This document shows, piece after piece, positions 1-64,000 of a stretch of DNA of 64,000 nt. How positions within the stretch are numbered: the first letter of the stretch is position 1; every line of letters begins with the position of its first letter. The notes under the pieces were generated by a model that was not told the origin of the DNA, did no database searches, and was given only the letters and a program-made list of their open reading frames with translations. The translations under genes and the position numbers were made by a program. The stretch is from Yamagishiella unicocca (taxonomy: Eukaryota; Chlorophyta; Chlorophyceae; Chlamydomonadales; Volvocaceae): NCBI GenBank assembly GCA_003116995.1, contig BDSL01000157.1:92924-156923 (forward strand). Reading direction: 5' to 3'.

Positions 1-746
1 TGCCAGCTGCTCTCGCCAAGTTCGCCAGCAACGGTATGGCTAGGGAAGCTGGTGGCAAGGCGGGGTGCTTGGTCGATACGGGGACCACTGCAGGAGCCCG
101 GGGGCGGCGCACAACTCGCCGATGCAAGGGAACGTGAAATGAAATGCTGGGGATAAGGGTTGCAGGGCTGTCGCCGAGCTGTAGGGTGCGTGCTTTGCGT
201 TCCGGGCAGGAGGAGTGGGCACGACGAGCGAGGTGCTGATCTTGATACACGGAGGCAGGACGGTTATCCGCAGCACACATATGAGGGCGTCAGCTTTCGA
301 TTGCTGGTATCGCCGCTGTTCCGACAGCCAACATCCGTTTTTGTTTGTATTCGACTGTGACTGCAAGAGCGACCGTCTGAATCAGTTGGGCCTGGATGCC
401 CCCGTTCGCTTCCCGCCTGAAACCCTGTGATGCTCCACGCCGATCCGCGGCTGCAGGGTCTCTACACCCCCGCGATGTGTACGGCGGGCCCAACGGCGCC
501 GTGGCCAAGATCCGCTCGCTGCAGTCATGGTTTGAGTCGCAGAGAAGCCTTGTTTTTTACGCGGCAAGCATCCTAATCATCTACGAGGGCACAGCCACGC
601 GGGCCGAGGACGCAAACGTCACCATCCAATTTATCGACTTCGCACACACGTTTCCGAGCAAAGGGAAGCCTGACGACAACGTGCTGCCGGGTGTCAAGAC
701 CCTGGCGGACATGCTTGAACATGTGGGGAACGGCGAGGGTCAGTGA
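1..746 (+). CDS. Inositol polyphosphate kinase (IPK2/IPMK-like), C-terminal part
   Basis: Last two exons of a gene that starts left of the window: 1-33 (partial, donor GTATGG) and 457-746 (acceptor CTGCAG), joined in phase, stop TGA 744-746. The last exon carries two hallmarks of the inositol polyphosphate kinase family C-lobe: FYAASILIIYEG (hydrophobic strand before the variable loop) and FIDFAHT, whose Asp binds the metal-ATP in this family, followed by the expected acidic glycine-poor tail. The preceding VYGG and LQSWFESQ segments also fit the family. Such kinases phosphorylate soluble inositol phosphates (IP3 to IP5, or IP6 to pyrophosphates). IDFAHT rather than IDFGKT argues against the IP3-3-kinase branch, but the split between IPMK and IP6K cannot be made from this fragment. 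A TGTAA at 1393-1397 may be the 3' processing signal. Confidence 0.85.
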
Positions 747-2119
747 GACCGCAGGCAGAGATTTTCTGTTGATAAGGTTCGGGTGCTCGCCATGTTGTGG
801 GAATGAGCAAATGGCTACTGCCCAGACTTGTCGGTATGCGAGCGTACATGTGTCAGGCTTCTAACCATCAGCAGGAGCGCATGGCCGTGCGAAGCGTGTG
901 GGGCCTTGCTAAGGGTGCTCAATGGGCTCCAGGGGACTCCAGTTACGTTTGTAGCACCTGCTTACCAAAAAATGCCGAGACACCGTTTGGCGTCGGAGGA
1001 TGTTTTGGTGCCGCATATCATGCCTGCATGCGGATGTTTTCCTATCCTCGCTTCATGAAGCATGTGCATGCATGGCACTACTGTCACTGATTTTACTCTT
1101 GTCCTGAAATAACTTGGAGCAGTGATCATGCTTAACTGTGCCGTAAAAGTCGTCGAGAATTGCTGGGTGAGTTTTGTGCAGTCTGATGCACGGCAGGTGC
1201 CACCAGGTTACTAGGCTAATGTGCGGGACTGGTATGCGAGGGGGCCGCATCGCACATTGCAGCTGGCGTGGCGTTATGGCGTGTCGCTTTTGGAGCGGCT
1301 GTGTGCTCACTTGAGTGAAGTAAATAAAGCGTACGTGCGATCCCGAGGCGCTGAAGACTGGCATGCAGTCCCCAGGGTGGTGCTGATATCTTTGTAAGGC
1401 TATTATGCGACATCTTAATCCCAACCTCCAACTTACACTCCCTCTCGCTCTCCTGACGCAACAAACACGCATACAGAGTTTATATGAGTTAGTTAAAGCG
1501 TGTTTATGGGTCCGAAACTCAGCGCCCAGAATTCTACCTTGGCGATACCTTCACGTACGCGCGTAATAGTCACTACCAAATCAAACCGCATATCTTGCAC
1601 TGCCCGTGCAGGGAACAGGATACCGAGCTCATTTAAGGACCCGCACGATGGGAAAAACCCTTAGGATGATCCCATCTGGCGCGACCGCCACCCCAGGTTG
1701 CCGCTATCCACTTCGTGTATGGCCGTCGATTACCGTACTCCACGCCTGCCCAGTCCCAACCAACATGAGTTCAAGTCGCGTCGGACATTCAAGTAGTACG
1801 CTAATCAGGAGGTCGAGGCCAGGCTCAGGTTCAGATCATGTCAGGGCCCCGTGTGAGGCCGGGCACAACCAGCACAGCCGTGCGCCTAGACGCAAGCCCG
1901 ATCACGCCACCACAAAGACACTTCAACACTCCGCATACAGTTCCAAGTGTGCAAACCTTTGCGCATCACTCCAAAGCACATGTAAACACAGGCGTGCCGC
2001 ACAAAAGGGCGGCGACCGCCCCGTGCTTCAGCGCACTCGCAAGACACCACCAACAACATCGCCACCACCGCCACCACCACCACCACCACCACGATCCGCT
2101 TCACTATCTTAGGGTTACC
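747..2119. other. Intergenic stretch with no convincing gene
   Basis: Lies between the kinase stop and the stop of the minus-strand Ycf49-like gene, so it probably contains the 3' UTRs of two convergent genes. Open frames here (for example 1606-2112) have no conserved motif, no matching splice sites and poor composition. A TGTAA occurs at 1393-1397. Confidence 0.6.
2042..2096. repeat. CCA/CAC trinucleotide microsatellite
   Basis: A run of CCA/CAC triplets with a few interruptions, just downstream of the Ycf49-like gene. It creates poly-Pro or poly-His shadows in other frames but is not in a supported coding exon. Confidence 0.85.
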
Positions 2120-3432
2120 TTATGCTGATGACTTCTCCGCGGCCGCTGCTTCGTAGAGGCGATACGCCGCCCACCAGAGTGTGCAGTTACCAATGACTGT
2201 GAGCGCAGACTGATTTCGCCCGAGTTACGATGGTCAACAAAACACAGGGGGGAACACAGGGATAGAGTATCAGGCACTGTGTCGTAGGGATGCATTAGAC
2301 ACGGGGCTTCAGCTCCCAAATGTGCACACCCGTGGACGCACGCTTCCCGCGAGCTACACACCGCCCGCACCCCACGCTATCCATTGTCCCGCACCCCCAG
2401 CCTACTACCGGTATTCCAACCGCGTGGCGCCCAAGCCCGAGCACACAGTGGAATGACGTCACTCAGCAGGGCCGTATAGCTCACCTGCACCACCACTAGG
2501 AACTCCAGGTCAGGGGAGTTGTAGAAGAAGTGCCAGGTGCAGGCAGCCATGGCAGACCCCAGGCTCGGAATCATTCCCCAGGCCATGCCCTTCCAGCGCG
2601 GGTTGTCCGTAGCCTCCGCGTACTTCCACATGAGGCCCATGGCGGTTGTCCACTCCAGCACGGAGGACACACTGCGCGCAAGGGCAGGAAGCACACGTAC
2701 GGGAGTGCACTTTGTGACCGTCATCTGTCGTTTATTTAATGCGCGTGAGGCAGTTGCGCAGCCCCCGCCTGTGAACGGCACCATCCTTCGCCTCACGCGT
2801 ATCTACATTTGCAGCGGTGCCGTACCAACCCATCAAGAGATGACTGCGGCCTCCCAAAGACCCCTTCCGCTGCAACCATCCACTGGCACTGCAGGTCCTT
2901 TTGTCATAAAAGGTAGTTGTGCAAGCAGGGGGCAGTCATTATACGCAGCATTACACGCAGCTCGTCTATGGAGCGAAAAACGGGGCTGGCAAGACCAGCA
3001 CTGACAATCCGTGTTTACGCAGGTATCGAGACTTCATAGGGCCCCCCGACGTTCTCCCCAAGGACGCCTGGCGGACGGGAAAGCTGCATAGGCCCGCCGC
3101 CAGTCACCTGTTGATCCGACTTACTGGATGGCCCAAGTAGGGAGGGAAAGGGCGTTGCCAGGCTCCGCATGAATCTCCAGGGCATGGGCAACGCCTGGCG
3201 CCACTAAACTACCACAAGACGCAGCAACTATCAAGGCGCCGACCGCCAGGTACCGATGACCGTGCACCACAGCTGTGCGGCTGCGCGTCGAGCTGCTGCA
3301 CGCCTCCGCGTCCGGCTCCACTCCCGCTTGGCACGACGCCGCCCGGGCATTTAGCGAACATTTCGAGTGTATTACAGTGCGGCGTAACGTTGGTCGGGTC
3401 GGTAGTATCCCTCTGCAAGCTGCGAGGCTCAT
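2120..3432 (-). CDS. Ycf49-like (DUF2499) plastid membrane protein
   Basis: Three exons on the minus strand: 3125-3432, 2485-2671, 2120-2209. All junctions keep phase (the first splits a His codon) and give 194 residues. The central segment, with LEWTTAMGLMWKYAE, GMIPSLGSAMAACTWHFF and YNSPDLEFLVV, is the signature of the DUF2499/Ycf49 family of cyanobacteria, algae and plants. The last exon supplies the closing membrane segment (ALTVIGNCTLWWAAYRLYEA). The ATG at 3432 was chosen because it begins a basic, Ser/Ala/Arg-rich leader suited to chloroplast import; an Ala-rich stretch ending in AHA precedes the conserved domain. The family is thought to be an integral membrane protein of the plastid; its biochemical role is unknown. 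It is divergently transcribed from RER1 with 339 bp between starts. Confidence 0.9.
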
Positions 3433-3771
3433 GCTGGAGACGGTAAGGGGGCGAACAAGGACACCGTTCCACTTGATCTGATGGCACAAAATTGAAGAAA
3501 TGTAATATGGAGTTGCAAGGTGAACCGTTCCTGTTGAAACACTTACTTTTGATGCGACATCCGTGTGTAGTACGTCATTTCGCTGCATATAGCAGGCAAC
3601 GCGCACAATGAACGATTTCGCAGAAGCATTGTGAGTACATTGAAGCACTCTCCTCTTCTACTATCATAAGTTACCTCGCTGTCCTGAAACGCTCGACCTG
3701 CCAATACGCAACCGTTGCCGGCGCTCCTCTCCCTCTTTTCCTACTTGTAGAGGTAACACGTATTCCGAAGA
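3433..3771. promoter_or_regulatory. Shared divergent promoter region, Ycf49-like / RER1
   Basis: 339 bp separate two head-to-head start codons. It must hold both 5' UTRs and both core promoters. No TATA element or palindromic operator could be singled out by eye. Confidence 0.55.
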
Positions 3772-4707
3772 ATGGATTCTACCCCCTCAGATAACGCACT
3801 AAGCCGGTTAGGTCGACGGCTGAATCAGCGAATTCAATACTTTCTGGACAAAAGCTCACCGCACACTACTGGCCGCTGGATATGCCTTATACTGGCATTG
3901 GTCGCCTACGTGGCGCGGGTCTGGTACCTGCGGGGTGAGAAGCTACAGGTTTATCGCGGATCAGAACGCGGTCATCTCTGCACAACATAGCAGGAAATGT
4001 TTACCGTAGCATTCCGCAATCCTTGATCATGCGCCAGGGTTCTACATCGTGTCCTACGGCTTGGGCATTTACAATCTGAACTTGGTACTTGGCTTCATAA
4101 CCCCGCAATTTGACCCGGAGATGGAGGGGCCAGAGTTGCCCACCAAGGCAGACGAGGAGTTTCGACCATTCGTGCGTAGGCTGCCGGAGTTTAAGTTCTG
4201 GTGAGGGTCACTGGGTTGGTGTAGACGGCAGCGCTTAAGTGTATGTGTCAGAGCTCTGTTGGACTACTAAGCGCTGACTCCCCCCCGCAGGTATGCTTCC
4301 CTAAAGTCCATCCTTCTAGGCACGGGCATGACGTTCTTCACCGTTTTCGACGTGCCGGTATTCTGGCCTATCCTCTTGCTGTACTGGTTCGTCCTATTCT
4401 TCGTTACCATGAAGCGGCAGATCAGGCACATGATCAAACACCGCTATCTCCCATTTTCCTCGGGGAAAAAGGTACGTGGACTAACCGCGCGTAGGTGGGG
4501 TAACGATAAACCACAAGCGGGTGGGGATGGGGAGATTGACATGCAAGTGCAGCTCACATAGGCTGAGTATGAAAGGGATGCCGATGCTTCGCTGTACCGA
4601 GTGGGTATTCCCCTTACCCCGGCTGCGCTGATTTGAGTCCCTGCCGTGTCCCGACTTCTCCACTGCAGCGGTATGGAAAGGGTCCGGCCGTGAAGGACTC
4701 GAAATAG
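3772..4707 (+). CDS. RER1: RER1, Golgi-to-ER retrieval receptor
   Basis: Four exons, 3772-3934, 4038-4200, 4291-4471, 4669-4707, phases 1/2/0, giving 181 residues, the usual RER1 length. RER1 is a four-span membrane protein of the cis-Golgi that returns ER membrane proteins in COPI vesicles by recognising polar residues in their transmembrane segments. Diagnostic blocks are in order: [13 protein letters not shown] near the N terminus, [50 protein letters not shown] and [19 protein letters not shown], then the basic tail RYGKG. Hydrophobic stretches correspond to the expected four membrane spans. The start ATG precedes the conserved domain by about 20 residues, as in plants. A TGTAA at 5203-5207 is a possible 3' end signal. 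Confidence 0.96.
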
Positions 4708-6718
4708 CACTCGTCACGGTTGGAGCAGATGCTGGCGCAGTGGCAACAGGCGGTAAAGGCAGCGTGTAGGGTACTGCGTTGGGTCTTACAATTCTTGACA
4801 TGAAGTGGGTCAGTTCACTTAGACCGCCTCGGATCCTTAGCGTTTCAGCGGCCGTGCATCATATCGAGGTCCCGGTCAGCTGGATTGCTGAGAGTAGGTT
4901 GATGTCGTGTGACATTAGCGGCACACGTGTGGTGTACCCGTGATAGAGCTGGAAGGGTTCCGGGACACATAGCGGACAGCGTGAAGGTTCGAAGAGGGTC
5001 GCGCCGCTGAGCTGGAAATCCCTGTGGCATGTTAGTGACCAATGATTTTAGACAGCTGCAAACCGCAGGATTGGTTAGTTGTGAGCCATTGAGGCTCTCG
5101 CCCAGCCTGGACATTTCGGGTGCACCGCAGACATGGATATGCCAGTCCGCGCTCTTGCATGGTGGCCATTCTTGGACGCGACAACTACGAGAGTGAACAA
5201 CCTGTAAGCGAAAGCTAGTGCACCGGAAATATCTCGTGGTTACCACTTGAAAGACGCGGAGCGTGTGCCCGCAGCCGCATCGAGCCATGTTGGATACCGG
5301 TATCCTGGTTGGGTTTGCTTAGGAGTGCAAGGGGATGTCAACGTACCGGTCGTCGAGTTTGTGGAACTGGCACTGCTGGTGTGGGAGGCCGTTTGGAGGG
5401 TATACGGTAGCTTTTGAAAAAGTACGGGGGAATGTTGTAGCCAGGATGGGAGATGGGTCGGGCGAAGCGCGATTGGAAGGACACTGTCACGGATCCGAAG
5501 ATCCCAACCGGCCGTCCACCGCCATCGCCCAGGTACATGATGCCCAGGTACATGATGCCAGGGCACAGGACCCATGTGTCTCGGATTTTTAGGTGTTTTA
5601 AACGCAGTGTGTGGAGAGGGGTGCACTGGGGTAAACTCCCTACTTCCTAATAAGTAGGAACACATTCCCGCTAAGCTAAAGTTATAGAAGCACCCTTGTC
5701 ATGGCCTGGCACTGGCATTGCCGTTTCGCAGCGGTAGAGCGCAGCGGTTGGTGAAATATCTCTGCCATCGAATGCGGTGCTTTGATATTATGGACTTCGT
5801 TATCAATCAGCGATCACCTAGGGCTGTCAGTGGTAGTTGACTTACAATCGGAGCCGATGTCATGCCCCACAGCAGTTGTACCTGCTGTCCGCGACAGGCG
5901 GAGACTGCTGTGGGGCATGGCATGCCGTGCACTTTACACGGCGGAATACACCGGCTGCCAGCCCCGTTAAACGCTGCCACCCAGCCCGCCTGGGTTCAGG
6001 CGGGCGGCTTGCCGATCGAGGCAGGTGCTCCAGTGGCCTGTGGGTCGCGTTGCGTGCCTTCTGTCTTACGTGGTATGGAGGCGACCAATGAGATGAACCC
6101 CGAATCGTCGGCACAAACTCCTTGATAGGACTGGACTACCGGTATATTGCAGATGGTAGTACCACTTGGGACCAAAAGGCAGAACCACCGGGCACATCGC
6201 CGGACACTGTAATGAGACGAAAGAGACAGGAACCCAGCCGCACCCGTCCGCACCGCACCAAAAGTAAACACCAAGGCACCGGTCCAGATGCAGCAGCACC
6301 CTTCAGGGAATTTGCGCTCTAGGTTCCCATATCAGGAACCGGCCACCAACATACCTTGCAGGAGAATCAGTAGAGCACCGCTAAGGCACAACCGAAACAA
6401 CTCCCCGCCTTACATAGTGAGTGAGGAAAACGGGTTCCACTCTTTACCAGATTTTGCGGGGAGCTGATCAGTAGGCAGAAAGGCTAGGAGTGGGGCAAGC
6501 CGTGGGGAGAACGTTCTGGGAGGAACTGCGCGGTGAGGTTCGCGGCAGGTTCGCAGGACGGACGCTGGAGAAGGGACTGGGGAAAAACTAGTGGGCGGTG
6601 CTGGGTGCTGCCTGTGCTGGCGTGAGCGTCCTGACAGGTATGCAACAATCATGGGGGCATGAGCTGCCGGCATTGTACAGTCTGCCTGTTGTGCGGGATG
6701 CGTATCAGTATAATACGT
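4708..6718. other. Gene-poor stretch downstream of RER1
   Basis: No open frame here shows a recognisable motif or a believable exon chain. The first about 500 bases, to the TGTAA at 5203, may be RER1 3' UTR. A short tandem duplication of a 14-15 bp unit containing GGTACATGATGCC lies at about 5529-5556. Nothing else was recognised. Confidence 0.5.
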
Positions 6719-6736
6719 AAAGGGGTGAGACCCCTT
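6719..6736 (+). repeat. Left palindromic terminal repeat
   Basis: AAAGGGGTGAGACCCCTT: a 7-nt inverted repeat around GAG. Its exact reverse complement is at 11433-11450. Confidence 0.75.
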
Positions 6737-7314
6737 CAGAGTCCGATGTACGGATCTCGGAGACCCATGGGGAGACGAGCATCGTGCCTCCAGACGGTCT
6801 CGGGCCTGATATTAAAGAAACGGGCCAAAAAATTTCCTCGTTTTTAAATGTAGATTGCTCAAGTTGAAAGAGAATATTTTTATACCGACGCCTGAAGATG
6901 CGTTGCGGTCAAAACGCACAAGAGGAACGACTGTCGCTATCTCGGTGGCGTTAACGACCGCGGTTCTTGTCACGTAGTCTGTTCATTGCATAGCGTTACA
7001 CCTTCTGAAGATGACCTGCAAGCTTACTTGAGCTCTGCGGGCCTGGACAAGTCGATCCTTAGCACGTTTTTGAAGGAGACCACCCTCACAGCCAGGAAGG
7101 GCTCACTCATCTACACTCGGTGGATGCGGCAGATGGCTTCCCAAAGGTTGGCGCTCGGGCGTGCAACATGTTCTCGTGCAAGCCGCGGTGCTCGCGCTTT
7201 TGTTGGGGGTTTTGCCCGTCTCCACAATCACAGCCCTTGCCGGCAGTCACCCACTCCGCCGAAGAGAGAACTCCTACAGCGGCAGTGCGGGGGGGCGGCT
7301 TAATCCCCGCTTTC

Positions 7315-10300
7315 GGCGGTCCAGGCGCTCCCTTGCTGCTGGAGGGGCTGGGAGAGGGAAAGTGCCCGATTGTTGCCGTACGCGACCCTAGGCCACCGCC
7401 GCCGCGCCCAACTAGTACCTAGTATGATATTTGAGAGCTGGTAGGGCGCGGGGGGCTGGTCTGGCTTTAACCAGGAGAGCAAACCCGCTTGGGGCGGTCC
7501 AGGCGCTCCCTTGCTGCTGGAGGGGCTGGGAGAGGGAAAGTGCCCGATTGTTGCCGTACGCGACCCTAGGCCACCGCCGCCGCGCCCAACTAGTACCTAG
7601 TATGATATTTGAGAGCTGGTAGGGCGCGGGGGGCTGGTCTGGCTTTAACCAGGAGAGCAAACCCGCTTGGGGCGGTCCAGGCGCTCCCTTGCTGCTGGAG
7701 GGGCTGGGAGACGGAAAGTGCCCGATTGTTGCCGTACGCGACCCTAGGCCACCGCCGCCGCGCCCAACTAGTACCTAGTATGATATTTGAGAGCTGGTAG
7801 GGCGCGGGGGGCTGGTCTGGCTTTAACCAGGAGAGCAAACCCGCTTGGGGCGGTCCAGGCGCTCCCTTGCTGCTGGAGGGGCTGGGAGAGGGAAAGTGCC
7901 CGATTGTTGCCGTACGCGACCCTAGGCCACCGCCGCCGCGCCCAACTAGTACCTAGTATGATATTTGAGAGCTGGTAGGGCGCGGGGGGCTGGTCTGGCT
8001 TTAACCAGGAGAGCAAACCCGCTTGGGGCGGTCCAGGCGCTCCCTTGCTGCTGGAGGGGCTGGGAGAGGGAAAGTGCCCGATTGTTGCCGTACGCGACCC
8101 TAGGCCACCGCCGCCGCGCCCAACTAGTACATAGTATGATATTTGAGAGCTGGTAGGGCGCGGGGGGCTGGTCTGGCTTTAACCAGGAGAGCAAACCCGC
8201 TTGGGGCGGTCCAGGCGCTCCCTTGCTGCTGGAGGGGCTGGGAGACGGAAAGTGCCCGATTGTTGCCGTACGCGACCCTAGGCCACCGCCGCCGCGCCCA
8301 ACTAGTACCTAGTATGATATTTGAGAGCTGGTAGGGCGCGGGGGGCTGGTCTGGCTTTAACCAGGAGAGCAAACCCGCTTGGGGCGGTCCAGGCGCTCCC
8401 TTGCTGCTGGAGGGGCTGGGAGAGGGAAAGTGCCCGATTGTTGCCGTACGCGACCCTAGGCCACCGCCGCCGCGCCCAACTAGTACCTAGTATGATATTT
8501 GAGAGCTGGTAGGGCGCGGGGGGCTGGTCTGGCTTTAACCAGGAGAGCAAACCCGCTTGGGGCGGTCCAGGCGCTCCCTTGCTGCTGGAGGGGCTGGGAG
8601 AGGGAAAGTGCCCGATTGTTGCCGTACGCGACCCTAGGCCACCGCCGCCGCGCCCAACTAGTACATAGTATGATATTTGAGAGCTGGTAGGGCGCGGGGG
8701 GCTGGTCTGGCTTTAACCAGGAGAGCAAACCCGCTTGGGGCGGTCCAGGCGCTCCCTTGCTGCTGGAGGGGCTGGGAGACGGAAAGTGCCCGATTGTTGC
8801 CGTACGCGACCCTAGGCCACCGCCGCCGCGCCCAACTAGTACCTAGTATGATATTTGAGAGCTGGTAGGGCGCGGGGGGCTGGTCTGGCTTTAACCAGGA
8901 GAGCAAACCCGCTTGGGGCGGTCCAGGCGCTCCCTTGCTGCTGGAGGGGCTGGGAGAGGGAAAGTGCCCGATTGTTGCCGTACGCGACCCTAGGCCACCG
9001 CCGCCGCGCCCAACTAGTACCTAGTATGATATTTGAGAGCTGGTAGGGCGCGGGGGGCTGGTCTGGCTTTAACCAGGAGAGCAAACCCGCTTGGGGCGGT
9101 CCAGGCGCTCCCTTGCTGCTGGAGGGGCTGGGAGAGGGAAAGTGCCCGATTGTTGCCGTACGCGACCCTAGGCCACCGCCGCCGCGCCCAACTAGTACAT
9201 AGTATGATATTTGAGAGCTGGTAGGGCGCGGGGGGCTGGTCTGGCTTTAACCAGGAGAGCAAACCCGCTTGGGGCGGTCCAGGCGCTCCCTTGCTGCTGG
9301 AGGGGCTGGGAGACGGAAAGTGCCCGATTGTTGCCGTACGCGACCCTAGGCCACCGCCGCCGCGCCCAACTAGTACCTAGTATGATATTTGAGAGCTGGT
9401 AGGGCGCGGGGGGCTGGTCTGGCTTTAACCAGGAGAGCAAACCCGCTTGGGGCGGTCCAGGCGCTCCCTTGCTGCTGGAGGGGCTGGGAGAGGGAAAGTG
9501 CCCGATTGTTGCCGTACGCGACCCTAGGCCACCGCCGCCGCGCCCAACTAGTACCTAGTATGATATTTGAGAGCTGGTAGGGCGCGGGGGGCTGGTCTGG
9601 CTTTAACCAGGAGAGCAAACCCGCTTGGGGCGGTCCAGGCGCTCCCTTGCTGCTGGAGGGGCTGGGAGAGGGAAAGTGCCCGATTGTTGCCGTACGCGAC
9701 CCTAGGCCACCGCCGCCGCGCCCAACTAGTACCTAGTATGATATTTGAGAGCTGGTAGGGCGCGGGGGGCTGGTCTGGCTTTAACCAGGAGAGCAAACCC
9801 GCTTGGGGCGGTCCAGGCGCTCCCTTGCTGCTGGAGGGGCTGGGAGAGGGAAAGTGCCCGATTGTTGCCGTACGCGACCCTAGGCCACCGCCGCCGCGCC
9901 CAACTAGTACCTAGTATGATATTTGAGAGCTGGTAGGGCGCGGGGGGCTGGTCTGGCTTTAACCAGGAGAGCAAACCCGCTTGGGGCGGTCCAGGCGCTC
10001 CCTTGCTGCTGGAGGGGCTGGGAGAGGGAAAGTGCCCGATTGTTGCCGTACGCGACCCTAGGCCACCGCCGCCGCGCCCAACTAGTACCTAGTATGATAT
10101 TTGAGAGCTGGTAGGGCGCGGGGGGCTGGTCTGGCTTTAACCAGGAGAGCAAACCCGCTTGGGGCGGTCCAGGCGCTCCCTTGCTGCTGGAGGGGCTGGG
10201 AGACGGAAAGTGCCCGATTGTTGCCGTACGCGACCCTAGGCCACCGCCGCCGCGCCCAACTAGTACCTAGTATGATATTTGAGAGCTGGTAGGGCGCGGG

Positions 10301-10864
10301 GGGCTGGTCTGGCTTTAACCAGGAGAGCAAACCCGCTTGGGGCGGTCCAGGCGCTCCCTTGCTGCTGGAGGGGCTGGGAGAGGGAAAGTGCCCGATTGTT
10401 GCCGTACGCGACCCTAGGCCACCGCCGCCGCGCCCAACTAGTACCTAGTATGATATTTGAGAGCTGGTAGGGCGCGGGGGGCTGGTCTGGCTTTAACCAG
10501 GAGAGCAAACCCGCTTGGGGCGGTCCAGGCGCTCCCTTGCTGCTGGAGGGGCTGGGAGAGGGAAAGTGCCCGATTGTTGCCGTACGCGACCCTAGGCCAC
10601 CGCCGCCGCGCCCAACTAGTACCTAGTATGATATTTGAGAGCTGGTAGGGCGCGGGGGGCTGGTCTGGCTTTAACCAGGAGAGCAAACCCGCTTGGGGCG
10701 GTCCAGGCGCTCCCTTGCTGCTGGAGGGGCTGGGAGACGGAAAGTGCCCGATTGTTGCCGTACGCGACCCTAGGCCACCGCCGCCGCGCCCAACTAGTAC
10801 CTAGTATGATATTTGAGAGCTGGTAGGGCGCGGGGGGCTGGTCTGGCTTTAACCAGGAGAGCAA
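7315..10864. repeat. 178-bp satellite array, about 20 monomers
   Basis: Head-to-tail monomers of exactly 178 bp from 7315 (GGCGGTCCAGG) to about 10864, where similarity stops abruptly. Copies differ at only a few positions: G or C in GGGAG(A)(G/C)GG, and C or A in AGTAC(C/A)TAG. Each monomer contains short palindromes, such as ACTAGTACCTAGT and CTGGCTTTAACCAG. Because 178 is not a multiple of 3, reading frames change every copy; the many identical 63- and 82-residue open frames in the array are artefacts. Near-perfect identity implies recent amplification or homogenisation. Confidence 0.97.
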
Positions 10865-11432
10865 TCCGGCTTTCGAACCGGGGGAGGGGTCAGCATAGAT
10901 GCCTCATGGGTCGGCCCAACGACGCAGGTCCCTGTATCAAGATTACGCGCGTTTGCATGGTCCTGGATAAATTCTTCAGTGAAAACCCGTCAAAGGAAGC
11001 GGCAAGGTCTTCCCATCAGCGCATTGCAATAACGGAGATGTGGTGGAGTGTACTTCCTACGAAAAGGCAATAATTCAGATTGTTTCTCAATTTCGCGCCG
11101 TCGGCTAGGCTAAGGCTTGTGGGTTTGGGCTTGGGCTCGGGGCTATGTTCGCGGTGAGACTGTCGTCATGGTGCTGCAAGCTTTGTCGTGACTCACAGTG
11201 TTGACATTCGAGCTACTCTATACGATAAAGAAGCGCCTCAGGTTCTTGTTGCTATAACTTTATAAGCTTGCCGTTGACGATGGGTCTTCAATCGGGGTCG
11301 GAGTAACGATGAGCAAGGTTTCCCAGTTCCAGGAACTACGCGTCTCAGTCACAGCATAATAATATTGGTAACCATTATCTTTTTAATGGAATAATTTACG
11401 ACCGTTAGGGTAAGGGTCTCGGATGGTGTCTC

Positions 11433-11450
11433 AAGGGGTCTCACCCCTTT
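11433..11450 (-). repeat. Right palindromic terminal repeat
   Basis: Exact reverse complement of 6719-6736, 4.7 kb away, in inverted orientation. Confidence 0.75.
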
Positions 11451-11908
11451 AGATAACGTATGCTATGTCGGTTCTGGTCGGTTTGCTGAATAGGCGTTCG
11501 GCCCTGGCCAGCGTCTTGGCGATGTCATTTTTTCCGGAGGCATCAGGGATCAATATAAAGTGATTATATCTACTTTCAGCTCTGCTAGCCCACTTAGGAT
11601 TGTGTTGCTACTGTCAGGTTCACATGCCATTCTCTGCTACTGCTTGTTGCACCATCTTGTCTCTCACAACAAATGGGCGCGAGGGGACAGTTGCTACGAA
11701 GTTTCTGCAAGCTTTTTATGTCATAGGAGGACAACTGGTTCTTCCGGTGGCTGTTGGGCTTCGCGCGTCGGGATTGTCGTATATGATAGCCGAGCCGCTG
11801 CGCCACGTTCAATGAACAAACAATGGTAAATTCCTTTGTGCAATACCTTATACTAACGCCAATGTGCGCTACTTAAATGCTCTGCACCGAACGGTCAACT
11901 GGTGGTCA
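11451..11908. other. Region upstream of the Ser-rich gene
   Basis: 458 bases between the right palindrome and the predicted start of the next gene. Presumably promoter and 5' UTR. No coding signal recognised on either strand. Confidence 0.5.
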
Positions 11909-14900
11909 ATGGCAGCAAGCACCGACCAAGTAAGCCTATTTGTCTAGCAAAGATGCGCGGGACCGCAAATTAAGCTTACTGTTCTATTTCTTTGTGACAG
12001 CTGAGCGCTGAGGTGGCGGAACTACTACAGCGGACCGACACACTGTTATTGCAGTCTTCTGGCGGAGACCGCACCGTGTCCGACAATGGCCGGACAATGG
12101 GATCAGGCCGCCTAAGCGCGCTGACGTCAAATACGAACAGGTGCGGCAAGGTCGGGAGCTTGTGACGCTAACCAACGCACCATAACTTGAACCCGCTGCT
12201 GCACGTACCTTGCCATTTCCATCTTTGCAGGAGTGTCGCACGAGCATCTTCTCTCCGCAGCAGTACAGATTTAGACGGCGAAGATGCTCTTATGGAGGCT
12301 GCAAGCCGGCTGCGAGGCTCGTTCGATGCAGCCAGCCGCACGCTGACGGCCCTTAAAAGAAATGCCAGCCTACAGAAGCCCCACATCGTGGATATTACGC
12401 ACAAAGCCAGCGAGCTTGACAGTGACGCCCCCACGCCGCGCTTAACGGAGAGCCTAGTGGTGAGCTTGCCAGGCTTAAAACCTGCGTTTTTGGGGGGTCG
12501 TCGGCGTCGTAAGTGCAAATCATGTCCGACAAGTTTTCAGAAGTGCCTAGTTGAGGTCTGGGGTACGGGCAGGTACGGGCATTGACCCATGGGCCGCAGG
12601 ACGGTTCCACAGTACCTTCCGCCAAACCAATCCCTGCGTCCTACCTTCCCTTCCGCCTGCTCGCTCCTTCCAGAGCCGACCAGCGCCTTCCATCACATTG
12701 ACGGACCCCAGCATGACAAGCGGTGACCAGAGCGCTTCGATGTCGCTTACCACCAGCCTGCCCGGCGCCTCCAACGGCGTAAGCCGTACGTACAACAGTT
12801 TTGGAGGTTTGCAGGAGATGGTGTCCATGGTGGACGAACTTTTGGCACCAGTCAGCCCGCGCCCAGTAGCTACGGCAGGGGCCAGCCATGGCGCAACTGG
12901 ACGACTGGGCTTTAGCCTGGCAGCAAGCGGCGGCTGGCGAGGTGCGTGGGCTGTGAGGAGCTTTACGACCTGAATCGCGCCTGGTGCTTCATGGCCAATA
13001 TTTGTTTGTAGGGGGGAGCGATCATGCCTTTGTCCCTCTGTTTCGCATCAGCGCAATCACAGCAACGCTATTGCATACCGCCCGCCAGCAAGGGAGTTAA
13101 CAGAGCGCCGCCTGTAATTTGGCATTTTCGGCATTCCTTGAATTCATCATTCCCTGGACCAATCTTGCGCTGTGCGTATTCGACCCCATTGCTCTTCTAC
13201 CGGCATAGGAGCCGAGGCAAAGCTCGCTGCTAGCGGGCCGCGGACGCCCAGTCGCCTGGGTTCTCCTTCGCTGTCGCCGCGCTCGCCCCTCCACAAGGGC
13301 TCCGGGCTGCTAGCCTCAGCTGCACCCACGGCGTCACCCTGCACCAAGGGTTCGAGGCGGTCGCAGCTTCAGGCGCTCCTGAGCAAGGACCTGGCGCAGC
13401 CTTATGATGTCATAAAGTGGGTTCTTTTCGGGAGTGGGGACGTCGTCGTGTGTGCATCTGGTCTGGGAATGAATGAACCTCTCGGCGCGAGAGGACAGGC
13501 GGTTGCAGCGCTGGCGTAGCTTGCGCGTGTTTGGCCAACGGTCGCTGGCATTCTTGCGCGTCAGGGCGCTGGGTCTCCCTAGTTGGCGCACGGCGATGGG
13601 ACTTAGATAGAGTGCAAGGGCGTATGGCGTCATGGATATGTTTCCGCCATCATCGGTATTTGCCCCGCATACCCTTGCGTGCTACATAACGCATGGAAAT
13701 AACTGTTCGTCTGACCCGATCCCTGACCCGATCCCTGCTCTGGCAGGTTTAAAACGGAAGCCAAGAGCCACGCGCAGTCGCCTGTAAACGTGGCGGCTCT
13801 GACTGGCAGTCTGCAGGAGAAGTTCGACAGGGTCCACCGCAAGCTAAAGAACTGGGACTTAATCGAGACTGCTGCCACTGAGGTGGGGGGGATGTTAGGT
13901 ACTGCATGGGAGGACTTGATCGACCGTGACACGTAAATGAGCATGGAGTGTGTTCGGCGCCTAAAAAGGCACTGACGGCTGTGCATTTGCAGAAGTCAGC
14001 TTTGTTTGGGTATCGCGATACATGCTATACAGCGCCATGCGCCAGCGAATGCAGCCTGCAAGATACCCATTTGACTGACTGGTCCACGCGTTGACCCGCG
14101 CTGCAGCGATTCAACACCGCCATGGACACGGCACTGGACGCGCTCTTCTCGCGCATTAGCCTCACGTGGCCGTCCGGGAATCTGCCTCATGGGGTTGGTG
14201 GCTCCGCTGGAGGCCCCGCGTCCACGAGCGCGCGCGCTTCCTTGCGGTCATGCTCTTCGGGTAAGGGCAGAAGCCAGGAGCATGAGCGGCGAGAAACCTC
14301 CCTGGAGAAGAAGCTTGACCACCACGCGGAACGACGTCAGCAAGGCCCGGGTGGGCAGAGCAGCGCACACCGCTCCGACGACGCTATCGAGTCGGGCTAC
14401 GGGTCACCTTCCTCAGCAGCGTCCAAACGGCACGCGTGGGATGAGCTGTTCTCCACTACAACGGAAGCCGATGAGGCTCGCCAGGCACGCAGTGAGAGCG
14501 ACGCAAGCGACGGCAGTATGCGGCACGGCGGCAGCAGGGCAAGCAGGGGTCGGAATAAAGACCAGGTCAAAGGCTCTGCGACCCACCAACGCAGCAACAG
14601 GCGGCATGAGGAGGCACCGGCTGGCGCTTCGGGTCAAGGGCGTGGTTCGGGGTCCCACCACGGCGCCACCCGGGCGGAAGCGGCCGGCGGGCTCACGGAC
14701 AAGGGCGGGCCTCCAGGGACACCGGACGCGGGTCAGCCGCTGAACTACCCCCCCACTGTGCGGCAGATTGCTCCAAACGGTGGCTACCATGACAACAGCT
14801 CAGCAGCTGCGCATCTCATGATGCCGACCTCGATGCACAGCGGTCTGGCGCAGGCCTCGGCCTCGGCTATGGAGTACGGGGCGACCTGCCCCACAATGAC

Positions 14901-15696
14901 GACTTCTTCCATGCCAGGGATGACGCACACACAGTACACCTCAACTGGTCCCTACTCAGCTCCGGGCACCACGGCATATCCCGGGGTGCTCGCAGCACCG
15001 TCGGGTGCCGGCGCCACGGCCCATTACCATTACCTGACAGCGATGGGGATGCCCATGGGGCCAGGCGGTCAGCCACAAGCGGACAACCCTTGGAAGTCAG
15101 GAGCGCCCGTCCAACTAAAGGGAGCTGCAGGTGGCAATTTCCAGTTTGCACAACCGGGAGTGTGGGCGCAGAGCTCTGGATTGCCATCGTACATGGGCTA
15201 CATGATGCCCTCATTCGAGGGCGCCAACGACAACACCTTGCACTATCGGCCAGAGCAAGGGGCCGGGACGTCTGCTGTGTCGTACGCCGCGCAAACAGCA
15301 TCTGCCAGCAGGCATTTGTCGTACGGCACCGCGTCATCAGCGCCCAGTGCCGTTGGTTCCACAGCGCCATTGCACATGGTGTGGCAGGCACCATCGTCGC
15401 ACGGTGTGCACGAGGGCAGCGGCAGCGCTTCAGCCGCCTTGGCATCAGGCTATGACGCGGCTGACTTTCGCAGTGTCATGTTCTCGGTGCCAAACACGTC
15501 TGCTTACGGCCATGCCTTTGGGTCCATGGGCGCTGATCCGCACCGATTCGGTGCTGCCGAGGCTGGAGACACAGGGAGGTTTCCCAACGCCCCGGGGCCG
15601 CAACAAATCCCTGGTCAGCTCATTACATACAATGTCATGGGCTCTGGACAGGAGCGTCTAGCCAATGGCCAGAACCTACGATACGCAGGTTACTGA
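11909..15696 (+). CDS. Unrecognised Ser/Gly-rich protein, 863 residues
   Basis: Seven exons, 11909-11929, 12001-12140, 12231-12459, 12674-12941, 13209-13416, 13747-13882, 14107-15696, with consistent phases. I do not recognise the family. The N-terminal half has short amphipathic helices (LSAEVAELLQRTDTLLLQ, EDALMEAASRLRGSFDAA, LQEKFDRVHRKLKNWDLIE) separated by Ser/Thr/Pro-rich linkers with SP and TP sites (TPSRLGSPSLSPRSP), which look like phosphorylation targets. The last exon encodes about 530 residues dominated by Gly, Ala, Ser, Met, Tyr and His, low in hydrophobic clusters, resembling a disordered prion-like tail, and ends RYAGY. No signal peptide or membrane span. The 7-codon first exon starts at the first in-phase ATG before exon 2. 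A TGTAA lies 60 nt after the stop. Confidence 0.75.
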
Positions 15697-16025
15697 CGCA
15701 GTGGACCCCAAGAATCAGGGGGAGGGGATCAATCAGAGCTATCCACATGGTATTTTGTAATGTACCTCTAAACCACGGGCCGCCCTCCCGCACTTCGGGC
15801 CGAAGCACGCTCCTGAAACGCCTACATGTACCTGAACCAGCGCACTTGAGCACGCACGCAACTACAGCGTGGATAACCTATTGCAAAGTAACCGGAGACA
15901 GCGGACGACAGAATGCGCCCGCAATAGCAGCAACTGTAACGCTGCCACTTTTATCTCATGTTGCCAAACCAAGCCCGTCCATGCGAACTTATAAGCCCTC
16001 AAGCGACGTGCATGTTGCATACGCC
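15697..16025. other. Convergent 3' spacer, Ser-rich gene / NDUFA6
   Basis: Two genes end tail to tail here, 329 bp apart. TGTAA at 15756-15760 serves the plus-strand gene. No TTACA (a minus-strand TGTAA) was seen in the spacer; the nearest is inside the last Ser-rich exon near 15624. NDUFA6 transcripts may therefore overlap the neighbour. Confidence 0.5.
15756..15760 (+). terminator. Probable polyadenylation signal TGTAA
   Basis: TGTAA is the usual 3' processing signal in volvocine algae. It lies 60 nt after the stop of the Ser-rich gene. Confidence 0.6.
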
Positions 16026-17012
16026 TCACAGGCCCCCGCGCTGCTGCAACTGATGGTAGCCGGATGTCAGGAAGCTGTCCAAGAAGGGGCTGTTGGTAGA
16101 CACCTTCTTAACAGCGCGCTGCTTGTTGTAGTACGGTTCCACGACCTCCGTCAGCTGTAGGTTTCCAAAGAGAGGCGTCAATCGTATTACCGAGAGACTC
16201 TCCCGCTATCAGTCAGCGGCAAAAAGAGGGCTACCGTGTAAGCCCACGTTCTGCCTAGCCATCCCCAACAAAGTCCTCACGATGAAGGAAGCCGGTGACG
16301 CTTACCCTTCCCCGTGGCGATCCATACACATACCCCACACCGTACCACCCCTAAATGCAGCTATCTTCTCCCGCATTCTACTCACGAGCATGCAGCTAGT
16401 TTAAGTTAAGCTGCTCAAAACAATCCAGTACCCACTTACCACGTGATGGCGCTGCTTATGCATGAGCAGGTAGGTCTGCACAATGGCATGGTCACATCCT
16501 TAGGACGAACACCCCCGTCATAGGGTTGCATAACATGACATACCTCGATTTCCTCGCGTCCCTTGAAAATCAGCAGGTCCACAACCTGCAAGAACGATCA
16601 TAAGCATCAGGCGCGCCGCTGTGCCCTTATCACTTGCATGTGTACATCAGGCATGGACGCACCCGCGAGTCCTTCACGTCTTTGTACTCGACGAACTTGT
16701 CCTTCACAATGGCCCGGAGTTCCCGCAGCGACACCATCTCCTCCATCTTGTGCAGCCGTTGGATAAACGGCAGGCATCGGCAAATCTGCCAAATGGAGCA
16801 AAGGCATATGTTTTCCGCCAGCGGTTTCCTGATATCGGACGCAAGATTTCCTTGACGGCCGCGTCGAGCCCGCCGAAGCTGCTGACTTCCCAAAGAACTG
16901 AATGATTTATTCAGGAAAGCCGCACCTCAAAGTAGAAGTGCCGCGCGGCACCTGCAAAGAGCCTATCCTTCTGCTCGACTGCAGCAAGTTGCTTTGCCAA
17001 ACGGGAGGCCAT
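16026..17012 (-). CDS. NDUFA6: Mitochondrial complex I subunit NDUFA6 (B14, LYR family)
   Basis: Five minus-strand exons, 16926-17012, 16663-16785, 16544-16585, 16440-16475, 16026-16154, all joined in phase 0, giving 138 residues. The chain RLFAGAARHFYFE, CRCLPFIQRLHKMEEMVSLR, KDVKDSR, VVDLLIFKGREEIE, KQRHH matches the plant B14 subunit block by block (plant versions contain a conserved VIDLLIFKG and KQRHH). B14 is an LYR-fold accessory subunit of the matrix arm of NADH:ubiquinone oxidoreductase and docks mitochondrial acyl carrier protein. The canonical Leu-Tyr-Arg is not literal here; the position holds an aromatic FYF sequence. The C-terminal tail (PFLDSFLTSGYHQL) matches the plant FLKNFY end. 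The gene is head to head with the TMEM209-like gene. Confidence 0.92.
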
Positions 17013-17329
17013 TGTGCCTAATGACTAAGCAGTTGAATACGATGCGTGCCTTTCCAGTTACTCGGCGTTGGTGCTACGCAATTCCTCGCCACGTGAGGCT
17101 TCCGCCAACCAAGTGGAAGTCTTGCTAAATGTTGAGGCCCTGACTTTACAGTGGGAACGCCAGAATGCAAAGTGTTGTGCTCATATTGTGCCCAACAGCT
17201 CTCGTTCTTGTTGTACGACGAGGTATTAACATATACGGTATTCGGCATTTGGGCTCTCACAGAACTAGGATTAACCTCAGTTGGATTCTTACCAAATGAC
17301 TGCAGTTACCATCTGCTCCTACTGACAAT
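17013..17329. promoter_or_regulatory. Shared divergent promoter region, NDUFA6 / TMEM209-like
   Basis: 317 bp between opposite start codons. Contains both 5' UTRs and promoters. No specific element identified. Confidence 0.5.
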
Positions 17330-20300
17330 ATGCCGTTGCGATGGAACAAGGACCCGAGCGCCACTGCAGCAGTGGTCGCGCCGGTGACACCTACACGAAC
17401 CGCAATCCAGTTCATAGTGAAGGATGCAGCACTGGTTGCCCTTTCCCTGCTCGTTTTAAGCTCAAGGTGCGGGTACTTCCCGCCAATGCCTTTTACACCT
17501 TGGCACAGCTCGTCCTTAAGCCCCTTGGCTGCAACCACATCGTAGATCAGCACTACTAGTGCTTCTGCCAGCGTCATGGATGCGCACTGCCATTCGTAAG
17601 TGGGACCAGGGGGGGGGGGATCGCAGCGGCGGCTCCGGGTCAAACTGCGCGCCAGCATTTGGGCTCTTCCAGCTGCTACATGACAGTGACCCGTTACCTT
17701 CTTGTACTCATTCGACCCGGTTGCGCTTACGGATGCGTAGACTTGGCGATCTGGCTTATGCCGCTGGTCTTCAGCGGGCGCGCCCTCGACACGCTGACCA
17801 AGTGGCGGGGCTCACGGCAGGCGGCTAAGATGTGAGTATGAGGTGACTGGATTAGCCTGGGGTTCGTACAGATGAGGAGTACGGTCTAAATATCCACGCC
17901 CAGCCCACTCCCCCAGTGCTAAGTATTCATCACGTGTGTTTTCGCATGGATTGCAGCCTTGAACGCTGCAAGGCACTCGTGGGCACATTGGCCACATGCA
18001 TATATGTTACATAACGTTCACCCAACGTCGTAGGCAAGACAGCGTCAGCGGCAGCAAGCGGAAGCTGTACGGTCTACCGCCAGCAGCTCCAAGGTATGGT
18101 GCTGTGCGTTATGTACGTTCAGGAACCGTGCAACACCGGGCTGGTGTTGCTTGTACGGCTGCTGTATGCTTCTCGGCCCGGTCCTGCCGGTTGCGTGACG
18201 CTGAATGTGAATCGACGGTCCAATCCAGGAGCGAAGCCTTGCTCACTGTTAGGCAAATTATGGTTTCTTCATCGGGCACCATGGTTTAACTGTACTGCAA
18301 TGCTGGGGATTGCAGCAATTGTACAGGGACTTTGCCAAATGTCACAGAACCTCCCTTGCTCATGACCGTTTCTAAGCTGGACTGAATGGAAGCAAACGGT
18401 ACGGACTAGGATGCCACTGTATGTGCACGGCGAGCAGCGGTGTATCTTCGGCATCGGGGATGTTGCCTGCGGAGCAATTGGAACCCGTGCATTTGTCATG
18501 ACCGCCGTGTAGGCAGGAGCCCTTGCGCCAGCGGAGGCCCTTTTCGCTGAACCTGCAGCAGCGCACGGGGCCCGGGGGTACGCTGCAGTCGACACCCATC
18601 ACGCCGCCGCAGGTGGGTGCCACAACCGCAAAACGTTACTGGCTAGCTGTCTGTTTGGAACACTTGCACACGTATGGCTTCCGCAGAGGCGGCTGCCTTG
18701 GAACGGCGACCCAAATACTTGGATTTGACTTTATTTGGGATGGTTCCCATGCCATTGGAGCATTCGTGCAGATGCTGAGACATGGCCAGGGCTCCCTAGC
18801 TTGCCTTACCGCGTACCTGGCATTAGCAACGTCTCATTGCGCCCTAGGGTTGTGCACCTTTCGTTGCAACACTACAACCTACGCTTATTCTTAGAGCGGA
18901 CTTGCACCTGATCCCCACCGCAGCGGTATGGGGGGTCATCGGCGACAGGGGTACTGGGCAACACCCCGTTCGGTAGCACATCAGGGACTCCGGTCATGGG
19001 CGGGGGCCTAATGGGCACGCCCCCCAATGGCGCGCCGGACGCAATGGATCGCGGGCTCATGCGGACACCGCTATCGGACCCTTACGGGTACGTCGCCGTT
19101 ATTGATCTACGTCCTGGTGGTTGCTCGTGAGGCGAGGTTAGGAGTTCAGAGGGCGGGGAAGCGGTCCCCCAGAAGCGCTGTTAAGTGTGTTCCCAACCGT
19201 TTGTGTGCTTTGATTCCATGCTCTTACAGCTGTAAATGCGCTTAGCACAGTACTTGGCATGGAGTAAGCCTCATTCGGCCATGCATGCAGGCGCTCGCCG
19301 CAGCCTCCCGGTTTCTCACCCAGTGGCGCTGTTGTGGCCAGTCCCGAGCAGCTGTCGTACTATTTTGACAGCCTGGGCGGAGCCGGTTTCGGAGGCGCAA
19401 TGGCCAGCCCGCAGCAGCCGGACGTCATGGCGGGGCCGTATGGCCATGCCGCGACTGCAGCGGCAGCGTACGCAGTGGCTTCAGATCATGGTAAGTGGCA
19501 CTAGGTACCTCCCCTGGGGACCATATGACCCGACGGGAAGCGGGAACCACGGTGGTGATATGCTGGACACGCTAACAGACGTCGACTGCCCGCTTTGGGG
19601 ACATTAGGCGCGGGTCCTCTAGGTTCCATGGGGATGGGAATGGACTCAGGAGTGTTGGACGAGCCTCGGTGCATGCACTTCTTTCAACGCATTAACGGTT
19701 GTAACCAACGCACCACGTAACCGTTGACGTACCGCATGTCCATGCCGATGCGCTTAGCTCTAGGTAGGCTGACATCTTTCGGTTGATCACTCCCAATATC
19801 GCAGACCAGAATTCCTCTGGGGCCCTACCGGTGGGGGCAAGCGCTCCTTATTATCGTATGACCTGGGTAAGCTGACCAATTCGTGGTTATCCACGTTGTT
19901 GCACGACAGGGGCTGTATTCGTGGAAGGTGGTGTGTGCCTGCCTGCCTGACTGGCATGTCAAATCCGATTCGCGTGCGCGTCTGCTGCGTTTTGCTGAAT
20001 GTGTACTCGACGTACTGCGACTTCGTCTTGACGAATACCGATCGATCCCACGGTTTTTACCACAGATGCCAAAGAAAGCCGCAGCTGTGGCTGCTGCTGA
20101 CACGCCAAACCTGGACCCCAGCGCGCCGGAGGAGGTGGAGGACTTCGTCGTTAGTGTCCTTCGCGCGCGTCAGGACTGGCTGCAGCTCTGGACGGAGCGC
20201 TTGCGTGAATGGCTGGCGGGCCGAGTGCTGCAGCCGTTGGTTGCGGCAGTGGTCACTGCGCATGAGCCGATCAACACGGTGAGGGAAATGCATGTGGTGC

Positions 20301-22290
20301 GGAAGGCGTAGCATCGGATTTGCAGTCGCTGTTTGGGAACGGCAGTCGGAAGCATGCATGCGGCCCTCATTAGTGGGCTGGGCGCCACGCGGCGGGTGTT
20401 AATTGCGTAGGTAGCGCGGTTCCCGGTCTGTCGCCATGGTGTCAGGTTCAGTTTCCTGTCTGCAGATTGTGTTTGGGGTTCTGTCCCGTCCCTTCCTTGA
20501 CTCCATCCAACCTTGGCGCTTGCTCTTGCAGCTGCTTCAGCAGTTCAACCAGTCGCCCCGCCTGCCGCCTCTGCCGGACATCTTGGCGGATGTGCGCGTT
20601 GCCGGCGCCGGCGACGTCGACGGCGTACTCCGATCGCTACAGGCCTCACTGACGCAGCATGTTGCTGCCCAGCCGGCCGCCGCAATAACGCCCAAGGCCA
20701 AGGAGTTGCTGGCGGTACGGCCGGTGTGACGATCTGTCTGCCCACAATCTGTGCCTCCCGGTGCCGCTGGTGGTATCCTGGCACTTAGCAGCTCCGTGCT
20801 GCACGCTTGCGACTTATGAGCTCGACAATCCCCCCCCGCGCCGTGCCATAACCGGCCGCTGCAGTCTGTCCTTGTTTTTTGCGTCCACGCCACCTCCTAT
20901 CTAGCGACCCGGAGGATGACGTGCGGTGTTGTGCACAGCGCAACTGTTAGAGGTGGGCATGTTCGGCTCCCGCAGACGTGTTGTGTTGTATTTGCAACCT
21001 GGCATGTCTACCCTCGCGTGGCCGCAGGCTGTGAATCGCTACGCCGACCTCCTGGCGGTGATGCGAGGCAAGCGCCCCGCGGACATCCTGCCGCCGTCCA
21101 ACACGGCTTATTTGTGGGCGCGCGTGCAGCAGCTCGCGGACTCGTCGTGCCTGAAAGACTTTTGCTGGAACGGCGGTTCGGCGTACGGCGGCAGGCCGTG
21201 GTCGGCCGACCAGCTCCCGAACGACAGCGCGCTGGTGCTGTACCTGTTCACTGCGTACCTGGATGCGCCGGGCTGGCAGTTCACGGCGCCGCCGAACACG
21301 CAGGCTGAGGGGTGAGTCTGGGGTTTTGCAATTGGTCGAAACGCCCGTAATAATTACCCGAGTAAAAAGGTTGTTGTGTCGCGGTAATGCCATACTCCGC
21401 GCGCGATTTAAGCACGGCGTTCCGGGATTTACCGTGACCGCTGGGCTCACACGAGGCCTTGGCTTGTTTCAGGCGTAGCTGATGCGATTGATCACATCAT
21501 TGTTGTGGCTGGCGCTTTCGCCGACCGAGCGGAATGTTTTGGAGGGCCCAAGAGCGCCGGCGCGTCCTATTGCTCCGACGCGCCGGTTCTGACTCACCCC
21601 TCTTGTGCCCACTGCAGCGGGACGCAGCCGCTGTACCTGGGGACCATGACAGCCGGCACCCGCAGCGCTGGCGCCTGCAGTGCCATCCTCACGTACCGCC
21701 CCGAACGCCACGGCCGGGATATGGACGCGCTGCTGGCGCTGCAGCTGCAGAGCACCAGTCCGCTCTTCTGCTACCTGGCCGCCGGCCGCCTGATGGTGCT
21801 GGCCAACTACCAGTACGTGGCGGTGTTCCACGCCATACTCTTCTTCCTCCAGTACCACAAGGTGGGTTGAGCCTGCGACTATAGACCTTTCATAAGTCGT
21901 TGCGCGCGATGGGTTCGATGGGAGCTGCAAACCGGCGGATACGAAAACGTTATGGACGCGGCAAGCAGACGGCGCAAATGCTGCACTTAGCGCGGCAGCT
22001 CAGCTGATTGCGCCTCTCTAGCCCTTTTGATGCTTCTCTCGTGACACATCAAGGGCAGAACGCTTCAAGGACGTCCCTGGATGCCTGATCGGTGGTGCTG
22101 TTTGGTGCACCGGCGATGCTAACGCCCACCTGCGATCCTGATGCTGCGACAGGTGCGCTACAACGGCGCCATCGGGCGACAGCACATGGAGGACCTGGAC
22201 CTGGCGCTGGACGCAGTGGTGCAGCCACCGCCTGTGGGTTCTATCGTGTCTCTTGGTGGCAAGATGCTGGGCCTTGGCTGGTTCGTGTGA
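17330..22290 (+). CDS. TMEM209-like nuclear envelope/ER membrane protein
   Basis: Thirteen exons: 17330-17466, 17673-17831, 18034-18093, 18513-18612, 18924-19087, 19291-19490, 19623-19668, 19805-19866, 20085-20278, 20532-20714, 21028-21311, 21618-21861, 22153-22290; all phases agree, 656 residues. The N terminus has two hydrophobic segments (VKDAALVALSLLVLSS and VDLAIWLMPLVF), as in TMEM209. A Gly/Ser/Pro linker follows. The C-terminal half matches the family annotated as 'cytochrome b561, N-terminal' (a historical name) or TMEM209: WTERLREWLAGRVLQPL, FCWNGG, WSADQLPNDSALVLYLF, YLDAPGW, VFHAILFFLQYHK, and a terminal GGKMLGLGWFV. Human TMEM209 is reported at the nuclear envelope with nucleoporins; function here is inferred only from family. 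It has no haem-ligand pattern of true cytochrome b561. Confidence 0.9.
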
Positions 22291-22817
22291 GGGGTGAAAC
22301 GGCCGTTCAGAATATATAACGTCTGGCGCTGGATGGCTGAATGGGTTGTATCCTCGTATCGTGTGGCAGGGGTGGTGATAGGAACGAGCAGGTTGTCGTA
22401 CATCAATAGCATGGGGCGCTGCGTTATGACAGTAGTGTCAATATGGGTTAAACTTACAAGGATATTGGTGTTTAATGCTCCCTGGCTAGAGCTATAAAGT
22501 GCACTGCGGCCCATGTTGGCCAGAATACCTCATACTCCACGGTCATCAAACACCCGACCAAAGGGTAATACAAGTAGCGACCAACCGACTAAGATTAGTC
22601 ATCGTGTCGCGACCATCCACAACCATTACACGGGCAGGCCCGCCCGTGCGTACCAAACCAAGCGCACCTGCGGAGTCGAGCAGGCATCGCCCCGCCTTTG
22701 CATGTACGGATGTCATTAATTCAGAGTTTCGTAAGCCAATTGCAGCGGATGAGACACTATCGCACAGCGATCCAACTAAAGGGATCATGTACTCTCCACT
22801 ACGATCACCCTCCTAGC
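22291..22817. other. Convergent 3' spacer, TMEM209-like / NDUFB10
   Basis: 527 bp tail-to-tail spacer. TTACA at 22626-22630 (TGTAA on the minus strand) lies about 190 nt after the NDUFB10 stop and is a good candidate 3' signal; another is at 22454-22458. No plus-strand TGTAA found for TMEM209. Confidence 0.5.
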
Positions 22818-23545
22818 TCAGTACCCGCCAGTGGCCTGCTTGGCCGGAGCTGGGTACGGGTTTTCGATCTCCAGCTCAGCAGCCTGCTGCTGCAGCTCAC
22901 GAAGCCGGTTGTTGTGGTAGATGAACCCAACGTCACGCTTGCGGGCCAGCGGGCCACGGTCCACGTTCGAGGACACCTGTGCAGCGACATAGGGCATCGC
23001 GGGTCAACTTCTATGCTCACGGGCACTTGTCAGTTCCCCGGCTGCAAGGTACCCCAACTTACCCGAACGGTGGCCTGCAGGCGCTTCATAATCTGCATCA
23101 AGAGGAAGGTCATTCATAAGCATGCCGAACTTCAAACACATCCCCAGTGCACGCCCGAGACGTAAACATCTCGCACCTCAGTACACTTGTGGTAACGTGC
23201 TGTGCCGGCCGCCCGCACGCACTCAAGCGCCTGCTCCCTCAGGATCTGCATGCAGGCAGAGGAGGCATTCATTCAACGACCTGGCTGCAAGCTCCAATCA
23301 CGACTTTGGGGCGGCCCTTCCGTAAGGGGCTCTCTTACCTTGACCTTCTCCACGTTAACGTACTTCCGGGATGTCCGATAGTTGGTGTTGTGGAAGAAAA
23401 TGTGCGGCTCCTCCTTCTCGTCATTCAGGTTGTGGAGAATGGGCTCTTCCGGCCTGGCCCACCGCTTTCCGGGCTCGCCCGTCAAGTTCTTAAAGACTTC
23501 ATTAACTTTCTCGTGAAAGGCCTGGCGCTCCTCCAAGGTCGCCAT
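22818..23545 (-). CDS. NDUFB10: Mitochondrial complex I subunit NDUFB10 (PDSW)
   Basis: Four minus-strand exons, 23339-23545, 23177-23245, 23063-23092, 22818-22976, all phase 0, 154 residues. The core KILREQALECVRAAGTARYHKC aligns with the plant PDSW subunit, including the ILRE start and the two cysteines spaced C-x11-C that form a disulphide in this intermembrane-space subunit of the complex I membrane arm. After the core come a conserved basic stretch and a C-terminal coiled segment rich in Gln and Glu. It is longer than plant PDSW, with an N-terminal extension (MATLEERQAFHEKVNEVF) and a longer tail. The ATG at 23545 is the only in-frame start before an upstream stop and gives no cleavable presequence, as expected. 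Confidence 0.88.
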
Positions 23546-25112
23546 GGCACTTCACTAGTCTTTTTCACCGAGCGCTCACAACTAATGCGCGCTTAATAGA
23601 AGCAGGAACAACGAAAATACGCCTCCTTGACAATGTGCTAAGCCAGTGATGCAGAGACCCAGCTTGGTACATTGCCGTACCCGTGAATTGCTGCTGGGCG
23701 TTGGATTCAGATGGAACGGTCCGTGTGCACGCCCAATGGGGACTAGGTAAGGGTTACAGTTATGAAAATATTTCCCATCGGTGGGGGTGCTTCTAACGTT
23801 CACATTTTAACGAGTACCCTGGACTAGCGGGCCTACGGGGTCATGACAGCGCATGGGAGCATACGATCCCGCGACCCCAGGAAGCGCTGCTGAGGGGCGC
23901 GTTCACGAACCTTTGTCGCCCCGACCGGGCAGGGCGGGACATGCAGCAGGTGAGCGCTGCCAAGCAGGCGCATCCATCCAGGATGATCAGGCTGCATGGC
24001 ATTTGGGGGTTGGGGCGGAGGACGACTGGCGGGCCTCGAGGAAGGCGGCTGATCCGTGCTGGTGTTGCGGAGAACAACCTCCAAGAAATACTTGCATCTG
24101 ACGGTACCGGGGTCGAAGCCAGCAGGCCGTCAGGGCCCAAGCGACAGCGATAACCCTAGCAGTGTCCGCGGCGCCTGGAGGGGCATATGCAGGAGTCCTG
24201 CATGCCCTACGTCGCCTAAATTTCAGCCGAGGCAACTTGCCTCAGGCAAGGCAACATACACAACGGTTGTGTCACAACCACTTTGAACCTTTACACGATG
24301 ACATCAGACTGGAAGCTATGTTGATTGCAGTACATACTGGGTAGTGGCTTATTTAAAAGCGAGTCGCGCTTTGCAGTCGTCGCTGGTGGCGAACAGTTTC
24401 AGGTGCACTCAATGACGTTGAAAATCCACCAACGATGCGAGCAGGTAAAATGTATACCGGTGAAGTGCGACGCAAAACGGAAACCGCCATTGGGTTTGAC
24501 AAGAGGATAATCCACAGTGGGCAGCGCCAAAGCCCCTCCCTTATCCCCGAGATATGCATACACGGCGCAGTGCCTTCATGCCTTCCTATTACCCCAAGAT
24601 GCCGTATGCATGGACCCCCGCTTTCCGTACATCTATTTCGCCCTTTTCAAGCTTGCCGTTGTGGACTCCCGCGCACAGCCTTCGGTGGGGATACGGTATG
24701 CGACCGGTAGGTGCCAGCAGTTGCACCCTGGCCCTGCTCCAGCTGGCTCCGTCACAGCACAGACGCCCACACAATACCCTAAAGGCTCGCATGTTCCGTG
24801 AAAGCTTCCTCGTCGCCCAGCCTCCGTCCACCAGTAAAAAACCCACCGTTGACTTGGCAACACCAATGCACCTAGTAACTCGCCCAAAGCAGCTATCATG
24901 CATGCCTCGTCACGCTTAATGTAAGAGTCAGTCAGTCGCCCTCGTAACGTTCGATGTAACAGTCAGTCGACACTGCCGGCGCCCCGGTGCTAAATCCTAA
25001 CCTACCCGTGAACGCCTCCCCTCCACCCGCATGCCCTTCCTGACCTCCGGAAGCAAGTCCCGTGTCAGCTGCCAGTGGTCCCCGTGCTGCTGCCACCGCC
25101 AGCTGGCTACTG
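23546..25112. other. Spacer between NDUFB10 start and MUS81 stop
   Basis: Both neighbours are on the minus strand, so this holds the NDUFB10 promoter and the MUS81 3' UTR. TTACA at 24291-24295 (about 820 nt after the MUS81 stop) and one near 23754 could be 3' signals. Open frames on both strands lack motifs or splice chains; nothing else recognised. Confidence 0.45.
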
Positions 25113-28100
25113 CTATTGCTGCTGCTGGGCTGCCCCACCCGCCACCACCTGCTCCGGCGCCATGCCCTTGCTGAACAGCATCCGGTACACCCGCGTGCTG
25201 CCCTGGCCGCCGATCTCGCCAGCAAGCAGCTGCTCAGCCGCCGCGGAGGGGTCCGCTCCCGCGGCGGCGGCGCTCCTCATGGCCGCCTTGTAGCTCTCCC
25301 ACAGGAGGGCGGGTGTGGGGTACCGTGCCAGCACGCGGCTCGCCCTCTCCTCGCCCATTCCTGCATCAAAAGGAACGGGAGCCAGGGGGCGTCCGAAGGC
25401 AGCGGGGGTCGCTGGTTATACCTGACGTCGCTGCTGTTGGGGCCGTGAGGCCGATCACATGCAAGCCGCGCACGTGCCTTCGTGCTGGCAGGCCATCTGG
25501 TGGTGGCTGCCAAGCCAAGGGCCAAATCAAGGTATGCATCATTCCCCCAGACGCCTCAGCACCCAGTAGCCCCAGCTGCTTCGCGGCTGCGCAATCAGGA
25601 CCACACCCGCCCAGAGAGGTGCCGAGAAACGCATCCGCGCCTCCAGCGGGCGCCCCGTGCCCCAATCTTAGGCGAGGGTTCCGTACTTTTGTGGCGTGTG
25701 CGCTCCAGGGCTCGTGTCCCGCTTGTGTCCCCTTGCAACCCCACGTGCTCCCTTGCAACCCCACGTGCTCCCTTGCACCCCCACGTGTCCCCTGGTGGGC
25801 CCTGGTGCCCCCTTCCGGGTCCCGATGTCTACTTCAGGGGCGCACCCAGCAGCGCGCCAGCTCATACCGCACACCTGCGGGACGGCATCTTCCCTGGAGT
25901 CGTCCCGACCCATAACAGCCGCACGCCCCCGTCCCTCTCGCTCCTCGCGGTCAGTGTTCCCTAAGGCGGCGCGGCACCAGCCCCCCGGCTTCTCGCTGCG
26001 TTTGATAGACGACCACGACCGCGCCTTCCAATCCCCCGCCAACGTTACGGAGTATTCCAGCTCGCTTCCGAGCCGCACCGGCGGCGCGCTTAGGTTATTC
26101 AAGGCGGGCCCTCCGCCCGAGCGCTCCAGAATGCACTTCCCTATACTCATTTCACGGTGATTCTTTCTCCTCGGTTTACCATGTCGTACCAACCCCAACC
26201 GCCCGCCGGACGCCACCTCACCTTGCACTGCGCAGAGCATCAGCCCGAACATCGCCTGCACCTTCATGCTCTGCTTCAGGTTCTTCAGCCCCGCGTCCCA
26301 CGTCGGGTAGGACGGCAGCGGGTCGTCCCCAGCCGACCCTGCGTCGTCCCCGCCACCCCCGCCGTCGCTACGAGCAGCACCAGCGGGCGCCACCCTGCCC
26401 CGATACTGCCGCTCTATAGCCCGGGTCAGCATGCCCAGCTGCCTTGCGGTGTCGTCGCAGTCGGCGGTCCGCAGCACCGTGAAGCCCTCCAGCAGGGCCG
26501 ACTGGACGGCGGTGCGCAGTGTCTTCTCCTCGAGGCCTACGTGCGGATGGGGGTATGAGAGGAAGACCCGTGGGTCGGCGCGGGCTAGGAAACAGGGGCA
26601 GGGGTCCGGGCTTGGGAGCCGATGGCGAAGATGGAGACGTGGCGAGACGGGCCGGGCGGCGGCGGGGGGCCGGCGGGATGCGGGGCTGGGCGCGAGCGGC
26701 CATCAGGGAGCAGGTGCGGGACGTGGAGGAGTAAACGAGCGACCCGCGCTGTGCCGTTTGGGGGTGCTTCAAGCCGCGGGTCAGTGTGGTGCGGAGGGGC
26801 CAGCGGAGAGCTAGGGAGCCAGGGCGGCCTGGGCAACACCGGGGGGCTGGCGACATAAGACGATGAGGATGCATGCATGCAGCAACGCAGTTGCGCCAGC
26901 AACGAAGGGTGCGACAAACCGTAAACCACTCCCCTCCCCTTCCCCTCACGCCCTCTGCGACAAACCGTAAACCACTCCCCTCCCCTTCCCCTCACGCCCT
27001 CCCCTCCCCCCCGTTTCCTATGTCGTGTCACCGGGTCTTCTCGCCCCCCCTCCCCCTGCGCGCGTGTCCAGATGTCCGAAGGCTATGCACCCACTACACT
27101 TCCCAAGTCGATTTACCGGGCCTTTTCTCGCCCCCCCCCCCACCCTGGATGTGCGGCTGCCCGATGGGCTCCTCCAGCAGGTAGTACAGCCGCCGCAGCC
27201 CGCAGCGCTTGAGGCGGTACTTCTGCTGCGCGTAGCGGCCGTCGCGCACGGAGCCCAGCAGGTCCTCGACCCGCTTGCGCTCCAGAACCGCGTCCAGCAG
27301 AAACCTGCGGCCGGGGGGTTACAAGTAAAGAACCGGCCGGGGGGGGGGGACAAGCAGGGAGGGGCGCGGCAGGCGGGGGGTTCAAGTCAGGGGTGCAATG
27401 GCTGGGTTGTCGGGGGAGATGGTGTGTGTGTGGGGGGGGGAAGCAAGCAGGTAGCGAGAGTGGGGGCATCGCGGCCGGTATGCGAGGCGGGAGCAGAGGG
27501 GGCGGCAGCTGGGCGGCAGCTGGGCGGCAGGCTGGCGGGGAGAGGTGGCCGGCCGCGCGGCAAGGATGGGCGCACGCAATAGCGGCGGATCAGGTTGCGG
27601 AATGAGCGCGGGGGGCATTTGACGAGACGGGTAACGGAAGAGGCCTGGTTGGTAGGTAAGAGGGCTCACGTTACACCGGAAACGGGCGCGGCATGGCCTT
27701 CCTCCGACGGCCCTGCCCTGCCCTCACCGCTGCCATCCATCCACCCACCCACCACTGGTCCTTCCAAACGTGTGTGCGCCAGACATTCCCTAATCGGTGT
27801 TACGCTTCAGTGCCGACCCACGGGTCCCCCCTCACACCCACCACTGGTCCTTCGCGCTCTGGCTCAGCGGCGCCCCCCTCCTGGCTGCCACCCACACGAA
27901 GTCCCCCACGCTCAGCGACACGCCCGCCACCAGCCGCACGCCCTGCGCCTTGGCGTGCCGCCGCACCGCCTCCACCAGCGCGGGCGGCTCCCGGTTGTCC
28001 ACCAGCAGCACCACCTGCAGGAAGGGGCAGGACGGGGGGTTGTAAGAGACAGGAGGGGGGGGCCAGGAGGGGGATGTTACAGAAAAGAGCCGGTAGCTGG

Positions 28101-31100
28101 TAGCTCGACATGGGGTAGCTGGTGCATAGCCTTCGGCAGGAGAGGGGGGAGGTAAAGACCCGGTTACACGAGGGGCGGGGGGAAGGTGGATAGCGGCGTA
28201 GCAGCGGCGTGCCAACAGCGGCGTATTCGGCGATCCTGCACACCGCCACCCCATAGGCAGCAACGCCCCCGGTTCTTAGCAACGCAGGTAATGAATGGCT
28301 GTTGCCGTACTTACGTCGTACACATCCTCAAATCTTTGCCCTGCCCCCAACGGCGGCAGCCTGACCGGCAGCGCGCGGTGGTTGGCGGTTACCTCGGACA
28401 CCCTCGGCAGCAGCCATTCATAGGTGCATAGCCTGGAGGGAGGTGGTGCCCGGGAGGGGGAGGGGAGACCCGGTTACACGACATAGGAGGCCGAGGAAGG
28501 TTACAGAAAAGGACCGGTAACTCGACATGGGAAGTGTAGCTGGTGTATAGTCTTCGGACACCTGGACGCGCGCCGGGGTGGGGTGGGGTGGCGGGGGGAA
28601 AGAGGAAACCCGTTGGGAGGGTTTCGAGGAAGACCCGTGGACGCGAGAAACACCGTAAGGAGGTGGGGAGAGGGCCCGTAAGGGGGGGTTACAATAATAG
28701 ACCCGATAACGCGACTGGGGAAATCACGGGGGAGCGGTCACGGGGGAGGCAGCGGCTGGGAGGGAGGTGGAACCAGCAATGTCATCATCCCGGTTACAAC
28801 CCTCACTTGCCGCGTACGTGGATTGTTGCGTACCCGCAGCTGCACGGTACAGACCACAACAACCGTCGGCAACCGCCACACGCGGAGCCCCCACTCACGT
28901 CTTTTCGTCGCCTGCGTCTGAGGCCTCCCCCTCCAAGAACTGGCTGCCGCTGCCGGCGCCCTGCAAGCTGCCCATCGCGGTCAGCTGCTGGGACCCCGTG
29001 CCGTACAGCTGTTGAGATCCCGTGCCGTACAGCTGTTGAGATCCCGTGCCGTTCAGCTGCTGCGATGGCGCTTCTGAGGGTAGCTGGGAGCCGTGCAGCT
29101 GCTGGCTGCCGGGACCGGGACCCCCGAAGGCTAGGTCCTGCGAGGCACGGACGAAGGGACCGCCCGCAGGATGGGAGCCACACCCACCGCCAGGACCACC
29201 GCCAGGGCCGGACCCCGCTCGCGCCAATGTCAATGCCGTTGCGCCAGCGTCAGCAGCCGCGGCACCTTCGGCTCCGGAACCAACTGCCTTTGAGTCCTTG
29301 GCTCCCCGAGGGTGCGCACGCGGAGCGACCCCTGCGCCCCCAGCGACTGCGGCAGCGGCAGCCAAGGGACAGGCCATCGGCGGCAGCCCTAGGGGGACAG
29401 CAGCCGCCTGGGCACCCGCCTTGGCGCCCGGCTTCTCCCCCCGGCAGCCCGCGCCAGCCGCAGCGCCGTTCGCGGCTGCCGTGACTGCCCTGAGCACCTC
29501 GCGGCCCCCCTGAGAGTGCCGAGGCGGTAGCTGCGGTTGTAGCTGCGGCTGTAGCTGCGGTTGTGACTGCAGCTCGGGCCCTGCCGCCTCGTCCTCGATG
29601 GAGCTGGTGGACGCGGCGGGGCTCACCGCGCCGTCGTCCAGGCGGTCCATAGCGGAGGAGAAGTCGCCCCTTTCGCGGCGTAGGGCCTGGGGGAAGAGGA
29701 AGGGTGACGGGGCCGGGGGATTACAGAAAAGAACCGGTTACTCGACATGGGAAGCGTAGCTGGTGCATAGGGGGTCCGGGGGAGGGGGACAGTGGTTTGG
29801 GTTTGGAGGGGGGGTTGCTTCGGATGCGGCGTGTCTACAGCGGTGGGGTGCAGCGGTGGGGTGCAGCGGTGGGGTGCAGCGGTGGGGTGCAGCGGTGGGG
29901 TGCAGCGGTGGGGTGCAGCGGTGGGGTGCAGCGGTGGGGTGCAGCGGTGGGGTGCAGCAGTGGACAGCCCGAACAGCGAAGGAGGGAAGATAAAACCCGA
30001 TTACGCAACATAGGAGATGGAGGACAGGAGCCGTGAGAGGGGGGACAGACGTGCGAGGCATGGCTGCCGTACACACGTACACACGGCCTCTGCCGCCCAG
30101 CAAGCCACCATTCCGAATCAGGCAAGATAGGATCCTTCATCGCCCCTCATCGGCCCTCATCAGCCCTCATCGGCGCGGAGAATTGCATCCACTTGTGTGG
30201 TACCGTAGTGGGACCCCGACAGACCAGGCGCCCAAGCGATGACTGCTAAGCACGGCCTGCAACCAAGTCAGCGCCGTAGCGACGCCCCCCTCACCCTCAA
30301 CGCCTGGCGTCCTTGCCGGCCCCCCCGCCGGCCCATGTTACACTGCCCATGTCGTGTGCAACCGTGTCATTACCCCGCCCTCCCCGGGTCTTCCTCGAGC
30401 CCTCCCCGGCCCCCCCGCCCCGCCTCGTCCCGCGCACCTACGCCCCTTAGATGGCTGGCGGTCGCTTCTCACTCCCACGTCGGTCCGCGGGGCTCCTCGG
30501 CCCCACCCCATCTGGTATTTTCCGGCTTCCTCACGTCGTCCGCAACATTATGGTCCGTATTCGGGCGGGTCGGGACCTTGCCGCGCTGTCCGCTCTCCCA
30601 TCGCTCGCCGCCTCCCCCATTTCTCCAGCTAGCGCCCAAAACCAACCGGTTTCGCTTAACGTTTCCTTGCGTCGCGCGGGGGCCTCGCTTCCTTTCGTCC
30701 AGCCGCCGCCGATTTAGCTTAGCCGCCGAAGGTCGACATACGACCTCCGTCTTTCGTATCCTCACCCAGTTCTCCAGCATACATCTCGAAACGTCTTTTC
30801 TAAACGGTTTCGTTTCCGCATCCACGGGTCTTCCTCGAAATCCCCCACGTCGGTCCGCGGGGCTCCTCGGCCCCCCCCCCGGCCCCGCCACCACCTCCAC
30901 CGTCCTCGGTTTGTCGGCTGCGGATTCGCGGAGTCTCTTATAACACACACACCTCGGGCGCACCCACCTTGCGCGCGAGCCGCCGGTCGAAGCCCATTGC
31001 CACCATGTGGTCCACATCCGCGTCGCTGAGCACCACCCGCGCCCGCTTGGGAGCAGCTGCTGCTGCTACTGCTGGTACAGCTGTAGCTGCTGCTACAGCT

Positions 31101-34100
31101 CCCGCGGCCACTGTCCCCCGGGCCTGATCCTGGCCCAACACGGCAGTCGCCGTGAACCGCTCCGGCTGCTGTCGCAGCTGCGGTAGCTGGGGCTGGGGCT
31201 GCAGCCGCTGGGAGCAGTTCGGGGCGGCGGCATCCGGGTCCCGCAGCAGGAACGCAAACGACGTGTCCAATCCGGGTCCGCTGCTGGGGGCGCTGCCGGG
31301 TCCTCCTGCCTGCCCCGGGTCGCCGTCCTCGTCGCTGCTGTCCAACAACTCCACAACAACCACCCCCCTGTCCCTCGCTCCTCTCAGGTCCTGGGCCCCA
31401 CCGCCATCACCACCCCCTGCCGCGACCGCCGCAGCGGCTGACCGCGCCGCCGGCGCGGCAGCGGCGGCCGGCGCCGCCGGCCGTGACGGCGGCAGCCGCC
31501 CGGAGGCTCCGCCATCGGCGGCCATCGCGGCAGCGAGGCCCCCCCGAGCCGCGCCAGCGGCGGTGCGTACACCGCTGTCGTACGCCAGCCCGGCGCTGTT
31601 GAAGATGTCCCCCATGTTGGCTCCGGGGCGGGCGAAACCCGCCAGTGGTGCAGCAGTGCCCGAACACGCCCTCCCCAGCGGGTCGCCTAGGGCGCCCTGG
31701 CTGCCCTGCAGGCCCTGGCTTCCAATAAGGCCCTGCAGGCCCTGGCTTCCAATAAGGCCCTGCAGGCCCTGGCTTCCAATAAGGCCCTGGCCGCTCCAGA
31801 CGCCTTGGCCGCTCCCCAAGTCCACTTCGTCGCTGCTGAGGGCGCTCGCACCGCTGGTTCGCCTTCGATGTGAGGGGCCGCGGGCAGGGCCAGCAGCAGC
31901 AGCAGCCGCAGCAACAGCCGTCGCAGCAGCCGCAGGGCCAGCAGCAGGGCCAGCTCCGGCGGCCGACCCCAGGGCCGCAGCCGCGCCCCCCCGCTCCTGC
32001 CTAGGCGGCGGCTCGAAGCCCCTGTAGGCTCGTCCTGGGGGCCGCAATGGGGGGTCAGGGTGGGGGTGGGGGTGAGAGCGCCCGTATGCGCACTGTGCTA
32101 GCTGCCGCTGTAGGAGTGGCTGAGAGGGAGTGTCCGGGGTTTGCGAAAAGGGGAGGAGGCAGGGCATGCCGGTACCGTTGCAAGCAGTCGGGACTCTGGC
32201 GGCGGCACATGGAGGCCGAGTGCCCCTGACCCAGATCCTGGAGATCAAATCCCCTACCCGACCCTCTGGCCCTGATCAAATCCCCTACCCGACCCCTGAC
32301 CCTGATCAAATCCCCTACCCGACCCCCTGACCCCGATCAAATCCCCGACCCGACCCCTGACCCTGATCAAATCCCCTACCCAACCCCTGACCCTGATCAA
32401 ATCCCCTACCCGACCCCCTGACCCCGATCAAATCCCCTACCCGACCCCCTGATCCTGATCAAATCCCCTACCCGAACCCCTGACCCCGATCAAATCCCCT
32501 ACCCGACCCCCTGACCCAGATCAAATCCCCTACCCGACCCCTGCCGCACCGCACCCCTGCACGCCGCCCTGCCCCCGCTGCGCCTTTGCCCCAGCCCGCG
32601 GCCGCCTTGTGGGGCCTTATCATCATCCGCCACCGCCACAACGTCCCTCGAAGCTGGACTTCCCTGGGCACGTTACCGCCCCCCCACCCCGTGCTCTCCA
32701 GCATGCATCTCGAAACGTCTGTTCTAAACGCTTTTCCTTCGTACAACGGTTTTCCTTGCAACCCCCCGCCCTATACCCCGGGCGGTAAGGGGGGAGAAAG
32801 TACCACATACACGCCCCCACCCCCGCCGCTGCCGCACCTCTCGTCGCGCACGCCGGCGTGCCGTTGGGGTACGGCATCAGCAGCGGCTCCACCTCCTCCA
32901 CCTCGCAGTAGCGCCGGATTTCATCGTCCACCTGCTCCTCGGTGACACCCGGCAGGGGGGCCACCTCCTGGTACCTGTGGCGCAGCAGCGGCAGCATCAG
33001 TGGCAGCATCAGCATCAGCAGCAGACCGCAGACTGAGTGGGCCTCGCCGCAACAGCCGTCCTCACCCGTGCTGCCACAACAGACAACTCTGTAACCCACG
33101 GCTCGGTGGGCTGCGGAGCTGTCTCCAAGGCCGCGGCCATAACGCAGTTCGTTGGTGCGGCCGGCATAACCATGACACCCGGGCCACCATCCTGACTTTC
33201 CTCGCCAACCCCAGCCCAAACGGCTTTTCCTTCGTACACGGGTGTTCCTTGCAACCCCGCAGCGGGCGGACGGACGCACGGCCAGGAGCGAGTTGACGTG
33301 AGGTCGAGGAAAGGAGCGAGTTGACGTGAGGTCGCCTGCAGCGGCCCACCGCGCCCTCACCGCGGCCGCCGCGGTCCCGGCCCCGCCCCCCCCCGTTTCC
33401 CCAGCTACTACTGCTACATTGGTTCCCCGGCTTCAGCCTCGCCCCACCTGACCGCGGACTTGTACAGCCGAGCCGCCAGCGCCCAGCCCAGGTTGGTCAG
33501 CGTGTACTCCTTGCCGCGGGCGCCTTTGGCCTTGGTGCGCTCGCTGGCCATGGGGGGGTCGCGGGTGATGAGCCCCTGAGAGGGCAGGGCAGGGCAGGGT
33601 AGGGTAGGGTAGGGTAGGGTAGGGTAGGGCAGGGCAGGGCAGGGCAGGGCAGGGCAGGGCAGGGCAGGGCAGGGCAGGGCAGGGCAGGGCAGGGCAGGGC
33701 AGGGCAGGGCAGGGCAGGGCAGGGCAGGCAGCCAGTGGCGGGGTGTGAATCGGGCGAGCGCACGGAAGGGTGCCGGGAGGCCCAATTGAGGTTCAGAGAG
33801 GGGGGCCCCAATGGTACAGGTGCGGGGGTAGGAGCGGCTGGGCAGGCGGTGCAGCTGTTCCGTGTAGTGGCGCACTGCCGAGTGCGTGTTAGGTGTGGAG
33901 GGGGAAGGGTGTCGGTGGTGAGCGGATATTTCGCGTACGACGAAAAACCCGGCGACCCTCTCCCCTCCCAACACCCACCACAGGGACTGAGCCTCCAAGC
34001 GCCTCACCAGGCCTCTCCACCATCGCACCCCTGCCAAGCGACACCGAAATCTCACCCCCCACCATCCCCACACACTAATCGACCGCCACCTCCTATACAA

Positions 34101-36648
34101 TACATACCGATCTGGGTAGGGCCGCATGCTCCACCTGACCGTCACTCGTCCTTATTATTTCTATTGCTGACGCGACACCCCATAACGGCAACCAGAAACA
34201 ACCGTCACGCAACCCGCCTTTGCAGGCCGCTTGCGGTTCCCTGTCCCCGCCCCCTCTCGCCCCCCCCAGCGTCCACACGTGAGTTCACGACATGGCGCTG
34301 TCCACGCGAGGCGCTACCCACGTGGCACCTGGCACCATCCACGCGGCGCTACACACGTGGCGCTACCCACGCGGCGCTGCCCACGTGGCGCTGCCCACGT
34401 GGCGCTGCCCACGTGGCGCTGTCCATGCAGGCCTCCCGGCTCGGCCTCGCCCCACCACGCCTGACGGCCACCTGCTCACCCTGAAGCACGACCAGCCGTC
34501 ATAGAAGTTGGACGCCTTCCCTGGAGCGGACAGGTCCTTGACCCCGTGCAAGTTCTTCTCCGCCAGCCCGCTCGCCTGCGCGGCGGCCATGAGGTCCTCC
34601 TTGTCCCACTGCCGCCGCTTCTCACGCTTCCAGGCCTGGGTGGTTGAAGGAGGAGAAGGCGGCGGCGGGGGAGGAGGCGCAGGCCGCCAAGTTCAGGAGG
34701 GGGGGGCAAGAGGCTTGCACCCGTACGGTACGGCACGCAATCCCAGGCGGCCGCCCGTGCGCCAGCAGGTCGGGGCCGGGGATCCGAGAGGAAACCCATG
34801 GGTCGGCACGGAACAGTAAAAACAGGGCCGGGGGCGGGTGGGAATCGTACGACACGACCGTAATGACCCTTGCTGGCCATCGTGCGATGTGCGGCGAAGC
34901 ACCGTGTGGGCTCTGCGGCCACCGCGCTGGGGGCTGGGCGGCAGGCTTGGGGGCCCCTCCCTCCTGCTCCCATGTGCACTGGCGAGGGGTGGTGCTACAG
35001 GGGCGGCTGCCGCAGGGGATGCGGACAGCGACACCCACCCACTGGGCCGTGTCGGCAGGCGCCATTGCAACAAGCGACCGGTGGGCCGCCAGGAGGATGA
35101 GGAGCGACATTTGCCGCCCCCGCTGCCTCCCCCCGGCCCCGCTGCTGCGCCCCCCCCACCCCGCCGCCACACCGCTCGACCCACCAGGTACATCACCACG
35201 AGGAAGGCGTAGTTGGCGGTGCCGGGGTTGGCCACGTAGGTGCGCGCAGGGGCCTCACCCTCGTCGCTCTGACGCCGGGCGCGCTTGCGCGCCGGGCCCG
35301 GGGCCGCTGTCGGGGCCGCTGCCGGCGGTGCTGCGAGCAGCTGGGTGCCCAGTCCCAGCCCAGCAGCCGCTGCTCCTCGTCCTCCAGCGAAGGCACCGCC
35401 CGCGTACACCCCCGTCGTTGCTGCTTCTGCTCCGGCGCCGGCCGCACCGCCAGCACCCAGGCCCAGGCCGGTGCTGAGGGCCGCGAGCGCATCCAGTCCT
35501 CCCAGTCTCAGCAGCAAACCGCCGCCGCCGCCGTCGCTGCCGCCATCGGACTCAACCTCGGGCTCCCCGCGCTTGCGGCGGCCCCGTCCCTTGCCGCCGC
35601 CTGCGCTGGCGCCCCGCCCTCGGCCTCTGCCCCGCCCTCGGCCGCGGGCTGCTGCGACTACCTCCGCTACCTCCGGCGCCCTGCCGCCCGCATCTCCCGC
35701 CTCCACCATGAGGGTGGCACCAAAAGGTATGTCATGCGGATCCATGGCTCCAGTACCCATCGCCGCCGATGCGGCGGCCTTGCGCCCGCCGCCGCGGCCG
35801 CCACCGCGGCCGGCAGCGCCCGCCACTGGCAGCATCTGCGCCGCCTGCCGTACTTCGTCCTCCAGCTGCTCCTCCTCCGAATCCGCGTCGGCCGGCGGAT
35901 ACTCGCTCCATAGCACGCCCTCCACCAGCTGCCGGTTTGACAAGCAGCGGAACGGCTTTTGCGGAAGGCATCAGCAGGGGCCATCGGCATGCGAAGCTTA
36001 CCCTTTCTGCGCCCCAACCCAGTTCGTGAATACGCCATTTGGTTCCATTGCTGCGGCCCCGGAAATCATCAAGCACTTGATCATGCCCATCCCACATAAG
36101 TACCCTACCGATAACCATGACCGCACCTAGCACTCAACGCCATCGCCCGGCGGATGCGCACCTTTGTAGTGAAGTCGCCGATACCGCTGACCGCTTTAAG
36201 CTGCTGCGGCGTGCGGATGCGGGTAGGATGCTGGCCTACGTTCTGAGCGGCCTTGTTGAGCCCGTACGCCCAGCCTGAACGCCCCGCTTCATTGCTATCC
36301 TCCAGCCGTTTCACTGCCCTGCTGGCCAGGTATGGGGACGACAGACAGTACGCCAGGTGATGCCCAATGATTAGTCGATGCCTTAGTACCGGTAGTCCAA
36401 AGCGATGTGCCGACAGCGTCTGTCGCGTCCGCTCGCTCGCCACAAGTCACAAGTTAAACGCCGATATCCATATCTGACCTCAGAAAGTAGAACAACTCCA
36501 GGTTGCCAGGGTTACGAATCGGCTCACGGCGCCCAGCGTCGTCCTCGGCCCGTCGATGAGCCTCCGCTGCGCACGAAACATACTTTTGAAAACGCTTGTT
36601 CCCACCACCCGCTGCTACAGCTTTTAAAGTCGCAGTCGTCGTAAGCAT
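25113..36648 (-). CDS. MUS81: MUS81 structure-specific endonuclease catalytic subunit, expanded form
   Basis: Thirteen minus-strand exons: 36479-36648, 36162-36318, 35185-35928, 34480-34635, 33448-33575, 32838-32974, 30968-32034, 28899-29686, 28315-28432, 27842-28014, 27144-27304, 26222-26536, 25113-25360; every junction is in phase, 1453 residues. MUS81 with EME1 cuts 3' flaps, nicked Holliday junctions and stalled forks in the nucleus. Domains in order: N-terminal helix-hairpin-helix (about 1-115, VSGIGDF), Gly-rich basic linker, winged-helix region (KRRQWDKEDLM, SNFYDGWSC), UBA-like helix trio (about 838-870, MVAMGFDRRLARK), then the XPF-type nuclease with DNRE (1161-1164), GDF (1192-1194) and ERK (1221-1223), DGRYAQQKYRLKRCGL, LRTADCDDTARQL, and the C-terminal HhH (GMGEERASRVLARYPTP). 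It is more than twice the usual 550-660 residues because of Ala/Gly/Gln-rich insertions. Start ATG has context CCACCATG. Confidence 0.93.
25729..25790. repeat. Short tandem repeat in MUS81 intron 12
   Basis: About three copies of a 20-bp unit containing CCCTTGCAACCCCACGTG, in the intron between the last two MUS81 exons. Confidence 0.8.
26558..26580 (-). repeat. Intron-end motif, acceptor side (MUS81 intron 11)
   Basis: Plus-strand GAGGAAGACCCGTGGGTCGG lies just 5' (in sense) of the acceptor at 26537, in the orientation opposite to donor-side copies. Similar copies: 27818-27836 and 34785-34805. Confidence 0.6.
27008..27128 (-). repeat. Intron-end motif, donor side (MUS81 intron 11), two copies
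   Basis: Two adjacent copies. 27008-27050 reads, in the sense (minus) strand, AGACCCGGTGACACGACATA. 27076-27128 reads AAAAGGCCCGGTAAATCGAC followed by a tail shared with 28075-28135. The block ends 15 nt from the 5' splice site at 27143. Confidence 0.65.
27316..27345 (+). repeat. Intron-end motif, acceptor side (MUS81 intron 10)
   Basis: GGGTTACAAGTAAAGAACCGG on the plus strand (antisense), 12 nt from the acceptor at 27305. Shares GTTACA, AAAGA and ACCGG with the copies at 28075, 28499 and 29719. Confidence 0.5.
28075..28135 (+). repeat. Intron-end motif, acceptor side (MUS81 intron 9)
   Basis: Antisense copy containing TTACAGAAAAGAGCCGGTAG, then CTCGACATGGGG and TAGCTGGTGCATAGCCTTCGG, 60 nt from the acceptor at 28015. 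A second partial copy (AAAGACCCGGTTACACGAGG) follows at 28153-28172. Confidence 0.7.
28456..28557 (+). repeat. Intron-end motif, acceptor side (MUS81 intron 8), two copies
   Basis: First copy AGACCCGGTTACACGACATA (from about 28466); second from 28499 with TTACAGAAAAGGACCGGTAA, CTCGACATGGGAAG and TAGCTGGTGTATAGTCTTCGG. Both are antisense to MUS81, within about 125 nt of the acceptor at 28433. Confidence 0.7.
29719..29778 (+). repeat. Intron-end motif, acceptor side (MUS81 intron 7)
   Basis: TTACAGAAAAGAACCGGTTA followed by CTCGACATGGGAAG and TAGCTGGTGCATAG, antisense, 32 nt from the acceptor at 29687. Very close to the copies at 28075 and 28499. Confidence 0.7.
29838..29961. repeat. 13-bp tandem repeat in MUS81 intron 7
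   Basis: About nine and a half near-perfect copies of CAGCGGTGGGGTG. Intronic. Confidence 0.95.
30474..30504 (+). repeat. 31-bp direct repeat in MUS81 intron 7, copy 1
   Basis: Begins CCCACGTCGGTCCGCGGGGC and is repeated exactly at 30844-30874, 370 bp away in the same intron. Confidence 0.85.
30785..30838 (-). repeat. Intron-end motif, donor side (MUS81 intron 7)
   Basis: In sense orientation: GAGGAAGACCCGTGGATGCG, then AAACCGTTTAGAAAAGACG and TTTCGAGATG. It is about 130 nt from the donor at 30967. Related copies are at 32700-32761 and 39719-39775. Confidence 0.65.
30844..30874 (+). repeat. 31-bp direct repeat in MUS81 intron 7, copy 2
   Basis: Exact second copy of 30474-30504. Confidence 0.85.
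32236..32545. repeat. 30-31 bp minisatellite in MUS81 intron 6
   Basis: About ten copies of a unit containing GATCAAATCCCCTACCCGAC, differing by single bases and one-base length changes. Confidence 0.95.
32700..32761 (-). repeat. Intron-end motif, donor side (MUS81 intron 6)
   Basis: Sense strand reads CGAAGGAAAAGCGTTTAGAA then CAGACGTTTCGAGATGCATGC, about 80-135 nt from the donor at 32837. The plus-strand hydrolase gene has the same block in its own sense orientation at 39719-39775. A truncated copy lies at 33219-33257. Confidence 0.65.
33581..33728. repeat. AGGGC/AGGGT pentanucleotide microsatellite
   Basis: About 29 units of AGGGC with a block of AGGGT, starting 6 nt from the 3' splice site in MUS81 intron 4. 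Confidence 0.97.
34305..34425. repeat. CGCTGCCCACGTGG-type tandem repeat in MUS81 intron 4
   Basis: About eight degenerate 14-15 bp units, each containing CCACGTGG or CCACGCGG. Confidence 0.8.
34785..34805 (+). repeat. Intron-end motif, acceptor side (MUS81 intron 3)
   Basis: GAGGAAACCCATGGGTCGGC, antisense, about 150 nt from the acceptor at 34636. Nearly the same as 26558-26580. Confidence 0.5.
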
Positions 36649-37053
36649 GGTGGCTTGGCTGCGGATAGCTACAAACTGCAAAGCTCATGGGCCATTTCAG
36701 AGCAGACGTTAGGGGCTCTAACGCTGATTGGCTAACAGTATGAATTTAATTAGTGGAGCCAACGGACTTACAAAGAGGCGAACGTATGCAGTAGCGTGTT
36801 TCGCGCCATGCAGCTCATGCCACGCAAGTCATGCACCAATTGCAGAAGCGAAGGATGATGACTCAGTGCACGGCCTAACAACGCGAATGGTTATGTGCTC
36901 CAATATCGGAATAAGAGGTTATACTCTGTGCAAGGCGCTCCTTGCAACTACTGTAGGCGCTATTTGCCTGTGTGGTTGTAGGCACTTCGGAGTTCAGCCA
37001 TTTTACTCACTTTCCCAACTTGGCGTCTGCGTTTGTAGTCCAATAACTGTGAA
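36649..37053. promoter_or_regulatory. Shared divergent promoter region, MUS81 / alpha-beta hydrolase
   Basis: 405 bp between opposite start codons, AT-richer than the flanking introns. Open frames here (for example 36728-37240) show no conserved motif. No specific element identified. Confidence 0.5.
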
Positions 37054-40000
37054 ATGTTGGGGCAATCTCGCTTTGTGGGGTCCGCAGCCCGTGGCAAACA
37101 ACAACCAACACATACGCGAGCCCTCCGCGCATGCCCTACAAGTATTTCCACGGCGAGGCTTATACTCGAGGAGAGAAACGATGGCGTCATCGCTCGTGCT
37201 GTGTATGATAATGTGGCGAGTTTGCCTGGTGAGGTCGTGATTGGAACGCAAACAACGCTGCGGACAGCCTTTCTACTGGCTGGCAGCCAGCGCCGGGTGT
37301 TCTTATGCATTAATTCGCAACGACTTTGCGACCGCCCATACCGTCATCCTAACTGACTTCGCGGTGACCACCACCGCCCTTTCCCATCGCACACACACAC
37401 CCCTTGTCAACTTGCCAAGTCCATGCCCTTTCCTTCCCGCGACCCCCTTTCACAAAGCCTGACATCCGCAGCCCTCTGGCCCCACCTTGGTTCAGTTTCC
37501 CCCCGCTCTATCCGGCATGCCCACGCTCGGCCCCATCTGACGACCCTCAGCAATCACGCTTACGCGCCAACCCCGCTCGTCTCTCCCTCCCTCCCTAGAG
37601 CCCCAGTGGCGCGACAACCAGCTCCGCTGGTCACGGCCGCCCAGCCCATCGCAGGTGGCGGCACCGCCCGGGTCGCCTGCCGTCGTCATCCTGCCGGGCT
37701 TCGGCAACGCCTCCACTGATTATACGGAGCCCTTCGGCAACAAGGAAGCGGCCATAGCGACACGACTCGCGGTACGGCCGGTACTGGGCAGGAGCAGGGG
37801 CGTGCGCTGGCGCGGAAACGCTCTCGCAACACCCTCCCACCGTCCCAGCCCACCACCGGCCGCCCCGGACCCCCCCCCCCCTTGATCCGCCCTGTCCCTC
37901 CAGATCCGCGGCTGGCAGCCCTTCGTGGTGCCCGTGGAGCGCAAGGACTGGTTCCGGGTGGCCCGGGCGCTGTTCACCAGGCGCTTCTGGCAGAGCAGCC
38001 TCACCACGGAGCCGGGGTACACGTGGTGCGAGGAGGGAGGAGGGGGGAAAGGGAGGTGGCATAAAAACCGTTTACGCCACGACGGGACAGAATAGTTGGC
38101 GCAGGGTCGTCGGACACCGATTTTGTGGGCGCAGGGAGAGGGAGGGGGAGGGCAGGGGGAGGGCAGGGGGCAGCGAAGGAACACGAGAAACACGGGGGGA
38201 TGGGGCGGAGCACGGCGGGGCCGAGGTTGCGAGGTTGTGACAACTTCGTGGGCACTCCCGATGTCAGTTAATGCGAACATTTAATGCGAACACGTCATTA
38301 TGCCTTCAGCGGCACCTCACCACTGACCCTGAGTCCAAGGGTCTTGGGAGACGTCCCCGGTTTCGTTCGGTGCCGATGCTGTGGGCGAGTGGGCATCCTT
38401 TGGTCGCGATCGGTTGGCTGCGGATGGGAACGTGTGGTAGAGGAGACAGCGAAGGGCAAGGGCAGCGGGTTGCGGGCGGTGGTCCGCTCTCGCCTCCTCT
38501 TACCTGCACCCCGCCTGGCCCCAACCGCCGCTGCTGGCCGCACCCGCAGGTACCTGGAGCGAGTGGCTAGCACGGTGGAGCAGGCGGTGCGGGAGACGGG
38601 GGCGAAGCAGGTGTGTGTGTGTGTGCGCTGGAGGGCGGGCGGGAGACGGGGGCGGAGGAGGTGTGTGTGCTGGAGGGCGGGGCGGGAGATGGAAGGAGAA
38701 ACTCAGTCGAGGGCACTAATGGACTGTAATCCTGTTAGGAGGGGCGGAGCAGCGTAGGGAACGAGGGGCTCGGACTACATCTGATTGGCTGGGGGAATGG
38801 GGATGTTCATGCGGCCACGAAGGTCCGGGCGAAAAGCTACCTGCTCGCGCTGCCGGCTCGTCGAAGAACGTCGACTGCTATCTCCTTTGTTGCCGTTGTT
38901 AGGTGGACAGCATTCGTCGCTTCCAAGCCGCCGACGCGGGCACGTGCCGAGGTCGTGCCCCGTGGCCAGCACTGGCGGGCCGCCGAGCACGGCTGGGCGC
39001 CATTGACGTGTTCCATCACCACGGCCATTAAAGGTTCCATCACCTTTCGGCCTCCATAAATCCTGCGCCTCCGCCGCACATATTCCTTGCTTCTGCACCA
39101 CGCTCTGACGTCAAGCTTCGCCCACAGACGGTATCTTTATATCTCGGTCCTTCCACCACGCGGCCCCCAGCAATACCCCACCTCGCATCTTACCCACATC
39201 TTACCTTCCCCGGCCCCTATCCCCCCCGCCTAGACACACGCACCAAGCCCGGCCTCCATCCCTCCTCTCCCCCACACCACCGGCTAGTTTCTGCCCTCCG
39301 TTTCCTATTGTCGTGTAATCGAGTGTCCTCGCCCCCCCCACCCGCCATCCCCCGGACGGCACAGGTGATCCTGGTGGGCCACTCGGCTGGCGGCTGGCTG
39401 GGTCGCGCCTACCTGGCTGACCCGCGTTACCAGCAGGAGCTGCCGCTGCTGCCGCCGGGCACAGCGGGCACGGCTCCGAACCCCCGCGTGCGCGCCATGG
39501 TGACCCTGGGGACGCCGCAGCGGCCGCCTCCGCCCGAGAAGAAGCGGGACATGACAGGTGGGTGCCGCGTTGGCGGGCAGCATAGGAACGCATGTTGGGC
39601 GGGTGGGTTAATGGGTGCGGGTGGTGAGGCAGGGGAAGGGGCGCTTCCGGTGCGGGATGCGGAGCACTGAATGGCAGCGGTAGCGTGGAAACATGGAAAC
39701 GCATATGGCGGGGGGTGGGAGGAAAACCCGTGTGCGAAGGAAAACCGTTTAGGACAGACGTTCCACGATGCATGGCAGGGGAGGGAGGCCCCAGGGAGGG
39801 CAGTATTAATGGTAGGTGTGGGCGGGCGGTGCGGGCGATTGTGACGGGGGACACCTTGGAGGAGGAGGAGGAGGAGTCTTAAGGGTTGGTGGCATGGGGG
39901 AGGAGATTTAAGGAGGTTGGGGGGGGGGGCGCCTGGCTTTGTTAACCCCATGGACATAGGGAGGTGTATTAGGGATACATTGTGCTGCAGCACGGGGGGC

Positions 40001-42960
40001 ACGGAGCCCCTGTGCTGCGCTGACGGGCGCAACCTCGACGGCGGAGGGAGGTGGGAGGAAGGTGGAGGGAGGGAGGGAGGTGGAGGGAGGGAGGGAGGTG
40101 GGAGGCAGGTGGGAGGCAGGTGGGAGGCAGGTGGGAGGGAGGGAGGCAGGTGGCGGGGAGGGAGGCAGGTGGGAGGCAGGTGGGAGGGAGGCAGGTGGGA
40201 CGGCTGCGGCGCACCGCCCTACCCCGAACCGGCCGCACTGAAGGCTTCCCCGCCTCCCTACCTGCGTCCCGTCGCACACCGCAACGCCCGGCAGTGCTCC
40301 CATAATACGACAGCGCCATTCCCGCGCCCCCCGCATTGACGCCTCCACCGCCTCCACCGCCTCCACCCGGAACGCGGTATCGACATCCCACCTGCATCCC
40401 CACCCCCCGACTCCGCCACCCTACGGCGCCCCGCGGCTGCCCCCCCCCCCTTGGCTGCACGGTTTCTCCTGTCAACGGTTTTTATGCCACCCCCTCCGCC
40501 TTGGCTGCACCCACCAGGCGGAGCGCAAGGGTGGGTTGACCGCTCCTACCCTGGAGCCTTCTTCGCGTCCCAAGGCGTGAGCTACGTGTCGGTGTGCGGG
40601 CGGACGGTGCGGGGCCACCGCGAGGTCCCCCGCACTCGCGAGGGGCCGAGGGTGCCCGAGGAGTACGCGCACGACAGCTACACCGAGGTGCGGCGGGAGG
40701 GCGAGTGAGGAAGCGCGCACAGTTTTGCGGCGTACCGGGTGGGCGGGAAAGAGTCTTAGCCCTTGCCCTCGGTTCTTCCTCTAAAGGGGGAATTGCCTCC
40801 TTTTCTTTCCCCTTCGTTTTGCTTCCCTGCGGGGAAAAGGAGGCAATACGATACCTAATACGATACCTAATATGATACCTAATACGATACCTACTAGCAC
40901 AACCAAATCAAGGCGTCGTCCCGTCGAGTTGTTTCGGCGGCGCAGCTTGCCGGGGCGTGCGTACACACGCGTGGCGTACATCTAGGGCAGGACGGACCGC
41001 TTGCGCTGGTGGATGTGGATGCGGGTTGGGGCGCAGAGGGGCCGGGGGGGCCCGGTATGAGAGGGGGGGCCGGCATGAGAGGGGGGGCCGCGCACGGGAC
41101 ATGGACAGTAGCACGAGAGGTCCCCTGGCCTAAGGGACGGGGAAGCGGGAATCAGGGGTCGATCGTCCATGCCGCACCGCAAACGGCCAAAGCGCCCTCA
41201 AACCCTCCCTGCCCCGTCCCGCCGCCCAATCGTTGCCCGCCACCCGTCCCCGCACCCGGCTATGCGCACACCGCCATGCTCCCCGTTTGTCTGCGCCGGG
41301 CCGTCGTACAGTCCTACAAACACCTGCCGTAAACGCCCTTGGGCGTATCCGGCCAACCGATCGGCGGTCCCCCCTCTTTCACCACGCCGCCTCGGACTCG
41401 TCGTCGCTTTGGCCACTGTAGCTACATTTCGCTACCTCAAAATGCCCTGACGCCTGCTCTCCCTCCTTCCCCTCCCCCATGCTTTGCGCTGACGGCCGTC
41501 GCTAACCGCTTTGGGCTCTGGCCAGGTGGGTTTCCCGGCCGGGTTCGGGATACAGGAACTATTTTCGTGTATGCTTGCTGTCTAGGCTGTGGGCCTGCGG
41601 GTGCTGGTGTCTGCGCCGTCGTCGGTTCTAGGAGTTGATTTGGCGCGTTGCGAGCCTCGCGACATGGCGCGAACGCTGGGTGGTCACAATGGTTAACGTA
41701 TCTCGTCAGCATGGTGACGAGGCCCGGGCCGGGCTTGTACGAGTTCATGCCACCGCCATGTTCAGTCAGCGGACCGAGCCGTGGCGCATGCGCCCCAAAC
41801 GGACCGGCAGCTATGTTTCTGTTCCCCCACGGCGCCGTCGACGAGATCCCTCCGCAGGTTTCCGGTTGCCAAACAAAGTTATTTGGTTTGGCGCAAACCC
41901 AAACGCGTGTTCCCCGCGGACCATTCAGCGGACCATTCAGCGGACCAAACGCGGACCATTCAGCTACAACTTCCCATGTCGAGTAGCCGTTTCTCTTCTG
42001 TAACATACGCGTACACAGAAACACATGTAAACACACGCGCGCAGGTGTGCGGCGAGGGCCAGGGCGTCGCTGGCGACTGCGTGGTCCCGCTGGGTAGCGC
42101 CATGCTGCCGGGGGCGCGGCAGGTGGTCCTGGACGGCGTCTACCACTCCATGTCCAGGATTGGCACGTTCGACGAGGAGTCGGGTGGGTGCTGGTTGCTG
42201 GGCGGACGGGAACCCGAGGAAGGCGGAGCGTGAGCGGGGTTTCGGCGGGGACGATCCTCGTGTGTGTTTTAAAAATGCTGAGCTGAGCCGCGAAGGAGAA
42301 TGAGCGCGAAGAGTGTGTGTTTTATAGATGCTGCGCGTGTGTGTGTGTGTGTGTGTGTGTGTCAGCGCGTGTATGTGTGTGTTTTGACACGGGCCGCCCG
42401 CAGGCGGAGCTGCTCAGCATCTTGGTGCGGTTTACCCCTTCACGTGCACAGAGCGCGGCACGGGCCGACTTGTGTGCCTCTCGCGGCCCGCCACGTCATA
42501 TGCGCCCAGGCGTGGGGCGGCGCTGCTCACCAACCCAAGACTCTGCGTTTCAGACCCTCACGCATGCTGACACACACTTCTCCATCCTGCTCGTCTTGTC
42601 CGCGCGCGCGGCATTCCTCCCATCGTCCCTACGTGCTCGCCGCTTGACATCAACCTCCCCGGCTCGGCCAGCTGGTAGCGCCAGTGCTGCTGGCTCTGCA
42701 TCTGCATCCTCCGACTCGCTGAACCGCCCCTATACAACCCCCTTGCAATCCATTCTGTTCCGTGGCGTTCGTGTCATGCCCATGCTTGAGCAGGGGTGGT
42801 TTGGTACGGCAGTGAGGACGTACTGGACTGCTGGCTTGGGCCGCTGTTGGAGGAGCTGGCGAGCAGCGGCGGCGACGACGAGAGCTGCGGCGAGGGACAG
42901 GCAGCGATGATGGCCGCGACGACTGAGTGGATGGCCGCGGGGGTGACCGACTCTGGGTAG
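37054..42960 (+). CDS. Alpha/beta hydrolase (plant-type, putative plastid lipase/esterase)
   Basis: Eight exons, 37054-37228, 37599-37771, 37904-38025, 38550-38610, 39365-39557, 40518-40687, 42045-42183, 42794-42960, phases consistent, 399 residues. Matches a plant alpha/beta-hydrolase family: VVILPGFGNASTDY (oxyanion loop), GWQPFVVPVERKDW, GYTWYLERV, the nucleophile elbow VGHSAGGW (Ser184), TLGTP, GAQGWVDR, and C-terminal GDCVVP (Asp309), DGVYHS (His332) and WYGSEDV, giving a complete candidate Ser-Asp-His triad. The N terminus (MLGQSRFVGSAARGKQQ) is basic and Ser/Ala-rich, suiting plastid import. Substrate unknown; the plant relatives are usually annotated only as hydrolases. A very small exon between 40687 and 42045 may be missing, because plants have about ten more residues before the conserved VCG. 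Confidence 0.86.
38045..38080 (+). repeat. Intron-end motif, donor side (hydrolase intron 3)
   Basis: Contains GGTGGCATAAAAACCGTT (38055-38072), 30 nt from the donor at 38026. Its exact 18-nt reverse complement is at 40474-40491, on the acceptor side of hydrolase intron 5. Confidence 0.7.
39300..39336 (-). repeat. Intron-end motif, acceptor side (hydrolase intron 4)
   Basis: Sense strand reads TTTCCTATTGTCGTGTAATC then GAGTGTCCTCG, about 30 nt from the acceptor at 39364. This is the reverse complement of the donor-side motif seen at 27008-27050. Confidence 0.65.
39719..39775 (+). repeat. Intron-end motif, donor side (hydrolase intron 5)
   Basis: GAGGAAAACCCGTGTGCGAA, then GGAAAACCGTTTAGGACAGA and a tail ending GATGCATGGC. 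Same sense orientation relative to transcription as the MUS81 donor-side copies at 30785 and 32700. Confidence 0.65.
40042..40201. repeat. GGGAGGCAGGT / GGAGGTGGAG purine-rich tandem repeat
   Basis: Degenerate tandem units of 11-16 bp in intron 5 of the hydrolase. Strongly purine-strand biased, so able to form unusual G-rich structures. Confidence 0.9.
40461..40491 (-). repeat. Intron-end motif, acceptor side (hydrolase intron 5)
   Basis: Contains AACGGTTTTTATGCCACC, exact reverse complement of the donor-side copy at 38055-38072, 26 nt from the acceptor at 40517. Confidence 0.7.
42336..42382. repeat. GT dinucleotide microsatellite
   Basis: About 13 uninterrupted GT units, then interrupted GT runs, in the last intron of the hydrolase gene. 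Confidence 0.9.
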
Positions 42961-45900
42961 CCAGGAGAATCAGATAGGCTCGATGTGGCCGCGTAGTGGC
43001 TCGTAACTGGCCTCTTGTGTGCGTCAACCTATAGCTAAGCTCGTGAGTGGGTTGTTGAGAGGGAACCCTTGTGGGGAGGGGACGTCTGTCTGTCTTGTCG
43101 CAAAGGGAGCAACGGTGATCGCGGTTCGTGGCGAGGGTTTGAACGAAGGCGACCGCGGGCAAGAATGATAGTTTGGGCGCGTGAGGGCGTCGCTGCGTTG
43201 CGGAGTTGGATCCGCCGAGGTTATCGGAGGCGAGAAAGGCGAGAATGGAGATGGAGATGGAGCTCGGGTGAGGAGGCGCTGAGTGATCCTGTGTCCAGAA
43301 CGTTGGGATTGTCCCATCATTAGTGATCGGTGCGCACGTCTCCAGCCGCATCGGGGCTCAGGCGCGGGACGGTAGAGGTGTACTACGCCTTCCCATACCG
43401 TACGAGGATTAGCATGCCCGTCGGTGAGCAGGTCCCCACCGTCTCCGACAGCCACTCACCAAGCCGCGTGGCTGCAGACACGCGCTGCTGTGCGTGGCTT
43501 CAGAACATGCGCTGCGTGTTGATTTACCGCTCAGCCACGAAATTCCACGGAAGACGCGTGGTGTGTGTGGAAGGGGTGTGGAAGGGTGTAACACCGCAAA
43601 CAGGAATCGAGCTCCGTACCCTTCCTGGAAGCGGTATCAAGTGGGCGGGACATTTGAAGGCTTCCTTCAGTGGCCCCTAGCACCCGAGGTCAGCTCCAGC
43701 CCATCTACGGCATAATGGCACTGGGGTGTGTTTCGTAAGGAGGACGTCGGCTGCAAGCCGAAAGGTGAGGACTGGTCATCTCCGGGCGCACCTAGTGACA
43801 CCGGGGTACGGCAGGTGTCCTGGGCCGCCGTACCACCACGCGTACGACATGTGACCTGGGCAGCAATCAGTCAGGTGCTGAGTATGGTGTGGCGAGAGCG
43901 AAACATGTGCACCGCTGGATGCTGGTGAGGTCTTGATGGCAGAACGTGACGTTTTAAATGAAGTGTCTGCACCGGGAATGATGCGCCACGACGCAATGGG
44001 GCCAGGCAAGTGCCGGGCTAGTACCGATATCCGGTCGACCGGCATTGGGACGGCACGAAGGGCTGGTGAGGCACGAGCGGGGTTATCGTTCAGGGAACAA
44101 AATGCCGTCAGCAAACAAGTAGGAACCAAGCCTCCAATACAATGCACGTTGTGTGGAAAGGAGCCTGTTCCTTGCAGCTGTGTGCCGGGGGCTGCTTACC
44201 CGACTGGTCGGCAAGGACAGGGCGTGCAGGTCCCAGGCTGCGCCTCTGCTAAGGTAAGAAATGCCCAAGGCGCTCTTTGGCACGCACGGTAACGACTGCT
44301 ACTAGTACCGTAACTGCTATAACCAATTATTTGCAGTTGCGCATGGAGATGGGAAGGTGTTGAGCCGCCACGTGGTCAGCAGCTGGTCAGGAGCATTATT
44401 GCGCAGCTCCGGCTCGCTCCTGCTGGCTCCGGCACCTAGCGGCATGCCGTGCGGCCGCTCCCATAACCTCCCTTCCCTTATTGCGACGGTATCGGCTTCG
44501 CCGTTCCAAAACTGCCCTGGCGCTCAAGAGGATGCTGTTTCGACACATAGACGCTGCTGTTTCGTGCTGTGCGATCACGCGCCCTTCCCGCCGGATCCCG
44601 CCGACTGTGCGTTCCGGTGCATCGACCGTACCAGGTGCGGCCAAGTTTAAAGTTCATATATAGGCCTTCCTGTTCCTATCCCCTGGGTACTTGGGCACCC
44701 CGTGGCACTTATTCGCAGCCACGCAGGTTGAAGCTATGTTCGCAGACGCCTAGATTGCGGCAATGTCCGTAGCCACGCAGGTTAAGGCTGTTCATGATCG
44801 TTAACTTCCTTCCACATTCCTCGCTGTGGGGCTCCCTCTTCTCCTGGGCTCGCCCGGGCTTGCGGAGACTGTAACACCTTAAGCGATGGCATTACTTTGT
44901 TACACCAGGCCACGGACACGCTTAGGGACGGATAGTGCGAACGTACCGACACGCGGATCGAGTTGTGCATAGTTGTGCAGTACGATTCAAAATTTGGAAA
45001 TTTTAACATGATCAATGGCTGTCGTATCATGGTGGTCTGGCTCAACCTTAAATAAGTCTGATTGCATTTATTTCACATTGTTGGTTACACAATGTCACCA
45101 TTAAATCGTGCCTCACGCCAACTTCGGCGCGAACCTCTCATGTCAAGCCAAGTCTCAAGCCAAGTCTCAATCATGTAAGCTACTTTATTTTGCCGAAGTA
45201 TAGGACTAACGACCTCATCGAGATGAAGAGTGGCGAACTCTACGGAGACGTTAAGGGTGCAGAAACCGCTCGTAGTTGCTCTGCGAGTAGAGGTTGTCAA
45301 GCAAAGCAGGGGTTATTTGCTATGGTAATGTACTTGCCGGCTAGCGGCTTCCTGCCAATGACAGTCGCGCTGTCCATGCAGGAATGCTTCTTTGCGCAAG
45401 CTGTCATTATATCGCACTTCGGACCTAGTCAGCTGCTGTGCAGCGTCCTTTCTGCAATCGAGCTCCCAATTTTGCCAGCTCACGCCTCTTGTCTCATTGT
45501 TTTGAACTGGTTATCGCAGGTGGATAAAGAAATTTGATGAGCACTGTGGGAGGGATCACAGGTGAGGGGATATGCCGAAGGGCTGGGACGTTTGTGATAT
45601 TGCCGTCGAGGGCGTCCCCGACACGGTCGTCTTCGATAACAGGACGGCGCAGTTGCGTGCATGATGTACACGGCCGTCTTCAACACCGTGACCAGACCAC
45701 GATGTCGATGCGGGCTTGGTGCGCTGTACTTAGCCTTCTTGCTTGGTGCTGGTCTCTAAGAAACACACCGCATTATATTCTCACCCCCACCCCTGGGCTT
45801 GCCACAGCTACGTCGATAGCACTACCCAGCTCTTCTCTTGCTGCTATCTTACACCTTTCCCTGTGCCTCGCCAATGGGTTTGCGATGGAACCCCCTCCAA

Positions 45901-47677
45901 TGCCAACGCAAGTTGCGTTACTTAGATTCACGCCCGTAAACGGGGTATACAGTGGGCCAACCGACCAAGCGTCGAGCTCGTTGGTGCTGTGATGCACTCA
46001 TTGGTGACGACGCGGCAGAAACACCATGGTAGGAGCTTGCAATGCTCCGTCAGAATAGGTGGCTGGCACCGCGCAGTCAGCACTGGCGTTATTTGCGGCG
46101 GCAATTCAGACAGCACGATGGGTCCGTAAGCAGCCCAACTTACGCCAGCCTCGCGACAATGTCTACGCCGCCACCGCGGGCTTCCTAGTATATTGAGTGT
46201 AAGTGCCACGAGGTTGACACTGTTGCAAGTGTGTAACTACACGCAGGATGTGCAACCTTGCGCGCGCTCTCATGATGCCCGTAGTTAATGTCTCGCCTGG
46301 CGCAGGTGCACAAAATGCTTCGATATGTGGGCGTCACCTGGGATTCGAGCGCAGCTGCCAGAGCTTAGCGCCAGTTAGTCATATCAGGCGTGGCGCGCAA
46401 ATTTGAAACTGGCGCGAAGGAGCTGGTTGACGAACAAGTGCCACGATACGCAAGGGCTTCTTCAAGTTTCCCGTATTATTGAGCTTCACCCCAGCCATGC
46501 GTATCAGCAAATGACCCTGTGTCGTAATTCACTCGAGCGCATCCACGAACCGTTTGATGGAGCCTGGAATTGCGCTCGGTCAGCCACCAATCGACTGCAT
46601 TTGTTGGAGCGACGCTGACGTCCCTGGGTTTTGAAGGTTGCGAAAGGTTCCGACATCAATCCGCGGAGCCCAGCATAATGCAAATGCCGTGTGCGAAGTG
46701 AAGCAGAGGGGCTTCATCATGGAATCTCTTAATAAACTCGAGCGCGAATGCGTCTTTCGTTTTTATACGTAACTCCAGACGCGGCGCGGCATGCAGATGC
46801 CCTTTACGAGTGCGATTTATGATTTAGGATTTGGCTGAACCGCACAATCCTGTTTTCTCACGTAGGGATATTTGGCCTCCTGAAATTCCAACGTCCCACC
46901 TCGTAACTCTCGTACAGTAGAAGTTATGTTGACCAAAAATCGTGTGATATAGGTTGTTTGAAGTATGTGCAATCTTCATCAACGTTATCATGTACTGGAC
47001 CACGATAGTTTGTCCTGGCATCTTCGTTGATGTTCATTGGCATTTTTGGCAATTGCTCACAAGCGTCCATTTGAGGTTTTATTTTGCATTGCACGGTATT
47101 ATTATATTTTAAAGTGTTAACCTTATCGTTGTTCCTTGTGCGCCGACCATTGCGGTACTGTACGGGCTGGTCTGTTCAGATTAGAGCAGACAGCTAAATC
47201 AGCCATCCATGCCTGTCGGGGCGCCGACAGCCCACAGTCACAATCAACAGCATCGACTTGATGATGGGAAACCGGTGTTTTGGCATGATTGTTTTTTCGA
47301 AAATTTTTAACTCCACAAATTGGGATGAAACTTGGGCATGTCCTACATTATGAAGCCTATCCAATGTGAGCCGTGTAAGTGTTCCCGCTAATGCGCTCGT
47401 TTCTAGAAACCCGTTGTAACGGTTTCTGGGTACGGCCATCACGTTTGGAGCCCTACATAAGTTGCAGGCTCAACAGTTTCGTCGCTCTGCTGCGCTGCTG
47501 CTGCTTTTCAGATGTCATAAGAGAAGTAAGCGCACGCGGTAATGTAGAGTTAGTAGGTTCTCCATACTTCCCGCTTCGTGGTACCGCTGTTTTCCAAACA
47601 CTCCCCTACGATAGGTGGAAGTCCTGAAGTTGACAGGTCCTTTGTTAGGAGTTTCAGCAGCTTGCCAGAACGCGGCC
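42961..47677. other. Gene-poor, AT-richer stretch
   Basis: No supported gene model in 4.7 kb. TGTAA at 43587-43591 may end the hydrolase transcript. 44120-44252 could be an exon with a CxxC/CxC pattern (separate entry). Around 44700-44790 a block with AGCCACGCAGGTT occurs twice. From about 45 kb the sequence is AT-richer than the rest of the window, without a coding signal. The last few hundred bases before 47678 are presumably the promoter of the giant glycoprotein gene. Confidence 0.45.
44120..44252 (+). other. Possible orphan exon with cysteine cluster
   Basis: An open stretch encodes IQCTLCGKEPVPCSCVPGAA, a C-x2-C...C-x-C pattern that resembles a small zinc-binding knuckle, and ends at a good donor (AAG/GTAAGA at about 44252). 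An acceptor-like CAG/TAG lies just upstream. No partner exon was found, so it may be a gene remnant, a mobile-element fragment or chance. Confidence 0.2.
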
Positions 47678-50600
47678 ATGGGGCCCGCCGGTCCCGGCTC
47701 GGATGGAGCTGCTGGCCGTCGCTTGAGCGCCTGTTGGCGCCTACGTACGGCCAGTGTGGCAATCGCTCTTATCCTTGTTGCGTCACCTGTTTCTTTGTTA
47801 GGACAAGTGGATAATGCATTACCAGAAGGAGACCAGCAATGGCTCGGTAAGCGAGGCGCATAATGGTAGTCTGCATGCTGAGCAGCCCGAGCCGGCCTGG
47901 AGCAGCATCGTGAAACGACTCAACTAATGGGTCTTTCTTATAAAACAAATGGCATTTATGCAGGAGAAACGGATGAAACTTCAACGGCTTACACCTCGAT
48001 GGCAGAAGACCAAAATGTCGGAAGCCGTCGTAAGCTCAGCGCCCTCAATCCGCCGCCTGCAGCGAAGCCTCCGCCCTCTCCAAATCCCCAGCCTCCATCG
48101 CCGGGGCCTTCGCCTCCATCACCTAGCCCCCTTCCACCATCGCCCGAGCCACCCAGCCCGGCGCCATCACCACCCCCACCCAGCCCGGCGCCGAGCCCGC
48201 AGCCGCCCTCTCCAGGGCCTTCAATGCCACACCCGCCACCTCGCCCACCAACTCCTCCCAGCCCGCCAACAGCACCTCTCGGCAATAACTGCCTGTATTC
48301 GGATCCGGGCAACTACAGTCAAGTCGATGCAAGCGCGCCCGGGGTGCGTCGAACGCACTGAAATCACGATCAGTTTGTAAACGACGTCGCATAGCGATAC
48401 CTACCTAATAGCCCGGATTCCCATCGACTTCGATCTTCATCGGCTTTGATTATCTTGTTATTCCTTCACCTGCGTGCAGAACGGAGCGGAGAGCTGCACG
48501 GACCAGGCCAACTGCCTGGACGTGTACCTGGACAGCCGCACATGCACCATGGTCAACAACAACACCTGGCTCTACTGCCAGGTGTGCATCTACTGGAGCA
48601 ACCAACGCGGTAGCTGTTCGAAGTCCATCCAAGACTCCATCAGCCATGCGTGCATGGGCGACGAGTTCTATCCTGTGATGCCGATGCCCGGCAGCCAGCC
48701 GACCGTGGGTGATACCCAGAAGCTTGACGGCTGGGACAACGGAGTTGCCAGTAAGTGTGTCACGCAACCGAGCAAGCAAGGGGGGTGAATGACCTTGTTG
48801 TTGACTGGGTAGCCATTTTAGGGTATCTAGGAACTCGTGTATGCATGATGAGGCAACATGGCGGCATGTGGCTCCTACCTGTTGACGTGTCTTAGCTTCA
48901 AGTTTGCAAGTTTGCATTAACGCCCTGTTTCGGCAGGCGTGGGCAGGCTGGAGTGTCCTTCTGTCCTCTTTCGTCAGCGAAACATACGCACGGGCTAGTT
49001 CCCATGTCCCGTGTCTAAAGCATGGCGTATCTGCCCAACGTTGCAATCCTTGATCCAGATCGCTTCTGCCAGTGGGTCCGCTGGAACAGCACCAACAACG
49101 GCACTGAGACGGTGCGGTTCACGGTCAAGGATGGCAGCGGCGCATGCGGCTGGAACGGTAGGTGCTGCTGCGGGAATAGATCGTCCGGTCCCGGAGTCCA
49201 GGAGGCCATCGGACGTCCGACACTACCAATACTTCGTCGCCGGTCTCCAGCAAAATGGCTTGTTCGATACATCCCATCGCACATGTCGTAAGCCGGCGAG
49301 TCGTACATCAGGCAAAGCTTTCGCCGCGCCTTTGGAACTTAAAGCGCATACATATGTTCTGCCAAGATTTAGCTGGAAGCTAACCCCATACATATGGTGT
49401 GCTTGCACTCTGGACGCCGTCTTTGCGGCCACTATGTTTTCCTATGATGCACAAAAAACCAACAATTAACAGAGCAGAGCGTCGGCACAATAGACGCACT
49501 GTAACATTAACCATCTTTTCGCTTCCTGTGGCCCGCAGCCGCGAATCCGATGAAGGTGACCCTACAGGGCATCGCCGCCACATGCCAGGACCCGCGCACC
49601 GTCAACAACGTGCTGGCGGGCTGCGGAACCGGGGACCAGGCAAACGAGTGTCTGTGGTCATTCGACATTCCACGACCTGGGACGCCGGCCTTCAAGTGTG
49701 CCCCTACACCGCCCATGCCGCCCAGCCCGGCGCCACCCGCATCGAAGCCACCTAGCCCGCCGTCAACTCCGTTAACCGGTCCAGTGTCGCCCTCCCCCCA
49801 GCCGCCCGTCCCGGCGCCACCCTCTCCCCAGCCGACCAGCCTCGCGCCGCCGGCTGCTAAGCCGCCCAGCCCAGCACCGCCATCGCCTCCCCCGAGCCCG
49901 CCGCCGCCCTCTCCAGGTCCTCCAATGCCACGCCCGCCACCTCGCCCACCTACCCCTCCCAGTCCGCCAACAGCACCTCTCGGCAACAACTGCCTGTATT
50001 CGGATCCAAGCAACTACAGCCAAGTAGATGCGAGCCCGCCCGGGGTGCGTAATACAAAAGGAAACATCCCGTTCATTCGAAACTTCAAAATTCCTTTTAA
50101 CCTCGGGGTGCGTAGAATGTACAACGATTGGAATCAACCTTCGCATGCATGTTGGAGCGTTGCGAGGCCTGCCCTCTTGGTTGCCTTTGTTCGGTTACGT
50201 TGTTCCCTCGGATTTGCTTCTTTGGTTCGTTCCTTGGACGGTTCCTAACGGCGCAGGCAACGGCGCAGTCCTAGCCCTAATTAGAACTACGTCGTGTATG
50301 GTGGAAGGGGAGGGGGTCACCCCAGGCCCCGTCCATGGCCCCCAGCGACCCTGCCTCCTTTGACCGATTCGTTTGTCAAGGAAACTATCATAGGCGAGAT
50401 GTATTTAATTGGCTTTGCGCTTCATACACTGCGTGCAGAACGGAGCGGAGAGCTGCACGGACCAGGCCAACTGCCTGGACGTGTACCTGGACAGCCGCAC
50501 ATGCACCATGGTCAACAACAACACCTGGCTCTACTGCCAGGTGTGCATCTACTGGAGCAACCAACGCGGTAGCTGTTCAAAGTCCATCCAAGACTCCATC

Positions 50601-53600
50601 AGCCATGTGTGCATGGGCGACGAGTTCTATCCTGTGATGCCAGTTCCCGGCAGCCAGCCGACCGTGGGTGATACGCAGAAGCTTGACGGCTGGGACAACG
50701 GAGTTGCCAGTAAGTGTGTCACGTAACCGAGCAAGCCAGGGGGGCACGTGGCTAAACCGCATGGTGCCTGCTGGGTGACACGGGACGTCGGGTTGTGCGT
50801 AACACGAGCGTGGATTGGCCCCAGATGAGGGTCTCTTTGGACTGAAGCAGGAACTGCATTATTTGCTAAAAATATGCTCACGCACGGGCGCTCAAGTCCC
50901 TCCGGTCTCCAATAATGTTTGTGTGAAATCTACCCACGGGCGGATTGCAATGTTTTGTCAGCGATGGTCGTGGCCGCGTGTCACTCTTCCGTCATTCCGT
51001 CATTCCTGGGACGGACTGTGGCATGGATTTATAATAACCGACTGCGCAACCTCTTATTACATGGTGGTGCAGATCGCTTCTGCCAGTGGGTCCGCTGGAA
51101 CAGCACCAACAACGGCACTGAGACGGCGCGGTTCACGGTCAAGGATGGCAGCGGCGCATGCGGCTGGAACGGTAGGTGCTGCTGCGGGAATAGATCGTCC
51201 GGTCCGGGAGTCCAGACATGGAAGGAGGCCATCGGACGTCCGGCACTATCGATACTTCGTCGCCGGTCTCCAGCAAAATGGCATGTTCGATACATCCCAT
51301 CGCACGTGTCGTAACACACACACGCTGACGGCGAGTCGTACATCAGGCAAAGCTTTCGCCGCGCCTTTGGAACTCCGAGTACATACATACACATGTTATG
51401 CCAGGATTCCGATGCAAGTCAACCCCATACATATCATGTGCCTGCGCTCTGGACGACCTCTTTGCGGCCATTATGTCTTCCTACTAAATCTCCCTTGCAC
51501 AAAATACCCCTCCCGGTTAGTAATTAATAGAGAAGAGGACCGGAACGGTAGACGCACCGAACGTTGTCATCGCTTATGCGGCACGAATTAAGTATGCCAG
51601 CCATTGCATCCCTCTGTTAACATCCATCATAATGCTTACATGTAGCCATGATAAACGGATGACACCTCCTGACCAGCTCCTATCCGCCGTCGCTTCCTGT
51701 GGCCTGCAGCCGCGAATCCGATGAAGGTGACCCTACAGGGCATCGCCGCCACATGCCAGGACCCGCGCACCGTCAACAACGTGCTGGCGGGCTGCGGAAC
51801 CGGGGACCAGGCAAACGAGTGTCTGTGGTCTTTCGACATTCCACGACCTGGGACGCCGGCCTTCAAGTGTGCCCCTACACCGCCCATGCCGCCCAGCCCG
51901 GCGCCACCCGCGTCGAAGCCACCTAGCCCGCCGTCAACTCCGTTAACCGGTCCAGTGTCGCCCTCCCCCCAGCCGCCCGTCCCGGCGCCACCCTCTCCCC
52001 AGCCGACCAGCCTCGCGCCGCCGGCTGCTAAGCCGCCCAGCCCAGCACCGCCATCGCCTCCCCCGAGCCCGCCGCCGCCCTCTCCAGGTCCTCCAATGCC
52101 ACGCCCGCCACCTCGCCCACCTACCCCTCCCAGTCCGCCAACAGTACCTCTCGGCAACAACTGCCTGTATTCGGATCCAAGCAACTACAGCCAAGTAGAT
52201 GCGAGCCCGCCCGGGGTACGTCCAACTCACTTGGATTCGGATTATATTGTTTGAGCGTCGCAAAGCAAAACTAACCTATCCTCTCGATTGGCCATCGTCG
52301 GCACCTTTGGTACGTATCGGCCCTGACCAACTTACTTGTGCCTTGTTACTTCTTCACCTGCGTGCAGAACGGAGCGGAGAGCTGCACGGATCAGGCCAAC
52401 TGCCTGGACGTGTACCTGGACAGCCGCACATGCACCATGGTCAACAACAACACCTGGCTCTACTGCCAGGTGTGCATCTACTGGAGCAACCAACGCGGTA
52501 GCTGTTCAAAGTCCATCCAAAACTCCATCAGCCATGTGTGCATGGGCGACGAGTTCTATCCTGTGATGCCGATGCCCGGCAGCCAGCCGACCGTGGGTGA
52601 TACGCAGAAGCTTGACGGCTGGGACAACGGAGTTGCCAGTAAGTGTGCCACGCAACCGAGCAAGCCAGGGGGGGCGCGTGGCTAAACCGCATGGTGCCTG
52701 CTGGGTGACACGGGAGGTCGGGTTGTGCGTAACACGAGCGTGGATTGGCCCCAGATGAGGGTCTCTTTGGACTGAAGCAGGAATTGCATTATTTGCTGAA
52801 ATTATGCTCACGCACGGGCGCAAGTCCTTCCGGTCTCCAATAATGTTTGTGTGAAATCTACCCACGGGCGGATTGCAATGTTTTGTCAGCGATGGTCGTG
52901 GCCGCGTGTCACTCTTCCGTCATTCCGTCATTCCTGGGACGGACTGTGGCATGGATTTATAATAACCGACTGCGCAACCTCTTATTACATGGTGGTGCAG
53001 ATCGCTTCTGCCAGTGGGTCCGCTGGAACAGCACCAACAACGGCACTGAGACGGCGCGGTTCACGGTTAAGGATGGCAGCGGCGCATGCGGCTGGAACGG
53101 TAGGTGCTGCTGTGGGTGTTCCTTGTGCGCTGTGCGTGTGCGTCCATGGCACAATTGTACAAGTGTACTGAGCTGGCGATGTGCAAAGAGCCGAACTGTC
53201 GCTGGGCGGAAACGCCCAGGTAGGATACGATGTATATCCGGCCCACCATGTACCCTGTGCGACAAGCCGTGATTAAGAAATCCCATTGCACACGTGGCAG
53301 CGCAAATACGATGCGGCTGAGCTATGGGCGATGTGCGCTTCTTGAACAGTACGTATGCCTCGTCACAACCAGTGCCATTCATGGGGCACGCATACGCCAC
53401 GACCGTGCCTCCTTCTGCCATGCACCATAACTGGACAAACACCTACTTGTCGCTCCCTGTGGCCTGCAGCCGCGAATCCGATGAAGGTGACCCTACAGGG
53501 CATCGCCGCCACATGCCAGGACCCGCGCACCGTCAACAACGTGCTGGCGGGCTGCGGAACCGGGGACCAGGCAAACGAGTGTCTGTGGTCTTTCGACATT

Positions 53601-56600
53601 CCACGACCTGGGACACCGGCCTTCAAGTGCGCCCCTACACCCCCCATGCCGCCCAGCCCGGCGCCATCATCACCTCAGCCACCTAGCCCCGTGCCACCAA
53701 CCCCTCCGCCAAGCGCCCCTAAACCACCAAGCCCGGTCCCACCGTCACCTCCGCCAAGCCCGCCATTGCCGCCTTCACCTAAACCGCCAAGCCCGGCGCC
53801 GCCAACGCCGCCGCCTAGCCCCCAACCGCCCTCCCCTAAGCCACCCAGCCCTATGCCGCCGTCGCCTCCGCCAAGCCCACCAATCCCGCCTTCACCTAAA
53901 CCGCCAAGCCCATCGCCTCCATCGCCCCCACCTAGGCCCCCATTGCCGCCATCTCCAAAACCACCCAGCCCCCAGCCGCCATCACCGCCACCAAGTCCGC
54001 TTCCGCCTTCGCCCAAGCCGCCAAACCCTGCGCCACCGTCGCCGCATCCCAGTCCTGCGCCGCCGTCGCCGCCGCCCAGCCCGCCGCCCAGCCCTGTGCC
54101 GCCGTCGCCGCCACCTAGCCCTGCGCCGCCGTCGCCGCCACCTAGCCCTGCGCCGCCGTCGCCGCCGCCGAGCCCCGCACCACCGTCGCCGCCGCCCAGC
54201 CCTCAACCGCCGTCGCCGCCGCCCAGCCCCGCACCACGGGCACCGTCGCCGCCGCCCAGCCCCACGCCGCCGTCGCCGCCGCCGAGCCCCACGCCGCCGT
54301 CGCCGCCGCCGAGCCCCACGCCGCCGTCGCCGCCGCCCAGCCCTCAACCGCCGTCGCCGCCGCCCAGCCCCGCACCACCGTCGCCGCCGCCGAGCCCCAC
54401 GCCGCCGTCGCCGCCGCCGAGCCCCACGCCGCCGTCGCCGCCGCCGAGCCCCACGCCGCCGTCGCCGCCGCCGAGCCCCACGCCGCCGTCGCCGCCGCCC
54501 AGCCCTCAACCGCCGTCGCCGCCGCCCAGCCCTCAACCGCCGTCGCCGCCGCCGAGGCCTCTACCACCATCTCCGAAGCCGCCAAGCCCCCAGCCGCCGT
54601 CTCTGAAGCCTCCCAGCCCCCAGCCGCCATCACCGCGGCCGAACCCTCAACCACCATCTCCGAAGCCTCCCAGCCCTGCGCCGCCGCAGCCGCCGCCCAG
54701 CCCTGTGCCACCGTCACCGCCGCCGAGCCCCAAGCCGCCATCACTGCCGCCAAGCCCGCAGCCGCCATCCCCACCGCCCAGCCCGCGGCTTCCAGTGCCA
54801 CAGCCTCCAAGCCCACGTCCTCCTTCTCCTGGACCGCCACGTCCCCGACCGCCTCCACGGCCACCTGCACCTCCGAGCCCGCCAACGGCAGGCATAATAG
54901 AGCCTTGTGTGTATGCCGATCCAGGCAACTACAGCCAAATGGACCCAAGCGACCCCATGGTATGTTTTCATCCTGTATTGCCTTTTTCCTTTAGGTTGTC
55001 ATTGCTTAACTGCAGTGCGTTGCCGGGTACTTTAAAGCTGTGAAAGGTGGTAAGGTGTCGTTTTGTGCTAATGCGCTTGCTTCCATGCAGAACGGCATCG
55101 AGACGTGCACGGACCAGGCTCATTGTCTGGACGTGTACATGGACAGCGGCACGTGCACCATGGTGTCAGACGACGACAGCACCTGGCTCTACTGCCAGGT
55201 GTGCCTCTACTGGAGCGACGAACGCGCCACCTGTGCCAAGTCCAGTGAGGACATTGTCAGCCATGTGTGCATGGGCGACGAGTTCTACCCCGTTATTCCA
55301 ACTCCTGGAAGCCAGCCAACGATGGGTGACACACAAAAGTATGAGGACTGGAGCGACGGCGTTGCCAGTAAGTGAGGGTACATCAGGGATATGATGGCTC
55401 GATGCCAAAGGACACGATGCACATATTGAGGTTCAGGGTTCGAGGTGGAGGTCTATATAAATTACATCCGCCCAGGGACAACCTCCGACAACATGGTACA
55501 CAAATTTCCGCGCAGATCGTTATTGTCAGTGGGCTCGCTGGAACAGTACGAACTACGGCACGGAAACAGTTCGTTTCACTGTCAAGGATGGCAACGGCGC
55601 ATGTCGGGAAGGTAAGTGCGGCTTCAGGTATGCAGAGTTCTTGTTCTAGTGCTTGCGGGGTGTATTTCCTTGCACTCGGTGAAATTCGTCTCGAAAAGGT
55701 TTACGAGTTGCGGTGCGAGATGCACTGACATCCTTAACAATTACCCTCCCAATTAATGCTTCGGATTCCTGCCTTTTCTTGCTACTTGCAGCCACCGCCA
55801 ACCCTCTCACGGTCACTCTGCAAGGAATAACCGCGTCCTGCCAAGCACCTCGGATTGTCAGTGGAACCATGGCGGGTTGCGGGGATAACAACATGCCAAA
55901 TGAATGTCTGTGGTCGTTTGACATTCCGCGGCCCGGTACACCTGGATACAAGTGCGCTCTTCCACCGCCCGCGCCCCCGAGCCCGGCACCGCCCAGCCCG
56001 GCGCCACCTTCACCGCCGCCCAGCCCCGCGCCTCCATCGCCGCCGCCCAGCCCCGCGCCGCCATCGCCGCCGCCCAGCCCCGCGCCTCCGTCGCCGCCGC
56101 CGAGCCCCGTGCCGCCGTCGCCCCCGCCCAGCCCCGCGCCGCCGTCACCGCCGCCCAGCCCTGCACCGCCGTCGCCGCCGCCGAGCCCCGTGCCGCCGTC
56201 GCCGCCGCCCAGCCCCGCACCGCCATCGCCGCCGCCGAGCCCCGTGCCGCCGTCACCGCCACCTAGCCCTGCGCCGCCGTCGCCGCCGCCCAGCCCCGCC
56301 CCGCCGTCGCCGCCGCCCAGCCCCGCCCCGCCGTTGCCGCCGCCCAGCCCCGCGCCGCCATCGCCGCCGCCCAGCCCCGCACCGCCGTCGCCGCCGCCGA
56401 GCCCCGTGCCGCCGTCGCCCCCGCCCAGCCCCGCGCCGCCGTCACCGCCGCCCAGCCCTGCACCGCCGTCGCCGCCGCCGAGCCCTGTGCCGCCGTCGCC
56501 GCCACCCAGCCCCGCCCCGCCGTCGCCGCCGCCCAGCCCCGCGCCGCCATCGCCACCGCCCAGCCCCGCACCGCCGTCGCCGCCGCCGAGCCCTGTGCCA

Positions 56601-59600
56601 CCGTCGCCGCCACCTAGCCCTGCGCCGCCGTCGCCGCCGCCCAGCCCTCAACCGCCGTCGCCTCCGCCCAGCCCTGCACCGCTGTCGCCGCCGCCCAGCC
56701 CTGCACCGCCGTCGCCGCCGCCGAGCCCCGCACCACCGTCGCCGCCGCCCAGCCCCGCGCCGCCCTTGCCATCGCCCAGCCCCGCACCACCGTCGCCGCC
56801 GCCCAGCCCCGCACCACCGTCGCCGCCACCTAGCCCTGCGCCGCCGTCGCCGCCGCCCAGCCCTCAACCGCCGTCGCCGCCGCCCAGCCCCGCACCGCCG
56901 TCGCCGCCGCCCAGCCCCACGCCGCCGTCGCCGCCGCCCAGCCCTCAACCGCCGTCGCCGCCGCCCAGCCCCGCACCGCCGTCGCCGCCACCGAGCCCTG
57001 TGCCGCCGTCGCCGCCACCTAGCCCTGCGCCGCCGTCGCCGCCGCCCAGCCCTCAACCGCCGTCGCCGCCGCCCAGCCCCGCACCGCCGTCGCCGCCGCC
57101 CAGCCCCACGCCGCCGTCGCCGCCGCCCAGCCCTCAACCGCCGTCGCCGCCGCCCAGCCCCGCGCCGCCATCGCCGCCGCCCAGCCCCGCACCGCCGTCG
57201 CCGCCGCCGAGCCCCGTGCCGCCGTCGCCCCCGCCCAGCCCCGCACCGCCGTCGCCGCCGCCGAGCCCCGTGCCGCCGTCGCCGCCACCTAGCCCTGCGC
57301 CGCCGTCGCCGCCGCCCAGCCCCGCCCCGCCGTCGCCGCCGCCCAGCCCCGCACCGCCGTCGCCGCCACCTAGCCCTGCGCCGCCGTCGCCGCCGCCCAG
57401 CCCCGCCCCGCCGTCGCCGCCGCCCAGCCCCGCACCGCCGTCGCCGCCGCCGAGCCCTGTGCCGCCGTCGCCGCCACCTAGCCCTGCGCCGCCGTCGCCG
57501 CCGCCCAGCCCCGCACCGCCGTCGCCGCCGCCGGGCCCTGTGCCGCCGTCGCCGCCACCTAGCCCTGCGCCGCCGTCGCCGCCGCCCAGCCCTCAACCGC
57601 CGTCGCCGCCGCCCAGCCCCGCACCGCCGTCGCCGCCGCCCAGCCCCACGCCGCCGTCGCCGCCGCCCAGCCCTCAACCGCCGTCGCCGCCGCCCAGCCC
57701 TAAACCGCCGTCGCCGCCGCCCAGCCCCGCACCGCCATCGCCGTCGCCGAGCCCCATGCCGCCGTCACCGCCGCCGAGGCCTCTACCACCATCTCCGAAG
57801 CCGCCAAGCCCCCAGCCGCCATCTCCGAAGCCTCCCAGGCCCCAGCCGCCATCACCGCGGCCGAACCCTCAACCACCGACTCCGAAGCCTCCCAGCCCTG
57901 CGCCGCCATCACCGCGGCCGAACCCTCAACCACCGTCTCCGAAGCCTCCCAGCCCTGCGCCGCCGCAGCCGCCGCCCAGCCCGGCGCCACCCTCGCCGCC
58001 GAGCCCCCAGCCGCCATCACTGCCGCCAAGCCCGCAGCCACCGTCCCCACCGCCCAGCCCGCGGCCTCCAGTGCCACAGCCCCCAAGCCCACGTCCTCCT
58101 TCTCCTGGACCGCCTCGTCCGCGATCGCCTCCACGGCCACCTGCACCTCCGAGCCCGCCAACGGCAGGCATAATAGAGCCTTGTGTGTATGCCGATCCAG
58201 GCAACTACAGCCAAATGGACCCAAGCGATCCCATGGTATGTTTGCATCCTGCATTGCCTTTTTTCCGTTAGGTTGTCATTGCTTAACTGCGTTGCGGGTA
58301 CTTTGAACCTGTGAAAGGTGTTAAGGTATCGTTTTGTACTTTGAAGCAGTGAAAGGTAGTAAGGTATCGTTTTGTGCTAATTTAATGCGCTTGCTTCCAT
58401 GCAGAACGGCATCGAGACGTGCACGGACCAGGCTCATTGTCTGGACGTGTACATGGACAGCGGCACGTGCACCATGGTGTCAGACGACGACAGCACCTGG
58501 CTCTACTGCCAGGTGTGCCTCTACTGGAGCGACGAACGCGCCACCTGTGCCAAGTCTAGTGAGGACATTGTCAGCCACGTGTGCATGGGCGACGTGTTCT
58601 ACCCCGTTATTCCAACTCCTGGAAGCCAGCCAACGATGGGTGACACACAAAAGTATGAGGATTGGAGCGACGGCGTTGCCAGTAAGTGAGGGTACATCAG
58701 GGGTATGATGGCTCGATGCCAAAGGACACGATGCACATGCAACATGCAACATGTACGGGTTGGAGGTGGAGGTCCATAGGAATTACATCCATCCAGGCAT
58801 AACCTCCCAAACAAACGTTATTTGGTACGCCTTCTCCGTGCAGATCGCTATTGTCAGTGGGCTCGCTGGAACAGTACGAACTACGGCACAGAGACAGTTC
58901 GTTTTACTGTCAAGGATGACAACGGTGCATGTCGGGAAGGTAAGTGCGGCTTCAGATGTGCAGATTCCTTGTTCTAGTGCTTGCGGGGTATATTTGTTTG
59001 CACTTCGTAAAATTCGTAACTCATATGAGGTGCGGTGCGTGATGCATGGATACCCAGAACAATTACCCTCCCCATTAACGCTTCTCACTCCCGCCTTTTC
59101 TTGCTACTTGCAGCCACCGCCAACCCTCTCATGGTCACTCTGCAAGGAATAACCGCGTCCTGCCAAGCACCTCGGATTGTCAATGGAACCATGGCGGGTT
59201 GCGGGGATGACAACATGCCAAATGAATGCCTGTGGTCGTTTGACATTCCGCGGCCCGGTACACCTGGATACAAGTGCGCTCTTCCACCGCCCGCGCCGCC
59301 CAGCCCGGCGCCGCCCTCGCCGCAGCCGCCGTCGCCCAAGCCGCCCAGCCCGGCGCCGCCCTCGCCTCAGCCGCCGTCGCCCGAGCCGCCCAGCCCGGCG
59401 CCGCCCTCGCCGCAGCCACCGTCGCCCGAGCCACCAAGCCCGGCGCCACCCTCGCCTCAGCCGCCGTCTCCCGAGCCGCCCAGCCCGGCGCCGCCCTCAC
59501 CTGCGCCGCCATCGCCCGAGCCGCCCAGCCCGGCGCCGCCCTCACCGCAGCCGCCGTCGCCCGAGCCGCCCAGCCCGGCGCCGCCCTCACCGCAGCCGCC

Positions 59601-62600
59601 GTCGCCCGAGCCGCCCAGCCCGGCGCCGCCCTCGCCGCAGCCACCGTCGCCCGAGCCGCCAAGCCCGGCGCCGCCCTCGCCTCAGCCGCCGTCGCCCGAG
59701 CCGCCAAGCCCGGCGCCACCCTCACCGCAGCCGCCGACTCCCGAGCCGCCAAGCACGGCGCCGCCCTCGCCGCAGCCGCCATCGCCCGAGCCGCCCAGCC
59801 CGGCGCCGCCCTCACCGCAGCCGCCGTCACCCGAGCCGCCCAGCCCGGCGCCGCCCTCGCCGCATCCGCCGTCGCCCGAACCGCCCAGCCCGGCGCCGCC
59901 CTCACCTGCGCCGCCGTCTCCCGAGCCGCCAAGCCCGGCGCCACCCCCACCTTCGCCGCCGTCGCCCGAGCCGCCCAGCCCGGCGCCACCCTCACCGCAG
60001 CCACCGTCTCCCGAGCCGCCAAGCCCGGCGCCGCCCTCACCGCAGCCGCCGTCGCCCGAGCCGCCCAGCCCGGCGCCGCCCTCGCCGCAGCCACCGTCGC
60101 CCGAGCCGCCAAGCCCGGCGCCGCCCTCGCCTCAGCCGCCGTCGCCCGAGCCGCCCAGCCCGGCGCCGCCCTCACCGCAGCCGCCATCGCCCGAGCCGCC
60201 AAGCCCGGCGCCGCCCTCGCCTCAGCCGCCGTCTCCAGAGCCGCCCAGCCCGGCGCCGCCCTCACCTGCGCCGCCATCGCCCGAGCCGCCCAGCCCGGCG
60301 CCGCCCTCGCCTCAGCCGCCGTCGCCCGAGCCGCCCAGCCCGGCGCCGCCCTCACCGCAGCCGCCGTCGCCCGAGCCGCCAAGCCCGGCGCCACCCTCAC
60401 CTGCGCCACCGTCGCCCGAGCCGCCAAGCCCGGCGCCGCCCTCGCCTGCGCCGCCGTCGCCCGAGCCGCCAAGCCCGGCGCCACCCTCACCGCAGCCGCC
60501 GTCGCCCGAGCCGCCAAGCCCGGCGCCACCCTCACCGCAGCCGCCGTCTCCCGAGCCGCCAAGCCCGGCGCCACCCTCACCGCAGCCGCCGTCGCCCGAG
60601 CCGCCAAGCCCGGCGCCACCCTCACCGCAGCCGCCGTCGCCCGAGCCGCCCAGCCCGGCGCCGCCCTCACCGCAGCCGCCGTCGCCCGAGCCGCCAAGCC
60701 CGGCGCCGCCCTCGCCGCAGCCGCCGTCGCCCGAGCCGCCCAGCCCGGGGCCACCCTCACCTGCGCCGCCGTCGCCCGAGCCGCCAAGCCCGGCGCCGCC
60801 CTCACCGCAGCCGCCGTCACCCGAGCCGCCCAGCCCGGCGCCACCCTCGCCGCAGCCGCCATCGCCCGAGCCGCCAAGCCCGGCGCCGCCCTCGCCGCAG
60901 CCACCGTCGCCCGAGCCGCCCAGCCCGGCGCCGCCCTCGCCTCAGCCGCCGTCTCCCGAGCCGCCCAGCCCGGCGCCGCCCTCACCTGCGCCGCCATCGC
61001 CCGAGCCGCCCAGCCCGGCGCCGCCCTCACCGCAGCCGCCATCGCCCGAGCCGCCCAGCCCGGCGCCGCCCTCGCCTCAGCCGCCGTCGCCCGAGCCGCC
61101 CAGCCCGGCGCCACCCTCACCTGCGCCGCCGTCGCCCGAGCCGCCAAGCCCGGCGCCGCCCTCACCGCAGCCGCCGTCACCCGAGCCGCCCAGCCCGGCG
61201 CCACCCTCGCCGCAGCCGCCATCGCCCGAGCCGCCAAGCCCGGCGCCGCCCTCGCCGCAGCCACCGTCGCCCGAGCCGCCCAGCCCGGCGCCGCCCTCGC
61301 CTCAGCCGCCCTCGCCCGAGCCGCCAGCCCGGCGCCGCCCTCACCGCAGCCGCCATCGCCCGAGCCGCCAAGCCCGGCGCCGCCCTCGCCTCAGCCGCCG
61401 TCGCCCGAGCCGCCCAGCCCGGCGCCGCCCTCACCTGCGCCGCCATCGCCCGAGCCGCCCAGCCCGGCGCCGCCCTCACCTGCGCCGCCATCGCCCGAGC
61501 CGCCCAGCCCAGCGCCGCCCATGCCTCAGCCGCCATCGCCCGAGCCTCCCAGCCCGGCGCCGCCCTCACCGCAGCCGCCGTCGCCCGAGCCGCCCAGCCC
61601 GGCGCCGCCCTCACCGCAGCCGCCGTCGCCCGAGCCGCCCAGCCCGGCGCCGCCCTCACCGCAGCCGCCGTCGCCCGAGCCGCCCAGCCCGGCGCCGCCC
61701 TCGCCGCAGCCGCCGTCGCCCGAGCCGCCCAGCCCGGCGCCGCCCTCGCCGCAGCCACCGTCGCCCGAGCCGCCCAGCCCGGCGCCGCCCTCGCCTCAGC
61801 CGCCGTCGCCCGAGCCGCCAAGCCCGGCGCCACCCTCACCGCAGCCGCCGTCTCCCGAGCCGCCAAGCCCGGCGCCGCCCTCGCCTCAGCCGCCGTCTCC
61901 CGAGCCGCCCAGCCCGGCGCCGCCCTCACCGCAGCCGCCATCGCCCGAGCCGCCCAGCCCGGCGCCGCCCTCGCCTCAGCCGCCGTCGCCCGAGCCGCCC
62001 AGCCCGGCGCCACCCTCACCTGCGCCGCCGTCGCCTGAGCCGCCCAGCCCGGCGCCGCCCTCGCCGCAGCCACCGTCGCCCGAGCCGCCCAGCCCGGCGC
62101 CGCCCTCGCCGCATCCGCCGTCGCCCGAACCGCCCAGCCCGGCGCCGCCCTCACCTGCGCCGCCGTCGCCCGAGCCGCCCAGCCCGGCGCCGCCCTCACC
62201 TGCGCCACCGTCTCCCGAGCCGCCCAGCCCGGCGCCGCCCTCGCCTCAGCCGCCGTCACCCGAGCCGCCCAGCCCGGCGCCGCCCTCACCTGCGCCGCCG
62301 TCGCCTGAGCCGCCAAGCCCGGCGCCGCCCTCACCGCAGCCGCCGTCGCCCGAGCCGCCCAGCCCGGCGCCGCCCTCACCGCAGCCGCCGTCGCCCGAGC
62401 CGCCCAGCCCGGCGCCGCCCTCGCCGCAGCCACCGTCGCCCGAGCCGCCCAGCCCGGCGCCGCCCTCGCCTCAGCCGCCATCGCCCGAGCCGCCCAGCCC
62501 GGCGCCGCCCTCACCGCAGCCGCCGTCACCCGAGCCGCCCAGCCCGGCGCCGCCCTCGCCGCATCCGCCGTCGCCCGAGCCGCCCAGCCCGGCGCCGCCC

Positions 62601-64000
62601 TCACCTGCGCCGCCGTCGCCCGAGCCGCCCAGCCCGGCGCCGCCCTCACCGCAGCCGCCGTCGCCCGAGCCGCCCAGCCCGGCGCCGCCATCGCCGCAGC
62701 CGCCGCCATCGCCGCAGCCGCCATCTCCCGAGCCGCCCAGCCCGGCGCCGCCCTCACCGCAGCCGCCGTCGCCCGAGCCGCCCAGCCCGGCGCCACCCTC
62801 ACCTGCGCCGCCGTCGCCTGAGCCGCCCAGCCCGGCGCCGCCCTCGCCGCAGCCACCGTCGCCCGAGCCGCCCAGCCCGGCGCCGCCCTCGCCGCATCCG
62901 CCGTCGCCCGAACCGCCCAGCCCGGCGCCACCCTCACCGCAGCCGCCGTCGCCCGAGCCGCCCAGCCCGGCGCCGCCATCGCCGCAGCCGCCGCCATCGC
63001 CGCAGCCGCCATCTCCCGAGCCGCCCAGCCCGGCGCCGCCCTCACCTGCGCCGCCGTCGCCCGAGCCGCCAAGCCCGGCGCCGCCCTCGCCTGCGCCGCC
63101 GTCGCCCGAGCCGCCAAGCCCGGCGCCACCCTCACCGCAGCCGCCGTCGCCCGAGCCGCCAAGCCCGGCGCCACCCTCACCGCAGCCGCCGTCTCCCGAG
63201 CCGCCAAGCCCGGCGCCGCCCTCACCTGCGCCGCCGTCGCCCGAACCGCCCAGCCCGGTGCCGCCCTCACCGCAGCCGCCGTCTCCCGAGCCGCCCAGCC
63301 CGGCGCCGCCCTCACCTGCGCCGCCGTCGCCCGAGCCGCCCAGCCCGGCGCCGCCCTCACCGCAGCCGCCATCGCCCGAGCCGCCCAGCCCGGCGCCGCC
63401 CTCGCCTCAGCCGCCGTCGCCCGAGCCGCCCAGCCCGGCGCCACCCTCACCTGCGCCGCCGTCGCCCGAGCCGCCAAGCCCGGCGCCGCCCTCACCGCAG
63501 CCGCCGTCACCCGAGCCGCCCAGCCCGGCGCCACCCTCGCCGCAGCCGCCATCGCCCGAGCCGCCAAGCCCGGCGCCGCCCTCGCCGCAGCCACCGTCGC
63601 CCGAGCCGCCCAGCCCGGCGCCGCCCTCGCCTCAGCCGCCCTCGCCCGAGCCGCCCAGCCCGGCGCCGCCCTCACCGCAGCCGCCATCGCCCGAGCCGCC
63701 AAGCCCGGCGCCGCCCTCGCCTCAGCCCGCCGTCGCCCCGAGCCGCCCAGCCCGGCGCCGCCCTCACCTGCGCCGCCATCGCCCGAGCCGCCCAGCCCGG
63801 CGCCGCCCTCACCTGCGCCGCCATCGCCCGAGCCGCCCAGCCCAGCGCCGCCCATGCCTCAGCCGCCATCGCCCGAGCTCCCAGCCCGGCGCCGCCCTCA
63901 CCGCAGCCGCCGTCGCCCGAGCCGCCCAGCCCGGCGCCGCCCTCACCGCAGCCGCCGTCGCCCGAGCCGCCCAGCCCGGCGCCGCCCTCACCGCAGCCGC
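47678..64000 (+). CDS. Giant modular hydroxyproline-rich ECM glycoprotein, 3' end beyond window
   Basis: Seventeen exons so far: 47678-47846, 47964-48343, 48480-48750, 49059-49157, 49539-50044, 50439-50709, 51073-51171, 51710-52215, 52368-52638, 53001-53099, 53470-54959, 55091-55367, 55516-55611, 55792-58235, 58405-58681, 58844-58939, 59114-64000+. Phases agree throughout, over 4000 residues. Start ATG has context GCGGCCATGG and opens a signal peptide ([19 protein letters not shown]). Then come five copies of a cysteine-rich module, each with 14 conserved Cys ([46 protein letters not shown]), alternating with Pro-Ser spacers of SPPPSPAP or [15 protein letters not shown] type. This is the build of volvocine extracellular-matrix HRGPs (pherophorin-like); the Cys module does not obviously match the classical pherophorin domain, so that name is tentative. 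Frame breaks occur near 61324, 63727, 63737 and 63878. Confidence 0.85.
50710..53000 (+). repeat. Recently duplicated module 2 / module 3 block, introns included
   Basis: Introns 50710-51072 and 52639-53000 are nearly identical over their whole length, as are exons 51710-52215 and most of 49539-50044. Intron identity this high means recent duplication or gene conversion. Confidence 0.9.
55966..58150 (+). repeat. Pro-Ser spacer 5, SPPPSPxP repeats
   Basis: About 720 residues of PPSPPPSP with A, V, Q, T or K at the variable position, encoded by 27-30 bp units that also recur in larger blocks. One uninterrupted frame. Typical extensin-like substrate for prolyl hydroxylation and arabinosylation. 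Confidence 0.97.
59282..64000 (+). repeat. Pro-Ser spacer 6, 45-bp (15-residue) minisatellite, about 105 units
   Basis: Repeats of PPSPA-PPSP(Q/A/H)-PPSPE run to the window edge. Variation is almost all at third codon positions of the Pro-Ser frame, which identifies the coding frame. Larger blocks are copied: about 360 bp (60841 against 61201) and about 2.33 kb (61201-61600 against 63535-63935). Confidence 0.96.

Follow-up and report, generated by a model that had tools for sequence, protein, structure and literature searches.

Here we analysed a stretch of 64,000 nucleotides (the window), which forms part of the 133.4-Mb genome of Yamagishiella unicocca (1,415 contigs), and in particular the introns of two genes lying on opposite strands, MUS81, with its ERCC4 domain and approximately 12 introns, and an alpha/beta-hydrolase gene (Table 1). 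The exons of MUS81 match, one by one, the proteins of Chlamydomonas reinhardtii, Volvox reticuliferus, Astrephomene gubernaculifera and Volvox carteri. These protein matches contain an exon at 28312-28431 that the original prediction made on this DNA had overlooked, so that what appeared to be one MUS81 intron is actually two, called here 8a and 8b. Tandem repeats occupy parts of two further MUS81 introns, one with a unit of approximately 30 nt containing ATCAAATCCCCTACCCGACC in intron 6 (32241-32560) and the other an AGGGC/AGGGT array in intron 4 (33590-33730), and the region 55967-63858 of the window, with 75-84% GC and long coding-like frames on the minus strand, is probably repetitive.

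The original prediction described a single loose consensus recurring in the introns of both genes. In the window, the motif GAAAAGACCCGGT was matched 6 times with up to 2 mismatches, against 1.06 expected, and CACGACATAGGAAG 14 times with up to 3 mismatches, against 3.5 expected; 7 of these 14 fell outside the two genes, each with 3 mismatches and in the number expected by chance. The motif TAGCTGGTGCATAG showed no excess over chance in the window (5 matches with up to 3 mismatches, 4.8 expected), and its three copies with no or one mismatch each stand immediately behind the other motifs. Profile models (E < 0.1) yielded 19 rows in the window, corresponding to 18 pieces, since two rows are parts of one long A-type copy in which the A profile covers 41540-42004 and an upstream module spans 41310-41753 (B profile E = 4.4e-77). 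The D profile also matched 28464-28561 (E = 2.4e-12), covering the piece at 28466-28488 and part of the next one. All 18 pieces lie inside introns of MUS81 or of the hydrolase gene, and 17 of them read inward from the nearer splice site (p = 1.4e-4), between 11 and 602 nt separating their fixed ends from the splice site that they face. The recurrence of the motif in both genes is thus real, and because the inward rule applies on both strands its orientation follows the gene and not the chromosome, as had been predicted. Five of the copies listed earlier (26558, 27316, 27818, 34785 and 40461) are absent from the profile matches, some of them having been checked by eye only.

Table 1. Genes, intron pieces and target-site duplications identified in the window
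Feature	Position	Strand	Basis
MUS81 gene (ERCC4 domain), ~12 introns	25143..36649	-	Pfam PF02732; exons by tblastn with volvocine proteins; first-exon start from open frame only
Alpha/beta-hydrolase gene	37600..42957	+	Pfam PF00561, PF12697; exon limits from open frames and splice-like letters, not relatives
Family D piece, inward from 5' end of MUS81 intron 10	27011..27044	-	profile E=1.4e-7; position
Family A piece, 11 nt off 5' splice site, MUS81 intron 10	27057..27137	-	E=9.7e-20
16-nt A-like scrap (27319-27334) between two GGCCGGGGGG copies, adjoining 3' splice site (acceptor), MUS81 intron 9	27309..27344	+	by eye; absent from profile matches
Family A piece, inverted, 3' part of MUS81 intron 8b	28074..28136	+	E=3e-9
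Weak D-like piece, inverted, MUS81 intron 8b	28155..28171	+	E=0.098
A/D-like piece, inverted, 32 nt from 3' splice site, MUS81 intron 8a	28466..28488	+	E=0.047 as A
Family A piece, inverted, MUS81 intron 8a	28499..28573	+	E=9e-24
Family B piece, inverted, MUS81 intron 8a	28621..28656	+	E=3.5e-5
Family A piece, mid-intron, sole exception to inward rule	28683..28724	+	E=0.0031
Family A piece, inverted, 24 nt from 3' splice site, MUS81 intron 7	29716..29770	+	E=1.1e-15
Family D piece, inverted, MUS81 intron 7	29990..30027	+	E=3.4e-4
Weak C/A-like piece, 5' half of MUS81 intron 7	30336..30366	-	E=0.055
Inner copy, 31-nt target-site duplication of B insertion	30474..30504	.	exact direct repeat
Family B insertion, 335 nt, 128 nt from 5' splice site, MUS81 intron 7	30506..30840	-	E=2.9e-76
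Outer copy, 31-nt target-site duplication of B insertion	30844..30874	.	exact direct repeat
Family B piece, 61 nt from 5' splice site, MUS81 intron 6	32695..32761	-	E=4.4e-13
Family B piece, 5' half of MUS81 intron 5	33216..33254	-	E=8e-4
Family C piece, 35 nt from hydrolase 5' splice site	38062..38134	+	E=8.7e-12
Family D piece, inverted, 30 nt from hydrolase 3' splice site	39276..39332	-	E=1.8e-13
Family B piece, 5' part of hydrolase intron	39716..39774	+	E=1.8e-9
Long A-type copy, fixed end 37 nt from hydrolase 3' splice site	41310..42004	-	A E=3.7e-54

Families and abundance of the pieces

Profile searches begun from the motif distinguished at least four related families, A to D, so that the predicted motif does recur but not as a single consensus, and an intron can carry one family at its 5' end and another at its 3' end. 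While being iterated, the C profile shifted into A, and the label C is accordingly to be read as A or C. Nor is the motif confined to the introns of the two genes, a claim that holds for the profile matches within the window but not genome-wide: core patterns of A, B and C have 2,046, 5,480 and 1,114 matches in the whole genome (8,640 in sum), against 31, 75 and 4 (110 in sum) for the reversed control patterns. The core pattern of D, allowing 3 mismatches, has 3,679 matches against 9 when reversed, a count that we did not add to those of A to C because letter comparison indicated that at 3 mismatches it also fits many A copies. Most of the loci examined were picked for holding an A copy, and the unbiased sample consists of the window and of 60 kb selected independently of the motif, in which three pieces were found (one in L039, two in L040 and none in L041-L044), far below the density of the window.

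The longest A copies can be aligned across 700-900 nt, and four long copies are 96-98% identical, which indicates that this element family was active fairly recently. Regular arrangements were also noticed, namely six D cores spaced at 71 nt in a tandem array (C11:1236576-1236950) and three A copies approximately 9.7 kb apart (C29:108270, 117979 and 127689), suggesting the tandem duplication of a 9.7-kb unit. Searches for a known RNA identity gave no tRNA, tmRNA or Rfam match in the window (Rfam at gathering score) and no tRNA in 12 fetched loci, and the single Rfam match in 10 fetched loci was far under its cut-off. As to a Pol III promoter of tRNA, 5S or 7SL type, such as SINEs have, a GGTTCAAGCC box-like stretch was noticed by eye. 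A hairpin at the 3' terminus common to the families, also suspected by eye, was rejected, the folds of the four profile ends being weak and dissimilar.

Fixed ends, G-runs and target duplications

The pieces keep one end and vary in the other. The fixed end (start no more than 8 positions from the end of the model) was kept in 165 of 186 pieces and the far end of the model was reached by 22, so that the pieces display the fixed 3' end and the variable 5' truncation of LINE- and SINE-type retroposons. The median length of 153 fixed-end pieces was 57 nt, in a sample where long copies are over-represented, having been searched for. Within 15 nt outside the fixed end, a G-run (three or more) was present in 146 of these 153 pieces and a C-run in 8, the counts of G at the nearest positions being possibly inflated by terminal G's encoded in the element; at 60-75 nt outside, G-runs and C-runs numbered 66 and 25. 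At the sites with a clean target duplication G's are found in the inner target copy as well, and they are therefore part of the target and not of the element only. Among 18 pieces lying in regionally C-rich DNA, a G-run adjoined the fixed end in 16 and a C-run in none, just two of the 18 being in strongly C-rich surroundings, with a G-run at one of them.

Clear target-site duplications were observed at a handful of sites. The 335-nt B insertion of MUS81 intron 7 is flanked by two exact copies of 31 nt that both lie within the intron, which therefore seems to be older than the insertion; the proposal to look for short target duplications at splice junctions thus ended, for the one readable in the window, with a duplication that does not seem to mark the birth of an intron. 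Other clear direct repeats measure 24 nt (L023), 19 nt (L011 and L031) and 14 nt (L039), and a long young copy (L077) has a flanking repeat of 12 nt. Direct repeats that include six or more letters other than G flanked 14 of 157 pieces, compared with a mean of 1.6 and a maximum of 6 in 200 cross-pairings of the flanks. Seven of these 14 belong to tandem arrays (three in L046, two in L067 and one each in L068 and L053), two consist of element-like letters (L006 and L060) and five are clean. Cross-pairings leave local tandem repeats uncontrolled and we added controls in which one flank, outer or inner, was displaced by 120 nt, which weakened the general claim: such repeats flanked 12 of 149 pieces, the controls giving 1 and 4, and once six doubtful loci were dropped they flanked 5 of 126, the controls giving 0 and 2. 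Recognisable target duplications were therefore present in fewer than 10% of the pieces, and the general claim of target duplication rests on few sites.

Orientation along introns

The inward direction was also apparent from the position of coding sequence around 136 fixed-end pieces with 300-nt flanks, which come mostly from loci chosen for an A copy and include one near-duplicate pair of loci. A coding segment (score of at least 15) no more than 300 nt away was present on the outer side of the fixed end in 48 cases and on the inner side in 5, most of the 136 pieces having no exon call on either side at this score; the corresponding numbers were 61 and 11 at a score of 12, and 31 and 1 at a score of 20. 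At score 15, the plus strand carried the better-scoring outer frame in 25 cases and the minus strand in 23, and the two ends of introns are therefore used about equally. Coding sequence was enclosed in 12 of 21 gaps between divergent neighbours and in 3 of 21 between convergent neighbours, and among neighbours less than 150 nt apart 45 of 47 had the same direction and 2 the opposite one.

The introns themselves are asymmetric between strands. With the pieces masked, 16 of 17 window introns had a greater G skew in the 5' half than in the 3' half, MUS81 intron 5 being the exception, and this held for all six window introns with no profile match (among them intron 9, which has the 16-nt scrap). 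These introns were checked by hand and replaced an automatic list of 12, one of which held an exon. An automatic test on element-free flanks at all loci gave a skew of -0.149 upstream (n = 81) and +0.153 downstream (n = 75; p = 3e-7), and in the window alone, where the list of segments includes dubious frames, it was not significant (p = 0.21-0.26).

Origin of the pieces

The reading that we consider probable is that the pieces are copies of a truncating retroposon primed on G-runs. The motif would be the fixed 3' end of a superfamily of retroposons that are SINE-like or represent LINE 3' ends, most pieces having lost their 5' part and retaining a few dozen bases. Nicking would provide a target strand with a terminal G-run, to which the end of the element RNA (..CUGUAACC or relatives) would anneal and from which it would be copied; copying would halt early and a short target duplication would be left, the handful of readable duplications presumably standing for the rest. 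The strand bearing the G-run would set the orientation, further pieces would land behind the first in the same direction because each insertion duplicates the G-run, and introns would lengthen by accretion. Because the sense strand of these introns tends to be rich in G on the 5' side and in C on the 3' side, insertions directed by the strand of the G-run would face inward from both ends. The enzyme may be supplied by the elements behind at least 150 reverse transcriptase (RVT_1) matches in the genome, which form several groups, many of them in open frames of 1,300-1,570 codons (for example, C10:1714698 and C56:311301), and which are possible partners of the retroposon. The median of 57 nt, very low for a product of target-primed copying, speaks against this reading, as does the lack of any visible A-tail on the pieces.

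The shortness of the pieces would fit patches of break repair, G-runs having broken and the gaps having been filled with scraps from other introns by template switching at G-runs. The G-rich sequence on both sides, the chimaeric and tandem pieces (L030 and L026) and the small number of clear target duplications also agree with such patches. However, a mobile element accounts better for each family having a single fixed end, for the duplications at clean sites, which measure 12 to 31 nt, and for the long copies that are almost identical, and we regard repair as unlikely.

Alternatively, insertion could have been random in both directions and followed by selection, pieces in the wrong direction near a splice site being purged for the acceptor-like or decoy signals that they offer. 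To the eye, the sense-orientation end resembles a branch site with a pyrimidine tract, the long copies bear a sequence like a 5' splice site, and an orientation bias near splice sites is outlined for mammalian introns in PMC3088655. Purging by itself, however, predicts no G-run at the fixed end, while the direction of the pieces tracks the G-run next to them also where the surroundings are C-rich (16 of 18) and close neighbours share a common direction, so that selection is rather unlikely as the source of the pattern.

The splice-site-like sequence of the long copies raises the further idea that the element is a retrotransposing intron. In 16 long copies (L060-L078), AGGTGAGTCC ranked first in conservation among 430 windows of 10 nt, at 0.99 where the mean was 0.81, with AGGTGAGT in 14 of the 16 stretches and AGGTGRGT in all 16; it stands approximately 440 nt before the end resembling a branch site and pyrimidine tract, and a second conserved block of the long A-type copies reads CCTAGTAAGGCGG. 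If inserted at full length and in sense upstream of an AG, the element could then turn into a new spliceosomal intron, truncated copies only lengthening existing ones, and introners borne by RNA would have no need of inverted repeats. We hold this idea to be rather improbable. A sense frame of approximately 200 codons with hydrophobic stretches is open in three of four young A copies (L074, L076 and L078) and broken in L077; the one frame scanned against Pfam (L074) gave nothing above the cut-off, with DUF2244 below threshold (E = 0.19), and we took the open frame to be due to chance.

The original prediction rightly likened the repeats to mobile-element sequence, and it proposed that several of the introns are, or derive from, introner-like elements. 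Introners of this DNA-transposon-like type carry terminal inverted repeats and make introns, and facing pieces would then represent opposite ends of a single element. The facing arrangement is indeed present in both genes, and one locus (L067, 2965-9297) shows the mirrored order A> B> B< A< over 6 kb with about 1.4 kb between the B arms, the only place seen that resembles a nested inverted repeat. Its long B arms, however, are 84% identical to each other and 87-88% identical to the window copy. Few introns have pieces at both ends, and in MUS81 intron 7 B and C face D and A, a mismatch of families that introns 9 and 10 and one hydrolase intron seem to share, with one or both ends read by eye only. 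Close neighbours run in the same direction in 45 of 47 cases, the distance from the fixed ends to the splice site faced varies from 11 to 602 nt, and the 31-nt duplication falls inside an intron, so that the only insertion of the window whose target site can be read seems not to have created the intron holding it. Introners of this kind are thus very unlikely to be the source of the pieces, although an introner-like birth of other introns may have occurred. The other suggestion, that the repeats pair to bring splice sites together, is not supported, since the ends of the same intron paired no better than mismatched ends of different introns (permutation p = 0.40; 12 introns, with MUS81 introns 8a and 8b merged as one).

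Volvocine introns are many and conspicuously long, and what maintains their length is presented as unsettled by Craig et al. 2021 (PMC8226300). A retroposon that lands next to G-runs and duplicates its target would supply a concrete mechanism, in which introns grow from both ends by inward-facing scraps of approximately 50 nt. It would also counsel caution, as intron ends resembling inverted repeats could arise with neither an inverted-repeat transposon nor a pairing function, and any strand-asymmetric target could likewise write polarity into introns. Among the literature matches listed, no title or abstract start describes such pieces.

SINEs and 5'-truncated LINEs, such as Alu and L1, insert by target-primed reverse transcription. 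The pieces described here resemble them in their fixed 3' end, their 5' truncation, the variable length of the duplications at readable sites and their thousands of copies. Unlike L1, for which the target is a T-run, the algal pieces would target a G-run, and they differ from SINEs and LINEs in general in having no visible A-tail, in being very short, in occurring several to an intron in one direction and in having, as partner enzymes, candidates among the RVT_1 matches. In mammalian introns, transposable elements are non-random in orientation and in their distance to splice sites. Both properties are shared by the algal pieces, whose bias, unlike that of the mammalian elements, flips between the two ends of the intron and goes with the strand of the G-run. 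With introners (Gozashti et al. 2022, PMC9860276), the pieces have in common a mobile-looking intron sequence present in thousands of copies in an alga; unlike in introners, no terminal inverted repeats were found in them, their readable insertion lies inside an intron, and several different pieces can occupy the same intron.
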